Part shown: positions 1 to 64,000 of the stretch, one piece after another
Position numbering within the stretch: the stretch's first letter is position 1
Layout of the letters: every line of letters starts with the position of its first letter
Assembly: GCA_947478845.1 (NCBI GenBank)
Contig: CANJXC010000001.1
Span: 124,001 to 188,000 of the forward strand
Reading direction: 5' to 3'
Source: Spirochaetales bacterium
GTDB taxonomy: Bacteria > Spirochaetota > Spirochaetia > JABEVK01
DNA length: 64,000 bases
Position numbers and translations under genes: made by a program
Notes under the pieces: generated by a model
What the model was told of the DNA's origin: nothing
What the model saw: the letters and a program-made list of their open reading frames with translations, nothing else
The model's database searches: none

Positions 1-694
1 ACAGAGCAGGACCCCACTTGGCAAGGATCTGTTTGAGTTCAACTGTCCAAAAGTGACGCGTCGGCAGGAGGGTATAACCGAGCCGACGAAAGAAAAACCA
101 CTGGAATACAATTTGTGCGAGACCACCGACAAGGACGCCGGGAATCTGTGAGTAAATATCCATTAACGGAAAAAGCAATAAAAGCGACAGGATCACAAAA
201 AGCGAGTACAAAACAGGACTGATGGCAGGCACAGCAAACCGTTGGTGCGTATTGAGGACGCCCATCATGATGGCGCTCATGCTGACAAGAAACAGATAAG
301 GGATGAACCAACGGAATAGTTCTGCCGCAAGGGCTTGTCTCTCGGGCTCAGGAAAAGGCGCCAACACTGAAACCAGCGGCTGCGCGAACACAATCGCCAG
401 GGCCGTCAAGGGTAAAAGAACCAAACACTGCAGAGTGACCATCGATCTTACTAGGGCCCGGGAGCTTGTCCGAGTTGGGTCAGTCTCTAAAGTATGCGAG
501 AGAACGGGAATAAAAGCGGTAGATAAGGCGCCTTCAGCGACAAGTTTTCTAAGGTTGAAAGGAATATTGAACACGGCAGTCAGGACATCGGCCTTCCATG
601 TCTGCCCAAACAGGGCGCCAACAACGGCATTGCGGAGGAAACCCAAGACGCGCGAAACTAGAGTCGCGGCGCCGACCACGGCGGTGTCAGACAT
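1..694 (-). CDS. murJ: Lipid II flippase MurJ, N-terminal part (cut by left edge)
   Basis: MurJ (MviN family) moves lipid-linked peptidoglycan precursor across the inner membrane. The first 231 residues are visible and open to the left edge. They begin with the family's typical N-terminus, a short hydrophobic stretch holding SRVLGFLRN, then the FGQTWKADVLTAVFNIP segment and the EGALSTAFIPV loop, followed by alternating hydrophobic helices. The start ATG at 694 lies inside the end of tgt, an 8-nt overlap, so it is translationally coupled and is the last visible member of the long rimP-to-murJ chain. The C-terminal half, with the later transmembrane helices, lies outside the window. The identification rests on the conserved N-terminal motif and is firm. 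Confidence 0.93.
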   Translation of the reverse strand, partial: MSDTAVVGAATLVSRVLGFLRNAVVGALFGQTWKADVLTAVFNIPFNLRKLVAEGALSTAFIPVLSHTLETDPTRTSSRALVRSMVTLQCLVLLPLTALAIVFAQPLVSVLAPFPEPERQALAAELFRWFIPYLFLVSMSAIMMGVLNTHQRFAVPAISPVLYSLFVILSLLLLFPLMDIYSQIPGVLVGGLAQIVFQWFFFRRLGYTLLPTRHFWTVELKQILAKWGPAL

Positions 695-1814
695 GACTTG
701 CCTTTGATCCGAACCGAGCTAAAAAGTTGGTCTTGAAAGGAAGAAAATTGTCCGCCTCAATGGCGGCTCGGATATCGGTCAGAAAATCATGGAGAAACCG
801 CAGGTTGTGCTCCGTAGCCAGCATTGGGCCATACATTTCATTCGTCTTGAACATTTGCCTCAAGTAAGCTCGCGAGTAGCGAACGCACGCCGTACAGGCG
901 CACCCTTGCATGATCGGCGCGAAATCTTTCTCGAAACGAGCTTTCTTGAGGTCAATTAGGCCGTCTGCTGTAAAAACCGATCCATTGCGAGCAATTCGGG
1001 TGGGGTAAACGCAGTCGAATACATCGATACCATGCTGTACAGCACTAAGAATGTAGTCCGGCGTACCGATACCCATGACGTATCGGGGCTTATCGTCGGG
1101 CAGAAGGGGTGACAAAACCTCGAGCATCTGTTCATAGACTTCGAACGATTCCCCAACAGACAGTCCACCAATAGCAATTCCCGGAGTATCCAATTCCAAA
1201 ATTTCGTATGCGCTCTGAAGCCTCAGGTCAGTAAAAAATTGTCCTTGAATGATACCGAAGAGTCGGCCCTCGTAACCTTCTTTTCGTGCGTTCCACCTCT
1301 CGAGACTCTTCCTAGCCCACCTTGTTGTAGTCTGCAGAGCCTCCTCGGCCTGTTTTCGGCCCGATTCCGGCCCAGTACAAACGTCTAGCGGCATGAGGAT
1401 GTCACTGCCAAAACCTTCCTGAAGCTCAATAACAAGCTCTGGTGTCAGAACGTGGTAACTTCCATCAATGTGGGAGCGAAACTTGACACCATCTTCAAGG
1501 ATTTTCCGAAAGGGTGCGAGCGAGAAGACTTGATATCCGCCGGAATCTGTCAGGATATTGTGATTCCAGCCGCTGAAGCGGTGCAAACCCCCGCCGGCAC
1601 GAATGACTTCAATTCCAGGACGTAGATACAAATGATAGGTGTTGGCAAGGATGAGTCGGGTCCCCATGTTTTCTACCGTGGAATGCGAAATTGCCTTGAC
1701 CGCCCCATTAGTTCCGACCGGCATAAAACTCGGGAGTGAAACTTTGCCGTGAGGGAGATCCATTGTGCCTGTGCGGGCGCTGCTTTTCGAATCCCGGTGG
1801 TGAACTTTGATCAT
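687..1814 (-). CDS. tgt: Queuine/preQ1 tRNA-ribosyltransferase
   Basis: Exchanges the wobble guanine of GUN-anticodon tRNAs for preQ1 in queuosine synthesis. The 375-residue length is that of bacterial Tgt. Asp90 in TDSGGYQVFSL is the general base, Asp267 in DCVYPTR the nucleophile, and Cys305, Cys307, Cys310 and His336 form the zinc site (CxCxxC then H), all at nearly the E. coli positions. The ATG at 1814 is chosen because TAGGAG lies just upstream and the family N-terminus (FxLxxxD-like, then AR-x-G) follows; a longer reading into lptG has no support. lptG ends 8 nt upstream. The next pathway enzyme, QueA, is encoded at 30.8 kb in the same window. Confidence 0.97.
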   Translation of the reverse strand: MIKVHHRDSKSSARTGTMDLPHGKVSLPSFMPVGTNGAVKAISHSTVENMGTRLILANTYHLYLRPGIEVIRAGGGLHRFSGWNHNILTDSGGYQVFSLAPFRKILEDGVKFRSHIDGSYHVLTPELVIELQEGFGSDILMPLDVCTGPESGRKQAEEALQTTTRWARKSLERWNARKEGYEGRLFGIIQGQFFTDLRLQSAYEILELDTPGIAIGGLSVGESFEVYEQMLEVLSPLLPDDKPRYVMGIGTPDYILSAVQHGIDVFDCVYPTRIARNGSVFTADGLIDLKKARFEKDFAPIMQGCACTACVRYSRAYLRQMFKTNEMYGPMLATEHNLRFLHDFLTDIRAAIEADNFLPFKTNFLARFGSKASHV

Positions 1815-1822
1815 TTCGACTC

Positions 1823-2896
1823 CTAAGTCCGAGCACGGAGAAACAGAAAAGCACCGAGCATGGCACCTGCAAGCACTCCCGCAGAGGCTCCAGTCCACGG
1901 GGGTATGAAACCCGTTTTGGCCAGAAGTCCAGCTACCATCTGCAGTATGATAAAGCCCGCCGAAACGAGTAAACTGGTAAGCAGGCTCATCAAAAGGATA
2001 TTCTTGCGGAAACGCCCGCCTACCGCCGCCGAAATCCACACTACCACAAACGGTGAGAACGAGAAACTAATCCTCTGTAAGGTATCGGTTTCGGCATCAG
2101 CCGACGGTAAACCCCCCGCCTTAAGTGTCGCTACATATGCTCTGGCCTGTTCGAAGTTTAGCTCATTCACTACCACTGTTTTCTTCTGGAAACGTTCTGG
2201 AGGGTCGTTCAAAGTAGGATCTGTCCAGGTTTCCTCGTATCGATAACTGATCTCGCCACTCGGTTCTTTAGTGTAGAACTTGACCTTGTGAAACCTCCAA
2301 GAGGTCTCTTTCCAGTCTGCCCATTCAGCGTCGATCCTCTGGGAGAAAAGACTGTCTGCTGTCTTGAATACGAGAATTACCTCCTTCAGGCTCTTGCTAG
2401 GGTTGTTGTAAGTGGCAGCAGTGTAGACCATCATTCCTTGGCGCGAAAGGAGGGCAACATTGGAATTGCTCAAACTGCTTTGACCATTAAACGTACGAAT
2501 GAGCTCGGCGCGGACTTTTTCGGTCGGGATCACCCCACGGTCGTTCCAGAAAAACAGAAAGCCGCTGGCAAGAGCTCCCAGGAAGAACAAGGGCCAGGTA
2601 AAGCGCCTCAGTGAAACTCCGGAACCCAAAATGACAACCAGCTCATTGTGGCTGTATAAAGTTCCCAGGACAAAAGCAACTGAGAACAAAAGTGCCGGAG
2701 AGAGTGCCCAGGAGGTTGCTTGGGGAAAGTAAAGAACCGACAGATGCAAGATTTCCATTAGTCCGATACCGGCAGGCATCAATCGCGACAGATTCACTAG
2801 CAGATCCGTCAGCAGCAGACTCAGTACAAAGAAAACCAAGGATAGAGCGAGCATGGTCAGAAACTGAAACAATAGATAGCGGGGTAGCAATCTCAT
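1823..2896 (-). CDS. lptG: LptG/LptF-family lipopolysaccharide export permease (second of pair)
   Basis: YjgP/YjgQ family permease. In the Lpt system a LptF-LptG pair with the LptB ATPase pulls lipopolysaccharide out of the inner membrane. The protein has 357 residues with the family layout: three N-terminal transmembrane helices (about residues 5-35, 50-75, 100-120), a periplasmic beta-jellyroll region, and three C-terminal helices ending in FLFLRART. It overlaps the preceding gene by four bases (ATGA), so the two are co-translated as a pair. Which of the two is LptF and which LptG cannot be settled from the sequence; the label follows gene order. If the organism lacks classical LPS, the pair would export another outer-leaflet glycolipid. 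Confidence 0.85.
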   Translation of the reverse strand: MRLLPRYLLFQFLTMLALSLVFFVLSLLLTDLLVNLSRLMPAGIGLMEILHLSVLYFPQATSWALSPALLFSVAFVLGTLYSHNELVVILGSGVSLRRFTWPLFFLGALASGFLFFWNDRGVIPTEKVRAELIRTFNGQSSLSNSNVALLSRQGMMVYTAATYNNPSKSLKEVILVFKTADSLFSQRIDAEWADWKETSWRFHKVKFYTKEPSGEISYRYEETWTDPTLNDPPERFQKKTVVVNELNFEQARAYVATLKAGGLPSADAETDTLQRISFSFSPFVVVWISAAVGGRFRKNILLMSLLTSLLVSAGFIILQMVAGLLAKTGFIPPWTGASAGVLAGAMLGAFLFLRART

Positions 2897-4137
2897 CGTC
2901 TTAGTCTCAGGAATGCCGGGATCGACGCAAACAAAATGAGCGCATTAGGAAGAAACATGGAAATCTCTGGGTTCCAGCCCCATTCCAAACTTAGTGTCCT
3001 AGCGCCAAGCAGACTGCCCCAGTAAACCACAGCAGCGAGAAGTCCGATTCCTATGATTCCAGTCATACCTCGGCGATTCTGGAGAACGGCAAGCGGAAAG
3101 GCGAGAAACACAAAGCAAACGCAAGCTAAAGGTATCGCATACTTCTGGTAAAGTTCGGTCTTCCAAGCTTGGACAACTCGGTCATTGTAATCTCGCTGGT
3201 CGATCTCGCGGATGCGGGCCGCAAGATCATCGAGTGCCTGCCTTGTAGCAGGGTCGCTAGCCGCTCCCGACCAAAAAAGACTGCTCAATCGAGCCACGAG
3301 TACTGCTCTGGTCCGCTGACCTTCTTGGTACTGGCCATCTAGCTCATTCTGCTTCAGCTGAGTTTGTCGCGCGAGCTCATAGGTCGGCATTTCCCGTGGC
3401 CCCAGGGTCTGAAGGCTGGGGGCCAAGTCCTTAAGAACAATGTTGTAGTCGAGACTTTTGGCTTGGAAGGAATCATAGACTCCTAATCTTCGGCCGTCGG
3501 GTATCACACCGGTAACACCTTCCAAGTGTAAGGTGATCACTCCTGGTTGGTTCGGATCATCCACAAGACGGGCGATTTTAGCAGTCAGCAAACGATTATC
3601 ATCCCGAGAAGTCTTGTCGAGAACGCTGACACCCTGAAAAGTTTTACCGCTGACAGCTCCGGTTATAATCAGTAAGTTCTTGTAGAACTTGACGCTATAG
3701 GCCCCTAATTCGAGTTCTGGCGTAGAAAGTAACATCGAACGGTAAAGTTTGCCAAAATTAACCGTTCCCGCAGGCAATAGGACATCATTGGCAAAAAAAG
3801 AACCGGCCGTGAACAGGGCCCCGAGGAGCAGTGCGGGTAGAAACAAAGTGAAGTGTCGGATTCCACCCGCTTGTGCTGCGAGGATTTCTCGGTCGCCGGC
3901 GAGGCGACCAACCGAAAGCAAGAGGCCCAACAAGGAAGCAAAAGGTGCCGTTAGAGCTAAAATTGCGGGCACCGAATACAACAACAACAGCAGTACCTCT
4001 TCCGGTGGCGCCTTACGCTTCAACAATTCTTCCGCTAATAGCAGGATCTGATTGAGGAAGAAAATAAAGAAGAAAAAGAGAAAACTGATCGCAAAGGCGA
4101 GCAAAACTTCCCTAGCGATATACCAACGGATCGTCAT
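2893..4137 (-). CDS. lptF: LptF/LptG-family lipopolysaccharide export permease (first of pair)
   Basis: Second YjgP/YjgQ permease, 414 residues, upstream partner of the gene at 1823. It starts with a strongly hydrophobic helix (about residues 8-30), has two more helices by residue 120, a long periplasmic part, and the conserved C-terminal segment KYAIPLACVCFVFLAFPL followed by helices near 345-410. The start ATG at 4137 lies 26 nt inside the end of the upstream lipoprotein gene, which suggests translational coupling. It is part of the long minus-strand chain that also holds pnp and tgt. The family is clear; the F-versus-G assignment is by position only. Confidence 0.85.
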   Translation of the reverse strand: MTIRWYIAREVLLAFAISFLFFFFIFFLNQILLLAEELLKRKAPPEEVLLLLLYSVPAILALTAPFASLLGLLLSVGRLAGDREILAAQAGGIRHFTLFLPALLLGALFTAGSFFANDVLLPAGTVNFGKLYRSMLLSTPELELGAYSVKFYKNLLIITGAVSGKTFQGVSVLDKTSRDDNRLLTAKIARLVDDPNQPGVITLHLEGVTGVIPDGRRLGVYDSFQAKSLDYNIVLKDLAPSLQTLGPREMPTYELARQTQLKQNELDGQYQEGQRTRAVLVARLSSLFWSGAASDPATRQALDDLAARIREIDQRDYNDRVVQAWKTELYQKYAIPLACVCFVFLAFPLAVLQNRRGMTGIIGIGLLAAVVYWGSLLGARTLSLEWGWNPEISMFLPNALILFASIPAFLRLRR

Positions 4138-5686
4138 TTTCGCTCCAGACTCCTATGCTCTGCCCCATCGTTCCCCAGTACAGCCTTCCGGCGCGGGTTA
4201 CCAAAGCAGTTACCCCGGCATCCTGTAAACCGTCCCTCACACCCAACGAAGACAAATGCTGGCTTCCATGCAGCAAGCCCTGATCAACACTACCCCACCA
4301 AGGATTCTCCCCATTCCAGTCTATGCCGGTCACAAAATCGTTCGTGGTCAGTCGCTGCCAGGTTTGATTTTTCATCAACCATAGTCCCTCACCCCAGGTT
4401 CCAATTGCCCAGGTATCTCCGGACGGAGATGGGGTGATAGCACTGATGTTGGTCGGACCGTTTTTCACTTCGGTCCATTCGCCCGAATCCCTGATCCAAA
4501 AGCCATTATCTTGGGTACCGACAAGCTGTCGTCCCTGAGCGTCCAACACTACAGAGTTAACAAACAGCGATACCCCCGCCTCATTTGCAAGACTCCATTG
4601 CCCTGAATCCCAACACCAAAGCCCCTGCCCTAAATGCGCCACCCAAAGTTTCTCTTCGTCCTGAACCGATACACTCTGTATCCTCAGTCCAGACCAGTTG
4701 GGCGGGTAGGTGAAATCCTTCCAGCCGCGCGTAACCTTACTGTAGCGTGAAAAGCCCTTCTCCTTGAAGGCGTACACAAACCAGCGGGTCACTTTTATGA
4801 GCCGGAGTGGCGAAACCTGAGTCTTCGGCCGCTCGAGCACCAACCACTCCCCGCTCACTAGTGACAACCGTGCCAAGCCTCCGTTCCAGGTTCCTATCCA
4901 AAGGTCGTCTAGGTCTAGCGACAAAGTAGAGACATAGGAATCTAATCCTTGGGAAGGAAGATCAATCTTCGAAAGGAAGAGCGTTTGCCGTAGCAAGGCC
5001 AATCGGGAACGGTCACGGGCGTCAGAAAGCTGAAGCGAGGAATTGCGACGCCAAAGGATGGCTGCCGCCTTTTGGTCCCTCTGAATCATCGCAAGGTACC
5101 ACAACTCGTCCAAAAGCAAAAAATCGCAGGAACGAAGGAGAAGAGCCCGTGAACGCCATTGCCGCGCCTGCGCCGGAAGCCCGGCATCGAGGTAAAACCT
5201 CTCAAGAAGGAAGGCTGACCAGAACTTTTCGGTGGAATCTAAGGTCTGAGAGTAAAGCACCTGCAGAGGAAAGATTTTTTGTGCGGTAGGCAACGAACTG
5301 CCGAGCACCAATTGCCAGTTTTTTTTCTCCAACGACCAGAACCGGCCAATGACAGCAGCTCGGGCTGGCCATTGTGGAATTGTGACCCAGCCAAAGGTGA
5401 GTGAATCAGGGTCAAAGTTTGGAACCATCCAAGGAGAATCATCCGAGGAGCTTGTTCGGGGAGCCGGAAGTGACTGGTGAGGAACTAACGGCCGAGGCGC
5501 ATTGACAGTAACCGACCCAGCTTCAGGCGTCAGCGACTGTGTTGTTGATTCGTCCTCGGAGGGTTGTCTGAAAACCGGATCAGTTGTTGGAAACGAAGGC
5601 GCTGGTTGGGGCCCCGATGTTGAACACCCGCTTAGAAGCAGGCCTACCAGGAGGAACGAGCCTGTAAACCATGTCAAACAGCCCAC
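4112..5686 (-). CDS. Predicted lipoprotein with beta-propeller-like repeats
   Basis: A 524-residue exported protein of unknown function. Residues 1-21 are a lipoprotein signal with lipobox LLSGC, so Cys21 is probably acylated. A Ser/Pro-rich linker follows. The C-terminal 270 residues contain repeated Trp/Gly-rich blades such as DDLWIGTWNGGLARL, EKLWVAHLGQGLWCW and GDTWAIGTWGEGLWL. These resemble the two-component-regulator (Reg_prop) propeller repeats and suggest a ligand- or protein-binding propeller on the periplasmic side. The GTG start at 5686 is preceded by GGAAG and overlaps the M16 peptidase gene by 13 nt. Its place directly before lptF-lptG hints at an envelope role, but that is inference. 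No enzymatic motif was seen. Confidence 0.75.
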   Translation of the reverse strand: MGCLTWFTGSFLLVGLLLSGCSTSGPQPAPSFPTTDPVFRQPSEDESTTQSLTPEAGSVTVNAPRPLVPHQSLPAPRTSSSDDSPWMVPNFDPDSLTFGWVTIPQWPARAAVIGRFWSLEKKNWQLVLGSSLPTAQKIFPLQVLYSQTLDSTEKFWSAFLLERFYLDAGLPAQARQWRSRALLLRSCDFLLLDELWYLAMIQRDQKAAAILWRRNSSLQLSDARDRSRLALLRQTLFLSKIDLPSQGLDSYVSTLSLDLDDLWIGTWNGGLARLSLVSGEWLVLERPKTQVSPLRLIKVTRWFVYAFKEKGFSRYSKVTRGWKDFTYPPNWSGLRIQSVSVQDEEKLWVAHLGQGLWCWDSGQWSLANEAGVSLFVNSVVLDAQGRQLVGTQDNGFWIRDSGEWTEVKNGPTNISAITPSPSGDTWAIGTWGEGLWLMKNQTWQRLTTNDFVTGIDWNGENPWWGSVDQGLLHGSQHLSSLGVRDGLQDAGVTALVTRAGRLYWGTMGQSIGVWSENDDPLVYR

Positions 5687-6945
5687 AGGGCTTCCAGGGA
5701 CCGCGACGATCTGAGCCGAGTCTTTCCCCAGACAAGGAGAACCGGCCTTTGGTGACTAAGAGTGCCTAGAACTTTGAGTTGTTCCTCCCTTGTCACAGGG
5801 TGATCAAGGGTTTCCATCGAGGCCTCAAAAGACTCCTGCACCCCAAAAGACTGAAAGTATTTCCACAGCCGACTTACTCGAGCTTCCATTTTTTCTGAGC
5901 CCAGCAACATTCCACCTCTGAGGGACTGGCGCGAGTCTTCCCATTCCTCCAAAGAAGGCGGTTGAGAAACCAGCATCTTGACCTGCTCACTGAGGGCTTC
6001 CACGACAGCTCGGCTATGTTCTGGAGCTGCAGTCGCAAAAAATTGAAGCCCCCAATCCTGATCTGTGTCGAAAATCTGCGAGCCAACACTATAGCAGAGA
6101 CCCCGTTCCTCGCGCAGGCTTTGAAACAATCGGGAGCTCATGGTCTCACCCCAAAGCATAGAGAACACCTGCCAAACAATCGCCTCTCGAAGGGTTTTGG
6201 GGCGTGGGAAGCACCAACCACTGAGGACCTGAACCATTTGAAACTCCGCGGCAACGACTCGACAGAACCAAACCGGTGAGAACTCGGTTCTAGAATTAAA
6301 GGGCTCTGTGGGCGTGAGCTGTTTAAGACCTGCTTCGAGTGTATTTCGCAGATCCCTTGAATTAAAGTTGCCGCAGGCAACAATAACCAGGTGATTCGGG
6401 CTGACGTGCTGATGGTGCCAGAGCTTGACGTCGTTCAGGGTCAAGCCCGACAAGCTCTCAGGGGTACCCGCCACGGGTCGACTCCAAAGGCCAGGGTCAA
6501 GATTTTGCAGGAAATTGTCGTAAGACATCTCCTCCGGATCCTCGAAGGTAGCAAGGATCTCGTTGCGGATGACTTCTTTCTCACGCTCAAGTTCTTCTTC
6601 AGGAAACCTTGGAGAAAAACAAAGTTCCAATAAGACTTTGACAGACGTTTCCCAGTGCTCAGAAGGTACCGAACAGGAGAAGGCTAGTTCCTCCCTATCC
6701 GTCCAGGCATTCAGATCTCCCCCTACCCGGTCCACCATTCGAGCCAGTTCCGAGGTGCTGTAAGATTGGGTGCCCTTGAAGACCAAATGCTCTACCAGAT
6801 GGGCCAGACCCGCCTTTCCCACGGGGTCAGAACGCGACCCAGTGGGAAAAAAAAATCCCAACGAAAACGCCCGACTGTGAGGGACGTGTTCCATCAGGAT
6901 TCTTGAACCGTGAGGCAGTTGGCCGGACCCGAAGCGATCCGCCAT
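5674..6945 (-). CDS. M16-family zinc peptidase
   Basis: A 423-residue peptidase of the pitrilysin/M16B (processing-peptidase-like) family. The inverted zinc motif HxxEH is His49-Leu-Val-Glu52-His53 in GLAHLVEHLVFKG, and the distal glutamate lies in the EEELEREKEVIRNE helix near residue 129. The C-terminal half carries the family's second, inactive-like domain with RLFQSLREERGLCYSVGS. The ATG at 6945 has AGGAAAGGA upstream. It sits 13 nt after pnp, the usual place for an M16 peptidase in several bacterial phyla (next to pnp). No signal peptide is visible, so it is likely cytoplasmic. The substrate is unknown. Confidence 0.92.
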   Translation of the reverse strand: MADRFGSGQLPHGSRILMEHVPHSRAFSLGFFFPTGSRSDPVGKAGLAHLVEHLVFKGTQSYSTSELARMVDRVGGDLNAWTDREELAFSCSVPSEHWETSVKVLLELCFSPRFPEEELEREKEVIRNEILATFEDPEEMSYDNFLQNLDPGLWSRPVAGTPESLSGLTLNDVKLWHHQHVSPNHLVIVACGNFNSRDLRNTLEAGLKQLTPTEPFNSRTEFSPVWFCRVVAAEFQMVQVLSGWCFPRPKTLREAIVWQVFSMLWGETMSSRLFQSLREERGLCYSVGSQIFDTDQDWGLQFFATAAPEHSRAVVEALSEQVKMLVSQPPSLEEWEDSRQSLRGGMLLGSEKMEARVSRLWKYFQSFGVQESFEASMETLDHPVTREEQLKVLGTLSHQRPVLLVWGKTRLRSSRSLEALWAV

Positions 6946-6958
6946 GTTTTTTCCTTTC

Positions 6959-9028
6959 CTAAACGTCTATCATGCTCAAGTTCAGGCGACCCATCTTGTC
7001 GAGTTCCACCAGTCGTACCTTGACTGTCTGGTTTTCCTTGAGAATTTCGCTCACTGAGTTAACCCGTTCCTTCGACATTTTTGAAATATGGCACAAACCT
7101 TCCTTACCGGGGAGGATTTCTATAAAGGCGCCGAAGTCCATCAACCGCTTAACTGTGCCCGTATAGACTCTTCCCACTTCAGGATCCTGGACCATACCTC
7201 GAATCTTGGCTTCGGCAATCTCGGCATTTTCGGCTTTCTTACTATAAATGGTTACCGTACCGTCGTTGTCGATGTTAATTTTAGCCCCGGTTTCCTCACT
7301 GATACCCTTAATATTCTTTCCGCCGGGCCCAATGATCAAACCTACCTTATCGGGATCGACTTTCATCGTTAGTATGCGCGGTGCAAAAGGTGAAATCTGT
7401 GACTTCGGTGTTGCAATGATCTTGTTCATGATGCCCAGAATATGCATCCGGCCTTCTTTGGCTTGGCTCAGTGCAGTCGTCATAATTTCGCGGGTCACAT
7501 TGGAAACCTTGATGTCCATCTGGAAACCGGTGATGCCTTTTTCGGTTCCGGCCACCTTGAAGTCCATATCACCGAGGTGGTCTTCCTCGCCGAGAATATC
7601 GGACAGCACCTTGAAGCGCTTGCCATCGGTAACAAGACCCATTGCAATTCCCGCTACAGGACGCTTCATCGGAACACCCGCGGCCAACAGACTAAGCGAA
7701 CCACCGCAAACCGAGGCCATCGACGAGGATCCGTTAGACTCAAGCACTTCTGAGACCACCCTTACCGTGTAGGGAAAACTGGAGTAGTCGGGAAGCACGT
7801 TCTGAAGCGAGCGTTGAGCGAGGTGCCCATGCCCAATCTCCCTTCTTCCTGTTGAGAGGCGACCTGTTTCACCCACGGAAAACGGAGGAAAATTATAATG
7901 CAGCATGAAGGTGGCGCGCTTGTCGCCATCGATGGTGTCCATAATCTGTTCGTCAAAGACCGTTCCCAAGGTTGAAACGGCAAGGGCCTGGGTTTCACCA
8001 CGCGTGAAGAGAGCAGAACCATGGGTTCGGGGCAAAAGGTCGATCTCGCAGGTAATCGGCCTGATCTGTGAGGTGTTGCGTCCATCGCAACGAAGCTCTT
8101 TCGCTAAAATACTTTCTCGAAGGATGTCGCGTTCCATATCCTCAATGAGGTTGCCAATAAGGCCAGCCTCACCGGCAGGGACAGTGACGTCAAACTTAGC
8201 ATGCACTTCCTGGGTCACGGCGTGGATGGCAGCCACACGCTCAAACTTCCCTTTCACGAAACAGGCGGTTTCCATTTTGGCAAAGGCCCATTTTTCAATT
8301 TCCGCTTTGTTGGACAGAACTTTGTCGGCAAACTTAGGCATGGGAAGCTTGGGTTTGCCGCACAGCTTCACGAGTTCATGCTGCATAGCACAGATCTGTT
8401 TGATGTAACCCTCTGCCATCTCAATGGCCGCGAGCAGCATTTCTTCAGGAACTTCCCTGGCGCCACCTTCGACCATCGTAATTCCGGATTCTGTCCCTGC
8501 CACAATGATTTCGCAGTCTGAACCCTCGATTTCCTCGAAGGTAGGATTGACAATGAGCACACCCTTTACAGAAGCGATGCGCACTGCACCCACGGGACCG
8601 TCAAAAGGAATGTCGGAAAGGGCCACCGCTGCAAAAGCGGCAATCATTCCCACTACATCAGGAGGATTGATCTGATCAGCGGAAATCGTTGTCGGGACAA
8701 CCTGAATCTCGCGGGCAAACTTTTTGCTGAACAGAGGGCGCATGGGCCTATCGATTAGCCGAGAGACTAGTATTTCCTTGTCTCGGGGGCGTGCCTCACG
8801 CTTGAGAAAACCACCAGGGATTTTTCCGGCGGCGTAATATTTTTCGTTGTATTCCACGGAGAGCGGAACGAAGTCTAATCCTTCTGTTGGGCTCGATGCG
8901 CAACAGACCGTCGCCAAGACCACCGAACCGCCATAGGTTGCGTAGATAGCGCCATTGGCTTGCTTGGCCATCTTGCCGGTTTCGAGGACGAGTTCTTCCT
9001 TGCCCAGTTTCAGGCGTACTTGATGCAT
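6959..9028 (-). CDS. pnp: Polyribonucleotide nucleotidyltransferase (PNPase)
   Basis: 3'-to-5' phosphorolytic exoribonuclease of the RNA degradosome. 689 residues carry two RNase PH domains (about 10-230 and 310-540), a KH domain with the [13 protein letters not shown] loop near 555-615, and an S1 domain at the C-terminus ([20 protein letters not shown]). The FFRR-like and GERRE-like phosphate-binding segments of the second PH domain are recognisable ([10 protein letters not shown]). The start at 9028 is chosen over a reading 12 codons longer because AAGGAAA precedes it and the family N-terminus begins here. It follows rpsO by 10 nt, the classic rpsO-pnp pair. Confidence 0.98.
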
Positions 9029-9038
9029 TGCGTTTCCT

Positions 9039-9308
9039 TTATTTTCTGAGGCCCAGTTTTTCAATCAGAGTGCGATACCCGGCGAGATTGGTCGTCTGCA
9101 GGTATCGGAGCAACCGGCGCCGCTGTCCGACAAGCTGGAGCAACCCGCGACGGCTATTGTGGTCCTTCTTGGAGGCCTTGAAATGCTCTGTTAGGTACTT
9201 GATCCGAGCAGTAATCAGAGCGATCTGAACCTCGGTGGATCCAGTGTTGGCTGCAATACCGCCAAACTCAGCTACGATCTTCGCCTTTTCTTCTTTACTT
9301 AATGCCAT
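9039..9308 (-). CDS. rpsO: 30S ribosomal protein S15
   Basis: S15 binds the 16S rRNA central domain and starts assembly of the 30S platform. The 89-residue product contains the helical signature [16 protein letters not shown] and [21 protein letters not shown]. The start at 9308 is supported by AAGGAG seven to eight bases upstream. A longer reading of eight codons would begin inside the leader. It precedes pnp and is separated from truB by an unusual 233-nt gap that may hold an S15-responsive leader (separate entry). Confidence 0.98.
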
Positions 9309-9541
9309 TCTGTACTCCTTGTACAAAAACAATGTTTTTCAAACGTTCCCCCGGGGGAGACTCCCAGGTGAGAACTTCGTCCTGTAGGTGTAAGGACTCA
9401 ATTCGATCGTTCATCCTACAGACATCCGGTCCGCAACCCGGGACTAATGTCGGGACCTCGACCCCCGACATCTTACTGACTTCGCTCGAAAAGTCAATTG
9501 CGACCAAGAACTCGATCTCAAGGAAAGCGAGCCTGAACAAC
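9309..9541 (-). promoter_or_regulatory. Structured leader upstream of rpsO (possible S15-binding autoregulatory RNA)
   Basis: The gap between truB and rpsO is the largest inside this otherwise packed operon and has no convincing gene. On the minus strand it can form a hairpin with arms ATGTCGGG and CCCGACAT (9448-9472) and a larger one with arms CTGTAGG and CCTACAG (9382-9421). A GC-rich segment around 9346-9369 precedes the rpsO ribosome-binding site. S15 commonly represses its own translation through leader RNAs whose folds differ between phyla. The assignment here is inference from position and structure only. An overlapping open frame (9295-9663) has no start signal and no recognisable product. 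Confidence 0.4.
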
Positions 9542-10390
9542 TCACCTTGTGTGCTCTGTCTGTACGAACACGTAGGTCCATCGAGTGCCATGGCGGGCCA
9601 CAACGGCGAGGAGCTCACCGTCAGCTGACGCCAGTGCAGCTCGTTCACAGTCCAGCGTGGCAAGACTTGGAGCCTGACTAAGGGGTTCCAAACCCCGCAA
9701 AACCCCCGAGATTTCGTGAACAGGTAGCATCGGAATGTTTAAAAGAGCCAGAGTCTGCAACTCATCCCGGAAGACAACAGGCTCCTCGGGTAGTTCAAAA
9801 GGGCCAACGCGTAGGCGGACCAAACTCCTGACATGGGCCCCGCAGCCAGCCAATCGACCCCAGTCGCGGGCGATAGAACGGACGTAAGTGCCTTTGGAAC
9901 AGTGAATCCTTACCCTCAGGTCCGGACTGCGCCATTCCAGCACGTCAAGTTGATAAACCTCGATCCGCCGGGGATCAAGCACGAGGGTTTCTCCGTCACG
10001 CACCCTCTGATAGGCACGTTTTCCTTCCACATGGATGGCACTGAATTGGGGTGGTATCTGTTCGATAGGGCCCCTGAACCGAGAAGCGAGGGCTAAAATT
10101 TGTGGGTGGTCGGGAATATCCCCTGAGAAAATTTCTTTTCCAGTCGGATCAAGCGTATCTGTTTCTACGCCGAAAGCGAAAACCGCTTCATAGACTTTGT
10201 CATATTCAGTGAAGAATGGCGTGAACTTTGTGAACTTCCCTGTTAGGACCACCAGCAGGCCACTGGCAAACTGATCGAGAGTTCCCGTATGACCCATGGC
10301 CCGACCAAACTGCCTTTTAAGTGGATTTAGGGCACGAAACGAGGTGACACCGATTGGCTTGTTGAGGAGAAGCAAACCGTTAGGCGTCAT
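9542..10390 (-). CDS. truB: tRNA pseudouridine-55 synthase TruB
   Basis: Makes the universal pseudouridine 55 in the T-loop of tRNAs. Of 282 residues, the N-terminal domain shows NKPIGVTSF and the catalytic Asp39 in GHTGTLDQFASGLL; the KGTYVRSIARDWG motif lies near residue 175. ATG at 10390 is preferred; an in-frame TTG ten codons upstream lies inside rbfA. rbfA ends 7 nt upstream. ribF, often between truB and rpsO in related genomes, is absent here and replaced by the rpsO leader. Confidence 0.96.
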   Translation of the reverse strand: MTPNGLLLLNKPIGVTSFRALNPLKRQFGRAMGHTGTLDQFASGLLVVLTGKFTKFTPFFTEYDKVYEAVFAFGVETDTLDPTGKEIFSGDIPDHPQILALASRFRGPIEQIPPQFSAIHVEGKRAYQRVRDGETLVLDPRRIEVYQLDVLEWRSPDLRVRIHCSKGTYVRSIARDWGRLAGCGAHVRSLVRLRVGPFELPEEPVVFRDELQTLALLNIPMLPVHEISGVLRGLEPLSQAPSLATLDCERAALASADGELLAVVARHGTRWTYVFVQTEHTR

Positions 10391-10397
10391 GGGGTGC

Positions 10398-10748
10398 TCA
10401 GGAACGATTGGCCTCGTCAATCAGGCGGTTTAGCTCTAGAGATTTCTGCACCGAATCATCCACCAGAAACTGCAAACGTGGAGTCGAGCGCATCGCGAGT
10501 TTCTTTCCCAGCGTCCCCTGAATGAAACCCGCAGCGTGATTCAGTGCCTCGACAGCCTTCTCAACAGTTGTTTCTTTTTGAAAGGAACTGACATAAACCT
10601 TAGCTTGACTCAGGTCGTTGCTGATTTTGACCAGGTTGATGGACAGAAAAGTGCTCACCCGAGGGTCTTTAATCTCCTGAGTCAGAATCATCTGACTCAG
10701 GATACCCTGGATGAGGCTTTCCACTTTCTTGGTCCGAACGTCTTTCAT
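10398..10748 (-). CDS. rbfA: Ribosome-binding factor A
   Basis: Small KH-fold factor that binds the free 30S subunit during late 16S rRNA maturation and cold adaptation. The 116 residues fit the family, with MILTQEIKDPRVS near the start, the KVYVSSF strand, and the terminal RSTPRLQFLVDDSVQ motif before a basic/acidic tail. It lies three bases after infB and directly before truB, the standard order of this ribosome-maturation operon. Nothing unusual is seen. Confidence 0.96.
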   Translation of the reverse strand: MKDVRTKKVESLIQGILSQMILTQEIKDPRVSTFLSINLVKISNDLSQAKVYVSSFQKETTVEKAVEALNHAAGFIQGTLGKKLAMRSTPRLQFLVDDSVQKSLELNRLIDEANRS

Positions 10749-10751
10749 TTG

Positions 10752-13610
10752 CTACTTGGCGTCGGCTTTTGCTTCTGGCTTCTTCTTTGCCTCTGCCGCT
10801 AAGGTCTCCGCGATGGTCGGCCCGAGTTTCTTCGCAATCTTAGTCTGTTCGACCACTTCAAAAATATCTCCAACCCGGACGTCGGAGTAGTTGTCGACGC
10901 TGACACCACACTCAAAGCCTTCCACCACTTCCTTCGCATCGTCCTTGAACCTCCTCAAGGAGGCAACCTTTCCTGTGTAAATCTGAACGTTGTCACGAAG
11001 CACATTGACGATGGAAGTTCTTTTGATCTTACCAGAGGTCACCATACAACCAGCTACGAGGCCAATTTTGGGAACCTTAATAGTGTCACGAACTTCGACC
11101 GAGCCAATAACCTCTTCCTTGACCTCTGGAGCGAGCATACCTTCCATCGCCGATCGGATTTCTTCCACACAATCGTAAATAATGTTGTACTTGCGGATCT
11201 CGACCTTCTCACGATCGGCAAGTTGCAAGGCCTTTGGCGTCGGACGGACATGGAAACCTATGATGATCGCCTGGGAAGCCATGGCAAGGGTTACATCGTG
11301 TTCAATGATAGCTCCCGCCGAGGCGTGGATCACGTTCACTCGGATCTCCATTGTCGAAAGCTTCTCAAGCGCAGCTTGAAGTGCCTCGACAGAACCATGA
11401 ACGTCCCCCTTGATGATAACTTTGATTTCTTGAACTTCACCTGCCTTGATCGTCGTGTACAGGTTGGCCAAGGTGACCTTCTTGACATTGCGGGCTTCCT
11501 CGAACTTGCTTAGGTCCTGTCGCTTTTCACTTATTTCTCTGGAGGTGCGTTCGTCCTCGGTGACGTTGAAAGGGTCACCCGCCCCGGGTATGCCGTTAAA
11601 ACCAAGAATTTCAACGGGAGTCGATGGAGGTGCTTCTTTGATTGGCTTGCCCCGGTCATCGAACATAGCCCGAACCTTGCCAGGGAAAACTCCACCAACA
11701 AAGTAGTCGCCGACCCTAAGGATGCCTTTTTGGACGAGCACCGATGCGACAACACCGCGTCCTTGATCAATCTTCGATTCGATGACCTTACCTTCAGCTC
11801 GGCGTTTGCGGCTGGCGGTCAGTTCCATAACTTCAGCCTGCAACAGGATCGCGTCGAGGAGTTCATCGAGACCCAATCGCTTTAATGCCGAAATCTGACA
11901 GTACATCGTCGAACCGCCCCAAGCCTCGGGGATCAGCCCGTAATCGGAGAGTTGCTGCATCACTTTGTCAGGATTAGCTTCTGGTAGATCAACCTTGTTG
12001 ATCGCCACCAGAATCGGTACTTTCGCGTCTTTGGCGTGGTTTATGGCCTCAACGGTTTGGGGCATGACACCATCATTGGCTGCCACAACGAGGACGACAA
12101 TATCGGTGATTTGCGCTCCTCGTGCTCGCATCAGGGTAAAAGCTTCGTGACCTGGCGTATCAAGGAAGGTAATTTCCCCCTTGGAATGGGACACCCGATA
12201 GGCACCGATATGCTGTGTGATACCTCCGTACTCACCTCCAGCCACATTGGTGGTCCTGATGGCGTCAAGAAGCTTGGTTTTGCCATGGTCGACGTGACCC
12301 ATGATCGTGACTATGGGAGAACGGTGGACCAGATCGTCGGCAGCATCGGTCTGGGTTTCAATCACAGTCTCGTCGTATAGGGAGACAATCCTGACCTCAG
12401 TGCCATATTCGGAAGCGAGAATCTGCGCAGTTTCCGCATCGATCTGCTCGTTTATCGTTACCATCATCCCCATAGTCATGAGCTTACCAATCAGCGTAGA
12501 GGCCTTGAGGTTCATTTTGCGGGCCAACTCGGCCACGGTGACAACCTCCATGATCTCCACTTCTTTCGGAACAGGGTTAGCTTTTGCCTGCTGTTTCTTC
12601 ATAAACTGATAGGCTTTGTCGAGCTGTTCTTTCTCTTTGTCCCGAATGTAGTTCTTTTCTTTCTTCGAGCGGAACTTCTTCGGCTGGCTTCCCTTAGTCA
12701 GGTCTACCGGAGGAGGTGTACCCTGGCCACCGGGGCGGGGCCCATAGCCGGGACCACCGGGGCGAGGTCCATAACCAGGACCACCGGGACGAGGCCCATA
12801 GCCGGGACCACCGGGGCGAGGTCCGTAACCCGGACCCCCGGGACGAGGTCCATAACCCTGGCCACCCGGACCACTAGGACGGGGACCATAATTTTGACCC
12901 TGATAGCCTTGTCCCGGAGGACGGTCACCGTATGGGCGTGGAGGGCCACCAGGTCCAGAAGGACGGGGTCCAAAGTTCTGACCTTGATACCCCTGACCTT
13001 GGGGGCGTTCGCCTGGTCCGGAACCCCATCGGTTGGCAGGGCGTTCACCATAGGGACGAGGTGGACCTCCGGGGGCACCTTGTCCCTGAGGGCGATCACC
13101 CCAGCGCGGCGGTGGGCGGTCGCCGGGATTTACACCCGTCGGCGGCGCGGGATTCGGGCGCGGTTCACCCCACCGGTTCGCTGGGCGATCGCCATACGGC
13201 GGACGGGGGCCCTGCTCGCGGGGAGGACGCCCGCTTTCAATGCGCAGACCTTCCGGCTTGGGACGATTAACGTCCGGCTGGACGTGACGCATCTCCTGTG
13301 GCCTTTTTGCGGCGAACTCCGCTACTTTCTGGGCAGTCAGTCGAGATTCCGGGGAAACTAGGCGATCGCCTGGCTTTGAAGTTGAAGAGGGCTCCTTGGA
13401 AGCCGAAACTGCGGGAGGAGCCGAGGGGGCGGTAGCCGTTTCATCGCGATGGACAGCCACTACCTTCACAGCGGCCTTCTTCTTGACGACAACTACTTTT
13501 CTCTTTTCGCCATCGGGGGCCGAAGCACTCACCGGAGCGACCGTTGAGGCTGGCTTCTCGTGCTTAATAAGAGTTGCCTTGGGCTTCTTGTTTTCCAATT
13601 CGTCAGACAT
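10752..13610 (-). CDS. infB: Translation initiation factor IF-2 with Gly/Pro-rich linker repeats
   Basis: GTPase that places initiator tRNA on the ribosome. It has 952 residues. Residues 1-110 are charged. Residues 125-300 are an Arg/Pro/Gly-rich, probably disordered linker that ends in five tandem GYGPRPGGP units (252-296). The IF2-N domain (about 355-400) and GTPase domain follow, with GHVDHGKT at 438-445, DTPGHEAF near 485 and NKVD near 540. The rest is domains II, III and the C-terminal tRNA-binding domain. The linker composition and its DNA-level repeats are unusual for a spirochaete-like IF-2 and may vary in copy number. The gene starts 6 nt after nusA. Confidence 0.97.
12725..12859 (-). 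repeat. 27-bp tandem repeat inside infB, five units
   Basis: Five consecutive 27-bp units (boundaries 12725, 12752, 12779, 12806, 12833) encode GYGPRPGGP, nine residues each, in the IF-2 linker. Units differ by a few synonymous changes, so they are old enough to have drifted but still prone to slippage. The period is a multiple of three, so gains or losses of units would keep the reading frame. Confidence 0.9.
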
Positions 13611-13616
13611 AATCTG

Positions 13617-15098
13617 TTATTTTTCCTCGGTTTCCTCTTCCTCAATCTCAAAACTCAAGCCGACGTTGCAGTTGGGGCATTGGGTCATGTTGATCTGGAC
13701 GGGGTGCCCGCATTCGGGGCATTCGAACTCTTCTTCGTATTCTACCGTATCTTGGTTCGAATAATCAATGGAAGCGTCTGGAGCTTCCTCATCGACTATT
13801 TCCACGTTTTCTTCGATGGCCTTCATCAGATTTTCGACATCAGAGGCGGTAATTCCGTCAATTTTTGAGAGTTCTTCTCTGCTCATGTTCACCAAAGACT
13901 CAATCAGGACGATACCGTGCTCCCCAAGGATACCAACGACCCGTTCTGAAACGCCTTCGAGCTCAGAAATTGCGGTAATGACCGATTCATCGCCCTCGTC
14001 GTCGTCGCGGAACAGACCGTGTGCAGCTTCTCTGGCACCGCGGTTAATATCCATCTCCTCAAACTGCTCGATCGTTTTGACGTCGATGCTCCAATCGCAC
14101 AAACGGTTTGCCAGCTTTACGTTCAGGCCTTGCTTGCCTATCGCCAGCGACAGTTGGCTCTCAGGGACCACCGCAAGAGCCTGTTTCCGAGCCTCATCAA
14201 GGATGACGATCTGGCTGACTTCAGCGGGCGACAAAGCATTCCGAATAAAGGACTTTGGATCTGGGTCGTATTTCAGCACGTCGATTCGCTCACCTTCGAG
14301 TTCCTTCATCACGGCTTGGATGCGCACGCCGCGAAGTCCAACACAGGCACCGATAGGATCAACTTCCTCTTTCACGGATCGGACGGCTATTTTGGTTCGG
14401 TAACCGGCCTCACGAACAATTTTGTGGATCAAAATCGTTTTTTCGTAGATTTCAGGGACCTCGAGTTCAAAGAGTTTTTCAACGAACTTGGGGTCGCGGC
14501 GAGTGAGAACGACTTGGAGTCCGCCTGGAGTCTTGCGGACCTCGCTGATCATACTCTTGATTCGGGATCCCGGGGCATAGGACTCGCGAGGCGACTGGTT
14601 TTTGCGGGGAAGGATGCCCTCTGTTCGCCCAAGATCTACGTAGATGTTTCCGTTGCGTTCGCGTTGATAGTAACCAATGATCACCTCGTTCTCCTTGCCG
14701 GAAAACTCGGAGAAAAGAGTATCCTTTTGTATATCACGCAGGTACTGTTTCGCCTTCTGCTTCGCAGTGTGCACCGAAGAACGGTCGAAGTCCTTGGGAT
14801 CGATCTCCAAAAGGATCTCGTCTCCTACGGTCGCTTCCTCATTCAGGGCCCTGGCTTCGGCAAGCTCAATTTCACCCACAGGATCGTAAAGATCATCGTC
14901 CTCGACGACAACTTTCTTCGCCGAAATAGTGACGTCTTTGCCTTCCTCACCAAACTTGATAACTGCGTTATCGCTAGTCCCAAAAGTTTTCTTGTAAGCA
15001 GCGAGGAGAAACTCTTCGACCACTTTTTGCACCAGTTCACTGGAAATACCCTTGTCTTGGGTGATTTGACGAATGGATTCAGTAAATTCAGAGTTCAC
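13617..15098 (-). CDS. nusA: Transcription factor NusA with C-terminal zinc ribbon
   Basis: Elongation factor that binds RNA polymerase and modulates pausing, termination and antitermination. The 493 residues have the NusA N-terminal domain (1-125), S1 (about 135-205), KH1 and KH2 (about 225-350, with KQGLNVKLANRL), and a helix-hairpin-helix/acidic segment (about 370-440). An extra ribbon follows with Cys460, Cys463, Cys474 and Cys477 (CPEC...CPNC) and an acidic tail. The ribbon is not in E. coli or Bacillus NusA. I recall similar C-terminal extensions in spirochaetes, but cannot check. It follows rimP by 11 nt, and the operon's promoter and early terminator lie upstream, where NusA itself could feed back. 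Confidence 0.96.
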   Translation of the reverse strand: MNSEFTESIRQITQDKGISSELVQKVVEEFLLAAYKKTFGTSDNAVIKFGEEGKDVTISAKKVVVEDDDLYDPVGEIELAEARALNEEATVGDEILLEIDPKDFDRSSVHTAKQKAKQYLRDIQKDTLFSEFSGKENEVIIGYYQRERNGNIYVDLGRTEGILPRKNQSPRESYAPGSRIKSMISEVRKTPGGLQVVLTRRDPKFVEKLFELEVPEIYEKTILIHKIVREAGYRTKIAVRSVKEEVDPIGACVGLRGVRIQAVMKELEGERIDVLKYDPDPKSFIRNALSPAEVSQIVILDEARKQALAVVPESQLSLAIGKQGLNVKLANRLCDWSIDVKTIEQFEEMDINRGAREAAHGLFRDDDEGDESVITAISELEGVSERVVGILGEHGIVLIESLVNMSREELSKIDGITASDVENLMKAIEENVEIVDEEAPDASIDYSNQDTVEYEEEFECPECGHPVQINMTQCPNCNVGLSFEIEEEETEEK

Positions 15099-15109
15099 GC
15101 GAGCTCCTC

Positions 15110-15559
15110 CTAGGAAATGTCGTTCAATTTTGCCTTGTAAATCTGTGCCTTTGGCACGGTCTTCAATCCAACAGATGTTACGAAAACAATGCTGTCGTCC
15201 AAGACCTCCTCAATCGTACCAGGCTCCCAATCAGTCCCACCTACCAAGTAAAGTTTGGCCTTCTTGCCTTGGTAAAATCCCAACTCCCTCAGAAACTTCA
15301 GGTTTCTCTCGAGGCCAGGTGAACCGACTTCAACTGATAGGTCCTCGGTACCAAGTAGCTTCTCGAGCCTCGGTATCAGCAACCTGTGCGCCTTGGCACA
15401 ATCGTCTATACCCAAGCCCGTGGAAGAATGGAGCACAACATGAACGTTTGCGGTGCCGTTCTTCGTTCTTACACCACATTCCACGAGTGAAAGTCCGAGC
15501 GTTTTCACGAATTGGTCGAGGTCGCGGAACACCGGATCCTCGGGATCAGCCATCAACAT
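15110..15559 (-). CDS. rimP: Ribosome maturation factor RimP
   Basis: Cytoplasmic protein needed for 30S maturation. 149 residues with a RimP N-terminal alpha/beta domain (LSLVECGVRT, VHVVLHSSTGLGIDDCAKAHR), the VGSPGLERNLK motif near residue 80 and a C-terminal SH3-like barrel. Two ATG codons (15559 and 15553) are possible starts; the Shine-Dalgarno sequence is weak. It is the first gene of the nusA-infB operon, with the promoter beside the comF stop and a terminator hairpin between the promoter and this gene. Confidence 0.93.
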   Translation of the reverse strand: MLMADPEDPVFRDLDQFVKTLGLSLVECGVRTKNGTANVHVVLHSSTGLGIDDCAKAHRLLIPRLEKLLGTEDLSVEVGSPGLERNLKFLRELGFYQGKKAKLYLVGGTDWEPGTIEEVLDDSIVFVTSVGLKTVPKAQIYKAKLNDIS

Positions 15560-15570
15560 GGGTCCGCCAT

Positions 15571-15598
15571 AAAAAAAAGAGCCGTTGCCGACTCTTTT
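15571..15598 (-). terminator. Intrinsic terminator / probable attenuator before rimP
   Basis: On the minus strand the arms AAAAGAGTCG and CGGCTCTTTT close a GCAA (GNRA) tetraloop and are followed by a run of T. It can end comF-mutS transcripts. It also lies only about 20 nt downstream of the predicted transcription start of the rimP operon, so transcripts from that promoter must pass it. Confidence 0.8.
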
Positions 15599-15623
15599 GA
15601 TAGTAGAGATCTAAACTGTCAGT

Positions 15624-15652
15624 ACAATACTTAAATCGCTGTCGACTGTCAA
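15624..15652 (-). promoter_or_regulatory. Promoter of the rimP-nusA-infB operon
   Basis: TTGACA (15647-15652) and TATTGT (15624-15629) are separated by exactly 17 nt, with the start expected near 15617. The -35 box begins three bases after the comF stop codon. Confidence 0.8.
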
Positions 15653-15654
15653 GT

Positions 15655-16380
15655 TTAATGAAGGCACAGGGCAAGTACGCGAACCTCAGCGACACCGCCA
15701 CGAAGCAATTCTTTGGCACAGGCCTCCACTGTGGATCCAGTAGTAACGACATCGTCGAGCAACCAGACAAGTTTTTGCCCTTTAAGTTTATTTGGTGCAT
15801 CACGACGCAGGCAATAGGAGCGCGTCGCGTTTTCAGAACGCTCTGCTCGCCCGAGCAATTTCTGGCTTACCGTCCTGCGCCTGATCAGCAGATTCCAAAC
15901 TGGCACCTGGGCGTCTCTGGAAAGAAAATGAGCCCAACGGGCCACTGGGTCCCACCCCCGTTCTAGGAAATGTTGAGGATGGCACGGCACAGGGACCAGA
16001 GGTGCCGCTGGAGCAAGTCGGGGGACGGAAAGCCGTGACCAACAGCGAGCCAAGCCTGATCTATTGCGTCCCTTGTAAGCTCGAAGTAGCTCACCGGCAG
16101 GACTTCGATAGGGAACGAGTCCGTCGAGGCGTGCAAACGACCACGGCTGTCGGCAGCAATCGGCACACAGATCCACCTCCCCCAAAAGAGTATGACCGCA
16201 GAGCGCGCAAAGACCTGCCGGAGCATCGGGCTCGCCACGAAAGACTTGGGCCCAGCAGGTGCGGCATAGGTCTCCGTCCACTCCAAAGCCTGTTTCTAAA
16301 GCAACATCGCACAAGGGGCATACAGGAAAACCAAAGAGGCTCATAAGAAAGGAACAGGATTGGCGAGGTCCCTGATTCAT
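15655..16380 (-). CDS. comF: ComF-family phosphoribosyltransferase-like protein
   Basis: ComF/GntX family; in naturally transformable bacteria ComF helps single-stranded DNA uptake at the cytoplasmic face. The 241-residue product has an N-terminal cysteine-rich zinc region (CPLC, CRTC, CALC, CADCC) and a C-terminal phosphoribosyltransferase fold with the PRPP loop WLLDDVVTTGSTVEAC near residue 215. The start at 16380 overlaps the mutS stop as ATGA, which favours it over a start seven codons upstream inside mutS. Competence itself cannot be inferred from this gene alone. Confidence 0.9.
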   Translation of the reverse strand: MNQGPRQSCSFLMSLFGFPVCPLCDVALETGFGVDGDLCRTCWAQVFRGEPDAPAGLCALCGHTLLGEVDLCADCCRQPWSFARLDGLVPYRSPAGELLRAYKGRNRSGLARCWSRLSVPRLAPAAPLVPVPCHPQHFLERGWDPVARWAHFLSRDAQVPVWNLLIRRRTVSQKLLGRAERSENATRSYCLRRDAPNKLKGQKLVWLLDDVVTTGSTVEACAKELLRGGVAEVRVLALCLH

Positions 16381-18974
16381 TCTACGGAAAGAGCCTTCCA
16401 TTTTGCCAACAGCTGAAGGGCCTGGAAGGGGGTCAAATTGTCAGGGTCTAGACGACGCAGTTCCTCCCTGAGCAGGTCTGGCTGGGGTTCCGGCACAAAA
16501 AGATCGAGCTGGGACCTTCGGTTGGTGGCAGTTCCAGCTCGTGTTTGTTCGCGCGGGAGGGTGTGTTCCGGCTCGAGACTTTCGAGAATATGAGCAGCCC
16601 TGTCGACAACGCGCGCGGGAACACCGGCCAAACGGGCTACATGCAAGCCGTAGGAATTGTCAGAGGCCCCTTTTACTACTTTGCGCAGAAACACGACTTC
16701 GCGGCCATCATCTTCTACCGCCATCGAGAAGTTTCGCAAGGCGGGATGACTCAGTGCTGTCAGTTCATGAAAGTGCGTAGCAAAAAGTGTTTTAGCCCGA
16801 ACGGTATCGAGCAAGTACTCGCAAATTGCCCACGCAAGCGAAAAACCGTCCCTTGTCGAAGTACCCCTTCCCACTTCGTCCATGATAACCAGACTTTGTC
16901 GTGTGGCACTGCGCAGAATCCTCGCAGTCTCATGCATTTCCACGAGGAAGGTGGACTCGCCCCGGGAAAGATGGTCACTGGCCCCCACTCGACAAAAAAT
17001 TCTATCGGTTATTCCTACTTCTGCTGTTCGGCAGGGAACGAAAGAACCCGTCTGGGCCAGGAGCACAATGAGCGCCGTCTGCCTCAGGTAGGTAGACTTT
17101 CCTGCCATGTTGGGCCCAGTGATGAGAACCAACGAGTCGGCTGCAGAAAAATGTACGGAGTTGGGAACAAATGGCTCTTGCGAATTAGCTTCCACAACCG
17201 GATGTCGGGCGTCTTCCAAAACCAGGTCCAAACTCTCGGTGACAAGAGGACGGACCCAATTCCGGTCCAATGCCACTTGAGCGAGGGTTGAAACCACATC
17301 TAGGCGCGCCGAAAACGCTGCAGCCCTCTGAATTGGTGTAAGCAATACCTTCACATGGTCCCGCAAGGCCCAAAAAAGCTCCCGTTCGAGACTGAAAATC
17401 CTTTCCTCAGCATGTTGTAGTCTGTCTTCGAGTTCCCGCAGACGCTCGGTGGAGTACCTTTCGGAACCAATTAGACTCTGGCGGCGCTGAAAGTGCTCGG
17501 GTAGTCGTTCCAGACGGGCCTTTGAAACTTCAAAGTAGTACCCAATAATCCGGTTTTGTTTAAGTTTTAGCTGCGAGAGCCCGGTTTTGGCTTTCTCTTC
17601 CACAAGATAGGCCTGCAAAATCTCTTGGCTGTGTAGCCGCAGGTGACGCAGTTCATCGAGCTCTGCAGAAACTCCTTCCTTGATCAGTCCCCCCTCGGTT
17701 AGCACCGGTGATGGATCCCGGCTGAGTTCAACTGCAATCTTGGACACCACACCTGAGAGTGCACTTCTTGACTCGAGCCCGAACTCGAGCGTTAACAGTT
17801 TTCCCGACGGTTGTTCGTCCCAAAGGGTGGCAAGTTCTAGGACTCGGGCTAGGCTGGCTTCCAAGCCAAGAAGGTCGCGGGCACTGGCTTTGTCTAGGGC
17901 CAGACGTGAAGCTAACCGGTCTAAATCCAAGACTCCCGAAAGTCCCTTCCGCACATACCTGAGCAAACTTGAATCCATAACAAGAGACTCAATTAGCACT
18001 TGTCGCACTTCAATTTCCGTCGGTACCAGCAAGGGAAAACGTAGCCAATTCTCTAGCAGTCGGGAGCCAGCCGTAGTTTTGGTGACATCAAGGATGCCGT
18101 AGAGGGAGGAGCCTTTACCGCCGTCGCGAGTGTTTGCCAACAGCTCCAAGCTACGAGCGGAATCCGGATCAATTTGAAGGAAGTCGGAGGCCTGAAAAAC
18201 TTCTAGGTGCTCGAGGTGAGCCAAGGTCCGTAAGGTATTGCACTTCAAGTAGTCCAGAAGTGCACCTGCTGTTATTACTTCTGCGGACTGTTCATTCAGG
18301 CCAAAAGCCTCTAAACGAAGTACACCAAAGTGCTCCAAAAGTCGCTGATGTCCTGTCCGCTGCTCTAAGCGCCAAGGCTCCAACTGTGTCAAAATTAAGT
18401 GAGAAACTTCCGAGAGGAGACCCGAGAGGTCGGGTTCTTCCGCTACCAACTGGGAACTCAAGAGAATTTCTCGAGGGCGGAAACGCCCTAATTCCCGCCC
18501 TAATGCCTCACGCCAATTTGAAACCAAGAAACTCGTCGCAAGAAACTTTCCAGTGGAAAGGTCGGCAACGGCTATGGATGATCTGGGACTGGCCCGATGA
18601 AAAGCCATCAGGAAGTTGTTGGAGGAACCAGCAAGGTAGAGGTCGTCTACAAGTGTCCCCGGAGTTAGGATATCGACAATCTCTCGGCGCACGAGACCTT
18701 TTCCGACACCCGCTTCCGAAACTTGCTCGCAAAGGGCGACGCTTCGGCCGGCTTCAAGCAATCGGCGAATGTAGGACCCACTTGAGTGATAGGGGACCCC
18801 GCACATAGGCTCATCCTGCCGATGAGTTAGGGTCAGGTTGAGAAGCACACTTGCATCTCTGGCGTCTTCGCGAAACATCTCATAAAAGTCTCCGAGACGA
18901 AAGAACAAGATCTTGTCATGATGCTGAGATTTGAGATCTAGATATTGCCGCATCATCGGAGTTGTGTCGGCCAT
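16377..18974 (-). CDS. mutS: DNA mismatch repair protein MutS
   Basis: Recognises base mismatches and starts mismatch repair. 865 residues, the length of bacterial MutS1. The mismatch-binding N-terminus contains the Phe-x-Glu motif in FFRLGDFYEMF (near residue 30), then connector, lever and clamp domains. The ATPase has Walker A GPNMAGKST near 620 and the DEVGRGTSTRDG motif near 695. The region before the ATG at 18974 lacks a clear Shine-Dalgarno sequence. It holds a 12-bp palindrome CCCTACGTAGGG at 18996-19007. comF overlaps its end. mutS next to skp-bamA-tamB is an arrangement I recall from Treponema. Confidence 0.98.
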   Translation of the reverse strand: MADTTPMMRQYLDLKSQHHDKILFFRLGDFYEMFREDARDASVLLNLTLTHRQDEPMCGVPYHSSGSYIRRLLEAGRSVALCEQVSEAGVGKGLVRREIVDILTPGTLVDDLYLAGSSNNFLMAFHRASPRSSIAVADLSTGKFLATSFLVSNWREALGRELGRFRPREILLSSQLVAEEPDLSGLLSEVSHLILTQLEPWRLEQRTGHQRLLEHFGVLRLEAFGLNEQSAEVITAGALLDYLKCNTLRTLAHLEHLEVFQASDFLQIDPDSARSLELLANTRDGGKGSSLYGILDVTKTTAGSRLLENWLRFPLLVPTEIEVRQVLIESLVMDSSLLRYVRKGLSGVLDLDRLASRLALDKASARDLLGLEASLARVLELATLWDEQPSGKLLTLEFGLESRSALSGVVSKIAVELSRDPSPVLTEGGLIKEGVSAELDELRHLRLHSQEILQAYLVEEKAKTGLSQLKLKQNRIIGYYFEVSKARLERLPEHFQRRQSLIGSERYSTERLRELEDRLQHAEERIFSLERELFWALRDHVKVLLTPIQRAAAFSARLDVVSTLAQVALDRNWVRPLVTESLDLVLEDARHPVVEANSQEPFVPNSVHFSAADSLVLITGPNMAGKSTYLRQTALIVLLAQTGSFVPCRTAEVGITDRIFCRVGASDHLSRGESTFLVEMHETARILRSATRQSLVIMDEVGRGTSTRDGFSLAWAICEYLLDTVRAKTLFATHFHELTALSHPALRNFSMAVEDDGREVVFLRKVVKGASDNSYGLHVARLAGVPARVVDRAAHILESLEPEHTLPREQTRAGTATNRRSQLDLFVPEPQPDLLREELRRLDPDNLTPFQALQLLAKWKALSVE

Positions 18975-18995
18975 GAAACCATGGTAACGGGGAAG

Positions 18996-19007
18996 CCCTA
19001 CGTAGGG
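18996..19007. promoter_or_regulatory. 12-bp perfect palindrome between mutS and the STAS gene
   Basis: CCCTACGTAGGG lies 22 bp before the mutS start in the divergent mutS/STAS intergenic region. It could be an operator, but no regulator is known; the call is based on symmetry and position only. Confidence 0.3.
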
Positions 19008-19037
19008 AAGTAAGAGGGAAATAAACCGCGCAAAATC

Positions 19038-19065
19038 TTGCTACAACTCTCAAATTAGCTATAAT
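19038..19065 (+). promoter_or_regulatory. Promoter of the STAS-domain gene (leaderless start likely)
   Basis: TTGCTA (19038-19043), 16-nt spacer, TATAAT (19060-19065). Transcription is expected to begin near 19072, which is the first base of the GTG start codon; no Shine-Dalgarno sequence precedes it. Confidence 0.65.
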
Positions 19066-19071
19066 GGCGCT

Positions 19072-19566
19072 GTGGACGAGTTGATTCAATTTCAGGAAAA
19101 CGCCTCGGGATTGTTCGTTAGGGCCCAAGGGCACATCACCGCAGCGGTTTCGGCTGATCTGCGTGATATGATCTTGGAAAGGCTTTCGCTTCCACCTCCC
19201 CCCATCCTTTTAGCCGTAGACTTGCAGGCCTGTGACTACATGGACTCAACCTTCATGGGTCTTTTGGTAGGCTTTCATAAGCGGTTCAAAGCTTTGACGG
19301 GAACAGCCCTGACCATCTTACGTCCGACTCAAGACTGCGTTAAGCTATTGAGTGGTCTTGGAATTTTGAAGCTCATGGTTCTCGTTGAAGAGGGTGAGTT
19401 CCCGTCACCGACCCTATGGAAACCAATCAGCAGAGTTCATAAGCCCACTACAGAGTTTATCCTCAGTGCTCACAAAAACTTAAGTGAGTTATCACCCGAG
19501 AATACAAAAGCATTTGGTGCGTTGCAAAGTGTCCTCGAGCAGCAGATTAAGAAAGAAGAGGTATAA
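19072..19566 (+). CDS. STAS-domain protein (anti-sigma-factor-antagonist-like)
   Basis: 164 residues; residues 5-105 fit a STAS domain: beta-strand GLFVRAQGHITAAVSADL, then LLAVDLQACDYMDSTFMGLLVGF with the Asp-Ser-Thr region that holds the phosphorylatable serine in SpoIIAA-like antagonists, then TILRPTQDCVKLLSGLGI. A 60-residue C-terminal tail has no recognised motif. Proteins of this class are switched by serine kinases and release a sigma factor or control another partner; no kinase or phosphatase gene is adjacent, so the partner is unknown. The GTG start at 19072 coincides with the predicted transcription start. Its stop codon abuts that of skp, converging with no gap. Confidence 0.8.
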   Translation: MDELIQFQENASGLFVRAQGHITAAVSADLRDMILERLSLPPPPILLAVDLQACDYMDSTFMGLLVGFHKRFKALTGTALTILRPTQDCVKLLSGLGILKLMVLVEEGEFPSPTLWKPISRVHKPTTEFILSAHKNLSELSPENTKAFGALQSVLEQQIKKEEV

Positions 19567-20091
19567 TCAGCGTTTGAGGTCTGCTGTCATCCGTGCCAAG
19601 ACGTCGTCTGTGATATCCGCATCCGGACCAAACCAGATTACAGCTGTATCTTTCTTGTTCAGGATGAGCCCAAACCCCTTCGAGACCGCGGCTTGTTCGA
19701 TCTCGTCATTCAGGAGTCTGAGAAAATTAGCTTCCTGAAGATCTAGGTTTCGGGAATTAATCTGAATCTGTTGCACCCGGGCATATTCTTTCATGACATC
19801 CTGGCGCTTGAGGATTTCGACATCCAAACTCGATACCCGACTGCTGTCTCCTTTAAGTTTGGCGTCGTTGCGTTGATCGTTGATTTGGCGGATCTCTTCC
19901 TTCATTTTGTCAATTTCTTTTTGGATTCCAGATTTGAAGTCGTCAAAATCTTTAACAGGCTTAGTTTCCTTGAAAAACTGGTTGTACACGCGCGCAAAGT
20001 CCACCACGCCGGCCTTGAAAAACTGCTGGGCAGGGGCAACTGAAACTACAACCCAAAGAAGGCATACTGTCACCGCGAGTCGTTTCATCAT
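19567..20091 (-). CDS. skp: Periplasmic chaperone Skp/OmpH family
   Basis: OmpH/Skp proteins hold unfolded outer-membrane proteins in the periplasm and pass them to BamA. 174 residues: signal peptide (1-22, ending PAQQ), a short strand GVVDFARVYN, a long coiled-coil tentacle (about 50-130, rich in Lys/Asp/Glu), and the closing strand GFGLILNKKD. Two ATGs in tandem begin the gene, with TAGGAG upstream. It lies 8 nt after bamA, the usual order. Confidence 0.92.
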   Translation of the reverse strand: MMKRLAVTVCLLWVVVSVAPAQQFFKAGVVDFARVYNQFFKETKPVKDFDDFKSGIQKEIDKMKEEIRQINDQRNDAKLKGDSSRVSSLDVEILKRQDVMKEYARVQQIQINSRNLDLQEANFLRLLNDEIEQAAVSKGFGLILNKKDTAVIWFGPDADITDDVLARMTADLKR

Positions 20092-20099
20092 CAGAACTC

Positions 20100-22724
20100 C
20101 TAAAGGTCCATGCCAAAGGCGACGACCAACTTCATATCGATAACGCTACCAAATAATCCGTCTCCCTGAACCGCCGTCAACTTCCCGCTGCTATCCATGT
20201 GGAAAGGCTTGGTGAAGTAGAGCGAGAGCGGAAACTGAGAGTTGATAATCCGCAATCCGGTACCGACAGAGAGGTCGTGCATCACGAGTGGCACGTCCCA
20301 CAGTGCAGTATAGTCACTGTACTTATTTAACAAAAGTGCATCGTCAATAAACGTGTCTAGCCACAGAAAACTGGAAATAAAAGGCACGGGCGTCCTGATT
20401 TCGAAGCCACCGGTCAAGGTATTTTGTCCGCCATTCTGGAAACCCCAACCACGGCCAGACATCATGCCGTCGATATACAGTTGATCGGTCGGTTGCGTGG
20501 TGAGTACTCCATCTCCACCGACGGGGGCCAGCAGGTTCCCCATGCCAAGACGGCCTTTTGCCACAAGTTCGAAGTCCCAGCCCTCCATCACAGGAACAGA
20601 AAGGAACTTAAAAAATCCTTCGATGCGCGAGTCAAAACGTGTGTAGTGGGTGCTGCCACCGAGAAAACCACCAGCAAAAGTAACCCGCTCAGAAATTATA
20701 CCACCATTGGTGGGATTAGAAATGATGTCACGAGTGTCCCAAGAAGCCGTTGACCACCATTGGTTAGAAAACTTCCATTTGTTGAGATTCTCGCGCAGCG
20801 ACAAGTTCGCTGGGCGGTAGACGGTATCGTCGTAAGTGATGAGCTGCACGGTAGACTTCAAACCAGTACCTAAATTAAAACGGCCGAATCCCGTGTACCA
20901 GGAATAACCTGTATTGAGACCGACATCGAACTGAAGCGAGTCGTACTGCATCTGCGCCGTCTTATAAATACCTCCGTGGTTCGTATCCCACTGATATTGC
21001 GACTGAAGACTGTAATTACTTTTGTCTGCGTCAGTGGGAACACCGGGGAAGGCCTGTCCCGCCACATAGCCAATGTAGGTACCGCTAGTTTGGTTTGCCG
21101 AGAACACATAGGTATTGTTGTCATACGGATCGGGAATATCTGCAGATGTGTAGACCGGACCTAAGATATCCTGGTCAATTTTGCTGTTGACGGTGTGATT
21201 GAAACCAACCAAGCCACCTAAGGTGATCCGGCGGTCGAAAAACCACCTCTCTGTAAACGACAGATTTAAGCTCTGACTCACAGGTGAAATTGTTGAATCA
21301 ACGCTGAGGGCCTGACCAAGACCCTGAAAGTTTTTGTCCGACCACTTGATGTTTGCCGACACTGGGAAATCCGTGGACCCAGAGAAAGTCAGACCGAAAG
21401 CGATGTCGGCCGTTTTGCCTTCTTCGACGTTCAGCACAAGGTCCATTAAGCCGTCAGCCGAACCTTGCGGAGTTTCGGGGTTGATGGCTGAGAAATACTG
21501 TAGGTTGTAAAGGTTGCGGATTCCGGTGATGATTTTTGACTTGCTGAAGACGTCGCCGACCTCTATAGGTAGTTCCCTGAGAACCACTTTGTCGCGTGTT
21601 TTTTTATTTCCCTTGACAAGAATATTCTCTATGTGAGCTCGAGGCCTTTCCACAATGTTAATTTCGTAACGCAGAAGGTTTCCCTCTCGAACTTCTCTGC
21701 GCGAAATCGAATTGAAGATGTAGCCATTCTCGAGGTAATTATCCACGATGCGCTGGTAGTCGGCCTCAAGACGCTCTTTGTTGAGAGTCTTCCCTGGGCT
21801 TTGGCGGGTTAGAGCATCAAGTTCATTGCTGGTAAAGATTTGGTTGCCGACATACGTAAAGCCGCCATAGTTCCAGGCAGTACCCTCGATCACAGTAAGC
21901 GAGATATTCAGCATGTTGCGTTCACTCGCCGCGTCAAAGGCCACGGTTTTTTGGGTGTCAACCACTCTTGCATCTACGTAACCGCGGTTCCAATAATAGT
22001 TTTCGATGCTACGAAGATCCTTGACAAACGAAGCTTCTTTATAAAGGCCCGCCTCAAAAAAAGACTGCTGATGAGTTGACATCACACCAAGAAGAGCTGA
22101 CTCCGATGCGAACGATAGTCCCTGAAACTCAATAGACTTGACTGCGGTCTGGAGGCCTTCGTCGATCTTGAAGTAAACCTTGATCCGGGTTTCGGAAACT
22201 TCCTGAACCGAGGAAGTCACCTTTGCAGCAAGATAACCCTTGTCATGGTAGAGGTTCAGTATGGCGGTCTCGTCTATCTTCACCTTATCTTGATTGATCA
22301 GGTCACCCTTTTTTACCGAAACCACAGCCTGAAGCTCTTGGGTACGCAACCGGGAGTTCCCGTCGAAGACGAGCTCATCGACTAGAGGCTTCTCTTGCAC
22401 TTTGAACAAAAGAACAACCTGGGTACTAGCTTCGTTTCCTTTCAGAGCGGTAGGTACGATAAGACCTTGGAAAAAGTCGAGTGCGTACAAAGCGCTCTGG
22501 AGATCTTGAAAAAGCTCATCAGTGAATGGCCGTCCCAAATAGGGTTTGATGACTCCGTCGATATCCGACCGGCTTACGGTAACCAAACCTTCGAATCGAA
22601 TGTCGATGATCGGCTTGCCAAGATACCACGAATCGGCGGCAGCATTACCCGTGCCCGTTTGGGCCCAACTGGGCACAATTTGTGCCATGAGAGTGACCAG
22701 CAGTAGCCAGCGCGGAAACTTCAT
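20100..22724 (-). CDS. bamA: Outer-membrane protein assembly factor BamA
   Basis: Omp85-family insertase of the outer membrane. 874 residues: signal peptide (1-23, ending SWAQ), five POTRA domains (about 38-440, including INQDKVKIDETAILNLYHDKGYLAAKV), and a C-terminal 16-strand barrel with the usual loop-6 region (SGRGWGFQNGGQ for the VRGF/RGY motif). The last residues (LVVAFGMDL) do not end in aromatic Phe. The start at 22724 is chosen for its AAGGAG and the signal peptide; a reading 12 codons longer would overlap tamB. It is part of an exbB-exbD-tonB-tamB-bamA-skp operon. Confidence 0.95.
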   Translation of the reverse strand: MKFPRWLLLVTLMAQIVPSWAQTGTGNAAADSWYLGKPIIDIRFEGLVTVSRSDIDGVIKPYLGRPFTDELFQDLQSALYALDFFQGLIVPTALKGNEASTQVVLLFKVQEKPLVDELVFDGNSRLRTQELQAVVSVKKGDLINQDKVKIDETAILNLYHDKGYLAAKVTSSVQEVSETRIKVYFKIDEGLQTAVKSIEFQGLSFASESALLGVMSTHQQSFFEAGLYKEASFVKDLRSIENYYWNRGYVDARVVDTQKTVAFDAASERNMLNISLTVIEGTAWNYGGFTYVGNQIFTSNELDALTRQSPGKTLNKERLEADYQRIVDNYLENGYIFNSISRREVREGNLLRYEINIVERPRAHIENILVKGNKKTRDKVVLRELPIEVGDVFSKSKIITGIRNLYNLQYFSAINPETPQGSADGLMDLVLNVEEGKTADIAFGLTFSGSTDFPVSANIKWSDKNFQGLGQALSVDSTISPVSQSLNLSFTERWFFDRRITLGGLVGFNHTVNSKIDQDILGPVYTSADIPDPYDNNTYVFSANQTSGTYIGYVAGQAFPGVPTDADKSNYSLQSQYQWDTNHGGIYKTAQMQYDSLQFDVGLNTGYSWYTGFGRFNLGTGLKSTVQLITYDDTVYRPANLSLRENLNKWKFSNQWWSTASWDTRDIISNPTNGGIISERVTFAGGFLGGSTHYTRFDSRIEGFFKFLSVPVMEGWDFELVAKGRLGMGNLLAPVGGDGVLTTQPTDQLYIDGMMSGRGWGFQNGGQNTLTGGFEIRTPVPFISSFLWLDTFIDDALLLNKYSDYTALWDVPLVMHDLSVGTGLRIINSQFPLSLYFTKPFHMDSSGKLTAVQGDGLFGSVIDMKLVVAFGMDL

Positions 22725-22741
22725 TCGATCTCCTTCGATCA

Positions 22742-25700
22742 TTAATAACTCCAATCCCACCGGAACGTTACGGTGTTGTCGGAAACAAAAAGGGTTTCCG
22801 GGTGCTGGGGTTGCAAGGTCCAGTTTAATAAGAAGAACGGAGTCTGGAAGTCCACGGAAATTTCGGGTTCAATCAAAAACGACGAGGACTTGGCCGAGTC
22901 TGCACTACTGCCTTGCTGGAAAGCAAGGCTTCCCTGAAGGAACAGATCGTCGCCAACATACTTTCCGAAATACACATGCGTGTTGTCAAGATAATCCGAA
23001 GCACCTAAAGCGGTATTCCTATCCAAAAGCGACTTTTTTAAGAGTTCAGTCTTGACCGAGAATAGGTCAAGACTGAAGTTTTTCTTGACCGATTCTTCGA
23101 AAGGCCTAAGAAGGAACCCTGTACCAACGTCCGAGGCAAGGGAAATCGCTGTTTTTACCCCGCTAGCCTGAGAATACTCGGTCGGTACAGCCAAGGTTGT
23201 ACCGATGAGCTGCTGAAGTTCTTCCGCAGACCGATAGGGTTGGGCGGAGAACTTAGGTGTAAACTGCGAAAGTGAGCCATCGACCCGCATTGTAATCGTA
23301 ACCGCGCCTGAGTCGCTGCGGGTTTTAAGCTCCGCTCGGACTGACAACAGAGGATCGATGCCATTTTCGTCCTCATTAAAGGTGACTGAACCCTCTTTGA
23401 GAACGAAAGTCTGGTTCAGATAGCTCAATTCGCCAGACTTCAAATCGATCTTCCCCACGAGGGCAAAGTCATTAATCGCCTCGTTCCATCGGATCTTCAG
23501 AGTCTGATTCACTCCTGTGTAGGCTTTCAGAAGGGGAAATTGTTGGTTGGGAAAAAGAAACTCCACCTTGCGCCCGGAAACAATGGTGAGGTCAGAGTTG
23601 ATTCCGAAGTAATCCTTGCTCGTAGGAATGTAGCTTCCTGAGGCCATCATGACGGTCGAATCCAAGGCCGTCATCTTTCCGCCTACGACTAAGGAAAAGG
23701 GGTTTCCCGTGATAAGGAGAGTTCCCGTGGCGCTTCCTTCGGCCTTGATGCCTAACCCAAGGTAACTGTAAGGAATGGACGAAAGTGGGTCGGTTTCAAG
23801 GGCCAGACGATATTCTTGGGGAATGAGGTGATCAAGGGCTGCGATGCCCGATAGGTTCCATATTTGACCGCTAGGGCCAATATTCGTGGCGGAAATTGAA
23901 ACACTCCGCCCCTTGAACTCGAGTGGAATCGATACAGGACCAATGGAGGTCCGGATGTAGGGAGTGTCAAAGATTAGCCCATCAAGTCGTGCATATCCCC
24001 GGATTTCAGGGTCGGTGAGAACACCAGAGACGGTGAACGATCCCGAAAGCACTCCGGCTTTGAGGTCGAGAAGCCGCTTGTCGGCAAACTCTCGGACCAA
24101 TGAAATATCTGTAAACTCATTCTTCACTTGCATTTCGATTTTGCCACTGGAAATCTGGCCGACAGCACTCCCATGCACAGGAAAAGGCGCTTTAGTCTGA
24201 ACTTTGATCTGACCATCGGTAGTGAACTCGACTGCCACGGAGTTATCCGAAAGGGTCGCTTTCCAAAGGTTGTTGGCAAACCTTGCGTTGAGCCCGAAGT
24301 CTGGCTGGGCCTGTTTTCCCAGCAGCACCTTCTTCGCCGACACCGAAGTAACTAAGTCTAGGGAATCGCCAGCCTTCCAGTTTCCTGAGTTGACAAAAGA
24401 TGCCGACCATCGATTAGAACCAAACTTTACGCCAGCACCAATCTCAGCCGACCATGTTCGGGAGTTCAGGTCGACATCAACATGTCCATCGGTGATCGTG
24501 ACGGGGTCGAGAGTCCCTTGCAACTGTTGGAACGATGCCCTAGAAAGGTTGCCGTCTGCCGCAAACCTGAAAGCCAACTCAGAATCGCCCCAATGTGCTT
24601 CAGAAATGATGGCCCCGACCGACCAAGTCGTGGCACTTCCCTTCCATTGTGCTGTTCCCCTCAGCCCCACCCTACCTCGAAACGGAGTCCCAACCCAACG
24701 CCCAAGGTCGAGTCGGCTTGTCGTTAAAGCTAAGTCTGCCTTGTCTAGGCTGGTCATGTTCCACTCAAGTTCCAGCGACTCCACTCCATCGACACCCTTT
24801 AGGGCTAGGTTGCCGATCCAAGGCTTCTCAAAGTTGAAGTTCCAGTTTCCGGTAAGGCTTCCCTGCAGTTTGTTGTGGGAGTCCTTGAGCGATACAGAAG
24901 AAAAAGTTGCCTTTTCATCAGTGATTATACCCTTGGTCTGCAAGGTAAAAGGTTCATCGTTCCACGGATAGGTGCCTTGAAGGTCTGCTTTTTTCACGAC
25001 GAGCTTGAGGACACCCGCGTTTTTTTCCGCGGTGAGATCAAATGCGGCTTGGAGCCCTGTGGCTAAGGGTAGCTCTTCGAGCTTGAGGTTCCCCGACCAG
25101 TCTCCGGCTGCCCGGGCTTCTTCAGATACCGGCAGTGTCAAGTTTCCGGCTAAGCCGTGGGAACCACTAAACGAGATGCGGTTCTCGGCGTAGGAATACA
25201 GCCCTGTAACATCGTAACGGTCACCCCGAAATCCGGCTTGGACCTGCCAGGATACAAGTTCGCTGGAACTCAGGTCTGCTTGGAAATCTGCAGTGCCAGA
25301 CTGTCCGGCCCATTCAAAGGTCACATTTTTGAGGCGAAAGAGATTGTTCTGGTAGTCTGCCTTGAACTGTCCGTTCCTACCTGGTACCGCGGGGTCGGCA
25401 AAACTTGCGTCGAGACCGATTAGCGACCATTCCTCGGGGCCAACGGTCAAAGCCCCCTTGGCTTGAAAAAGGAGCCCCTGCACGGGTTCGGGCAGTTCCA
25501 AAGCGACACCAAGCTCGGCAATCTCCTGTTGAACTAAAGGCAACGTAAGATTTGTCACCTGAAAAGTAAGCGGGAAAACTCTGGTACCCAGACTGCCCCT
25601 TCCACCCACGATCAATTGGGTAGCGACCCCAGCACCGCTGTGGGTTGCATCAACAGACCCCGCAATCAGGTCGCCATCGTGTTCTACCCAACCCTGAAAG

Positions 25701-26983
25701 GTGCTGAAGTTTAGATTCCTCCATACCAGATCCCGCCCGGTAAAGGTCACAGTATTATCCGCTCTTAAGAGGTCAACCACCCCGGAAACCTTGCCAAAGG
25801 TGGCATCCTGCCAGTGATCAAGGACGAGTTGACCTTCTGGTAGCCAGGTGTCCGTGGAAACCGACCCATCGAACGAGCCGCTGAGAACGGAAGAGTCGAA
25901 GTACGCTTCATGAAACCTAATCTCGCCGGGTATCGCCTCAATACGACCGCGCAGGACCGAAGCGTCTTGCAGTAAACCAGTTTCGGTTAACCCGGGAGGT
26001 AGGCCTGCCTCACCGTCAGCTACGAGAGTCCATGCCGTTGTGTCGTTTGACAGATCTAGAGAGAACTGCCCGGTAAGGTTGGCATCTAAAAGCTTCGAAA
26101 TAAGCTCACTTCCTTTCCATCCGACCAGAGTGTTAGGCTTAAAACGGTCAGCTCGAGCGGTGATGTAAATTCGCTCAGTTTTGAGGTTGTACTCGATCCT
26201 GAAGTCAAGTGGCAGGCTATCTTGAACCTTGACCAGTTCGACGGTAGCTGGGTTCACCCGAAGTTGGAGGTGCAGTGGTGCTAGGTTCAGTAGGTTGGAA
26301 GTCAATTGTGAGGTTCGGGCCTGCACAGAAATAACGGTGAAACTGGGATTGGCTCTGAGGTCTCCATCGAGCTGGCCAGCAAGAGCCTTTAGGACGGCAC
26401 CCTTGGAGGGAAACTGCGCCTGCAACGCACTTCGGAAGGTTATCCGGTAGTCGCCGCCCTCTCGAAAAAACTGGAAGAATCCCCGTTCTAGGTTCACTGT
26501 TTCTGAAGAACTTTTCCATGATAACGATACATTAAAACCCTCGACTGGCGGCAGAAGGCCCTGACTTGAAGGAGTGGCGAGAAACTTGCGGATACGGTCC
26601 AGAAGTTCCTGGTCAATTTGGGGATCAAGATCGACTGAACCATTGATGACCTGTACCCTTTGGAACAGGTCATCAAACTTACCGCTGAGCAGCGAGACAA
26701 AGTTCCAGCGCAACCTCACCGAGGCAGCCTGGACAATAGTGTGGCCTTGGGGCGTAGAGATCTTCACGCCTAGGAACTCGAAAGCCTCCAGGATATTCGG
26801 AGACAACGAACTGTAGGAAAAGTTGAGGCCGACGCTCTTTTCAAACTGGGTCACAAACCTATCTTTTTGGACCGCCATAAACTTGTCGAACTGCTCCCAA
26901 ACTCGAGAGGTAAGACTGAGCAATGTCAGTGCGGCTACAACAGCAACGGCAACACCGAACGTGCGAAGGCCCTTGAACTTCAT
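22742..26983 (-). CDS. tamB: TamB-family translocation/lipid-transport protein (DUF490 C-terminus)
   Basis: AsmA/TamB family proteins bridge inner and outer membrane through a long beta-groove that carries phospholipids, and assist BamA-like insertases. 1413 residues: one N-terminal membrane anchor (about 8-27), a very long beta-rich repeat body, and the C-terminal TamB domain with YLNQTFVLKEGSVTFNEDENGIDPLLSVRA near 1215 and RSAEELQQLIGTT near 1270. ATG at 26983 overlaps the stop of the preceding tonB-like gene as ATGA. It directly precedes bamA, which supports joint function at the outer membrane. Confidence 0.93.
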   Translation of the reverse strand: MKFKGLRTFGVAVAVVAALTLLSLTSRVWEQFDKFMAVQKDRFVTQFEKSVGLNFSYSSLSPNILEAFEFLGVKISTPQGHTIVQAASVRLRWNFVSLLSGKFDDLFQRVQVINGSVDLDPQIDQELLDRIRKFLATPSSQGLLPPVEGFNVSLSWKSSSETVNLERGFFQFFREGGDYRITFRSALQAQFPSKGAVLKALAGQLDGDLRANPSFTVISVQARTSQLTSNLLNLAPLHLQLRVNPATVELVKVQDSLPLDFRIEYNLKTERIYITARADRFKPNTLVGWKGSELISKLLDANLTGQFSLDLSNDTTAWTLVADGEAGLPPGLTETGLLQDASVLRGRIEAIPGEIRFHEAYFDSSVLSGSFDGSVSTDTWLPEGQLVLDHWQDATFGKVSGVVDLLRADNTVTFTGRDLVWRNLNFSTFQGWVEHDGDLIAGSVDATHSGAGVATQLIVGGRGSLGTRVFPLTFQVTNLTLPLVQQEIAELGVALELPEPVQGLLFQAKGALTVGPEEWSLIGLDASFADPAVPGRNGQFKADYQNNLFRLKNVTFEWAGQSGTADFQADLSSSELVSWQVQAGFRGDRYDVTGLYSYAENRISFSGSHGLAGNLTLPVSEEARAAGDWSGNLKLEELPLATGLQAAFDLTAEKNAGVLKLVVKKADLQGTYPWNDEPFTLQTKGIITDEKATFSSVSLKDSHNKLQGSLTGNWNFNFEKPWIGNLALKGVDGVESLELEWNMTSLDKADLALTTSRLDLGRWVGTPFRGRVGLRGTAQWKGSATTWSVGAIISEAHWGDSELAFRFAADGNLSRASFQQLQGTLDPVTITDGHVDVDLNSRTWSAEIGAGVKFGSNRWSASFVNSGNWKAGDSLDLVTSVSAKKVLLGKQAQPDFGLNARFANNLWKATLSDNSVAVEFTTDGQIKVQTKAPFPVHGSAVGQISSGKIEMQVKNEFTDISLVREFADKRLLDLKAGVLSGSFTVSGVLTDPEIRGYARLDGLIFDTPYIRTSIGPVSIPLEFKGRSVSISATNIGPSGQIWNLSGIAALDHLIPQEYRLALETDPLSSIPYSYLGLGIKAEGSATGTLLITGNPFSLVVGGKMTALDSTVMMASGSYIPTSKDYFGINSDLTIVSGRKVEFLFPNQQFPLLKAYTGVNQTLKIRWNEAINDFALVGKIDLKSGELSYLNQTFVLKEGSVTFNEDENGIDPLLSVRAELKTRSDSGAVTITMRVDGSLSQFTPKFSAQPYRSAEELQQLIGTTLAVPTEYSQASGVKTAISLASDVGTGFLLRPFEESVKKNFSLDLFSVKTELLKKSLLDRNTALGASDYLDNTHVYFGKYVGDDLFLQGSLAFQQGSSADSAKSSSFLIEPEISVDFQTPFFLLNWTLQPQHPETLFVSDNTVTFRWDWSY

Positions 26984-27615
26984 TCGGGACGACCTACTTC
27001 CAGCACCAAAGTCCATCGGAGGGTGTAGGGCTCCCCGTTCGGTGACGCAGGAAAAGTTGCATCTCGTAGCCAAGTTTCCAGCCAGCGGTCGAGTTCCGGG
27101 TTGCCTTCACCTAGCCCCTCAATCGACGAAGCAAATCCACCGACCCCGGGCACCGAAAACACAAGGGCCCACCGGGCTCCCTGAGGAGGAATTAAAGAAG
27201 GAGATGGAAGCGGGGGCAGCTCATGCCCATCCGTTTTGGTTTCAATTCCCCACCCGGCCGTTGGAAGTTGAGTTAAACTCGCCGGAAGAGATACACCCGC
27301 TAGGAGCTCTTCGAGAGAAGCTGATTGACTCTGCAAGCTTTTGGACAGCTCACTCCCCTTGTGAATAGGAAAAGCTGTCTGCCATTCTGCCATCGTGGTT
27401 TCACTTCGAAGACCATGAGGCGAATAAGGTAAAAGGGGAGGCGCTGACGAGGCAGGAGCATCCTGGCCTCGGGAAGTCCCTGAACTTCCAAGGTGCATTT
27501 TTATAGTCGCGGGTGGCGGGGGAAGTAGATTCCAGTACCCCAATAGGAACAAAAGTACCAAAAGACCGTGGACATAGGCCGACAGGGCCCACGGTCCGCG
27601 GAGCACGGCCAGCAT
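26980..27615 (-). CDS. TonB-like energy-transducing protein
   Basis: 211 residues with one N-terminal membrane helix (about 10-30), a Pro/Ser-rich periplasmic linker with PPPPA, and a C-terminal domain (about 150-211). This domain resembles the TonB fold: WALVFSVPGVGG, LDRWLETWLRDATFP, YTLRWTLVLEV. It lies directly after exbB and exbD; ATG at 27615 follows the exbD TGA without a gap and has GGGGAGG upstream. It probably transmits proton-motive force from ExbBD to an outer-membrane receptor or, given the tamB-bamA context, to envelope assembly. Sequence divergence from classical TonB is large, so a TolA-like role is an alternative. Confidence 0.7.
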   Translation of the reverse strand: MLAVLRGPWALSAYVHGLLVLLFLLGYWNLLPPPPATIKMHLGSSGTSRGQDAPASSAPPLLPYSPHGLRSETTMAEWQTAFPIHKGSELSKSLQSQSASLEELLAGVSLPASLTQLPTAGWGIETKTDGHELPPLPSPSLIPPQGARWALVFSVPGVGGFASSIEGLGEGNPELDRWLETWLRDATFPASPNGEPYTLRWTLVLEVGRPE

Positions 27616-28044
27616 TCATCGGCCTCCCCGCGACTGAGTCAAAAGTGAAATCTCGGTGATCCCTTGGGCCCGAAGCGCATCCATGACCGAAATGAGTAGG
27701 GCGTAAGGAACTTCTTCGTCTCCCTGAAGGACCGCGGAACTCACTCGGGTGCCCCTGGTTGCAGCGAGTTTTTGGTGCAACACCGCTGAAAACCCATCGA
27801 GGGTCACCGTCTGACCCTGGAGCACCAGTGTCCCATCGCGGGCTATTGAGACGGTGAGAGTAGCGGTAGTAACCAGTTGACCGGTCTCTGAATCCGGGAG
27901 TTTGACGTCCACCGCAGCCTGAATCTGAAAACTTACGCTGAGCACGAAGCAAAGCAAAACCAGCAAAACATCGATAAAGGGCGTCAGGAGCAGACCTAGA
28001 GGCTCAACAGGGGGCCTGCGCAACCGGTAGAAATGGTCAAGCAA
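27616..28044 (-). CDS. exbD: ExbD/TolR-family biopolymer transport protein
   Basis: Partner of ExbB in a proton-driven motor. 142 residues: one transmembrane helix LLLTPFIDVLLVLLCFVLSV near residues 20-40 with the conserved proton-carrying Asp in TPFIDVLLVLL, and a periplasmic domain ending in LLISVMDALRAQGITEISLLT. The TTG start at 28044 is chosen because GGGAGGAG lies 8 nt upstream and the codon overlaps the exbB stop. An upstream start nine codons earlier would have no ribosome-binding site. Whether this is ExbD or TolR cannot be told apart by sequence; the TonB-like neighbour favours ExbD. Confidence 0.87.
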   Translation of the reverse strand: MLDHFYRLRRPPVEPLGLLLTPFIDVLLVLLCFVLSVSFQIQAAVDVKLPDSETGQLVTTATLTVSIARDGTLVLQGQTVTLDGFSAVLHQKLAATRGTRVSSAVLQGDEEVPYALLISVMDALRAQGITEISLLTQSRGGR

Positions 28045-28612
28045 GTGACTCCTCCCGGCTACCCAGGACAACCAAAATGGTCTCGAGCTGGCCGGTCAGG
28101 GTAGTAAGCTGACGTTGGAACAGCGCATGAGCCGCCAAGCTAGGGATGGCCGTGACTAATCCTAGAGCTGTAGCAACCAATGCTTGAGCGATTCCTCCAG
28201 CCAGTGCCGAAGGGTCCGCGCCCCCACCAGACCTCAGAGCCAGAAACGCCACGATCATGCCACAAACGGTGCCAAAAAGACCTGTAAGTGTGGACAAATT
28301 GGCCAGCGCAGGGAAGTAGACCAAACGCTCTTCCAGGGTGGCAAGCAACCCCTGGGCGTAGACCTGCCTGAGTGGCGCAGTTACCCCTTTCTGCGCTATT
28401 ACAAGCGCTAAAGGGTGGTCAGACGGCAGATCCTGAATCTCAGAATCCTCACCGAGTCTGAGACGACCCTGAAGATTTCTGAAAACTTCCAGTGGTATCG
28501 GGCGCGCGCGCTGAAATTGTCCACGTTTGGAAAGGATAAGTCCAAAACCATAAATAGATAGGGCGAGAAGAGGAACGACAAAAATACCCATTTGTTGCAG
28601 GAAGCTAATCAC
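28037..28612 (-). CDS. exbB: ExbB/TolQ-family proton channel protein
   Basis: MotA/TolQ/ExbB family inner-membrane channel. 191 residues with three transmembrane helices (about 7-27, 100-125, 135-160) and the family signature LANLSTLTGLFGTVCGMIVAF followed by LAGGIAQALVATALGLVTAIPSL. GTG start at 28612 has GGAAG five bases upstream. It is the first gene of the exbB-exbD-tonB-tamB-bamA-skp operon; coupling a proton motor to tamB and bamA in one operon suggests energised outer-membrane biogenesis, which is inference. Confidence 0.92.
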   Translation of the reverse strand: MISFLQQMGIFVVPLLALSIYGFGLILSKRGQFQRARPIPLEVFRNLQGRLRLGEDSEIQDLPSDHPLALVIAQKGVTAPLRQVYAQGLLATLEERLVYFPALANLSTLTGLFGTVCGMIVAFLALRSGGGADPSALAGGIAQALVATALGLVTAIPSLAAHALFQRQLTTLTGQLETILVVLGSREESLA

Positions 28613-28835
28613 ATTGACTTCCAGTCTAGCACAAAACTTTTATTTTCATCATTCAAAAGCACTTATTCCCTCTGTAACGTTATTATTGGCGTTCCTTGGG
28701 TGATTCTTAAGTTTATGCTTTTCGCGCTAGGTAATTTGGCAATGGTAGTTGAACACAGGTCAAAATCTTGTCTTCGCAAAAAAGACCGCGTTGGCATCTC
28801 AAGGGGTGAGACTACCACCGCGGACCCTAGAAATG

Positions 28836-29199
28836 CTAATGAAACGTAGCTACACCGTAGCCGTTCTTGTCGAGTTTGAGGGTGACATCATGAATGGTCT
28901 CTAGCAACAAGTCTTGGTATTCGTGAACGTCGCCATCCTCAAAGTTTACTTTGAGATCATACTTGTCGACGTTTAACTTGAGAAGCAGTTTTTCATAGGC
29001 GGACGGAAAAACAACATGCACCCCTTGGCCATCTTCCAGTTGGTCCATTCCGAGCACGTCATCGCCCCAATGGGGGTGCAACGAAAATCGAATCAATGGT
29101 GTAACCGGTGGCGTTTATCACTGTAAAGTCAAACACCTGAGCAAAGCCGAATGTTGCCGAACCCAACAACAAACCCAACAGCAAAAAAGTTCTTTTCAT
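28836..29199 (-). pseudogene. Small exported protein, frameshifted in a G5/C5 run
   Basis: An ATG at 29199 with GGAGG upstream opens a signal peptide (MKRTFLLLGLLLGSATFGFA) and the segment FDFTVINATGYTIDSIFVAP, then hits a stop within a few codons. The following frame continues seamlessly as HWGDDVLGMDQLEDG and runs to 28836. Removing one base from the run of five identical bases at 29072-29076 joins both parts into a 119-residue protein with sensible strands throughout. Either an assembly error or a real, perhaps phase-variable, frameshift explains it. The family looks like small secreted beta-rich proteins of spirochaetes and others; function unknown. Confidence 0.7.
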
Positions 29200-29215
29200 A
29201 AAAGCCTCCAAAAAG

Positions 29216-29244
29216 TTTCTAAACCACTAAAATCGGTTTTTCAA
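29216..29244 (-). promoter_or_regulatory. Predicted promoter of the frameshifted exported-protein gene
   Basis: TTGAAA (29239-29244), 17-nt spacer, TAGAAA (29216-29221). The start would fall just before the GGAGG ribosome-binding site, giving a leader of about ten bases. Confidence 0.45.
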
Positions 29245-29273
29245 GCTATTTTATTGACTTTTTGGACTTTTGT

Positions 29274-29528
29274 TCAGGGAAGAAGTTCCTGTAAATCGGC
29301 CGTGGCCACACCTATGGTCTCGGAAAACGACCACGGTTCCGTCACAGTCTGCCAGCTTGGAAGGGATAATTTCTGCGGATCGAGGGAAGAAAAAACCACC
29401 GGGCTGTAAGGTGCCTCTAGGAAGTCGGTGTCAAACAGTTGGATTTCCGTATTGCCAAAGGTTTGTGAACCCGTGACGAAAGGCAAAAAGAGCCCTAAAA
29501 TGGCCATAAGAGTTTTGGGGAATCGCAC
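29274..29528 (-). CDS. Small exported protein of unknown function
   Basis: 84 residues beginning with a hydrophobic export signal (about 7-20, LMAILGLFLPFVTGS), then a polar segment without known motif (FGNTEIQLFDTDFLEAPYSPVVFSS). The GTG at 29528 lacks a Shine-Dalgarno sequence but stands 7 nt after a good -10 box, so the mRNA would be leaderless. The signal-like N-terminus and the promoter make it a likely real gene; I do not recognise the family. It diverges from tmk across 21 bp. Confidence 0.5.
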   Translation of the reverse strand: MRFPKTLMAILGLFLPFVTGSQTFGNTEIQLFDTDFLEAPYSPVVFSSLDPQKLSLPSWQTVTEPWSFSETIGVATADLQELLP

Positions 29529-29563
29529 GAGGGGGAGTATAACTCATCCATGTTGACTAACAA
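29515..29563. promoter_or_regulatory. Overlapping divergent promoters of tmk and the small exported gene
   Basis: Plus strand: TTGGGG (29515-29520), 17 nt, TATAAC (29538-29543), start at 29550, the A of the tmk ATG. Minus strand: TTGTTA (29558-29563), 16 nt, TATACT (29536-29541), start at about 29529, beside the GTG at 29528. The two -10 boxes overlap in the near-palindrome GAGTATAACTC. Confidence 0.55.
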
Positions 29564-30173
29564 GAGAGAAGTACTAAAGGGTTTTTTTGTGCTCGAAGGG
29601 ATCGATGGTTCGGGCACCACCACCCAGTTGCACCGTCTCGAAGCCCGCTCGGTCTCGGAGGGTGTAGCGTTTCGCGCCGACTGCGAGCCGACCTCCCACC
29701 CGGCCGGAGTGTTAATTCGGACAATTCTTAGGGGAGACATCGAGGCCCAGCCCGGCACCATAGCACGCTTGTTCGCCGCAGATCGTCATCAGCATCTCGA
29801 GGGACCGCTCGGCATTAGACGCAGCTTGAACGCTGGCACCAAAGTATTGTCCGACAGATATTTCTTTAGTAGCCTCGCCTACCAAGGCTTGGATTGTTCA
29901 TGGGAGGAGGTATCAAACCTTAACGTAGGTTTTCCATTTCCCGAAACGCTGTTCTTCTTGGATCTTGAGGTGGGGGAAGCTCAAGCTCGCATCAATAGCA
30001 GGGGTCAGGCCCGGGAAATCTACGAAGAGGCACCAATCCAAGAAAGAGTGCGACTTGGGTACCAACGGGCCATCTCCGAGGCTCAGGCCCAGGGTTTGGA
30101 AGTGATGCGACTTGACGCCCGGCAAAGCGTCAAGGAGCTGACAGACTCGATTTGGTCGCGAATCTGCCGATAA
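29550..30173 (+). CDS. tmk: Thymidylate kinase
   Basis: Phosphorylates dTMP to dTDP for DNA synthesis. 207 residues with P-loop GIDGSGTTTQ at about 17-26, the DRYFFSSLAYQG segment (DR-Y motif) near 98-109 and a LID-like region with RINSRGQAREIYE. The P-loop has Ser-Gly-Thr-Thr instead of the more usual Ala/Ser-Gly-Lys-Ser/Thr: the canonical lysine position reads Thr, which is unusual and worth checking. The ATG at 29550 coincides with a predicted transcription start; GGGGGAG lies 14 bases upstream but overlaps the -10 box. Confidence 0.88.
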   Translation: MLTNKREVLKGFFVLEGIDGSGTTTQLHRLEARSVSEGVAFRADCEPTSHPAGVLIRTILRGDIEAQPGTIARLFAADRHQHLEGPLGIRRSLNAGTKVLSDRYFFSSLAYQGLDCSWEEVSNLNVGFPFPETLFFLDLEVGEAQARINSRGQAREIYEEAPIQERVRLGYQRAISEAQAQGLEVMRLDARQSVKELTDSIWSRICR

Positions 30174-30180
30174 GTGAGAA

Positions 30181-30780
30181 ATGAAGCGACTCGCTGTGGT
30201 CCTGTTTTTCCTTGGACTGCTAGCCTCCCCGGCTCAAGCCTACAAAATCCTCTATGCGGAACAATGGTACAAGTTGGTGCATCGACATCTTGACGAGGAT
30301 GCAGACAGCGTCCTCGAAAATATCTACTACTTGGAGCGCGCGCTACGGGCCGATTTTGCCAATCCGCTCAACGCGCTCACCAAGATTGATACACCCGATC
30401 AATGGGAACATTACCGAGACTTGTTCAGAATGCACGTCAATCTGACGTTGGTTCAGCAGACGCTCACCCTCGGAAGCAATTTCGACAAACAGAACGCGTA
30501 CTTCTACAATTACCCGTGGAAAGCAGCCAATCTCGATAGCCTCGACAAGGCCGAGAAAGTTTACCTCACGGCCAAGGGCTATTGGAGCGAAGCCCAGAAA
30601 GAGGCTGGCAAGGCCAATGCCAAGCCTTGGATGTTCTTACCCGACTTGCAATTTTGGCAGGACGAGGCCTTTCGGATTCAAACCGGAGATTTGAACTACG
30701 GGAAGACCATCGATAAGGCACTCGCGCATTTGGCCTCGGTCCGCAAGGGTTTTCAGTCCATGGGAACTACTACCTACTGA
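30181..30780 (+). CDS. Conserved exported protein of unknown function (downstream of tmk)
   Basis: 199 residues with a clear signal peptide (1-20, ending SPAQA). The mature part is helical, rich in Trp/Tyr and basic/acidic residues (KILYAEQWYKLVHRHLDEDADSVLENIYYLERALRADF, shown here only in part as AEQWYKLVHRHL) and resembles a periplasmic helical-repeat protein. I recall hypothetical proteins of this kind in spirochaetes beside tmk, but cannot name a function. It lies seven bases after tmk and is probably co-transcribed. No catalytic motif was seen. Confidence 0.75.
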   Translation: MKRLAVVLFFLGLLASPAQAYKILYAEQWYKLVHRHLDEDADSVLENIYYLERALRADFANPLNALTKIDTPDQWEHYRDLFRMHVNLTLVQQTLTLGSNFDKQNAYFYNYPWKAANLDSLDKAEKVYLTAKGYWSEAQKEAGKANAKPWMFLPDLQFWQDEAFRIQTGDLNYGKTIDKALAHLASVRKGFQSMGTTTY

Positions 30781-30809
30781 ACTCCCTGTGAATACCTCTT
30801 TTAGCCAGC

Positions 30810-31832
30810 TCAATAATTTTGAATGAGCATTGCATCGCCATAAGAGAAGAATCGATAATTGAGAGCTACCGCTTCGCGGTAACTTTCGAGGAGAAAATCT
30901 CGGCCAGCAAAGGCGCAGACCAGCATTAACAAGGTGCTTTCAGGTGTGTGAAAGTTGGTAAACAACTGGTCCACCGCACGAAACTGGTAACCTGGGGTGA
31001 TAAAGATGTCGGTTTCTCCCCAGCCAGGAGTCCACCCACCGGGTGTCCAACTCGCCTCAAGGGTACGAAGGCTCGTGGTGCCAACTGCCAAAATAGGTCG
31101 TCCTTGCGACTTGGCTCGATTGAGCGCATCGGCCGTGATCCCACTTAGGTGAAAGCGTTCGGTATGCATTTTGTGGTCACTCACCATTTCGGCGCGGACG
31201 GGCAGAAAAGTCCCTAGGCCGACTTCCAAGGTGACGAACACGAGTTCTGCTCCTACCGCCGTCAAAGCCGTGAGAAGATCCCTGGTGAAATGCAATCCAG
31301 CAGTCGGCGCTGCAGCCGAGGTAGCTTCCCTGGCGAAGATGGTCTGGTAGCGTTCGGCATCGGCCTCGGAATCGGGCCGTAGAATGTAGGGGGGTAGCGG
31401 AAGATGCCCATGAACCTCCAGCCAGTCTTCGGTAACCGGCGGGTCGAAACTAAGCACCCGGACGTTTCCTAAGGGACTCTCAACAGTAGCCTCTACACCT
31501 GAGGGAAAAAGTAAACGCTGCCCCAGCCGGAGTTTTTTGGCCCTATTCACTAGGCACTCCCAACGGCCCTCGGGAAGCGACCTCAAAAAGACCGCTTCCA
31601 CCTTTCCCCCGTTTTCCGTTTGCCCAAAAACTCGAGCTTTTCTTACACGGGCATCGTTGAAAACCATGAGGGTGCCCGGCTCCACAAACTGCGGAAGCTG
31701 GGCTACATGGAGGTGCTGACGAGAGCCGCTCGCCGGATCGATAACCATCATCCGGCTTTGCCCCCTTTCGTTCGATGGTGCCTGAGCAACCAGTTCAGGC
31801 GGAAGGTGGAAGGTAAAATCGGAAGTTCTCAC
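30810..31832 (-). CDS. queA: S-adenosylmethionine:tRNA ribosyltransferase-isomerase
   Basis: Transfers the ribose of SAM to preQ1-tRNA to make epoxyqueuosine, the step after Tgt. 340 residues: start region [17 protein letters not shown], then [27 protein letters not shown] near 205 and [16 protein letters not shown] near 295, all family hallmarks. The GTG start at 31832 overlaps the ruvB stop as GTGA and has AAGGGAG upstream, which is preferred over an ATG 16 codons earlier inside ruvB. With tgt in the same window, the organism probably makes queuosine. Confidence 0.96.
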
Positions 31833-32869
31833 CCCGGGAACAAGCTCCCTTGGTCGGTCTGCTCGCGTCTCTGGTTCCAAAGGCTATCGAGCCCAAGGTG
31901 TTGGTAGGCAAGTGCAGTTGCCTGCCTTCCCCTTGGTGTGCGCATCAGAAAACCCCGTTGGATGAGGTAGGGCTCGTAAAAATCTTCCAAGCTGTCCATA
32001 CCCTCACCTACGCTGATCGCCAGAGTTTCAGCCCCAACGGGCCCTCCCCCATAATTTTGGATCATGGAGCGCAAGATGGCACGGTCTTGCTTTTCCAAGC
32101 CGTAAAGATCAATTTCCATGCGCTTGAGTGCACTCTGAACCACATTCAGAGTAATCACCCCATCGCCCTGCACCTGGGCAAAATCGCGCATGCGCCGCAA
32201 CAGGCGGTTGGCTACCCGAGGAGTACCGCGGCTACACTGTGCCAGCAGGTCGGCGGCATCCAAGGGTACCTTTACCTCCAATATCGTTGCCGACCTCAGA
32301 AGAATGTTGCGCAGTTCGTCCACGGTGTACAGGTCGATGCGAAGGTGAATCCCAAAACGGCTGAACAGTGGACTCGAAACCCGACCAGGCTTGGTTGTTG
32401 CCCCAACCAAAGTGAACTTCGGCAGGGGAATTCTTACCGTTCTGGCACTAGGCCCCTGCCCGATGATCCAGTCCAGCTCACCGTCTTCCATCGCAATGTA
32501 GAGCATTTCCTCTATGACGGGCTTGAGCCGATGAATTTCATCGATGAAGAACACGCTATTTTCGGTCAAGGTTGTCAATAGACCGGCAATGTCCTTGGGT
32601 TTGTCGATGGCGGGTGCGCTGGTCACTTTGAGCTCGGCTCCGAGTTCGTTGGCCATGATACCCGCCAAAGTGGTCTTTCCCAAACCGGGAGGTCCGGAAA
32701 TGAACACGTGGTCGAGGGCCTCTTTGCGCTCGCGGGCAGCGGTGATGTACACCGTCAGGTTTTCTTTAATGGCCTCTTGGCCCTGAAAATCACGGAGCAC
32801 TTGGGGACGTAATCCCAGTTCCTTTTGTTCCTCACCCTCACTTGCGGTTGGGTTGGTCACCGTTTCCAT
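31829..32869 (-). CDS. ruvB: Holliday junction branch-migration ATPase RuvB
   Basis: Hexameric AAA+ motor of the RuvABC resolvasome. 346 residues with [19 protein letters not shown], Walker [12 protein letters not shown] near 62-72, Walker B FIDEIHRL, sensor 1 region [20 protein letters not shown], and a C-terminal winged helix. ATG at 32869 has GAGGAAAA upstream and follows ruvA with a short gap; a longer frame upstream overlaps ruvA without support. The order ruvC-ruvA-ruvB-queA is conserved in spirochaetes and others. Confidence 0.98.
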
Positions 32870-32879
32870 CGTGTTTTCC

Positions 32880-33476
32880 TCATCCAGCCGACAACGACAA
32901 AAGGGCACGTTGAAACATAGTGCGTTCGCGTTCCGCAACAGAGAGTTTTCCGAGCTCCGGGTCGTTACCCAACTCCTGCACCACTTTTTCCACATCCCTG
33001 CGGTCGAAGCCCATTTCAGCGAGGCTGGCAATCAGCTCTCCGAGCGGGTTTCCGCCGGGAAGGGTCTCGTCGAGAAGGAGAAGCTTACCCTGAAGCGCCA
33101 AGATGATTTTCTGCGCAGTTTTTAGCCCCAAACCGGGAACCTTTGAAAGCCGACCCGCATCGTTAGCTTCTAAAGCTCGAGCAAACTCTTGGTGAGGCAT
33201 ACCGGATAGGCACTTGAGAGCGAGTTTAGGACCGACTCCCGAGACCTTGATCAGGTCGAGAAACAAGGACCTTTCCTGTACCGAGGCAAACCCAAAGATT
33301 TTCATGCTGTCTTCGGTATGTTGGAGCCACGTGTATACTCTGGCGCGCTGGCCGACGGGTGCTAAGGCCTCAATGGAATAGCGGCCCATGGCAATGTCCC
33401 ATTCCATGTCTCCCGACTGCAGGAAAACTTGTTCCAACCCCTTGCGCGACACTTCTCCAGAAAGACTATTCCACAC
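32880..33476 (-). CDS. ruvA: Holliday junction DNA-binding protein RuvA
   Basis: Tetrameric junction-binding subunit. 198 residues: an N-terminal OB-like domain ([22 protein letters not shown]), two helix-hairpin-helix motifs ([18 protein letters not shown] and [21 protein letters not shown]), and a C-terminal RuvB-contact helix bundle ([15 protein letters not shown]). GTG at 33476 is chosen: GAGG lies upstream, it stands just after the ruvC stop, and the family N-terminus starts here. The N-terminus is diverged from the usual MIGRLRG. Confidence 0.95.
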
Positions 33477-33478
33477 AG

Positions 33479-33982
33479 TTACCTCGCCTTGGCAATCGCA
33501 GCAAACCCGCCGGGCGGGCCTTGATTTACATGGCAAATGGCCGCAGCCAAGGCATCGGCGGCATGGTCGGGTTTGGGGATACCCGGCAGACCCAAAAGGA
33601 GCTTGACCATCTCCTGAACTTGACGTTTTTCGGCCTGACCCACACCAACCAAGGCCAGCTTAATTTGAGTGGGATTATACTGGCCGATGGCCAACCCGGC
33701 TTGGGCAAAAGCAAGAAGAACCACCCCCCGCACTTCAGCGACGGGAAGACCACTAGAGATGTTCTTCACAAAATACAAGTTCTCCATGCTGGCCTGTTCC
33801 GGTTTGTGCTCTTGAATGAGCTTTTGCACTTCGCTGTAGAGGTACAGTAACCTAGCCTCTTGAGGTTGCCCGGCCTTGGTAGTAAGCACGCCGTGGGCCA
33901 AATGAGTTGTGCGTCCCCCTCGGCTCGAAATAACACCCCAGCCCAGTGAGGCCAAGCCTGGGTCAATCCCGAGAACCGTCAT
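33479..33982 (-). CDS. ruvC: Holliday junction endonuclease RuvC
   Basis: Resolves Holliday junctions. 167 residues, RNase-H-like fold with the acidic catalytic set: Asp7 in VLGIDPGLASLGWG, Glu in ASMENLYF near residue 68, and the Asp pair in PKPDHAADALAAAICH near 140. ATG at 33982 has GGGGGA upstream; a longer reading runs through the yebC gap and end. It is co-transcribed with yebC upstream (16-nt gap) and ruvA downstream. Confidence 0.97.
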   Translation of the reverse strand: MTVLGIDPGLASLGWGVISSRGGRTTHLAHGVLTTKAGQPQEARLLYLYSEVQKLIQEHKPEQASMENLYFVKNISSGLPVAEVRGVVLLAFAQAGLAIGQYNPTQIKLALVGVGQAEKRQVQEMVKLLLGLPGIPKPDHAADALAAAICHVNQGPPGGFAAIAKAR

Positions 33983-33998
33983 CAGGTTCCCCCGACCT

Positions 33999-34736
33999 TC
34001 ATTCTTCTTCACCGTCCAGAATAGAAAGGTCGAGATTGTGGTACACATTCTGGACATCGTCGTTTTCTTCCAAGCGGTCAATGAGGCCGATAATCTTTTC
34101 TGCGATATCTTTTTCCAGGACAACCCTAGCCTGCGGTATGAGGCTAACTTCAGCCATCTCGGTGGCAAGACCGGCTTTATTGATGGCCTCTAGCACTTTT
34201 TCAAAGTCGCTAGGAGCCGTGGTCACCTCTATGTTCCCGTTGTCCACGATGTCTTCGGCGCCCGCATCGAGGGCAATCTCCATCACCGCATCCTCGGTGG
34301 TCTTTTCGCCGTCTAGCACGATTAAACCCTTGCGGTCGAACAGGCGGGTCACCGAACCAACAGTGGCGAGCTGGCCATTACCTTTGGTAAGGATCATCCG
34401 CACGTCGGCGGCGGTGCGATTTTTATTGTCGGTAAGCGTTTCGACAAGAAGAGCAACCCCACCGGGAGCATACGCTTCGTAAGTGAGCTCGACAAACTCC
34501 TGCCCTTCCATTTCTCCGGCACCTTTTTTGATGGCCCGGTCGATGTTTTCTTTAGGCATGTTAGCGGCTTTGGCTTTGAGGACAGCCATTCGCAAACGTG
34601 CGTTTCCTTCGATGCTGGAGCCGGAACGGGCCGACACCATGATTTCTTTGATAATCTTGGTGAAGACGGCTCCGCGCTTGGCGTCGAGGGCTCCCTTCTT
34701 GCGCTTAATCGTCGCCCACTTACTGTGTCCTGACAT
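33999..34736 (-). CDS. yebC: YebC/PmpR-family protein
   Basis: 245 residues of the YebC/TACO1 family: MSGHSKWATIKRKKGALDAKRGAVFTK start (only partly cited: GHSKWATIKRKK), then NIDRAIKKG, YEAYAPGGVALLVE, and the three-domain layout. Family members act as DNA-binding regulators in some bacteria and as translation factors that relieve ribosome stalling on proline-rich stretches in others. The Pro/Gly repeats of this organism's IF-2 would be natural clients of the second role, which is speculation. GAGGA precedes the ATG. First gene of the yebC-ruvCAB-queA operon. Confidence 0.96.
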   Translation of the reverse strand: MSGHSKWATIKRKKGALDAKRGAVFTKIIKEIMVSARSGSSIEGNARLRMAVLKAKAANMPKENIDRAIKKGAGEMEGQEFVELTYEAYAPGGVALLVETLTDNKNRTAADVRMILTKGNGQLATVGSVTRLFDRKGLIVLDGEKTTEDAVMEIALDAGAEDIVDNGNIEVTTAPSDFEKVLEAINKAGLATEMAEVSLIPQARVVLEKDIAEKIIGLIDRLEENDDVQNVYHNLDLSILDGEEE

Positions 34737-34786
34737 TACTTCGTCCTCTTTCGTTCTTACAGATTGTTAGCAGAGAAAAGGAGCGC

Positions 34787-35545
34787 TCACAAGCCCCCAA
34801 AACGATCCAAGGGCCAGTAGACAAGGAGAACTGACGCTTTGATGTCGGTTCGCTTGACTACACCCCACGAGCGGGAGTCTTCTCCGGCCGTGCGATTGTC
34901 GGCTAGGACAAAATACTCATCGGGTCCCAGCAATCGCTCTGGCATGGAGTCGCCCAAAGGAAAGGTCGATTTCCAATTGGCGGGAAGCGTCTGTGCTCCA
35001 ATCGAGTAGGGACTCTTGGAAATCTCATATTCGCTGAGAAAGTAGGCTTCGTTTTTGGGCTTTATCTGAGCCGTGAAGTGCTCGAGTTTGACGGTATCAC
35101 CGGGAAGCCCAATGACCCGGCGCAAAACAAACTCTTTGTCCCAGTCGGGCCGGGAGGCCACGTCGAGCGAGAGGAAGTTAAGGGTGATAAAACGCACCAA
35201 ATCGTCGGCGACGGCCACCCAAGGAGTCGCCGGAACATGGTAGGGCGGGACCAGCTCAACCAATTCGCCGTGCTCTGGCCCTCTCCATCCGGGAAGACCG
35301 AAGGGAAGAAACGGCAGGTTGTTTGTTCCCAAGGGAAGCGAGGTCAACACTAAGGAGGTTTCCGGTGCCAAGGTTGGTTCCATTGTCACGGAGCTCCAGC
35401 GTACAGTCCGAAAAAAAGCAGCCCCGACAACGAGATACCCGACATAGACGAGGAAGAATACTAAGAAGACACGGAGAAACTGGTCTCGTCGTTTTTTTTG
35501 GGTCGTATAGCTTTGGTAGCGGCTGAAGCTGCCCTTAGCGGCCAT
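34787..35545 (-). CDS. lepB: Signal peptidase I (S26 family) with altered catalytic residues
   Basis: 252 residues: one membrane helix (about 23-45), then box B region WSSVTMEPTL, box C-like segments, box D EFVLRRVIGLPGDTV and box E DEYFVLADNRTAGEDSRSWG. The length and boxes identify S26A signal peptidase. The residue that normally acts as nucleophile (Ser before Met in SxxSM-P) is Thr54, and the position of the general-base lysine (K-R-x-x-G-L-P-G-D) is Arg142. Ser51 or Ser52 could be alternative nucleophiles. It may be a divergent active enzyme or an inactive paralogue. The gene follows its membrane partner gene by three bases and has GGGGGGAA upstream. Confidence 0.88.
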   Translation of the reverse strand: MAAKGSFSRYQSYTTQKKRRDQFLRVFLVFFLVYVGYLVVGAAFFRTVRWSSVTMEPTLAPETSLVLTSLPLGTNNLPFLPFGLPGWRGPEHGELVELVPPYHVPATPWVAVADDLVRFITLNFLSLDVASRPDWDKEFVLRRVIGLPGDTVKLEHFTAQIKPKNEAYFLSEYEISKSPYSIGAQTLPANWKSTFPLGDSMPERLLGPDEYFVLADNRTAGEDSRSWGVVKRTDIKASVLLVYWPLDRFGGL

Positions 35546-35548
35546 GGT

Positions 35549-36253
35549 TTATTCCCCCCAGATTCCTTGCAAAGCTTGGGCTTCCATCAGCATAGTCTCT
35601 CCCCCCGACAATACACATACCCACCCCTCAGGTACCCAAACCCCGAGCTCGCGTGCCTCTACAGAAGATCGAAGTCCCGTGTTGTCGGGCTGGTACTGCA
35701 ACATCACGGAACCAGCGACCCTTTCCCAGTCGGCAGGGTCGGTCAAGCCCAAGGCACTTGAGGTCGCCTGATCAATGGTATCTCGCGAGTTAGGGACTAT
35801 TCCTAACGATTTTGACACCATAGCTCTAGCGGCCCCCTCCTGAACTGCGTAATAGCGATTAGCCAAGGCACCGGTATATAGTGCGGGGCCTACTGGCATC
35901 CAAGACTCCTCCCCGGCCCGTAGCACCTCTGCCTGTCCTGAACGGAGCCGAACCCTGTCGCCCGAACGCCCCACCACAAACACCGGATGGTCTGACAAGA
36001 AGGCCCGAGCTCCCCGAGGCGTATCCACCCCTCCGCCGAAGCGCCAATACAGGCTCATCAATTCACCGGGTGCCTGACCAATTCCGACAATCAGAGTACC
36101 AAGTAGTAAAACGAAACCAAAGGCCCAGACGAGGAGCTGCAAAAGGTCAAACCACGGGTTTCTTTTGGGCTTTACGGAACTTGCACTCAAGGGACGGATT
36201 CGAGCCCAAAGTCCTTCGGTGACGCCCACGACCCGGTTCAAAAAATCGTCCAA
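35549..36253 (-). CDS. Single-pass membrane protein of unknown function, paired with lepB
   Basis: About 234 residues from a TTG start at 36253, chosen because GAGGGGAG (36257-36264) lies just upstream; an in-frame TTG at 36301 gives a longer version without a ribosome-binding site. One membrane helix (about residues 35-60, LLVWAFGFVLLLGTLIVGIG) separates a basic cytoplasmic N-terminus from an extracytoplasmic domain of 170 residues without known motif. It ends three bases before lepB and is surely co-transcribed with it, which suggests a role with secretion or signal-peptide cleavage. I do not recognise the family. Confidence 0.7.
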   Translation of the reverse strand: MDDFLNRVVGVTEGLWARIRPLSASSVKPKRNPWFDLLQLLVWAFGFVLLLGTLIVGIGQAPGELMSLYWRFGGGVDTPRGARAFLSDHPVFVVGRSGDRVRLRSGQAEVLRAGEESWMPVGPALYTGALANRYYAVQEGAARAMVSKSLGIVPNSRDTIDQATSSALGLTDPADWERVAGSVMLQYQPDNTGLRSSVEARELGVWVPEGWVCVLSGGETMLMEAQALQGIWGE

Positions 36254-36310
36254 GAACTCCCCTCGCTGACGGTGGCTATACACGGGCACCTTAGCATGCA
36301 AATGCTTTCA

Positions 36311-36339
36311 TTGACAAGACAAATTCCGCTCCCTATAAT
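36311..36339 (+). promoter_or_regulatory. Consensus promoter of the PEGA/FGE gene
   Basis: TTGACA (36311-36316), exactly 17 nt, TATAAT (36334-36339): a full match to the housekeeping consensus. The ATG stands at 36349, so the leader would be zero to three bases. Confidence 0.85.
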
Positions 36340-36348
36340 GACGGCTCG

Positions 36349-37824
36349 ATGAATCCTGAAGCCCGTTTAAAGCCGTTGTTCGGTCTCTCACCAAAGTACT
36401 GGTTGGCAGGGATTTACTCGATACTTCTGCTGACTGGTTTCTTGGCCTTGACCCTGGGAGCAGGCTTGCTGAGGCCGGGTACCATGGTCACCGTGCAAAG
36501 CATTCCCGAGGGAGCCTCTGTGAGTTGGGGAGGACACAACTGGGGAATTACCCCCCTCACGGTTTTCTTTCCCGAGGGGACTGGGACTCTTCGGGTGGGT
36601 AAACTGGGTTTTGTGCCTTGGGTGCATAGGTTCGATAGTGGCAACAAGCTGATCATGAGCCTTTTTTGGCCAAGAACGGCCAGTTTCAACCTTCGTTTAC
36701 CGTCCCGCTCCGGTGACAGTGTGCAGCGTGCAGCCCTCTTCGAGCTGGGTCGTTGGTCGCTGGCGGCGCCTTACGGACTCCGTCGACCATTTCCACCCTT
36801 GTTTACGGCTTTGGCAAGTGATCTGTCTGCGACAGGGCTTTCCGAGGGAAAGATCAAGGATTTTCTTCTTCAGTTGCGTCCGCTGGTTGCCGACTCCCAG
36901 ATGTACCTCGACTATGGGCGGGCCTTGGGGCTATGGAAGGATACGCCGCCTCAGGGTCTCGAACCCCAAGCGAAACTTTGGGAACCGGTTTTGAACCAGG
37001 GCCAAACCACCACCGACAGGCTTGTCTTCTGGTTGGTGGCCAACCAAGACTACGCCGGGCGAACCAAAATCCTCGACTCCGGCAGCCCCGACTTCCAAGC
37101 GCGCCGGGAAGCCTGGCAAAAAGCGAACCTGACGCTTCCGGATGAGACGGTAAAGGCCCCCGATTCCGTTCTGGTTGCTGGTACAACTTTCGTAGGCATC
37201 GCCTCCTGTTGGTATTTCTGGGGTCAAACCACCTCGCCTCCTACCATTCCGGTAGCCCCACCCTACCGCCTTCCGGTTATGGCCCATACTCCCACGTTCT
37301 GGATGGCAAAATCTCCGGTCCTTCAGGGAGATTTTGAGGCGTTTTTGGTTCAGAACCCTGAATGGGAACGCAAAGAAGCCCTTGATCGGGGATTAGCCGA
37401 CGAAGGCTACCTAGCCGACTGGGGCGGGTCCAAACCACCAGCACCCAGCCAACCGGTAACCCGAGTCTCGTGGAACTCAGCTCAAGCCTATGTGAGTTGG
37501 TTGAACCGAAGCGAGAAGGCGCCAACCGGATTCCATTTCACCTTGGTGAAAGAACAACAGTGGGAAGCTGCAGTAAGGCAAGATGGTTTTTTGTGGACTC
37601 CGAGGGCTGGCACTTGGGAATTGACTTCATCGCCCTTTGGTGTCGCTGACCCGCTGGTATGGGGAGAGAATCCCGTTCCACCCCCGGTGTTACCCTCTTA
37701 CGCCTACACTCTCAAGGGAGGCTCCGAGCTATGGTCCCGGGCGGCAGCCCCAGCGGTCTCAACCTCGCCTATTGTGACCTTCCGCCTAGGCCTCGAAAAG
37801 AACACTCAGGAGGCCAATCCGTGA
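36349..37824 (+). CDS. PEGA-domain protein with C-terminal sulfatase-modifying-factor (FGE/SUMF1-like) domain
   Basis: 491 residues. A membrane helix (about 17-38) is followed by a PEGA domain (about 45-90: VQSIPEGASVSWGGHNWGIT, then TLRVGKLGF), a helical middle, and a C-terminal FGE-like domain (about 300-485) with PVTRVSWNSAQAYVSWLNRSE and VTFRLG at the end. Such domains are formylglycine-generating enzymes only when the copper-binding cysteines are present; none of the typical C-terminal cysteines is seen here, so a structural or binding role is more likely. The protein would be anchored in the inner membrane with the domains outside. PEGA/FGE proteins are frequent in spirochaetes. It overlaps smpB by four bases. 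Confidence 0.8.
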   Translation: MNPEARLKPLFGLSPKYWLAGIYSILLLTGFLALTLGAGLLRPGTMVTVQSIPEGASVSWGGHNWGITPLTVFFPEGTGTLRVGKLGFVPWVHRFDSGNKLIMSLFWPRTASFNLRLPSRSGDSVQRAALFELGRWSLAAPYGLRRPFPPLFTALASDLSATGLSEGKIKDFLLQLRPLVADSQMYLDYGRALGLWKDTPPQGLEPQAKLWEPVLNQGQTTTDRLVFWLVANQDYAGRTKILDSGSPDFQARREAWQKANLTLPDETVKAPDSVLVAGTTFVGIASCWYFWGQTTSPPTIPVAPPYRLPVMAHTPTFWMAKSPVLQGDFEAFLVQNPEWERKEALDRGLADEGYLADWGGSKPPAPSQPVTRVSWNSAQAYVSWLNRSEKAPTGFHFTLVKEQQWEAAVRQDGFLWTPRAGTWELTSSPFGVADPLVWGENPVPPPVLPSYAYTLKGGSELWSRAAAPAVSTSPIVTFRLGLEKNTQEANP

Positions 37825-38279
37825 GCGGAACCAAACTTCTTGCAGAAAACCGAAAAGCACGCCACGAGTACTTTCTCACCGAGCCATTGGAGTGTGGGAT
37901 GGTCTTGGAAGGCACCGAAGTCAAATCGATGAAGGGAGCGCAGTTCAGCTTTAACGACGCCTGGATAGAAATTGACAATAACGGCGAGCTTTGGATCCGC
38001 AACCTCCATATCAACCCGTACAAACAAGCAGGCAAAGACAATAATCATGATCCCGACCGCAGAAAGAAGCTTCTAGCACAGAAAAAAGAGATCAAGCGGC
38101 TGCGGCGGCAATGCGATGAAAAGGGCTTCACGTTAATTCCCTCCGACTTCCACTTGAAGAACGGCCGCATCAAGGTGCAGATCTGCCTGGCCAAGGGCAA
38201 AAAAGACTACGACAAGCGGGCTACGATCAAAGAAAAAGATGTCCGCAGAGACTTGGACCGCGAATTGGGACGCCGATGA
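37821..38279 (+). CDS. smpB: SsrA-binding protein SmpB
   Basis: Binds tmRNA and delivers it to stalled ribosomes. 152 residues with the beta-barrel motifs NRKARHEYFLTEPLECGMVL, GTEVKSMKGAQ and NLHINPYKQAG, then the basic C-terminal tail KGKKDYDKRATIKEKDVRRD that inserts into the mRNA channel. GTG at 37821 overlaps the preceding stop (GTGA) and has a perfect AGGAGG eight bases upstream. tmRNA itself is encoded 0.8 kb downstream, so both partners of trans-translation lie together. Confidence 0.97.
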   Translation: MSGTKLLAENRKARHEYFLTEPLECGMVLEGTEVKSMKGAQFSFNDAWIEIDNNGELWIRNLHINPYKQAGKDNNHDPDRRKKLLAQKKEIKRLRRQCDEKGFTLIPSDFHLKNGRIKVQICLAKGKKDYDKRATIKEKDVRRDLDRELGRR

Positions 38280-39073
38280 ACCTGTATTCCATTCTTGAGG
38301 TCTCCAGCGAGGCCTCGGCGGCCGAAATAAAAGCCGCCTTCCGGAAGCGGATCAAAGAGCTCCACCCTGACCTTCAGTCCAACGGCAAGAAGCCCGCCAA
38401 GGTGCCAGGAAAACTCGAGGTCACAGTTCATCAGCTCATCGAAGCCTATGAACTGCTTTCCGACCAATCCCAGAGGGAAGCCTACGACCGTGCCCGCCAT
38501 ACGGCTCCCCGAGAAAGTGAGTTCAATTACCGTGACTGGCTGAGCCAGCGACCAGACGAAGCGAGCCGGGCGAAGCTGATCTTTTATGATGTTTTGCGGG
38601 AACGCAGTTCCGACGCGGTCAGCCTTTACCTCTCGATGACGCAAGAACGGGCCGTGCAGCTTGAGAAACTTCTCGGACGGGAGGATTTCATGGACTGCGC
38701 TTTCATGCTTGCCATGGAGTTTGAGGCCCAGGGCGATGACCTCCAGGCGGTGCAACTGTACATCCACATCAGCAGGCTCGAGCTGGAACGTCCGTTCTTC
38801 CGGCATTTCTTTGCCGAAGTGGAGGAACGCCTGCTACGGATTCTCACCCAGAAACCAAGCCTGCCCCTCGACCCTCCCGCGCTGGTCAAATTGCTGGAAG
38901 ACCTGCAACGCTATCCCTTCCACAACACAGCAAAGGGGAGCTTCCTCATCAGGCAAGCCGAAACTTACTTCCAATCTGGCCAGAAAATGATGGCTTTCCA
39001 AAGCCTCGAGCGCGCCCATCTGCTTTCACCTCGCGACAAGACCATAGGAAAGCTCGAAAAAGCGTGGCGTTGA
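38276..39073 (+). CDS. J-domain protein
   Basis: 265 residues. Residues 1-75 are a J domain: LYSILEVSSEASAAEIKAAF, the HPD tripeptide in LHPDLQ, then LIEAYELLSDQSQREAYDRAR. J domains stimulate DnaK ATPase. The rest has no Gly/Phe or zinc region and is helical with TPR-like character (RAVQLEKLLGREDFMDCAFML, FQSLERAHLLSPRDKTIGKLE), so it is a type III (DnaJ-like) co-chaperone with its own client domain. It overlaps smpB as ATGA. The ssrA promoter overlaps its stop codon. Confidence 0.88.
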   Translation: MNLYSILEVSSEASAAEIKAAFRKRIKELHPDLQSNGKKPAKVPGKLEVTVHQLIEAYELLSDQSQREAYDRARHTAPRESEFNYRDWLSQRPDEASRAKLIFYDVLRERSSDAVSLYLSMTQERAVQLEKLLGREDFMDCAFMLAMEFEAQGDDLQAVQLYIHISRLELERPFFRHFFAEVEERLLRILTQKPSLPLDPPALVKLLEDLQRYPFHNTAKGSFLIRQAETYFQSGQKMMAFQSLERAHLLSPRDKTIGKLEKAWR

Positions 39074-39098
39074 CAGCATGCCAGTCCAAGGGTATGTT
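39070..39098 (+). promoter_or_regulatory. Promoter of ssrA
   Basis: TTGACA (39070-39075), 17-nt spacer, TATGTT (39093-39098). The start is expected around 39105-39108, which matches the first G of the tmRNA. The -35 box includes the stop codon of the J-domain gene. Confidence 0.85.
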
Positions 39099-39107
39099 TA
39101 GCCCACC

Positions 39108-39471
39108 GGGGGTGTCCCGGTTTCGACGGAAGGATGTCGTGTTTCGGACTGCAGGTAGAGCGTTCACCTCTTTAATCTGAGCAAAAAAACAAAAGCCAAG
39201 AACACTGTTGCGTTTAACCGCGACGCTCTTGCCCTGGCCGCTTAATTGTAGCCAAGGGTTCAGCTGACTTCCGCACTGTAGTCAGCTGAACCCCAACAAC
39301 CAGTGCTAGATTCCGGTGGCGTTCAGGACGCCGGAGTGACGTTTTTCTGAACTGCGCCTAGGGCGGCAGGCCGGACCACCTACCCCTAGGCTAAGATCAA
39401 AGTGCCCGGATACACCTGTAGAGGTTCGCCGCACGCCCTTTCGGACGCGGGTTCGACTCCCGTCACCTCCA
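39108..39471 (+). ncRNA. ssrA: Transfer-messenger RNA
   Basis: tmRNA rescues stalled ribosomes with SmpB. The 5' GGGGGTG (39108-39114) pairs with 3' CACCTCC (39464-39470) as acceptor stem; GTTTCGACGG follows the 5' arm and the T-arm GGGTTCGACTCCC closes the 3' end, both diagnostic. CCA is not encoded. The tag frame starts at GCC 39195 and ends with TAA at 39243-39245, giving the tag AKNTVAFNRDALALAA, whose LAA end is the ClpXP degradation signal. The exact resume codon is inferred from the frame that ends in ALAA. Confidence 0.97.
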
Positions 39472-39507
39472 AAAAGAAAAACCCTCCAGTGGAGGGTTTT
39501 TCTTTTT
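39471..39507 (+). terminator. Terminator of ssrA (symmetrical)
   Basis: Arms of 17 bases (AAAAAGAAAAACCCTCC and GGAGGGTTTTTCTTTTT) flank a three-base loop and form an intrinsic terminator immediately at the tmRNA 3' end. The right arm is also the first part of the 133-bp repeat unit. Confidence 0.9.
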
Positions 39508-39909
39508 GGAAGGAGCCTTGGCCAACCTTGAGGTTGACCAAGGTGACCACACTTGTTGCTAACGAACAGGAAAATCGTAAGAGTCCACTGGATGTAAAGT
39601 TTCCCTCTATATCCTCTCACACTGGAAGGTTTTTCATTTTGGAAGGAGCCTTGGCCAACCTTGAGGTTGACCAAGGCAACCACACTTGTTGGTAACGCAC
39701 GGGAAAATCGTAAGAGTCCACTGGACGTTAAGTTTCCCTCGATATCCCCTAACACTGGAGGGTTTTTCTTTTTGGAAGGAGCCTTGGCCAACCTTGAGGT
39801 TGACCAAGGTGACCACACTTGTTGCTAACGCACAGGAAAATCGTAAGAGTCCACTGGATGTAAAGTTTCCCTCTAGATCCTCTCACACTGGAGGGTTTTT
39901 CTTTTTGGA
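39491..39909. repeat. Three tandem 133-bp repeats plus a partial fourth between ssrA and crtI
   Basis: Units begin at 39491, 39624 and 39757 with the exact period 133; a fourth starts at 39890 and is cut after about 20 bases near the crtI stop. Each unit begins with the right arm of the ssrA terminator (GGAGGGTTTTTCTTTTT or close variant). It then contains an imperfect inverted repeat with arms CCTTGGCCAACCT and AGGTTGACCAAGG (39516-39543 in unit 1), and ends with CTCTCACACT-like sequence. Units differ by about ten substitutions and no length change. No protein is plausible; the region fills the 440-bp gap. Confidence 0.93.
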
Positions 39910-39913
39910 CCTC

Positions 39914-41377
39914 TCACGGCTCTCCCACCGCTGCGGCGAGGATTTTCGAACCGATGAAAGCCATCGGCACTCCGATTCCAGGATGGGTATACTGCCCTGT
40001 GTAAAAAAGATTTTTCAGGTTCTTGTTGCGCATCGACGGCCGGAAGATGGCCGTTTGCAGAAGAGTGTGTGACAGGCCCAGAGCGCTTCCCTTGTAGGCG
40101 TTGTAATCCTTCAGGTAATCGCTTCCCGCGTACACTCGCTTCACGAGAAGGTTGTTGCGAAGGCTCACCCCGGCCAATTCCTCAAATTGGGCGAGTATGG
40201 CATCGGCGTAGGCTTCACGGTCAGTTTCGTCCAAACCTGGGGCAAGGGGAACCAACAGCACCAGGTTCTCGCATCCCTCGGGGGCGACCGTGGGGTCGGT
40301 GCGCGATGTGCAGCTGACGTAAATATTAGGATTTTCCGGCCAGGCGGGGTTTTTAAAAATTGAGTCGAAATGCTTCTCCCATTGCGCTGTGAAAGAGAGG
40401 TTGTGATGCAGCAGTTCCGGCACGCGCTTATTCACGCCTAGGTACATCATCATCAAAGTCGGCGCGAGGGTCTTGCGGGACCACCAACTTTCGCTGTAGT
40501 TGCGCTCGCCGGGCCGCAAGAGATCCTGCTCGACGTGGTGATAGTCGGCGTTCATCACGAAAAGGTCGGCAGTATATTCTCCTTGGGGAGTCACCACGGC
40601 CTTGGCAAGACTGTTTTCTGTTCGGACCTTGGTTACCGGCTCGCCAGTGACAATTTCTACGCCGAACTCACCGCAGAGTTCCACCAAGGTATCAACGACT
40701 TTCCCTAAGCCACCGTCGGGATAAAATATGCCCTGTTCCATGTCGAGGTGAGACATCAGAGAGTACATTGCAGGTGTATCATGGGGAGAACTTCCCAAAA
40801 AAACCGTCGCGTACTCAAGGATTTGTTGGGCCCGCCGGTCGGTAAAAAAACGGGCGACGTATCGGTCGAGTTTCTCAAAAACGTGGAGTTTTAAGCCTTC
40901 GACTAGCATTTTGCGGTTCATAAACTGGAGGAGGCTGCGGTAGTCGACGTCCATAAACTCACGCATCGCCACTTCGTACTCATAACGGGCAATATCGAGG
41001 TATTTTCGAAGCCTAGCGGCTCCACCGGCCTGGAAAGACTCAAAAAGTGCCAGAGTCTGACTAACATCGGCCGTAATTTCTACCTTTTCGCCTTCCCCGA
41101 AATACACCCGGTAGCCCGGATTTATACGCTGCAACTGATAGTAGTCGGAACGCTTTCTGCCGATTGTTTCGAAAAAATTGTCAAAAACCTCGGGCATCAG
41201 GTACCAACTGGGGCCCATATCGAAGGTGAAGCCCTTTTCCTGCCACACCCTCGCCCTGCCACCGGGTTCTGAGTTTTTCTCGACTATGGTAACTTCAAAG
41301 CCCTTTTTGGCGAGCAGAAGGGCTGAGGTGAGCCCCCCAAAACCAGCTCCCACGACAACGACACGCCGAACCGACAT
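39914..41377 (-). CDS. crtI: Phytoene desaturase family carotenoid enzyme (CrtI-like)
   Basis: FAD-dependent desaturase of carotenoid synthesis. 487 residues: N-terminal dinucleotide-binding motif VVVVGAGFGGLTSALLLAKKGFEVTIVEKN (GxGxxG at about 10-15), PGGRARVW, GFTFDMGPSWYLMPEVF, and the C-terminal bacterial-type phytoene-desaturase signature NLFYTGQYTHPGIGVPMAFIGSK. Four- or three-step desaturase, or a related CrtN/CrtD type, cannot be told apart. No crtB or crtY lies nearby in the window, so the pathway partners must be elsewhere. The gene is single and convergent with ssrA. Confidence 0.88.
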   Translation of the reverse strand: MSVRRVVVVGAGFGGLTSALLLAKKGFEVTIVEKNSEPGGRARVWQEKGFTFDMGPSWYLMPEVFDNFFETIGRKRSDYYQLQRINPGYRVYFGEGEKVEITADVSQTLALFESFQAGGAARLRKYLDIARYEYEVAMREFMDVDYRSLLQFMNRKMLVEGLKLHVFEKLDRYVARFFTDRRAQQILEYATVFLGSSPHDTPAMYSLMSHLDMEQGIFYPDGGLGKVVDTLVELCGEFGVEIVTGEPVTKVRTENSLAKAVVTPQGEYTADLFVMNADYHHVEQDLLRPGERNYSESWWSRKTLAPTLMMMYLGVNKRVPELLHHNLSFTAQWEKHFDSIFKNPAWPENPNIYVSCTSRTDPTVAPEGCENLVLLVPLAPGLDETDREAYADAILAQFEELAGVSLRNNLLVKRVYAGSDYLKDYNAYKGSALGLSHTLLQTAIFRPSMRNKNLKNLFYTGQYTHPGIGVPMAFIGSKILAAAVGEP

Positions 41378-41438
41378 TTGTCCCTCCCCGATCGAATCCA
41401 GGAGGAGTTACCTCGTCACAGGGGTACTCGCCTGGTCG

Positions 41439-41954
41439 CTAACCACCCTCGTTCCAATAGTTCGTCCAAGAGACTGCGAAACCCTTTGCGTTGCCAAAGA
41501 GCTGCACGTGGAGGCGGGCCACCTGAGTATCGATGTCGATAACGTCGCCAGGGGCCGTCAATTTCGACCAAAAGCCTGTAGGATTAGGAATTGTGAAACT
41601 CACCTCGGCGCGGGGAAAGGAGACGGGGGGCCACGGCTTAGGTGGTTTCCCCGGGCTAGCGAATCCGAAGACAGTAAGCGGGCTTATCGCCGAAGCCACA
41701 TGAAGCGCAGAGGGCCCGATCAGCAGATAAACAAGCGAAGGAAAACCCATCGGCCCGAGCAACAAGCGGCCGTAAGTCATAAGGCCTAACGGCTCACCCA
41801 TGAGGACGGATTGTTCCTGCAGAAACCGGGATTGTTCGTCTGTCATAAGGTAAGTATCTGCCAGCTCAGCTTGCGGGTCAAACATAACTCGAATAGAGTA
41901 GTCGGGGAATGGGCAGAATCGAAAGAGATCTGGCCGAGGTGCATAAAACCGCAC
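41439..41954 (-). CDS. Protein of unknown function upstream of crtI
   Basis: 171 residues from a GTG at 41954 without clear ribosome-binding site; the frame is open only 15 codons further. The N-terminal part contains FCPFPDYSIRVMFDPQAELADTY; one hydrophobic stretch (about 60-95: GLMTYGRLLLGPMGFPSLVYLLIG) may be one or two membrane helices; the C-terminal part (VSFPRAEVSFTIPNPTGFW) is beta-rich. It lies 61 bp upstream of crtI on the same strand and may be co-expressed. I do not recognise the family, and a 5' truncation is possible. Confidence 0.55.
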   Translation of the reverse strand: MRFYAPRPDLFRFCPFPDYSIRVMFDPQAELADTYLMTDEQSRFLQEQSVLMGEPLGLMTYGRLLLGPMGFPSLVYLLIGPSALHVASAISPLTVFGFASPGKPPKPWPPVSFPRAEVSFTIPNPTGFWSKLTAPGDVIDIDTQVARLHVQLFGNAKGFAVSWTNYWNEGG

Positions 41955-42037
41955 GAGGCCGTCAAAGTCCGCGTTTTGTGGTCTCCCGCCCCCTCTTCAC
42001 CGACAAACGGACTCCGAGGAGGCAGGAAGAGACGGGT

Positions 42038-42223
42038 CTAGAAATCCTTTTCGAGCAGAGTCTTGCGGTTGTCGGCCTTGGCTCTTTTGACCGCTTCGAC
42101 GCATAAGTGACGAACTTTGTCGGAAAGCACATCGATGACGGCTGCTGAGCACTTCAGGTCAGAAGCCTCTTTGATATACGCTTTTACTTTTGACGCGATC
42201 ACCAGAGTTTCTTTTTCTGCCAT
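42038..42223 (-). CDS. Bacterial histone-fold protein
   Basis: 61 residues, close in length and pattern to the bacterial histone Bd0055 of Bdellovibrio and related one-domain histones, including those reported from Leptospira. Family features seen: LVIASKVKAYIKE (helix 1), CSAAVIDVLSDKVRHLCVEAVKRAKAD (long central helix) and NRKTLLEKDF, the basic loop plus start of helix 3 with the RKT-L-x-x-DF ending typical of histone folds. It probably dimerises and binds DNA as a nucleoid protein. ATG at 42223 has AAGGAAG upstream; a longer version has no support. The call is by motif memory, not by search. Confidence 0.8.
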   Translation of the reverse strand: MAEKETLVIASKVKAYIKEASDLKCSAAVIDVLSDKVRHLCVEAVKRAKADNRKTLLEKDF

Positions 42224-42283
42224 ATTTCTTCCTTTTCTCCGAAAAATCAGCCTGTCCACCAAGGGACTGACTAGTAAGTCATC

Positions 42284-42457
42284 CTAGGTTGACAATTCAT
42301 TGCGGTCAAGTCCTGTGTTCTCGCCTTGGCAAAAATAATCTGCTGAGGTAGCCAACGCCAAGTCAGCCCTTAGCACCATGGCAAGGATCAGGATCAGCAC
42401 AAGGGCCATTAGAACGCGCCACAATAAGGTGCGGAGCGCATTTTTCCAGTGTCTCAT
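42284..42457 (-). CDS. Candidate small membrane protein (57 residues)
   Basis: An ATG at 42457 opens 57 codons to a TAG at 42284-42286. The product has a basic N-terminus (MRHWKNALRTLLWR), one strongly hydrophobic helix (about 14-31: VLMALVLILILAMVL) and a polar tail ending ENTGLDRNELST, a sensible single-pass topology with positive inside. A weak GCAGGT precedes the start. An inverted repeat ATTGCAC-N5-GTGCAAT lies 22 bp upstream. No homologue is recognised. It may be a genuine small protein, but the case rests on topology alone. Confidence 0.4.
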   Translation of the reverse strand: MRHWKNALRTLLWRVLMALVLILILAMVLRADLALATSADYFCQGENTGLDRNELST

Positions 42458-42478
42458 ACCTGCAGTTTGCTGGTCTCC

Positions 42479-42497
42479 ATTGCACTAAAGGTGCAAT
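42479..42497. promoter_or_regulatory. Inverted repeat ATTGCAC-N5-GTGCAAT
   Basis: Seven-base arms around TAAAG, 22 bp upstream of the small membrane ORF. The core TGCAC-N5-GTGCA recurs at 52960-52974 upstream of another accessory gene, so it may be a shared operator. Confidence 0.35.
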
Positions 42498-42721
42498 AAT
42501 CGAAGGCTGAATTATTTTCCGATCGTACTATGCGTACAAGTGTTGGATGCCTTCAGATGTTTATCCACTAATGCATTCGGTTTTCAGGCGCGATTATCGG
42601 AGTAACTAACGGTGGCGGCTCCGCCTGGCTTTTACAGCGAAAAGGGAACACCGGGTTGAAGTCAAGAAAAAAAGGCTTGCAATGTTTCAGCTAAGTACTT
42701 TTCCTGTGGTTCTTTAAATCA

Positions 42722-42763
42722 AGCCGATGCCCGAAGTCGAATCGGGGACCTACGCATTACGAG
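42722..42763 (-). other. 3' fragment of a tRNA-Thr(CGU) gene, probable attachment-site scar
   Basis: Reading the minus strand: anticodon loop CTCGTAA, 3' anticodon-stem strand TGCGT, five-base variable loop AGGTC, T-arm CCCGA-TTCGACT-TCGGG with a canonical seven-base T-loop, acceptor strand CATCGGC and discriminator T. The 5' half is absent: no GCCGATG, D-arm or ACGCA precedes it. Identity that starts at the anticodon loop and ends at the 3' end is what site-specific integration into tRNA genes leaves behind. Anticodon CGU and discriminator U both fit threonine. Confidence 0.75.
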
Positions 42764-42823
42764 GGTTTTGGCACCATTGATAACTCTATTTCCAAAAACG
42801 AGTTACTATTTCAGTTCTTCAGA

Positions 42824-42846
42824 ACGGTATATGAAACGTATACCGT
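42824..42846. promoter_or_regulatory. Inverted repeat ACGGTATA-N7-TATACCGT after mazF
   Basis: Perfect eight-base arms 18 bp downstream of the mazF stop. It has no T-run, so it is not a standard terminator; it may stabilise the transcript end or bind a protein. A related GTATAC-type repeat follows hepT at 46508-46526. Confidence 0.4.
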
Positions 42847-42863
42847 GGGTGTCGACTGCCGAG

Positions 42864-43199
42864 CTAGTTGATCAAGACCTCAATTCGCTCTAGCACCTGG
42901 TTAAGTACCGTCGGATCGAGTTTCTCAATGAACTCGGTGCTCCGAACTGTCCAGTCCAGACTCTTGATCTGGTCGCTCAAGATCGCTCCCGTAAGCTTCT
43001 CCGTCGCGATCTGAACTTCAAAAGGGTGGTTCTTGATCTTGCTGGTGATCGGGCAAAGCAACGCAAGTCCCACCCTCTCGTTATAGCTCCTATGGGAAAG
43101 AACTAGTGCCGGACGACGACCTCGTTGCTCATGGCCCAGTTGCGGATTGAAGTCAATCCAGATCGCATCGCCCCTGTCAGGCACGTAGTTTGAACTCAC
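42864..43199 (-). CDS. mazF: MazF/PemK-family toxin endoribonuclease
   Basis: Sequence-specific mRNA interferase. 111 residues with RGDAIWIDFNPQLGHEQRGRRPALVLSH (the DxxPxxGxEQxGxRP-like signature; here the Pro of NP and HEQRGRRP are present), the CPITSKIKNHPFEV segment and AILSDQIKSLDW near the end, all typical. It overlaps the mazE stop by four bases. The family length and key Arg/Thr positions look intact, so the toxin is probably functional. First module of the accessory region. Confidence 0.93.
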   Translation of the reverse strand: MSSNYVPDRGDAIWIDFNPQLGHEQRGRRPALVLSHRSYNERVGLALLCPITSKIKNHPFEVQIATEKLTGAILSDQIKSLDWTVRSTEFIEKLDPTVLNQVLERIEVLIN

Positions 43200-43429
43200 C
43201 AGTCTTCCCTACCGAGCGACGGTCCTGTCTCAACCGGATCATGCCGGTTCTCAGGGGTGACACGCGCTAGCAGCTCCTCTAGAGACAGCCTGCCCGGCTT
43301 GATGATGAGGCGGCCACCCTCTTCGACGATATCGACCGGGGTTCCATTCTGCAACTTGAACTCCCTGACATAGAGGTTTGGTATTCGGACTCCCAGGCTG
43401 TTGCCCCACTTCTGAACGACAGTTTGCAT
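43196..43429 (-). CDS. mazE: MazE-family antitoxin (AbrB-type DNA-binding)
   Basis: 77 residues with the swapped-hairpin N-terminus TVVQKWGNSLGVRIPNLYVREF, DIVEEGGRLIIKPGR and an acidic, flexible C-terminus that would neutralise MazF. ATG at 43429 is preferred because GGAGGG lies five bases upstream; a TTG four codons earlier is the alternative. The gene probably represses its own promoter; an imperfect inverted repeat GATAT-N7-ATATC (about 43447-43463) lies upstream. Confidence 0.9.
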   Translation of the reverse strand: MQTVVQKWGNSLGVRIPNLYVREFKLQNGTPVDIVEEGGRLIIKPGRLSLEELLARVTPENRHDPVETGPSLGREDW

Positions 43430-43597
43430 GCATCCCTCCAATTGAAAGATATACTATGAATATCCAGTTGTCTACGACCCATGGGTCGCGACAGGGAAAC
43501 CCAGGACGACCTCTTCGGCAAGGCACGGAAGGCGTTCCGTGGGTTTACCAATCCGGACTACCCAGAATCAGCGGTGGGTCCCGGGTTGTTCCGGCGG

Positions 43598-44011
43598 TCA
43601 GTCTTTAGCAAGAACTCGACGAAACTCGTCAGGTGTGACGATGCGGAACGGAACGGCTCCTTAGTATTCCAGAAGGTCAGCGTCTCCGGTGACCAGGAAC
43701 TCACCTTCGCCGGCGGCCGCGGTTTGGAGGAAGACTTGATCGTTGGGGTCGCGACAGGGTTCGAGGTGCACCCCTCCAACCCCTGACACCGTTTCGCAGT
43801 ATGGCAGGACTTCTTCGAGGAGTGCCTTCTGCTCGTCAGAACTCAGTTGAAACTTGGGGTAAGCGAGCACCCGCAGCAACTCTTTGGCGGTCGCCGAACT
43901 GACAAGTGGCGTTGTAGAACCCGATTTCCAAGCCTCTCGCAACCAACTCCAGCTCGCTCGGCTGAAGACAAGGGCTGAGATCAAAGTACTGGTGTCGAGT
44001 ACGACCTTCAC
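43598..44011 (-). pseudogene. PIN-domain toxin gene interrupted by an in-frame TAA
   Basis: From GTG at 44011 the gene encodes 116 residues of a PIN ribonuclease: VVLDTSTLISALVF (first acidic residue), ATAKELLRVLAYPKF, DPNDQVFLQTAAAGEGEFLVTGDADLLEY. It then meets TAA (43661-43663). The same frame continues for 19 codons with the family's usual end FRIVTPDEFRRVLAKD to TGA at 43598. All catalytic acids lie before the stop, so a shortened product might still act, but it lacks the last strand. The antitoxin stop overlaps the start (GTGA). Confidence 0.82.
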
Positions 44012-44229
44012 TGTGGCCTTCGCGCCCAAGACACGGCATCCTGAATGTCCTTTTCCGTGATTCCCAGTTCGTCCAGTTTGGTCCGAACCTGTGCGGAAGC
44101 GTCTGGATTGACTGGCGTCAGGACTATGCTGCCACCCTCACGGCGGACGTCGAAGTAGGAACTTGAGAACGCGGAGGCTACGGCCTTGGGAATCGTGATC
44201 TGGTTCTTGCTAGTCATCTTGGCAACCAT
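44008..44229 (-). CDS. AbrB/SpoVT-type antitoxin of the PIN module
   Basis: 73 residues: MTSKNQITIPKAVASAF is the swapped-hairpin AbrB DNA-binding start, followed by YFDVRREGGSIVLTPV and a helical C-terminal part (KLDELGITEKDIQDAVSWAR) that would wrap the PIN partner. ATG at 44229 has GAGGTGG six bases upstream. It overlaps the PIN gene by four bases, the usual antitoxin-toxin order. The antitoxin looks intact while its toxin carries a nonsense codon. Confidence 0.85.
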   Translation of the reverse strand: MVAKMTSKNQITIPKAVASAFSSSYFDVRREGGSIVLTPVNPDASAQVRTKLDELGITEKDIQDAVSWARRPQ

Positions 44230-44284
44230 GTTCCACCTCTAGTAAGAATGTCAGGAAATCTGTAATTCCTTGCAAGGCGGTTCG

Positions 44285-45034
44285 TCAGGTCGACTGGGGC
44301 CGCGCGAGAATCTCGCGGATCACCTTGTGGGTCAGGTCCTGAAGGTTCTCAACTATTCCGGGGATAGCGCCGCCGTCTCGTAGGTACAGCCTTCGGTTCA
44401 CCTCAATCATGATCGACAGCACCCGCGACTCGGTATCCAGGAACTCCAGAGGTACCGTAGAACCGGCATAGGGCCTGTCCAGTTCCACCGAGAGGCCCTC
44501 TGCTGCTTAGACGGACCTCACGGCATCGGTCAACCATGCGGGCGTGTGGCGGCCTTGGGTGCCAAGGCAGATGTCAGGCCGCTCAGGGTTTTGGTCTTCC
44601 TCGCGGAGAAAGGGCATTGCGGAGAAGGAGTGGCCATCGAAGAGGCAGCAGGTTCCAGTGGATTCCATCTTGGTGCGCACCAACTGGGTCAGCTTGGAAT
44701 GGTAGGGCCGGTAGAAGTCCCGAAGGACAATCTCTTTCCACTCGCGTTCTTCGCGAAAGTTGAGGCCCTCGTCTGTCTTGGTGTAGTAGAAGCCCATGCC
44801 CTTGGCGGCCATCGGTTCCAGGTCGTCAGGAACGAACCGCTCGACGTCGCAGAACACCCTCGAGAACTGCGCCTGCACCGAGTCGATACCTTCGACGTGG
44901 AAGATGCGTTCGGTGTACCAGTCGGTGAGCTTGTCGACTTTTCCCGCGACGAGCTCGGGTCGATAGAAGCCCTCGCGGAAGGGAAAGTGCGTTGAGGCGT
45001 GTGGGATGTGGAAGAGGAAGCTCTCGGGTGTCAC
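44285..45034 (-). pseudogene. N-formylglutamate-amidohydrolase-like gene, copy 1, with nonsense codon
   Basis: GTG at 45034 opens a product with FHIPHASTHFP (metal-binding His region), DWYTERIF, RVFCDVERF, YRPYHSKLTQLV and FDGHSFSAMP, the layout of the HutG/N-formylglutamate amidohydrolase family. After 175 residues the frame hits TAA at 44507-44509, exactly where copy 2 has TAC for Tyr. It then continues as ELDRPYAGSTVPLEFLD and SIMIEVNRRLYLRDGG to 44285. One substitution thus splits an otherwise whole gene. It overlaps the upstream unknown gene as GTGA and belongs to that three-gene unit. Confidence 0.8.
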
Positions 45035-45474
45035 GCGTTGGCCTCCGTGACGGCGACGCGGATCTGCCCGCAGATCTCATACCACCCCTGAGCAAGCGCG
45101 AGCGTGTAGAAGGCTGCCAGGCGAGGACCGGGAGCCTTGACGCATTCCTCAACCTCGGACCACAGGAAGTAGTCGATGAGTCCCACCGTTGTGCGCTCTA
45201 GCCAGTTGCCCTCGGAGTCAGCTGGACAGGGCCCGATGCACCAGAAAGGATTGTACAGGAACGTCAGACGCCACAGGTCCAGTTGTCTGCGGCTAAGCAC
45301 TTCCACCCAGCTGTTGCCTTCGATGTCGAGCTCGTCGCTTTCGTAGAGCTCCCACTCACCACCGATCTGGGGGTCGACCTTGGGGCCGGGCTGAAAAGGC
45401 GTGAAGATAGTGGGGCCCTCTTGGTAAATCGGGTCGTCGGAGCCGGCGGAACCGAGGTCGCTCACTTTTCCCAT
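45031..45474 (-). CDS. Protein of unknown function (middle of three-gene unit)
   Basis: 147 residues from ATG at 45474, which lies inside the end of the upstream gene in another frame; its own stop overlaps the next gene (GTGA). The sequence is acidic and Trp-rich (GGEWELYESDELDIEGNSW, RRQLDLWRLTFLYNPFWCIGP, GLIDYFLWSEVEECV) and probably a compact cytoplasmic domain. I recognise no family and no catalytic motif. Tight overlap with an amidohydrolase-like gene suggests a shared task, perhaps a modification or immunity-type function, which cannot be specified. Confidence 0.6.
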   Translation of the reverse strand: MGKVSDLGSAGSDDPIYQEGPTIFTPFQPGPKVDPQIGGEWELYESDELDIEGNSWVEVLSRRQLDLWRLTFLYNPFWCIGPCPADSEGNWLERTTVGLIDYFLWSEVEECVKAPGPRLAAFYTLALAQGWYEICGQIRVAVTEANA

Positions 45475-46127
45475 GATCCGACCTCCTGGGCGATCTGCGA
45501 GGCAATTGGCGAGGGTTTGAGGTCTTCGGTGTGGAACTTTCGCTTGAACTCGGGCGCATCCCTCCAGGCGGTCGTCCATTCCGAGGCGTGCTTGCCGCCC
45601 TGTCGGAAGAACGGGTTGAGGTAGTAGGCGACTGCTGTTGACTCATACAGGGCGATAACTGGCTTCCCGAGGAGTCTCAACTGTTCGAGCAGGAACGCAG
45701 GACTCGAGTCCGAAGGGAGTGGGTCTCGACCGATCTGGATGATGGCGTAGACCACACCGTCCGTCCAAAGGGCGAGCGGTCCTGCATCGAAGGGCGCGGG
45801 GCGTCCCCCCAGCACTTCGAGGGCAAATCGCAGGACTGCTCGATCGAGAGCGGAAGAATCGGCAAGTTTCGCTTCTTTCGCTCTGAGCTCTAGGTCCTTG
45901 GTCAAAAGCTCGTTCGCCTTCTTGAGATTTGCAATCTCCAAGTTCTGACGCTGAACGCTGCAAAAGAGCGATCTACGGTCGTCTGCGGTACGCTCGAGGA
46001 ACTCATCGAGGTCGTCAATGACTTCCAGTTCTGCCAGTCGTTCGACTCGGACAGTCGCGAGCGTTTGCTCTTCGATCGACCTGAGCAGTGCTCGCGCTGT
46101 GGTCTTCGCCTTCCTCAGCTGTCCCAC
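45462..46127 (-). CDS. Coiled-coil protein of unknown function (first of three-gene unit)
   Basis: 221 residues from a GTG at 46127 without a good ribosome-binding site. Residues 1-90 are helical and charged with a likely coiled coil (QRQNLEIANLKKANELLTKDL); residues 95-200 form a separate domain (FALEVLGGRP, LALWTDGVVYAIIQIGRDP, FLLEQLRLLGKPVIALYES) that could be a Rossmann- or TIR-like alpha/beta fold. No family is recognised. It overlaps the next gene and starts the unit that ends in the broken amidohydrolase-like gene. Confidence 0.6.
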   Translation of the reverse strand: MGQLRKAKTTARALLRSIEEQTLATVRVERLAELEVIDDLDEFLERTADDRRSLFCSVQRQNLEIANLKKANELLTKDLELRAKEAKLADSSALDRAVLRFALEVLGGRPAPFDAGPLALWTDGVVYAIIQIGRDPLPSDSSPAFLLEQLRLLGKPVIALYESTAVAYYLNPFFRQGGKHASEWTTAWRDAPEFKRKFHTEDLKPSPIASQIAQEVGSWEK

Positions 46128-46173
46128 TGGAAGCCAGCCCAGGTAATAATGTCCTGAGATGAAGGACCTCCTC

Positions 46174-46455
46174 CTACACCTTCTTCGCCTTTCCCGCCTT
46201 CTTGCGGGCGAAGTTGGCCGTCAGGTTCAAATTGGCGCGGAGTTGTTGGAAACCTTCCACCGACGCAGACCGGCTGGCCACGACGATGTCGGCCAGGTTG
46301 TCGTACGCGAGCTTGGCGTCTTCGCCGGTGGCCTCGTACATCACACGTTGGTTAGCGTTGATCCCCAAGTGTTCGCCTTCCACCATCGCATCCTTGCCGG
46401 CCGCCATGTACAGGAACGTCCAGCCATCCTTCGCTTCCTTCCGAGGGTTTTGGTT
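46174..46455 (-). pseudogene. Truncated gene remnant
   Basis: An open frame between a TAG near 46456 and the stop at 46174 encodes about 93 residues (PRKEAKDGWTFLYMAAGK, LGINANQRVMYEATGEDAK, LAYDNLADIVVASRSASVEG and a Lys-rich end). The text reads like the C-terminal part of a helical protein, and only internal ATGs (46407) are available as start, without a ribosome-binding site. It is probably the 3' remnant of a longer gene. The family is not recognised. Confidence 0.4.
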
Positions 46456-46507
46456 CTACAAATAAGTCTTTTCACAGTAAACCTTTACTAGAATCATAAA
46501 ACTGGCT

Positions 46508-46526
46508 AGTATACAATTCGTATACT
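46508..46526. promoter_or_regulatory. Inverted repeat AGTATAC-AATTC-GTATACT after hepT
   Basis: Perfect seven-base arms overlapping the hepT stop codon region. It resembles the GTATA-type inverted repeat that follows mazF at 42824-42846. Confidence 0.4.
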
Positions 46527-46861
46527 CAAAGCTCACCAAGAATCTCTGCTAACTGGATGCGAAGTTTCGGAATCCGAGTCACGGCGACATCCCAGACAAT
46601 GGCGTAGTCGACGGAAAAATAGCCATGGATCAGCTTGTCTCTCATGCCCGCTATGCCTCGCCAGTCAATATCTCGATGCTGAAGAGTGAACTCATTGGAT
46701 AGTTGCTTGACCGCCTCACCCATGATTTCAAGGCTACGAGCATAGGCACGCTTGAGCACATCATCAACAAGAAACGCAGCGCGATCGGTTCGGGCTGTTT
46801 GGGTCTCGAGAAACCTAACCTCATCAAGGACATGACGTAGGAGTTCGAGGTCAGAGTGCAA
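46526..46861 (-). CDS. hepT: HepT-like HEPN ribonuclease toxin
   Basis: DUF86/HEPN family, 111 residues, all-helical. The RNase motif R-x4-H appears as RDKLIHGYF near residue 73-81, preceded by ARSLEIMGEAVKQLS, which is the family signature. In HepT-MntA pairs the toxin is a tRNA/RNA-cleaving HEPN dimer that MntA silences by adenylylating the tyrosine next to the motif (here HGYF). The TTG start at 46861 overlaps the mntA end by 11 bases. Intact by all visible features. Confidence 0.9.
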   Translation of the reverse strand: MHSDLELLRHVLDEVRFLETQTARTDRAAFLVDDVLKRAYARSLEIMGEAVKQLSNEFTLQHRDIDWRGIAGMRDKLIHGYFSVDYAIVWDVAVTRIPKLRIQLAEILGEL

Positions 46862-47153
46862 GGTACTCGACCTCTCGCAGAATGTGAGGCCCCAGGTAGG
46901 GACTGAGCGAATCTCGAGTCACGAGGTCAACCTTTCTTCCGAGTTGGTCTTCGAGGTAGTAGGCCAGCCCGATGAAATTGTCAAAGCTTTTTTGATCTGG
47001 CTGGAACTCGACAAGCAGATCGATGTCGCTTTTGTCGGTCTCACGCCCTTGAGCGAAGGACCCAAAAAGACCGAGGGTCGTCACGCCAAAGCTCGAGATG
47101 GAACCACGATTCTCCCGGAGGAACTGGAAAATTTCGCGCTTGTGACTGACCAT
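46851..47153 (-). CDS. mntA: MntA-like nucleotidyltransferase antitoxin
   Basis: Minimal nucleotidyltransferase of 100 residues with the GSFAQGRETDKSDIDLLVEF signature (GSx10DxD), followed by FDNFIGLAYYLEDQLGRKVDLVTRDSL. It would transfer AMP groups to the HepT tyrosine and so neutralise it. The ATG at 47153 has no Shine-Dalgarno sequence but stands 7 nt after TATAGT (47160-47165, with GTGACC 17 nt further at 47183-47188), so the module mRNA is probably leaderless. Confidence 0.9.
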   Translation of the reverse strand: MVSHKREIFQFLRENRGSISSFGVTTLGLFGSFAQGRETDKSDIDLLVEFQPDQKSFDNFIGLAYYLEDQLGRKVDLVTRDSLSPYLGPHILREVEYLAL

Positions 47154-47241
47154 ACTACCACTATAGTTCTTCTTTCCCCTTTGGTCACGTGAACCTGGCT
47201 GGAACGAGCTCGACTCCTTGGTTGTGGCGCTCGTCGTCCGA

Positions 47242-47860
47242 CTACGGCAGGTGTAAGTCGTCCGGGCCCCCGAGGATTATCGGCGGGTACCAGGCCGTGT
47301 TCTCGCGCACCCACGCACCCTGTGCTTTGCGAAGCACCTTCTTGGTCAAGTCTTGGAGGCGCTCAAGGGACCCGGGGATGGCACCACCGTCCCGCAGGTA
47401 CAACCGGCGGTTCACCTCGATCATGATCGAAAGTACCCGAGGTTCGGCGTCTAGGAACTCCAGCGGAACCATAGAGCCTGCATAGGGCCTGTCCAGCTCC
47501 ACCGAGAGTCCGGCTGCTGCGTAGACGGACCTCACGGCATCGGTCAACCATGCGGGCGTGTGGCGGCCTTGGGTGCCAAGGCAGATGTCAGGCCGCTCAG
47601 GGTTTTGGTCTTCCTCGCGGAGAAAGGGCATTGCGGAGAACGAGTGGCCATCGATGAGGCAGCAGAGTCCAGTAACCTCGAGCTTATGGCGAACCAACTC
47701 GGTGAGCCGGGCATGATGAGGGCGGTAGAAATCGCGCAGAACTATTTCTTTCCACCGACCTAGTTGGCGAAACTCCACGCCTTGGTCGGTCTTAGTGCAG
47801 TAAAACCCCACCCCTTTTGCCGCCATCGGCTCAAGAGCATCGGGAAAAAGGAACAGAAAA
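47242..47860 (-). pseudogene. N-formylglutamate-amidohydrolase-like gene, copy 2, N-terminally truncated
   Basis: The frame carries FPDALEPMAAKGVGFYCTK, RPHHARLTELVRHKLE, DGHSFSAMPFLREEDQ, LDRPYAGSMVPLEFL, SIMIEVNRRLYLRDGG and a C-terminal extension ending GGPDDLHLP. The first 70 residues of the family, with the HxPH metal-binding region seen in copy 1, are missing, and upstream sequence diverges abruptly near 47850. From the first ATG (47826) 194 residues could be made, but without the metal site. It follows the metK-like gene by 30-60 bases and was perhaps the last gene of that operon. Confidence 0.75.
47522..47654. repeat. 119-bp identical block shared by the two amidohydrolase-like copies
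   Basis: 47522-47640 is identical base for base to 44508-44626, and after one mismatch identity continues to 47654/44640. Outside this block the two genes differ at many positions, so the block was exchanged recently, by gene conversion or recombination. Confidence 0.85.
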
Positions 47861-47890
47861 CTGGCGGCCGTCAGGATGACGACTCTCGGG

Positions 47891-48946
47891 TCACAGTTCT
47901 AACTCCGATTGGTTCCACGGCAAGTTCGAGCCCCAGAAGTGCGTCCCCAGCCCCAAATCCTGAGCAATGCTCGAGGTCGGGAAACGGCCCCGCATCGCAT
48001 CAAACTCAAACCATTGGTCGGCAAACTTGTTTCCCCGCCCGCGCGAGCGCCACGAGACCTCCAGCGGTCGCGGCACATTGGGAGCCCAGCAGGTCTGGAT
48101 CAAACACTCGCTGGCTCCCGTTTGTACTGCGTGGATGGCCGCCCGGCGCGCGTTGTAGGCTGCCAACCGGTCAATGTGCGTCAGGTGCTTTCCCGATAGC
48201 GCTCCACCACCCAGCGGCACCCGGGGACCGTAGTAGTCCATCACCAGCTTGCGTCCCGTCTGGCCGTTGTCGAAATCGCTGCCGCCGCCCTCCAAGGGTC
48301 CGTTCGGGTTCACGAGGGTTTCGACGTCGCTCCAGGGCGTCTTCCAGCGGTCGTCGGCTTGTCGCACGCCCTCCCACGCTCCGGCGATGGCCCGCAACAC
48401 CTCGCCGCAGAACCCGAGGAACGACGCACCGACCGGCTGTTGCACTGTCAGAAGCACCATTTCCAAATGCCACGCAGCACGGAGGCCGGTGCCCACCTCC
48501 CGAATCTGAATGAGCAGCTTGCCGTCGGGCCCGAAAGACGCCAGGGCCTCACGGAAGCTGTGCGCCAGAAAGTGTTCGGGGGACAGCCAGCGTGTCTTAG
48601 CGTCGTAGCCCGCCCACCCGATTACGATGGCCTGATCGTTGACGTGGTGTGTCCATTCGCGCCCGTCGCGCTCGTAGACGCACAGGTGGTCTGCGAAGCG
48701 GTATCGTCCCATCTCAACCCCGATTGCTACCCCCGCCGCTCGGATCACGTCCTCCACCGACCTCGGCAAGGGCGACCGTAGAGCAAGTGCCCCCGACAGC
48801 CATATCTGGTCGCACCAGATTCCCGCTTCGACCTGACCATAGGCATCGTCATCGACTTTGTACGCTTCGGCCAGCAAAGCATCGACGAACTGATCGCAAA
48901 GCTTATCGGGGTGTCCACCAAGCACCATCTCGCTCCAGCGCTTCAT
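47891..48946 (-). CDS. Divergent S-adenosylmethionine-synthetase-like protein
   Basis: 351 residues with all three MetK regions: GGHPDKLCDQFVDALLAEA (ATP/Met site), NDQAIVIGWAGYDAK, FGPDGKLLIQI, DNGQTGRKLVMDYYGPRVPLGGGALSGK and the C-terminal FWGSNLPW. The conserved GEITT-like loop is replaced by SGALALRS, and the Asp after SGK is His (SGKHLT), so metal binding or substrate choice may differ. It is shorter than housekeeping MetK. ATG at 48946 overlaps the VWA gene (ATGA). As last gene of a MoxR-VWA operon it is unlikely to be the cell's only SAM synthetase; it may supply SAM to a local modification system or make a SAM-like product. Confidence 0.85.
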   Translation of the reverse strand: MKRWSEMVLGGHPDKLCDQFVDALLAEAYKVDDDAYGQVEAGIWCDQIWLSGALALRSPLPRSVEDVIRAAGVAIGVEMGRYRFADHLCVYERDGREWTHHVNDQAIVIGWAGYDAKTRWLSPEHFLAHSFREALASFGPDGKLLIQIREVGTGLRAAWHLEMVLLTVQQPVGASFLGFCGEVLRAIAGAWEGVRQADDRWKTPWSDVETLVNPNGPLEGGGSDFDNGQTGRKLVMDYYGPRVPLGGGALSGKHLTHIDRLAAYNARRAAIHAVQTGASECLIQTCWAPNVPRPLEVSWRSRGRGNKFADQWFEFDAMRGRFPTSSIAQDLGLGTHFWGSNLPWNQSELEL

Positions 48947-50253
48947 CGGGGAACCTCCTTCAACTTCGTCCAGGGCAAACCAGCGTTCTGTATGGCCTGC
49001 GGATCTCCGGCGGCGGAAATCAAGACGTGAAGTCTCGTGTGCTGACACTTGCGCACTAGGGCGGGCTCGACCTTCTCTACGTAACCGTCGGTGACGATGA
49101 CGGCCGCCTCGGGTTTGGTGAGCGCCAGGTGCCTGAGCACGCAGGCCAAACTGGTTCCTCCCGAGGTCGACGTCTTGAGTGCACCCTCCTGGATCACCGC
49201 CGGGGCAACCTCATCACTGAACGCCCAGAAAGGCCTGCGGATGTGTTTCGAAAGCGAGCCCAGGAGACCCGCCAACGCCGACAGCTCGGCATTCATCGAA
49301 CCGGAAACGTCGAGGAACAACTGGGCACTCCCCTTCGGCTTTGACCTCGCCCCCTCCCAACGTGCTTCCGGTAGGAAGGGCGACCACAGCGAGCGAACGA
49401 ACGCCCGACGGTCTGTGGTCGACAACACGGGTAGGAGGTAAGGCGTGGGCACGACCGCCGATTGCCTGGACCTTCGATCGGGAGTCACATGCTGTTCCAG
49501 AAGCCGGGCGAAAGCACGCCGCCAGTCGCGGCGGGTTGGTGGATCGATCTTGTGCAGGGCCTCGTACGGGTCGGCACCCACGCCGCGCTCCCGGGGACTC
49601 CGCCAGATGCCCCCACCGTTCATCTCTTTGAGGGCGCCATCGAGCGCGTCCGCCAGTTTTTCGGGAAGGCCTTGGCCGAGCTCGGTATGGTTTCCCAAGA
49701 GCTTGCCCGAACCTTTGGCGGGCATTTTCGCGCTCGCAAGGTCTCCCGCCAGTGAGGCAATGTCGTCGGCGACAAGGTAGCCGAGGTAAAGCGACTTCCA
49801 AAGGTTTGTCTGGCTCGAGGTGCGGTAGTCGCGCAACTCGACGTCGACAGGAGGACGAAGCAGCTTCATTGGCCACAACTGGCTCGCGTAGTACCGACCC
49901 ATCATAGAACTGTAGGCAGGCCCAAGTTGGCGGTGGATAATGGCGTTGATAACAGCATCGCATGCAAGGTGGCGGGTCGCGTTGTAGGGCCCGGTTTCGT
50001 CGGTGTGGCGAAGCAGAACGTGAAGAAACTCGTGGCACATCAGGGCTTTAATGTGCTCATCGGTGTGGCAGTGTAACTCGAGGAATCCTAGGTTTACTTT
50101 CAAAACCGGCTCGACCTCACAGGTTACGGCCAGTGTGGGCACGGAGTCGGTGAACTCAACGGCAAGGATGCGCAGCAGGCTGCGGACGGCAAAGGGATTT
50201 TCGTCGATGAGCTCCAACAACAGACTTTGAAACAATTCGGTGGTGACGTTCAT
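48943..50253 (-). CDS. Metallopeptidase-VWA fusion protein (DUF2201/COG3864 type)
   Basis: 436 residues. The N-terminal domain carries a zinc-protease motif His74-Glu75-Phe-Leu-His78 in LMCHEFLHVLLRHTDET. The C-terminal domain (about 305-420) is von Willebrand factor A-like with the MIDAS motif DVSGSM at 315-320 and TDGY near 389-392. Partners of MoxR ATPases usually have such VWA domains; together they remodel or load metal into target proteins. ATG at 50253 overlaps the upstream gene (ATGA). It looks intact. A second protein of the same type lies at 63145. Confidence 0.9.
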   Translation of the reverse strand: MNVTTELFQSLLLELIDENPFAVRSLLRILAVEFTDSVPTLAVTCEVEPVLKVNLGFLELHCHTDEHIKALMCHEFLHVLLRHTDETGPYNATRHLACDAVINAIIHRQLGPAYSSMMGRYYASQLWPMKLLRPPVDVELRDYRTSSQTNLWKSLYLGYLVADDIASLAGDLASAKMPAKGSGKLLGNHTELGQGLPEKLADALDGALKEMNGGGIWRSPRERGVGADPYEALHKIDPPTRRDWRRAFARLLEQHVTPDRRSRQSAVVPTPYLLPVLSTTDRRAFVRSLWSPFLPEARWEGARSKPKGSAQLFLDVSGSMNAELSALAGLLGSLSKHIRRPFWAFSDEVAPAVIQEGALKTSTSGGTSLACVLRHLALTKPEAAVIVTDGYVEKVEPALVRKCQHTRLHVLISAAGDPQAIQNAGLPWTKLKEVPR

Positions 50254-50711
50254 GCGTAGAACCCCTCCGGTCGGTACAGGTCGAGCTTACGGCCTAAGCT
50301 GGCATCCGTCCACAGCACGGGGCGGTACGGGTCATACAGGAAAGCCGTGCACAGTCCAAGCCACAAGGCTTGCTCCAGTACCGCCTCAGCCGGCGCGTGG
50401 AGGGCCGAGAGATAGGTTGGTGGGGCATCGGTGGGACGCGCAATGAGCCTAGTGACTGGGAACTCGAACCGGCCGACAAGCTCCTGCGGTTGTTCCAGAC
50501 CGACGTGCTTGAGGAGTTTGAGCAGAAACGAAACTTTTCCTGTGACGCCCTCGAAGTCGAGGCCGACCTGAAGGACCAGAGGGCAGCGGACAGAACCCTT
50601 TTCCTTCCCCAGCAGGGACCCTTTGAGGGGCGCTTCGCGGGATCGCACCATCGGTCCGCCGAAGTTGGCCCACAGTGTCTCGCGCTTGGCTTCGATCCCC
50701 TGCGCCCTCAT
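50250..50711 (-). CDS. Protein of unknown function in the MoxR-VWA-MetK operon
   Basis: 153 residues from ATG at 50711 (ATGA overlap with the MoxR gene) to a stop that overlaps the VWA gene. Beta-rich N-terminal half (KETLWANFGG-like start, SVRCPLVLQVGLDFEGVTGKVSF) and helical C-terminal half (AEAVLEQALWLGLCTAFLYDP) with the ending LGRKLDLYRPEGFYA. No membrane helix or known motif. The strict overlaps on both sides imply stoichiometric production with the ATPase and the VWA protein, so it is probably an adaptor or target of the MoxR machine. Confidence 0.65.
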   Translation of the reverse strand: MRAQGIEAKRETLWANFGGPMVRSREAPLKGSLLGKEKGSVRCPLVLQVGLDFEGVTGKVSFLLKLLKHVGLEQPQELVGRFEFPVTRLIARPTDAPPTYLSALHAPAEAVLEQALWLGLCTAFLYDPYRPVLWTDASLGRKLDLYRPEGFYA

Positions 50712-52084
50712 CGCGACCTCAGCAGGTTGACGCAAGCCTCGAGTTGCTCCTCGACTGCTTCAGGCTTGACGAGCACCACATGCTCGAGCACACACCAACC
50801 GAAGAACTGGTTGGCGCGCTCAGCCCTGGCGCCCGAGAGTCCTGACAGGACCGTGGCGTAGCGAGCGAAATCGCGCTGGGGGCTAGGCGTCTGGTTTGCT
50901 GGTTCACTCCACTTGAGCGTCCCCTCGTAGCGCAGGATGGGGCCGGCAACCTTCGCCAGATCGTTCACCCCCTCGGCACCGATGGGCAGTTTGCCTTCTA
51001 CGGCCTTGGGGAACACCGCGAAGGCGAACACAGCCGCCAGTTCTTTGGGGGCACTGGCCAGAAGCTGCGCTACGGCCTGAGTGCCTTGGTCAGGGTCTCT
51101 GCAGCTTTCTAGCCATAGCGCCAAGCGGTCCGAGACCTTGGGAAGGCTGAGGAACTGATGCACCCAGGCGTTCGGTGAGCGCTGAACCTCGTCCCAAGCT
51201 GCACGGTGAGCGGCTTTCACCTTCTCCCGGGTCGGAGGTGCGCCCCAGGCACCGTGCGGGAGCGAGCTCTCGAGCACCTGGAGGAACTGCTTGTCCGCAG
51301 ACTTTCCCGTGACAATACTGGCAGCCAGCAGGCTGCGGCTCAACAGACGGGCACGACGCGGGGAAACCCGGATCGAGGCCGTGTTCAGGTGGGTTACGAC
51401 CAGCGCCGAATAGTCCAGGATTAGCGACGGACAGGCTTCCAGCTGGGCCAGGAAGCGGACGCGCCACTCGGCCAAATGGGTCTTCAGGTCACCTCGGTCG
51501 TTGGAGAAGCTTCCCTCACCCGCCGGGTCGGCCACCGCGCGCCGGTCAGCCACCGATAGTTCCCCCCATTCGCCCGCGTTGGCAAACAGGGCAAACCGGT
51601 CCGCCAACGCGGGGTCCAGCGGCTCGGAGCCCGTGTAGGTTTCGGCAGAATCCTCGGGCTCGCAGGGGTTCATGGCGGCCCAGCGGAACCTCAACTTGGT
51701 CAGCGAAATGCCCTGCAGTTTGCGCTCGTGGACCAGGCTGAACAGACGATTCTGGTGTTCGGGCTTGCACCGGCTGATTTCGTCGATCAGTACCGACTCC
51801 GCCTGCCATACGGTGGCGGGAGTCTCCAAGAACTTCACAGCAGTGTTGTCGGCATCGGGGTACGGGAACCCCACCAGATCGTCGAAGCTGATCATACTTG
51901 CGTTGTAGTGGCGATGCTCGAGTTCCAACGCTTCCGAGAGGGAGTTGAGCAAGAAGGTCTTGCCGGTGCCCGACCGACCGATCAGAAGCAACGGATCTTC
52001 GGTGACCAGGGCGGCTAAAATGACGGGTTCCACGGTCTCAAAACCGTAGACACCCAAACGGGTCAGATAGGATTTATGGGCCAT
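50708..52084 (-). CDS. MoxR-family AAA+ ATPase
   Basis: 458 residues. AAA+ module in the first 250: Walker A GRSGTGKT at 36-43, Walker B region ESVLIDEISRCKPEHQNRLF, sensor segment RWAAMNPCEPEDSAETYTGSEPLDPALADRFA with the Arg finger region. The C-terminal 200 residues are helical and specific. MoxR proteins act as chaperones with VWA partners. ATG at 52084 has AGGAGG six bases upstream and the gene opens a four-gene operon (ATPase, unknown, metallopeptidase-VWA, MetK-like) with a structured leader. Confidence 0.9.
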   Translation of the reverse strand: MAHKSYLTRLGVYGFETVEPVILAALVTEDPLLLIGRSGTGKTFLLNSLSEALELEHRHYNASMISFDDLVGFPYPDADNTAVKFLETPATVWQAESVLIDEISRCKPEHQNRLFSLVHERKLQGISLTKLRFRWAAMNPCEPEDSAETYTGSEPLDPALADRFALFANAGEWGELSVADRRAVADPAGEGSFSNDRGDLKTHLAEWRVRFLAQLEACPSLILDYSALVVTHLNTASIRVSPRRARLLSRSLLAASIVTGKSADKQFLQVLESSLPHGAWGAPPTREKVKAAHRAAWDEVQRSPNAWVHQFLSLPKVSDRLALWLESCRDPDQGTQAVAQLLASAPKELAAVFAFAVFPKAVEGKLPIGAEGVNDLAKVAGPILRYEGTLKWSEPANQTPSPQRDFARYATVLSGLSGARAERANQFFGWCVLEHVVLVKPEAVEEQLEACVNLLRSR

Positions 52085-52193
52085 AGGAGGCCTCCTGTTT
52101 AGCAGCGGCCTCGGGAGAGGCCAGATCCTTTCGCCAAGCGAAAGGCCCCCCGCCCTGCAAGTCGGATAAATCGACGGGGTTAAACAGATTATA
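52085..52193 (-). promoter_or_regulatory. Promoter and structured leader of the MoxR operon
   Basis: TATAAT at 52188-52193 with the extended TG-C in front; no good -35. The leader of about 97 nt can form CCTTTCGC-TTG-GCGAAAGG (52127-52145), then GGCCTC-TCCC-GAGGCC (52107-52122). It ends in the palindrome AGGAGGCCTCCT (52085-52096), whose first half is the ribosome-binding site. The structure could control translation; no known riboswitch class was recognised. Confidence 0.5.
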
Positions 52194-52223
52194 GCACAGT
52201 TGAATGCGCCATGAGTGCAAAGA

Positions 52224-52625
52224 TTAGCGCAAGTCAAGTAAGCCTTTCACGAAGCGGTCGTAGGCCAGCTTTCCCTGGATTCGGGTGGTTTGATAACCTT
52301 CCATTTGGTTTTCTTCGTCCTGTGAAACGGTCACCTCAACCGTCAAGCACCCGTCCTCGCAGGCGACTTCGATGATACATCCGCTCGCGTGGTACGGCCC
52401 GCCGGGATCGCGATGGACGTCAGCTTCAAGATCCCATTCGTCGCATAACCTAAGTAAATCTCGGGTGACAGAATTGCCCACGTAATCTGCCTGTGGCTTC
52501 CATTCGTCGGTTTTAGGATCTTTGAGCAGCAGGTCGGAGGCAGACTTGCCGGTATATGGACGATGAGGTTCTTCCTCCAGCTCAAGTTCCCAGAAACTAT
52601 GCAGGTAGTCTTCTACCAGGCTCAT
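52224..52625 (-). CDS. Small acidic protein of unknown function
   Basis: 133 residues from ATG at 52625 with AAGGAG upstream. Sequence: VEDYLHSFWELELEEEPHRPYTGKSA, then DEWDLEADVHRDPGGPYHASGCIIEV, CEDGCLTVEVTVSQDEENQ, IQGKLAYDRFVKGLLDL. Strongly acidic, alpha/beta, cytoplasmic. No family recognised. It lies between an 84-residue unknown gene and the promoter of the MoxR operon on the same strand, and could be regulated with either. Confidence 0.6.
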   Translation of the reverse strand: MSLVEDYLHSFWELELEEEPHRPYTGKSASDLLLKDPKTDEWKPQADYVGNSVTRDLLRLCDEWDLEADVHRDPGGPYHASGCIIEVACEDGCLTVEVTVSQDEENQMEGYQTTRIQGKLAYDRFVKGLLDLR

Positions 52626-52670
52626 CCTATTTCTCCTTGTCACGATTTAATTCTGCCTTAGCTCGCGCTG

Positions 52671-52925
52671 CTAGAAGAGTTCATCTTCTGACGCTACGGT
52701 TTCCCGCTCGGGCCACTGGCCGGGGTATCTATCCCACTTCGGTAGCCCTTGAAACTCCCGTTCGCGAAGTTCGCCAGCGGTTCCTAGATAGACGCCGTGC
52801 TCAGTCCAAACCTTTAGGTGGTCTGTCTCGGAGCATTTGTGAAACTCTGGAACCATTTCTGAGAGCTCGAGGTTGTCATCGAGAACGACGCGGAATTGGA
52901 TGAGGTATTCGGGTCTCTTGGTCAT
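52671..52925 (-). CDS. Small protein of unknown function
   Basis: 84 residues from ATG at 52925 with an excellent CAGGAGG seven bases upstream. Beta-rich start YLIQFRVVLDDNLELSEMVPEFHKC, then HLKVWTEHGVYLGTAG and an acidic end. No motif known. The TGCAC-N5-GTGCA inverted repeat at 52960-52974 lies in its promoter region. Probably co-transcribed with the next small acidic gene 45 bases downstream. Confidence 0.6.
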   Translation of the reverse strand: MTKRPEYLIQFRVVLDDNLELSEMVPEFHKCSETDHLKVWTEHGVYLGTAGELREREFQGLPKWDRYPGQWPERETVASEDELF

Positions 52926-52959
52926 AAGGGCCTCCTGGAGTCAGGATAACCTACCGAAA

Positions 52960-52974
52960 TGCACAGATAGTGCA
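52960..52974. promoter_or_regulatory. Inverted repeat TGCAC-N5-GTGCA upstream of two small accessory genes
   Basis: Five-base arms around AGATA, with A/T-rich flanks, in the promoter region of the gene at 52671. The same spaced motif occurs at 42479-42497 at the other end of the accessory segment. Confidence 0.35.
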
Positions 52975-52990
52975 AAATTGGGCCGCAAAC

Positions 52991-53020
52991 TTGAACCCTG
53001 CGACAAACTAGAAATATAAC
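52991..53020 (+). promoter_or_regulatory. Promoter of the RelE-like stub
   Basis: TTGAAC (52991-52996), 18-nt spacer, TATAAC (53015-53020), 37 bp ahead of the stub's GTG. Confidence 0.5.
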
Positions 53021-53056
53021 GTCACCTATCCTAGAGTTCCATGAGGAGGAACGATT

Positions 53057-53161
53057 GTGACAAAAAACAATGAGATAGAGGTTCTCTTCAGCGACGGGTT
53101 ATTTGCCTCTTACAAGAAGGTTCCCACAGCACTCCAGGCACTTACTGAGGCCAAGGTATAA
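53057..53161 (+). pseudogene. N-terminal stub of a RelE/HigB-like toxin gene
   Basis: GTG at 53057 with GAGGAGGAACG upstream opens 34 codons (IEVLFSDGLFASYKKVPTAL, then QALTEAKV) and stops at TAA 53159-53161. The F-x-x-SYKKVP pattern is that of RelE/YafQ-type toxins (cf. KSYKKLP). The rest of the toxin fold is missing, and following sequence up to 53434 shows no continuation. A promoter and strong ribosome-binding site remain, so a short peptide may still be made. Family assignment is tentative. Confidence 0.45.
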
Positions 53162-53434
53162 AGCCCATTGGCCCAGTCCAGCACGCGTATCCCTGCCCAC
53201 GCGATGGCCATTTAGCTATCGAAGACGGACTCGTGCCGCGTCTTCGACCTTGTACTTCGCGAAGAACCCCGCAGACTAAGCGTCAGAAAATAATCGAGGT
53301 GGAGCCGACTAGAAAGCATTGTAACTAGCAGGTTATTCCTACAAGAAAGAGGATAGCATGGCGCGATTCATGGATTGTGCATCCTCAAATAATCTTGACC
53401 CAAATCTTTTCCAAGCCTCGGAAATTGATGTTGG

Positions 53435-56173
53435 CTACCACTTCTGCACCAGAGTCTCGAGCTGGTCCTGCGAGGTCAGCACGTTTGTGCATGATTCAAA
53501 GTCGACTGGCTCGGGCCTACGTTCATACCGAAGCTCGAACGGATGTACAGTCGGAACCAGATCTATTCGATTCTGGGCTTCCTTTTCCTCGTGGCGGGCG
53601 ACCAACACCCAGATGTCTTCCAGAGTGTCCGGCACTTGGCCAAAGAGCTCGTGGATGGTCTGCTGACGCGTTGCCAACAAGCTGTGGACCCGGTCCTCCA
53701 CGGACCCGCGATAGCGAAGGTTCAAGATGTAGACTTCATCACGCAATTGTCCAATTCTCTGAATCCTCCCCTTTCGCTGCTCAAGTCGAGTTGGGTTCCA
53801 CGGCAAGTCCACATTGATCAGTGTGCCGAGGCGCTGCAAGTTTAGTCCCTCCGACGCTGCATCGGTGCCGACCACTAGCCGGATTTCACCACGCCTAACC
53901 TTCATTTTGATGGGTTCCCGGTCGATTCGCTTGTGCTCGTTTCCCATTAGGATCATCGAACGACCAGAGCCTGCGTAAATCGCTATGGGCTCGTCAGGTA
54001 ACTTGGCAGCGAGCTTCTCGGCGATCCAAAGGGCCGTGTCATAGAACTGGCTGAATAATATGCAACCGAGTTCCAGCCAAGGTTCTGTCTTCTGCGATTC
54101 GGACAATGGGGCGCCGGAAAGGAGAACACTTTCGATCTCAGCGTATTTGGGGTCCGGGATCGAACTTGCCTGGAGCATCTGGACAAAGCGGCGCAAGGAT
54201 TCGAGTTCGAGTTCGGAGAAAGGCGCCAACGAGGAGGACGGTGCTTCTTCCTCGTTGTCTTCCTCTTCTGAATCTATGGACTCAAGGTCACTGCCGAGCA
54301 TTTTCAGTCCGGTGCTCAGGCCGGCAGCAATTGAGCTCCCGAAGCGTCGCAAGATAATTGTCTTGAGAAACCCTGAGTTGAGCCCGGGGCGCTTTCCTAA
54401 CTGCACACAGAAGGCATCCGCAGCATCGTAGGCGTCCTGCAAATAGGGTGGCAACGTGAGCGCCTCAGTGTCGCCTTCACCGAATAGCTTGACCCGGACA
54501 GGCTTCAAGAAGGGCTCTCCAGTTGAAGGGTCGACCGTTTCCTCCAAGTACTCCCGAGTGCGACGAACAATGTGTCGTATATAGGGGTTATGCTGCTGGA
54601 ACAGCCTCCTTGCCAGGCCGGTCGCGATTCGAAGGTCCATCGCATTCAGCTTTTCAAAGTCGGTCGAGTTCCCTTGTACCTGCCCAGGCTTGTACCCGAG
54701 GGCCTTTCGCACCCGAGCAAAGTCGGGATGCTCACTGTCAGGCGGGAGAGGGTTCATCATCCAAGGCAACAACTCGATGAGCGAGTTTGGCGAACTCTGG
54801 CGCCCTATGATGAGCTCAAGGGAAAGCTCGGGTTGTGTCCTCCAGAAGCTGAATCGGGAACCCAGCACACGTTCGTCACCTTGACCAAGCGCGTCGAGTA
54901 GGTCGAAAGCTTCCAGAGCGTTTAGCTGGACTGGTGTCGCGGTACCAAGCATGAGGGACTTCGTCCTGGTGCTCATCGTTCGAATGAAGCTCATCAGGTT
55001 GTTGTAGGTTGCGGCATTGCCCGTGCCACTCTTTCTGCGGGCTCGGTGGGCTTCATCAAAGATGACGCACTCATATCGAAGTAGAAGTAATTTGGGCGCT
55101 GCCGACGAGCCGCTTGTGATGAGGCCCGACGATACGATTCCGACGCGTCGTGGGCAGTCAAGGATTCCTTCAGCACCGAGGTCGGCATGGATGACACCTC
55201 GCTCGTCGATCCACTGTTTGCCTGTCCAGCGCGCGGAAGGCATTGCAAGAAGATCCCAAAGTTCAGCCTGCCACTGTTCCATCAGTGTCTTGGGAACGAC
55301 AATCAGGATTGGTTTGTCACCCGAGAGAGCCATGAGTTTTGCTGCGAGGCCCAACTGCACGGTCTTGCCAAGCCCGACTTGGTCTGCAAGCACGTAGCGA
55401 GCACCACCAGCCAAGTGTTCCCGGAACGCGAGGTTGATGAAGTACTTCTGATGTGCCCAAAGGCCGTTCTCGCGGCGGTAGACCGGGAGCTCCACGATGG
55501 GTGAGCCAGGGTCAGGATTGCCGGCCGCAGCCCAAACCTTCGGGGACTCAATGGTGGTTCTCTTTGAGAGGCGCTTAATGTCTTCGACTACGGACTCAGC
55601 AAGTGGGCGAGCCAATGGGTTGGCCCAGAGCGCGTCGAACTCGTCCTGTACCCATTTGAGTCCTTCGAGCGAGTGATCAACCCAGACGAGTTCATAGTTC
55701 ATAGTCCAGGCGGTCCTGCTTTCATTTGCACTTCCCAAGAAGCAAACCGGGGGCTGGTCCTTTCGGTAGATTGCTCCCGCCTTACCGTGCACGAGGCCGA
55801 ACACGTCGTCTGGCAACACCCGAACCTCGAGACGACCCTTGGCTAAGAAGTCATGGAGTCTGGCCAAGCGTTGCTTGAGAGGGGTGTCAATCGAGGGAGG
55901 AAGGCTGGTGCACCAATCGCGCCACATGGCCCACTGCGCAGCTTTGGCGGTTGCAACATCGATGGACTGAAGACCGCTGTTACAGATTACCCTTATGACG
56001 GCGGGGTCGCCGGGACTCCACGGCATTTCCTCCAGCTGTTCGCCGGCTACCTCCAGCATCGAAGAAGAGAAGTAACCTGCGATTCGGTCGTACTTGGATG
56101 CCCCCGATAGCAACTCGCGAATCATTGGGCCTAAGGGAGTCAGGCGAGACGTGAACCGCTCAAGTTCTGACAC
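53435..56173 (-). CDS. PLD-nuclease-like/SNF2 helicase of the defence cassette
   Basis: 912 residues. The N-terminal 170 residues form a phospholipase-D-like domain: SKYDRIAGYFSSSMLEVAG and the HxK motif His129-x-Lys131 in GLVHGKAGAIYRK followed by GSANES; only one HKD motif is seen. Then a SNF2/RapA-type helicase: Walker A ADQVGLGKTVQ (264 onward), DEAH at 373-376, GTATPVQLN, and C-terminal motifs VGTDAASEGLNLQRLGTLINVDLPWNPTRLEQRKGRIQRIGQ (cited in part). GTG at 56173 overlaps the methylase stop by one base. Such helicases are routine partners of DUF499 and DUF1156 genes. Confidence 0.93.
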   Translation of the reverse strand: MSELERFTSRLTPLGPMIRELLSGASKYDRIAGYFSSSMLEVAGEQLEEMPWSPGDPAVIRVICNSGLQSIDVATAKAAQWAMWRDWCTSLPPSIDTPLKQRLARLHDFLAKGRLEVRVLPDDVFGLVHGKAGAIYRKDQPPVCFLGSANESRTAWTMNYELVWVDHSLEGLKWVQDEFDALWANPLARPLAESVVEDIKRLSKRTTIESPKVWAAAGNPDPGSPIVELPVYRRENGLWAHQKYFINLAFREHLAGGARYVLADQVGLGKTVQLGLAAKLMALSGDKPILIVVPKTLMEQWQAELWDLLAMPSARWTGKQWIDERGVIHADLGAEGILDCPRRVGIVSSGLITSGSSAAPKLLLLRYECVIFDEAHRARRKSGTGNAATYNNLMSFIRTMSTRTKSLMLGTATPVQLNALEAFDLLDALGQGDERVLGSRFSFWRTQPELSLELIIGRQSSPNSLIELLPWMMNPLPPDSEHPDFARVRKALGYKPGQVQGNSTDFEKLNAMDLRIATGLARRLFQQHNPYIRHIVRRTREYLEETVDPSTGEPFLKPVRVKLFGEGDTEALTLPPYLQDAYDAADAFCVQLGKRPGLNSGFLKTIILRRFGSSIAAGLSTGLKMLGSDLESIDSEEEDNEEEAPSSSLAPFSELELESLRRFVQMLQASSIPDPKYAEIESVLLSGAPLSESQKTEPWLELGCILFSQFYDTALWIAEKLAAKLPDEPIAIYAGSGRSMILMGNEHKRIDREPIKMKVRRGEIRLVVGTDAASEGLNLQRLGTLINVDLPWNPTRLEQRKGRIQRIGQLRDEVYILNLRYRGSVEDRVHSLLATRQQTIHELFGQVPDTLEDIWVLVARHEEKEAQNRIDLVPTVHPFELRYERRPEPVDFESCTNVLTSQDQLETLVQKW

Positions 56174-59100
56174 TAGCGGCCCCAGTTTTCGAGACGAGCA
56201 CGGAACACCCGTGCCGCCTCGGAGTCAGACTTCCAGTGCGTCATCGAGGCACTGGGAGTCTCCACCAGGAATCCCAGAAGGTTCAGAATGCTCTTTTTGA
56301 GGTCGTCAAACTGGGTGCCAGGGTACCTGTCAATCAGCCACTTGAGGGCGGGCTCAGGATTATTCTGTTCAGACGCAGTCTGATACACGGCATAGAGGAC
56401 GTTCCGCAGAAGGCTCGCCCCAAGGCTGCCCGAATCTAGGTTTCGACCTCGAAGTTCGGATGGTGTCTTCAAGCGAGCCTCGTTGGCCGCCTCGCTCTGG
56501 AGCAAATCGCGGTACGAAGTCACCCCAAATCCGCGTGCGAACTCGGCATAAACACCAGTCCTCTTCTCGCCGTGGCTTTCTACGTCGATCCCCTTCAGGT
56601 ACAACCGTTCTTCGGGACCGCTGCGTTTCCAGACGCTGTTTTCGACATGGGCTGGAACCAGAAAATCGCTGGCCTCTCGGAGAGCATGGTCGATGACTCC
56701 CTTGACGATGCCATTCGGGTCGGGGCGAAGCCCACGGGCAAGCTCCCGACTGACGTCGAGCTCGCTGATGCTTTCGTAGCTTGTAATAACTCGGAGGGCG
56801 GCAGCGTAGGCCGCCAACTGGTAGTCAGAGTCACTGAAGTTAGGGCTCTCGCGATCATCGAGCGCCAACATGGTCTTGAGTTGGTGTCGAACCTCCAACT
56901 GGACCTCGGGTCGTATGTCACTTAGGTCACCCTTCACACCGTTTTGCCGCTTGCGGAGTACTAGGAATACTGTGCCTTGAACAAAGTTCCCTTGACGCAT
57001 TTCGCCTGAGGTTTCTGTGGCGATGGTCCAAGCTTGAATCACGTGAAGCCCGGCTGCCCAGAGGAGTAGCGTAAGGTCGGCCCAAACTTGGGCGTCCTGC
57101 TGGGTGAACATGACGATCTGAAGGCCGTTATCGGGCATATGGCTGACGAGGTTGGCGTAGCAGCGATGGAGCACCGCCGCGAACGATTCACCGGCAAGCT
57201 CGACCGCGAGGGCTCGCTTGGAATCACCATACCAACCCGGGAACCCGAGAGGTAGGAGGCGATCAACCCATGCCAGGAAAAGTTCGGAAAACTCTGCATA
57301 GGGAACCATGTCGCCATACCCCGGATCTGTGATCCACAGGTCAGCTTCGCCCGACATTTGGGCCGCGTCACCCAGACTAATCGAACTGGAACCGATAACG
57401 GGATTTGTGTCCATGTTGATGTTCGTAATGGACTCAAGTTGACGTGAAGCACGACAAACCCAATTGGGAAAAGGCGTGGGCAGAAGTGGGCCATAGAACA
57501 CTTGGGCTGGGGCGCCACCTCTCGAGTTCCATCGGCACAACTTCGCTGACCAATCGGCGAGTTTCATTTGCGAAAGTAGCAAAGCAGTGAACTTGGCCGG
57601 GTCGGTAGAACGCTGCATTACATGACTGGCAAATAGACCATTGAGGAGGAGCTGACGAGGCATGTACAGATGGTGCCAATGGGTAAAGCCACGTGCGTTG
57701 GTTGGGCGGTTGATAGCCTCGCCACGCTCGATGGGACGTTCAGGCACCATTCCTTGCTGCTGCCAACCGTCGAAACGTTCGGAAAGCAAACTCTCGACTA
57801 GTTTTTCTCGATCAAGGTCGCTCTGCGACGGCTCGCGGTAGACTCGGCTTGGCTGAGTGGAACAAGCCTCCAGACCGGCACGGACGGTCGCATCAAGGCG
57901 AACCACCAGAGCCTGCCGGGAACGGGAATACGCGTCTTTGGCAACAGCGTCCGAGTCAGGGTTCGAATCGAAAGATTCTTCGAGCTCAACAAGCTTGGCT
58001 GCGCTTGAAGCCCAACCTGAAGTCCGCGCGCTCTGAACTAGGACTCGATTCGACGGACTCAGCAAGTCCAGAACGGAGTCGATGGCAGTCGCAATGGTGT
58101 CAGGGTTCCAACCCTCAAGCGACTTCCCAGCCTTGAGTACCTGTTCTTTGGCTAAGAGACCGACCAAGTCGGGCAAGGTCCAACGGATGCAGAACAACCG
58201 CTCTTGGTACACATCGGCGGGCCGAGGTCGCCATTCTGACTTCTCCCACATTCGCAGTCCGTGCTGCCCCCGTAGCGATACTCCTGAAACTGTCTGGCGC
58301 ATCGAAGGTGGTACGAATTCGCCGTCGATATTGTAAGGTGACCGTACTCCATCGTCTGAGGTTTTTTCCTGCGCAGCGTGCGCCAATTCCTCGTCGCTGA
58401 CACCCTGCTTCACGTGAAGCTGGATGGTCTTGGAATGGTGATTCGGCTCCATCTCAACAATGGCGCCCTCGCCTGGGTCGATTGCAAACGACGGTAGCAT
58501 GGGAACCCGCCAGCCCGTCGTCGGGTCCAGAACTTCGTTGCAGTACAGGTAGACATCGGCCTCCCAACCCCATTCGTTCTGCTCGATCTTCCAGGCCTTC
58601 ACCTGCTTCCGCAGTTCGTTGTAGACCTCGCGTTGGGCTTGCTTCGCCCGCGACATAGCGTCTTGAGAGCCACCAATTAGGCCCAGTGCGCCGTGATTCA
58701 TCAACGTAGACGTCGGGTTCAAATCATTCGCCAGCACATCACAGCCGATCCGCGCGGCTTCGTACGGAATTGAGCCGCCACCCGCGAACGCGTCGCCGAC
58801 TCGCGGTATATGCCCAAACTTCTTCTTGCCCAATTCTTGAACCAGCTCGGCTACAGTGTTGGCGCTTGTTCCCAAATGCGCGTTAATCTCTTTCCAACTA
58901 CTTTCGCTAGGCCCTGAGATTTCCTCTGGGCGAAGGCAACACTTGAGCCGTTCATCGTAGCTCATACGAAGGAAGGCCCGCTTGAGATAGCTCTGTTTAC
59001 GTTCGTCGCTCAGCCCGCGAACCCATCCGACGCGACCATTTGTCTCGGCCAGAGCCTCCAGCTGTTCAGTGGGTGTCAGATTTGGAGCGACCTCCTTCGC

Positions 59101-59367
59101 GGTCATTCCTTTGAAGCGGCTCCACATCCCTTCGTCGTCCATAGTCAGCGACTTCAAGAAGACTTCGCGGTCCTTTTTGGGGTCGTCAGTGGCCGGCATC
59201 AACAACCCAAGGATCAAGGCACGAACGAGAACTAGCGGCTTCCTACCGTGCCATTTGCCGAGCGAGGCCAGAGTTTGACTGTCACCCGATTTGCGTTCTT
59301 TGTAGCTCTCCTTGGAAAGCTTGCTCACGGGGAATTGGACCTCGATGAAGGAGGGGTTGTTGTTCAC
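56173..59367 (-). CDS. DUF1156-type adenine-specific DNA methylase with DPGY motif
   Basis: 1064 residues from GTG at 59367, which overlaps the DUF3780 stop (GTGA). N-terminal DUF1156 region IEVQFPVSKLSKESYKERK and KWHGRKPLVLVRALILGLL. SAM-binding motif I is GDAFAGGGSIPYEAARIGCDVLANDLNP near 191-218. The catalytic motif IV is Asp681-Pro-Gly-Tyr684 in WITDPGYGDMVPYAEFSELF, where the family has DPPY. It probably methylates adenine in host DNA as self mark, or acts as part of a modification-dependent defence; the Gly substitution puts activity in question. Confidence 0.92.
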   Translation of the reverse strand: MNNNPSFIEVQFPVSKLSKESYKERKSGDSQTLASLGKWHGRKPLVLVRALILGLLMPATDDPKKDREVFLKSLTMDDEGMWSRFKGMTAKEVAPNLTPTEQLEALAETNGRVGWVRGLSDERKQSYLKRAFLRMSYDERLKCCLRPEEISGPSESSWKEINAHLGTSANTVAELVQELGKKKFGHIPRVGDAFAGGGSIPYEAARIGCDVLANDLNPTSTLMNHGALGLIGGSQDAMSRAKQAQREVYNELRKQVKAWKIEQNEWGWEADVYLYCNEVLDPTTGWRVPMLPSFAIDPGEGAIVEMEPNHHSKTIQLHVKQGVSDEELAHAAQEKTSDDGVRSPYNIDGEFVPPSMRQTVSGVSLRGQHGLRMWEKSEWRPRPADVYQERLFCIRWTLPDLVGLLAKEQVLKAGKSLEGWNPDTIATAIDSVLDLLSPSNRVLVQSARTSGWASSAAKLVELEESFDSNPDSDAVAKDAYSRSRQALVVRLDATVRAGLEACSTQPSRVYREPSQSDLDREKLVESLLSERFDGWQQQGMVPERPIERGEAINRPTNARGFTHWHHLYMPRQLLLNGLFASHVMQRSTDPAKFTALLLSQMKLADWSAKLCRWNSRGGAPAQVFYGPLLPTPFPNWVCRASRQLESITNINMDTNPVIGSSSISLGDAAQMSGEADLWITDPGYGDMVPYAEFSELFLAWVDRLLPLGFPGWYGDSKRALAVELAGESFAAVLHRCYANLVSHMPDNGLQIVMFTQQDAQVWADLTLLLWAAGLHVIQAWTIATETSGEMRQGNFVQGTVFLVLRKRQNGVKGDLSDIRPEVQLEVRHQLKTMLALDDRESPNFSDSDYQLAAYAAALRVITSYESISELDVSRELARGLRPDPNGIVKGVIDHALREASDFLVPAHVENSVWKRSGPEERLYLKGIDVESHGEKRTGVYAEFARGFGVTSYRDLLQSEAANEARLKTPSELRGRNLDSGSLGASLLRNVLYAVYQTASEQNNPEPALKWLIDRYPGTQFDDLKKSILNLLGFLVETPSASMTHWKSDSEAARVFRARLENWGR

Positions 59368-59990
59368 TTGTCTTCTCCAAACAGCCACCCGGTAGAACCT
59401 GCAATTCCCATCTTTGGTGGTACGCGCGCCTCATCTACCGCTATTCGTGGCACAGCGACTTCCTCAACGGCGTGGCGATAGTCGGCGGCGCCGGGAGCAC
59501 TGCTCTCTGAAAAGGCAATACGGATGGCCTTGCGCCAGCCCCGCACTGAGGAAGGTGGCTCCGCGTTGCCACTCGAAGCCTTTGCCATCCCGTAGAGCCA
59601 CCATCGTTCCTCGGGGGCGAGGCCAAGCCAGTTGGCAAGGACATTGGGAAGATCCGTTGGATCAACGTCCTCGGAAGCCCAGGCCAACAGCGTGAGCTCT
59701 TTTCCCAGATAGGGGGCTAACAAGTGCTCTCCCAGCGCCCACTTTGCCGTCTTCTTCTTCGAGTCCTGCAACCGTCGGTTGAAGTGACTCTGAACAGCCT
59801 CAGCGACCCGTCCCCAACGGTATGTATCCATAACCGCTCGAACCTGGGGCGAAAGCTGCTGTGTGGCTTCGCCCGTTGTGAACCGTTCCTCGACGCGAAC
59901 GTCGTTGCTGTCGACAACCACGGCAAAATGGTACGTCGAGTCCCGGCCGTCAAAGCCAAAGTTCGGGACCTTTGACGAGTCGTTAGCCAC
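59364..59990 (-). CDS. DUF3780-family protein
   Basis: 208 residues that match the DUF3780 pattern as I recall it: NFGFDGRDSTYHFAVVV at the start, AVQSHFNRRLQDSKKKTAKW, LGKELTLLAWASEDVDPTDLPNVLANWLGLAPEERWWLYGM (cited in part) and GWRKAIRIAFSE. The family has no established activity and is known mainly as a small component between DUF499 and DUF1156 genes in defence islands. GTG at 59990 overlaps the DUF499 stop by eight bases, and its own stop overlaps the methylase start, so all are produced together. Confidence 0.88.
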   Translation of the reverse strand: MANDSSKVPNFGFDGRDSTYHFAVVVDSNDVRVEERFTTGEATQQLSPQVRAVMDTYRWGRVAEAVQSHFNRRLQDSKKKTAKWALGEHLLAPYLGKELTLLAWASEDVDPTDLPNVLANWLGLAPEERWWLYGMAKASSGNAEPPSSVRGWRKAIRIAFSESSAPGAADYRHAVEEVAVPRIAVDEARVPPKMGIAGSTGWLFGEDK

Positions 59991-62900
59991 GCTGGGTCAC
60001 CTCGCCTTCCACCACAACAAGCGGCAATCCGTTGGAGAAGTCCTCAAGGTCCCTGCCAGAGGGAAAATGCAGAATATCGACGTTCAGCGTCACATTCGCG
60101 TCGGGAACGAACTTCCTGAGGTCGTCAATGGACTTGTCAAAGTCCTCGGCCAGGAAGCTACCGTTGATAGTATTGAGTTCGGCGGTCGTGCCACCCTTGG
60201 CTGCGGTCAACCTGACCATGCCCCCAAACTTCACCTGGCACTTCTTTGCCAGGTCGAGGAATCTGTGGGTTTCCTGCGTGCTGTCGGCCGAAAATCCGCC
60301 GGCACGTTCCCAATCAGCAGGTTTCTTTGGATCAATCACGACCGCTTCGTCTTCCTTCGGCATGACGAAAGAAATCATTTCACCCTTTTGACCATGTCCG
60401 ATCGCGCGGGCCTGAATCGTTGCGCCTGCGGACGCTCGGAAAGGCGTAGTGTACTTCAGGGCGTTGGACTCCAGCGATGAACCATCAGCCGTATATTGGA
60501 CCTCGCCTGAAGGAAGGGCAACAAGCTGAACGTGGCGTACACCATTGTTCAACGGGAGTGAATATCTGACGATCGGAGTCAATATCCACGCTACGGTCGG
60601 ACCATCGGGATGAACCCCTGTTGGGTCGGTCGCAAAGAAGGAGTGCTTTAAGTCGCCTGTCTCAAACTCGAACTCCGTCAAAGGATGCGAAGAGGTGTTT
60701 GCTTCACCGTCGATGCGATGAAAGACCTTGGCGTTTTTGGGTACTGGCCGGACTCGCAGCACGGCCCGTCCAGTGTCTTTGTCGACGCTTAATCTGTCGA
60801 TTTCTACCCGCGCGGGAGCTTTAGCAAAGGGACCCTTCTCTATCCATCCGGGACCGCTTGGGCGCCAAGCTTCCTTGTTGAACATTTCGTCCTTAAGGTG
60901 TTCCAGTGACTTGGGATGGTGCCAAACGTAGCCTGGGTTTGTAGCAGCAGCGCGCTTGAGTTCGTTCCACTCAATTGATTTTTGATTCTCAGGCCAAATC
61001 TTTTCTAGCTTGGGAAGTAACTGGTCCAGCGAACTGTAATCCAGGAACTTGGCCATCTCCATGAGCTTGGTCTTGATCGAGCTCTCGCCACGGTAGGCGA
61101 CGCCATTGTCCGACCTGACTTCCACACTGTCCGCAATTTCGATGTCAAAGAGACCCTTTGCGTAGGGGTACGACAGCTTACAGAATCCCGAACTCAGCGC
61201 CTGAAAAAACCTCGACTTATAAGTCGACCTTAGGTCGTCAGCCTGTTTCTTCTGGGGGTCACTGGCATTCAACCCCGCGAAGGCCGGCTCATTGGCGACT
61301 CGTTCGATCGAAGACAGGTACGCGGCACGCTCCAAAGCAGTAAGGTAGGGCTCTGCCTCCGAAGTCAAGAACGCGACTCTGTTCTTGTAAACCTGCTGAG
61401 TGAAGAATTCCCCCACGGCCTGGCGAGACTCCGGTGTAGGTTTGTAGATCACGAGCTTGACCTTGTCGGGTTCCAGAACCACTTGGTCCAGTGAAGTCAG
61501 GGCCATCACCGAGTCATAAACGTCACGGACGCTCGGGGCAAACAGCGCGAGGAGCTGGCGTCGAACTTCCTGTTCCCGCATGTCAATCGTCGTGTTTCGG
61601 ACGTAGTCCTCGACCTTCGCAACAAGGTTCTCCGTATTCCTAAAGACCAATTTGCTTCCGGGCAGGGCATGAAGGTACCAGGCCGTTTCCTGAAGAGCGT
61701 CGATCGCCTTCTTCAGATTCGACAGGTCACGATGAGGCTCAGTGAGATAGAAGGCGATCTCGCTTCGTCCCAGTCCGAGCGTTGGGCTCATGGCCGTGCT
61801 CAACGACGAAAGAAGCACCAACTTCGCCACGTCGAGGGCGTCGTGACTACCGCTCGCGTCAATCTGCTGAGCCGTCGCTGATCCGCCCGACTCTTGAATA
61901 TCTTTGGCAATAGCATTGTCGAAGGTCGGGTTGATTTGGTTGATCTCGGTCTTCATTGCAGAACTGAGTAGATCGAAATCATGAGCACCAATCACATAGC
62001 GTTCTTTCGCAGTCTTGGACTCCCAGAGCTGCCGAACGACCAATCGCATGATCCGAATCAGGGCACGAGTTTGTTGAAATCCATCATTCTCCCTGACGCG
62101 GGCATAGAGATCTCGAATGGAGGGGTGGAATGGATAGGCTTCGATCATACGGCTTCGCTGCGACGCGGGAACGTCGGCAACGAGACCCATGTGCTGAGCC
62201 GTACCGAGTGCACTGACGTACGCCTCCGCAACCTCTGCAACTTCCGAGTCGCTGGGAAGAGCGTTGAAGAGGCGCTTGCGCATGATGTGGTAAAGTTCGT
62301 CGCTGGCGAGGTTCACAGGACTTAGGGTGATCGCAACCTTCGCTGTCTCTTTTTCTGCATCTGCCAAAGACTCGAGTGCACTGGCGCCGGACTTCCATGC
62401 CGTACCAGCCAAGTCAGTGATGACGAGACAAACATTGGGTAGTTTGTTGCTATTCACTGCCTGGACAAGGGTTCGAAGTGCCAACGCGGTCAGAACATCG
62501 AGGGTGGTGGTGCCAATCTCGATGCCTTTGCAGCCGGCGAAGTAGAGAGGAAGCTCGTCGAGTAGTACCAATGTCGGCTGGCCGGACAAGAGTGCGACCC
62601 ACTCCGACTCCGTGGGGTTCCTGAGTGGTGAGTAACAGGCCGATAGACGGTCCGAAAGTCCCAGTTTTTCGGCGAGATATCCCCAAAGGCCATGTGGCGT
62701 CGGCTCGGAACCACCGCTGAATGCTACGACACGTACAGCGCCAAGTGGGCCCGCCTTATAACCACATTGCTCAAGAACTCCCTCTCGAAGCCCTTGGTTC
62801 AAGGCAAGCAGACCAAGAGCCACCAGGCTGTGGGTCTTTCCTCCGCCCATGGACTGCGACAAGTGGAAAATCCCCGAGCCGGAATCGGCGCGTTGCTCAA

Positions 62901-63072
62901 GCCGCTTGAAGGCTTCAGGGAGAAGCGTTCTCATCGCGTCCGTTACGTAATTCTCTTCAAAGAAAGAACTCGCCGAAATTGTTGAAAGGTCGGCAAGGTT
63001 CCATACGGTATCAGTTCTCGAGATATCAAATACCGATTCGCGTGGTGTGAGCGCATCAAAGAGTGTTTTCAT
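59983..63072 (-). CDS. DUF499-family AAA+ ATPase
   Basis: 1029 residues. The N-terminal ATPase has Walker A GGGKTHS (76-82) in FHLSQSMGGGKTHSLVALG, Walker B TLVLLDELPLYF near 168, and PFHPSIRDLYARV and FQQTRALIRIM motifs typical of DUF499 (COG1483). The C-terminal third is beta-rich with KPADWERAGGFSADSTQETHRFL and the end GRDLEDFSNGLPLVVVEGEV. Predicted motor or switch of the defence cassette. ATG at 63072 has no Shine-Dalgarno sequence and lies 11 nt after a -10 box. First gene of the cassette. Confidence 0.92.
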   Translation of the reverse strand: MKTLFDALTPRESVFDISRTDTVWNLADLSTISASSFFEENYVTDAMRTLLPEAFKRLEQRADSGSGIFHLSQSMGGGKTHSLVALGLLALNQGLREGVLEQCGYKAGPLGAVRVVAFSGGSEPTPHGLWGYLAEKLGLSDRLSACYSPLRNPTESEWVALLSGQPTLVLLDELPLYFAGCKGIEIGTTTLDVLTALALRTLVQAVNSNKLPNVCLVITDLAGTAWKSGASALESLADAEKETAKVAITLSPVNLASDELYHIMRKRLFNALPSDSEVAEVAEAYVSALGTAQHMGLVADVPASQRSRMIEAYPFHPSIRDLYARVRENDGFQQTRALIRIMRLVVRQLWESKTAKERYVIGAHDFDLLSSAMKTEINQINPTFDNAIAKDIQESGGSATAQQIDASGSHDALDVAKLVLLSSLSTAMSPTLGLGRSEIAFYLTEPHRDLSNLKKAIDALQETAWYLHALPGSKLVFRNTENLVAKVEDYVRNTTIDMREQEVRRQLLALFAPSVRDVYDSVMALTSLDQVVLEPDKVKLVIYKPTPESRQAVGEFFTQQVYKNRVAFLTSEAEPYLTALERAAYLSSIERVANEPAFAGLNASDPQKKQADDLRSTYKSRFFQALSSGFCKLSYPYAKGLFDIEIADSVEVRSDNGVAYRGESSIKTKLMEMAKFLDYSSLDQLLPKLEKIWPENQKSIEWNELKRAAATNPGYVWHHPKSLEHLKDEMFNKEAWRPSGPGWIEKGPFAKAPARVEIDRLSVDKDTGRAVLRVRPVPKNAKVFHRIDGEANTSSHPLTEFEFETGDLKHSFFATDPTGVHPDGPTVAWILTPIVRYSLPLNNGVRHVQLVALPSGEVQYTADGSSLESNALKYTTPFRASAGATIQARAIGHGQKGEMISFVMPKEDEAVVIDPKKPADWERAGGFSADSTQETHRFLDLAKKCQVKFGGMVRLTAAKGGTTAELNTINGSFLAEDFDKSIDDLRKFVPDANVTLNVDILHFPSGRDLEDFSNGLPLVVVEGEVTQRG

Positions 63073-63083
63073 AGATTAACCAG

Positions 63084-63112
63084 ATTCTAGAGTGAGTGAC
63101 CGATGGTGACAA
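63084..63112 (-). promoter_or_regulatory. Promoter of the DUF499 defence cassette
   Basis: TTGTCA (63107-63112), 17-nt spacer, TAGAAT (63084-63089). Start near 63077, five bases before the ATG, so the leader is too short for a ribosome-binding site. Confidence 0.7.
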
Positions 63113-63144
63113 TAGATGTGCGAGTTCGATTTGGCCACTGAACC

Positions 63145-64000
63145 CTAATTTCCCACTCTCACTACCCGGCCGAACGGGAACACGGCGGCGCCACCCTTAG
63201 GAACCAGCCACAGTACAGGGTATCTGTAGTCTTGTTCAGGAAACGTTCCATAGCCGTCTGTGAAGTAGATGAGGCAGTCCGGCCAACCCGCAGCGCCGGC
63301 TGCGTCTTGCTCGATCCAATCGAACACTGGCCGAAAGTCTGTACCGCCTCGCCCGGCCACCGTCCGATTGGCAAAGGTGGTGGTAGAGAGCTCCCATGGC
63401 TCGAAAGCCTCTGCTTTGTGAACTTTGGCATCACACTCAAGTAGAACAAGTTCAGATTCCGCCACAGCACGTAGGGCGTCGAGGTAGGCAAGTGCCTCTC
63501 CCAAGAGTTCAACAGACATCGACCCGGACGTATCGATGGCAGCCACGATACGTTTTGGGCCGGGGACACCAAGTGAAGGCAGGTAGAGTCCTTGCCACAG
63601 GTGCTTCTTGTTGGCTGGGAAGAAACGAAAGTCCGAACGGCTCAAACCCTGAACAAATTGGGCCAGGTAGGACTTCCAGTCGAAACGGGGTTCGCTACCC
63701 TTGGATAGTTCTTCACTCCAAAGTCCCGCTTGCCTACCCTGCAATTCAGAACGTACGCGGGCTGCGAGTTCGATCCGAAGCTTTCTTAGGTCGTCCGGAC
63801 TGGGCGCGTCTTGGTCCCTATTGTTCAAGGAGAGGGCGTCACCCGACTCAAGGTGAATATCCCAACCTTGCTTGCGCTGTGGGTCCTTGACCAGAAGATC
63901 ATAGATGTCCTCTGCGGTCAGTCTGCGAAACTTGTAGTCCTGAAGGCGGCTGCTCGGTAGGGTGAAGCCGGTCTCGAGAAGGCACTGGTTGGTGGCGTAG
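63145..64000 (-). CDS. VWA protein of the metallopeptidase-VWA type, C-terminal part (cut by right edge)
   Basis: 285 residues visible and open to the right edge; a TTG at 63828 is only an internal codon, because the frame continues upstream with family-like text (RRLTAEDIYDLLVKDPQRKQGWD). The C-terminal domain is VWA-like: AAIDTSGSM MIDAS motif, GRGGTDFRPVFDWIE and YFTDGYG. This matches DUF2201/COG3864 proteins, whose N-terminal metallopeptidase domain would lie outside the window. It ends 72 bp before the DUF499 gene, with that gene's promoter between them. A MoxR ATPase gene is expected further right, by analogy with the unit at 48-52 kb. Confidence 0.87.
   Translation of the reverse strand, partial: YATNQCLLETGFTLPSSRLQDYKFRRLTAEDIYDLLVKDPQRKQGWDIHLESGDALSLNNRDQDAPSPDDLRKLRIELAARVRSELQGRQAGLWSEELSKGSEPRFDWKSYLAQFVQGLSRSDFRFFPANKKHLWQGLYLPSLGVPGPKRIVAAIDTSGSMSVELLGEALAYLDALRAVAESELVLLECDAKVHKAEAFEPWELSTTTFANRTVAGRGGTDFRPVFDWIEQDAAGAAGWPDCLIYFTDGYGTFPEQDYRYPVLWLVPKGGAAVFPFGRVVRVGN

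Follow-up and report, generated by a model that had tools for sequence, protein, structure and literature searches.

A divergent S-adenosylmethionine synthetase homologue with an altered methionine site, encoded in a scattered four-gene operon with a MoxR ATPase and a zincin-VWA protein

The window analysed here is a stretch of 64,000 nucleotides from a Spirochaetales bacterium (contig CANJXC010000001.1), and it holds a compact cassette of four genes, all of them intact. Gene starts were set by reading both strands together with alignment of homologues (52084 for MoxR, 50711 for the small protein, 50253 for zincin-VWA and 48946 for the MetK homologue), which gave the following features:

50708..52084, minus strand: MoxR-family AAA+ ATPase of 458 aa, with Walker A GRSGTGKT and Walker B LIDE
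50708..50711, minus strand: ATGA stop/start overlap between MoxR and the small protein, read from the sequence
50250..50711, minus strand: small protein of 153 aa belonging to no known family, from Pfam, PDB and Foldseek comparison and homologue alignment
50250..50253, minus strand: ATGA stop/start overlap between the small protein and zincin-VWA, read from the sequence
48943..50253, minus strand: zincin-like metallopeptidase domain fused to a VWA domain, with HExxH and an intact MIDAS
48943..48946, minus strand: ATGA stop/start overlap between zincin-VWA and the MetK homologue, read from the sequence
47891..48946, minus strand: divergent S-adenosylmethionine (SAM) synthetase homologue of 351 aa (hereafter divergent MetK), from Pfam, residue alignment, tree and model

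The original prediction described a four-gene unit fused by ATGA overlaps and ending in a MetK-like enzyme, and this description is borne out by the three junctions in the window (CGATGAGG, GCATGAAC and CGATGAAG) and by conservation of the order elsewhere. A scan of ~85,000 species genomes for the MoxR family returned 78 loci in ~16 phyla. In 46 of the 53 assessable loci, defined as those in which the same small protein is present and the sequence extends far enough, the divergent MetK lies directly downstream of zincin-VWA, in 35 of the 46 through an ATGA (4-base) overlap, so that the expected conservation of MoxR and zincin-VWA beside its homologues was confirmed. Because the same order is seen at dozens of unrelated loci, the cassette is far beyond chance. 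Divergence is correlated among MoxR, VWA and the divergent MetK (r 0.72-0.91, with 0 of 2000 permutations as high), and divergent MetKs collected genome-wide without the MoxR bait were again found in cassettes, namely second cassettes in genomes G595 and G597 and a broken one in G631; a single genome can carry two different cassettes. Three loci (L054, L069 and L089) are devoid of any MetK. In five Opitutae-type loci (L091, L094, L096, L106 and L124) a second MetK, whose methionine site is intact, lies 11-31 bp upstream of MoxR, and in these no divergent MetK was seen, L124 offering no downstream view since its sequence ends inside MoxR.

Most carriers are environmental genomes, and among 198 Spirochaetota genomes the MoxR is present in one. 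Counting metK genes, as had been proposed, revealed another metK in the genome of the window, and canonical metK is also present in 44 of 50 carrier genomes, which led us to reject the idea that the divergent MetK is the only metK of its genome. Searches of plasmids and viral contigs yielded no cassette and a single remote MoxR/VWA locus on a viral contig, with no viral-contig match for either the divergent MetK or the small protein. These results show the four genes to be an independent operon, scattered horizontally and passed on as a unit, which comes on top of the housekeeping metK. None of the three conditions that the original prediction had named as refuting it turned out to apply.

Upstream on the same strand the window contains a complete Type-2 BREX-related (BR) set (DUF499, DUF3780, DUF1156 methyltransferase and HKD helicase), from which the cassette is separated by 1.4 kb; two small ORFs lie between helicase and MoxR, flanked by gene-free stretches of ~510 bp and ~140 bp. 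The DUF499, DUF3780 and DUF1156 genes occur in none of the other cassette loci, and neither does the BR set as a whole, so we rejected membership of the cassette in the Type-2 BR system. Genes flanking the cassette are in general not conserved, which makes the adjoining BR system a neighbour rather than a partner: all-against-all clustering of flanks produced no cluster common to more than six loci, the largest one resembling shadow ORFs, and when 105 neighbours were scanned against Pfam in an unbiased way, no family turned up more than three times (YbjN). Defence genes beside cassettes are singletons (AbiEi, a C5 methylase, a RecD-like protein), counted without a fair control, and we claim no enrichment from them. 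Genes related to NAD or ADP-ribose (Sir2, ADP-ribosylglycohydrolase, macro-like, PnuC) were seen once each in the flanks, which is not significant. Downstream, the truncated amidohydrolase-like gene that had been suggested as a former fifth member is a real remnant, an N-truncated Pfam FGase at 47242-47826, and a second degenerate copy with an internal stop lies at 44285-45034; since FGase is found near the cassette on only three other contigs (L060, L061 and L084) and is degenerate here, we discarded it as a fifth gene.

The MoxR protein matches AAA/MoxR-type models only, with bpMoxR well under its cut-off, and its catalytic residues are conserved among 76 homologues. PADLOC returned no specific defence-model match for the cassette proteins, the MoxR giving weak AAA matches only. 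The zincin-VWA protein matches DUF2201_N/DUF2201 below the Pfam cut-offs; its HExxH (H74-E75-x-x-H78) and MIDAS (D315-x-S-x-S, T388-D389-G) residues vary little or not at all among 67 homologues, and the zincin is constant at the N-terminus and the VWA at the C-terminus. The small protein combines a disordered N-terminal tail bearing a conserved motif, N-x-G-G-P-x-S-R-x-R, with a compact alpha/beta C-terminal domain (LxLGLCT...YDPxRPVLWT...LxRxLEL) whose fold is predicted confidently (pLDDT 88). It has no Pfam or PDB relative and its predicted fold no Foldseek match, its kinship with the small protein of the remote cassettes is weak (hhalign E 0.004, probability 8.5%), and none of its 56 homologues has a Pfam match of VMAP, iSTAND, beta-propeller or FtsH type, although it could still be a remote iSTAND that escapes detection.

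Methionine adenosyltransferase (MAT), or MetK, ranks with the most conserved of all enzymes and normally works on methionine. The divergent MetK matches the Pfam C-domain (1.3e-18) and N-domain (3.6e-08), shares only ~20-25% identity with canonical MetK and scores 101.9 bits against NCBIfam TIGR01034, where the equivalog cut-off is 309.4. In the tree it forms one deep clade of 43 members apart from canonical MetKs (SH-aLRT 99), answering a question raised with the original prediction. We aligned 44 sequences (43 covering some columns; E. coli numbering). The GGHPDK, GRK and SGK motifs are kept as first described; H15, D17, E43, D119, D164, K166, D239, R245 and K246 are invariant in 44/44 and K266 in 43/43 with that column, and the ATP, metal and ribose residues typical of MATs, including D272, are invariant or nearly so throughout. 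Nine of the twelve MAT catalytic residues, those for triphosphate, metal and ribose, are retained, and exactly the three methionine-holding ones, E56, Q99 and K270, are lost. The reported loss of the GEITT-like loop corresponds to its glutamate, E56, which is absent from all 44 sequences (G, A or other). Eight remote-cassette members have R at position 56 and P at 303. K270 is replaced in all 43 sequences, by His in 41, I303 is Pro in 43/43, Q242 is a conserved replacement in 44/44 and Q99 is kept in only six; the window copy has E56A, Q99Y, K270H and I303P. The Asp said to be missing after SGK is indeed missing in the window copy but is common in the family, where the telling change is K270 to His.

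In MATs, E55/E70, Q98/Q113 and K269/K289, all among the twelve conserved catalytic residues, have been assigned to binding of the amino and carboxyl groups of methionine (PMC3853416, PMC6850014, PMC7271947). The model of the divergent MetK (pLDDT 92) matches MAT structures and closely resembles the MetK chain in the SAM-lyase complex 8bb1. Together, alignment and model show that the divergent MetK has the MAT fold and keeps the residues for binding and cleaving triphosphate, while the site that receives the two ends of methionine, amino and carboxyl, has been rebuilt. The rebuilt pocket could still bind methionine, since archaeal MATs hold the carboxylate by different residues, one of them a histidine (PMC3853416), and human MAT Q113A retains 76% activity, so that the equivalent of Q99 is not essential (PMC6850014). 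The adenine-stacking F231 is mostly Leu, which leaves even the nucleotide uncertain.

Our preferred reading, to which we would give slightly less than an even chance, is that of an accessory cassette in which a MoxR/zincin-VWA machine, acting on the small protein, is paired with a divergent MetK that applies its retained site for NTP cleavage to a target other than free methionine. The enzyme would no longer be a plain SAM synthetase; it would let a nucleophile that has no free alpha-amino-acid end, e.g., a residue within a peptide or some other small molecule, attack C5' of an NTP so that tripolyphosphate is released, and the product would be a nucleosyl compound or modification. MoxR and zincin-VWA may work together as a remodelling and peptidase machine powered by ATP; the small protein would be a putative adaptor or substrate through its conserved disordered motif, and the machine may control the divergent MetK or be controlled by it. 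More tentatively, the enzyme might transfer a 5'-deoxynucleosyl moiety from an NTP to a non-methionine acceptor, possibly a protein or peptide such as the small partner, creating a new modification or signal under MoxR/zincin-VWA control in a widespread, previously unknown system. Of the options offered by the original prediction, a SAM-like product or signal comes nearest to what the residues indicate. It is tempting to speculate that the whole cassette is a conflict module, probably anti-phage, given its sporadic distribution, its position within a defence island in this window and its kinship with conflict systems or phage chaperones; this is the weakest part of our interpretation.

MoxR-VWA pairs are known as activators of metalloenzymes. 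The cassette might accordingly be a maturation chaperone in the manner of NorQ/NorD or CbbQ/CbbO, with the divergent or second MetK as client in specialised metabolism and no role in conflict. We consider this unlikely: recurrent defence genes and mobile elements are missing beside cassettes and the carriers are mostly environmental, but metabolic genes are not recurrent in the flanks either, the zincin domain is foreign to those pairs, and two different cassettes can share a genome. It is somewhat less likely still that the divergent MetK is an effector that wastes NTP on water or another ubiquitous nucleophile, depleting ATP upon activation by MoxR/zincin-VWA in an abortive infection. Invariant triphosphate and metal residues beside lost acceptor residues would suit such an enzyme, and human MAT mutants at K289 and D258 form less SAM but keep tripolyphosphatase activity (PMC6850014); however, the replacements are themselves conserved (H270, P303, Q242), which looks more like adaptation to a specific new substrate than like plain loss.

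We regard as improbable that the divergent MetK is a working SAM synthetase supplying a defence methyltransferase, here that of the Type-2 BR system, perhaps despite phage SAM lyases. Phage T3 SAM lyase overcomes BREX because it both cleaves SAM and binds MetK (PMC11580459), the BR set lies close by, metK is carried by many phages, in one case with an adenine methylase encoded a few genes away, and the five Opitutae-type operons with their canonical second MetK mean that the cassette may depend on ordinary SAM synthesis. Against this, the other cassette loci are free of BR genes, the gene-free gaps intervene between helicase and MoxR, and the replacement of E56 and K270 is universal; the earlier proposal of feeding a SAM-dependent modification, taken here as the neighbouring methylation system, is thus not supported, and that of resisting SAM-depleting phage enzymes is weakened. 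A decoy of housekeeping MetK, through which MetK-binding phage proteins such as T3 SAM lyase would trigger the MoxR/zincin-VWA machine, is very improbable, as the kept fold, the match to 8bb1, the altered substrate site and the BREX-related neighbours are countered by ~10 invariant nucleotide and metal residues across ~16 phyla, for which a decoy has no need, and by an identity to canonical MetK at which interaction surfaces are unlikely to be kept.

If our preferred reading holds, a MetK clade that kept the triphosphate chemistry and dropped the methionine contacts within one operon would be a natural experiment in nucleosyl chemistry. The conserved sequences also suggest a MoxR/metallopeptidase system without prior description, possibly defence-related, and the cassette is directly testable with purified proteins and by four-gene transplant.

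Our literature search found no description of the cassette, in agreement with the original statement that no described system ends with a MetK-like enzyme. The MoxR-vWA ternary conflict systems (VMAP, iSTAND, beta-propeller and FtsH classes; Kaur et al., 2020, PMC7159879) likewise encode a MoxR AAA+ protein and a MIDAS-bearing vWA protein together in a strict operon, with a fast-evolving third protein and a sporadic distribution. In contrast, the third protein of the cassette fits no described class, its VWA carries an N-terminal zincin in place of variable C-terminal effector domains, its gene order is unlike that of VMAP, and its near-constant fourth gene is MetK-like. A jumbo-phage chaperone pair (PMC7824862) shares the combination of MoxR with a vWA protein bearing an N-terminal metallopeptidase; that pair has a proposed role in virion assembly and is described with neither MetK nor small protein, whereas the cassette is chromosomal. 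The Type-2 BR system (PADLOC DUF499/DUF3780/DUF1156_MTase/PLD_Helicase; PMC12839542) adjoins the cassette on the same strand in this window only. Phage-borne MetKs (Streptococcus phages and others) are also MetK homologues outside a housekeeping context, yet the one checked, from phage phi-SsuNJ5, has a canonical methionine site and no MoxR/VWA in the neighbourhood shown. Finally, the divergent MetK resembles MAT (TIGR01034, PF00438/02772/02773) in its fold and most catalytic residues, and differs from it in a score far under the cut-off, a rebuilt methionine site, a clade of its own and a fixed operon context.

The cassette consists of four intact genes on the minus strand of the window, with starts fixed by homologue alignment:

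52084, minus strand: start of MoxR, matching Pfam AAA_5/AAA_3
50711, minus strand: start of the small protein, without a Pfam match
50253, minus strand: start of the zincin-VWA protein, weakly matching Pfam DUF2201_N/DUF2201 (metallopeptidase plus VWA)
48946, minus strand: start of MetK*, the divergent S-adenosylmethionine (SAM) synthetase homologue, with Pfam S-AdoMet synthetase N and C domains

All three gene junctions read ATGA, which bears out the overlapped four-gene run of the original prediction. Between MoxR and the helicase of the adjoining Type-2 BREX-related (BR) system lie two short ORFs of 139 and 84 aa (window 52224-52925); they have no family match and were not found at other cassettes.

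Among the checks that the original prediction had proposed were the conservation of the MetK* neighbourhood, the phylogenetic position of MetK* and the number of metK genes in this genome, and these three came out in its favour. A search of the class with the VWA protein returned one other genome among 395, where MoxR, the small protein and the VWA gene lie at a contig end. Using a MoxR alignment as bait against approximately 85,000 species genomes, we recovered 78 loci from about 16 named phyla, mostly in metagenome-assembled genomes with approximate organism names; this count is a lower bound because the search uses exact seed patterns. The same small protein is present at 60 loci, 53 of which are assessable, having at least 500 bp beyond the VWA gene. 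MetK* follows the VWA gene in 46 of these 53, with a 4-base overlap in 35 as judged from script-chosen start codons near the homologue-expected position. Between-locus distances of MoxR, VWA and MetK* were correlated (r 0.91, 0.78 and 0.72; none of 2000 permutations was as high). In a tree, 43 cassette MetKs form one clade (SH-aLRT 99) separate from canonical bacterial and phage MetKs; six MetKs from remote cassettes form another, and long branches make any placement of the two relative to each other tentative. The window genome (2.99 Mb, 22 contigs), which judging by its relatives probably belongs to Spirochaetota, carries a full-strength metK elsewhere (2.2e-70) besides the window copy (3.8e-19). 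A PF02773 search of 50 carrier genomes, independent of the MoxR bait, gave extra divergent matches that proved to be second, remote-type cassettes (genomes G595, G597) or a broken one (G631); a strong canonical metK was absent from 6 of the 50, mostly metagenome assemblies that may be incomplete. One spirochaete cassette (G245) is decaying, a deletion having joined the MoxR start to the MetK* end.

We then compared MetK* with known methionine adenosyltransferases (MATs). Its AlphaFold model (pLDDT 92, pTM 0.90) superposes on MAT structures with a TM of about 0.8-0.87. Across 44 sequences, numbered as in the E. coli UniProt entry, the residues for ATP, metal and ribose show little or no variation. 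None of the 44 retains E56 (Gly in 28, Ala in 10), Q99 varies, and K270 has become His in 41 and I303 Pro in 43. In published structures E56 contacts the amino group of methionine, and Q99 and K270 its carboxyl group (PMC3853416, PMC6850014); all three are among the twelve conserved catalytic residues in a survey of 2963 MATs (PMC7271947). MetK* therefore keeps nine of the twelve and loses the three methionine ones. Human MAT variants at such positions show lowered SAM formation and retained tripolyphosphatase activity (PMC6850014). Eight remote-cassette MetKs have E56 as Arg, I303 as Pro and R245 as Lys, and keep K270. Leu takes the place of the adenine-stacking F231 in 28 of the 44, so the nucleotide of MetK* may differ too. 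Simple decay would be another reading of these losses; we prefer a new substrate because H270, P303, Q242 and P254 are fixed.

The strongest counter-evidence to a universal loss of SAM synthesis comes from loci with an intact methionine site. Four of the seven exceptions among the 53 loci, from Opitutae and similar organisms, carry, 11-31 bp upstream of MoxR, a MetK whose methionine site is canonical; the other three have no MetK. A second strong metK lies elsewhere in the genomes of those four, and also in that of L124, so the upstream canonical MetK is an extra, dedicated gene. Such an extra copy, besides the housekeeping metK, was found just upstream of the cassette MoxR at seven loci (L059, L086, L091, L094, L096, L106, L124), of which L059 and L086 have the downstream MetK* as well.

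Walker motifs are preserved in 76 MoxRs, and 67 homologues show little or no variation at HExxH and at the MIDAS residues of the VWA domain. The C-terminal part of the small protein is folded, with no PDB or Pfam relative found; its N-terminal tail is poorly ordered, yet bears the motif N-x-GGP-x-S-R-x-R, which would suit a role as adaptor or substrate, or cleavage at that point. In remote cassettes the small protein has a comparable tail (LHNMSxPPR) and weak profile similarity. The operon, its linkage, the fold and the residue pattern are observed, whereas the assembly, substrate, regulation and biological role in the following scheme are inferred. MoxR and the zincin-VWA protein may control MetK* by remodelling the small protein or cutting it, and MetK* would attach a nucleosyl group to an acceptor other than free methionine.

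As for the role, defence is a hypothesis. In the window genome it shares an island with the following:

43661-44229: PIN-domain protein and MazE-like antitoxin
46526-47153: HepT-like RNase and nucleotidyltransferase (toxin-antitoxin type)
53435-63072: complete Type-2 BR set (DUF499, DUF3780, DUF1156 methyltransferase, PLD/HKD helicase), following the definition of Rakesh and Krishnan 2026 (PMC12839542)
63145-63999: the part inside the window of a reverse transcriptase (RT) operon just upstream of the BR genes, in full at 187145-193862 of the same contig (L003:7145-13862, C1)

The RT operon encodes a 974-aa protein with a C-terminal reverse transcriptase, an N6/N4 DNA methylase, a 297-aa protein of unknown function, a second MoxR and a second metallopeptidase-VWA (DUF2201); beyond it, by our reading, are ParA- and replication-protein-like genes. 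In a different phylum (L095), RT, methylase, MoxR and VWA stand in the same order directly upstream of the cassette (2543-9375); this is possibly an undescribed RT-based defence operon. Both neighbourhoods fit a mobile defence island; flanks elsewhere, however, are not consistently island-like, and the cassette was not found in any plasmid or virus collection searched. The Type-2 BR set is a neighbour rather than a component, its four genes being absent beside other cassettes. Clustering of all flanking ORFs gave no family common to more than six loci, a Pfam scan of the 105 nearest neighbours at most three members per family, and PADLOC only singletons beside cassettes. PnuC, Sir2, macro-like, ADP-ribosylglycohydrolase, NUDIX-like and HD-hydrolase genes lie near single cassettes (L052, L084, L107, L121, L095, L064, L078, L125); an NAD/ADP-ribose or nucleotide theme is not statistically supported. 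Two degenerate copies of the N-formylglutamate-amidohydrolase family, one with an internal stop and one N-truncated, occupy window 44285-45034 and 47242-47826, and relatives occur near three other cassettes (L060, L061, L084).

MoxR and VWA proteins work in pairs, as a chaperone with its co-chaperone (PMC7159879), and MoxR with a zincin-VWA protein is also carried by phages (PMC7824862). The earlier remark that no described system is known to end in a MetK-like enzyme stands in the literature covered, which mostly leaves out subscription papers and preprints: we found no MoxR/VWA operon with a MetK. The cassette belongs to the broad kind of MoxR-vWA systems, and there is a real chance that the chemistry of its MetK* is categorically new.
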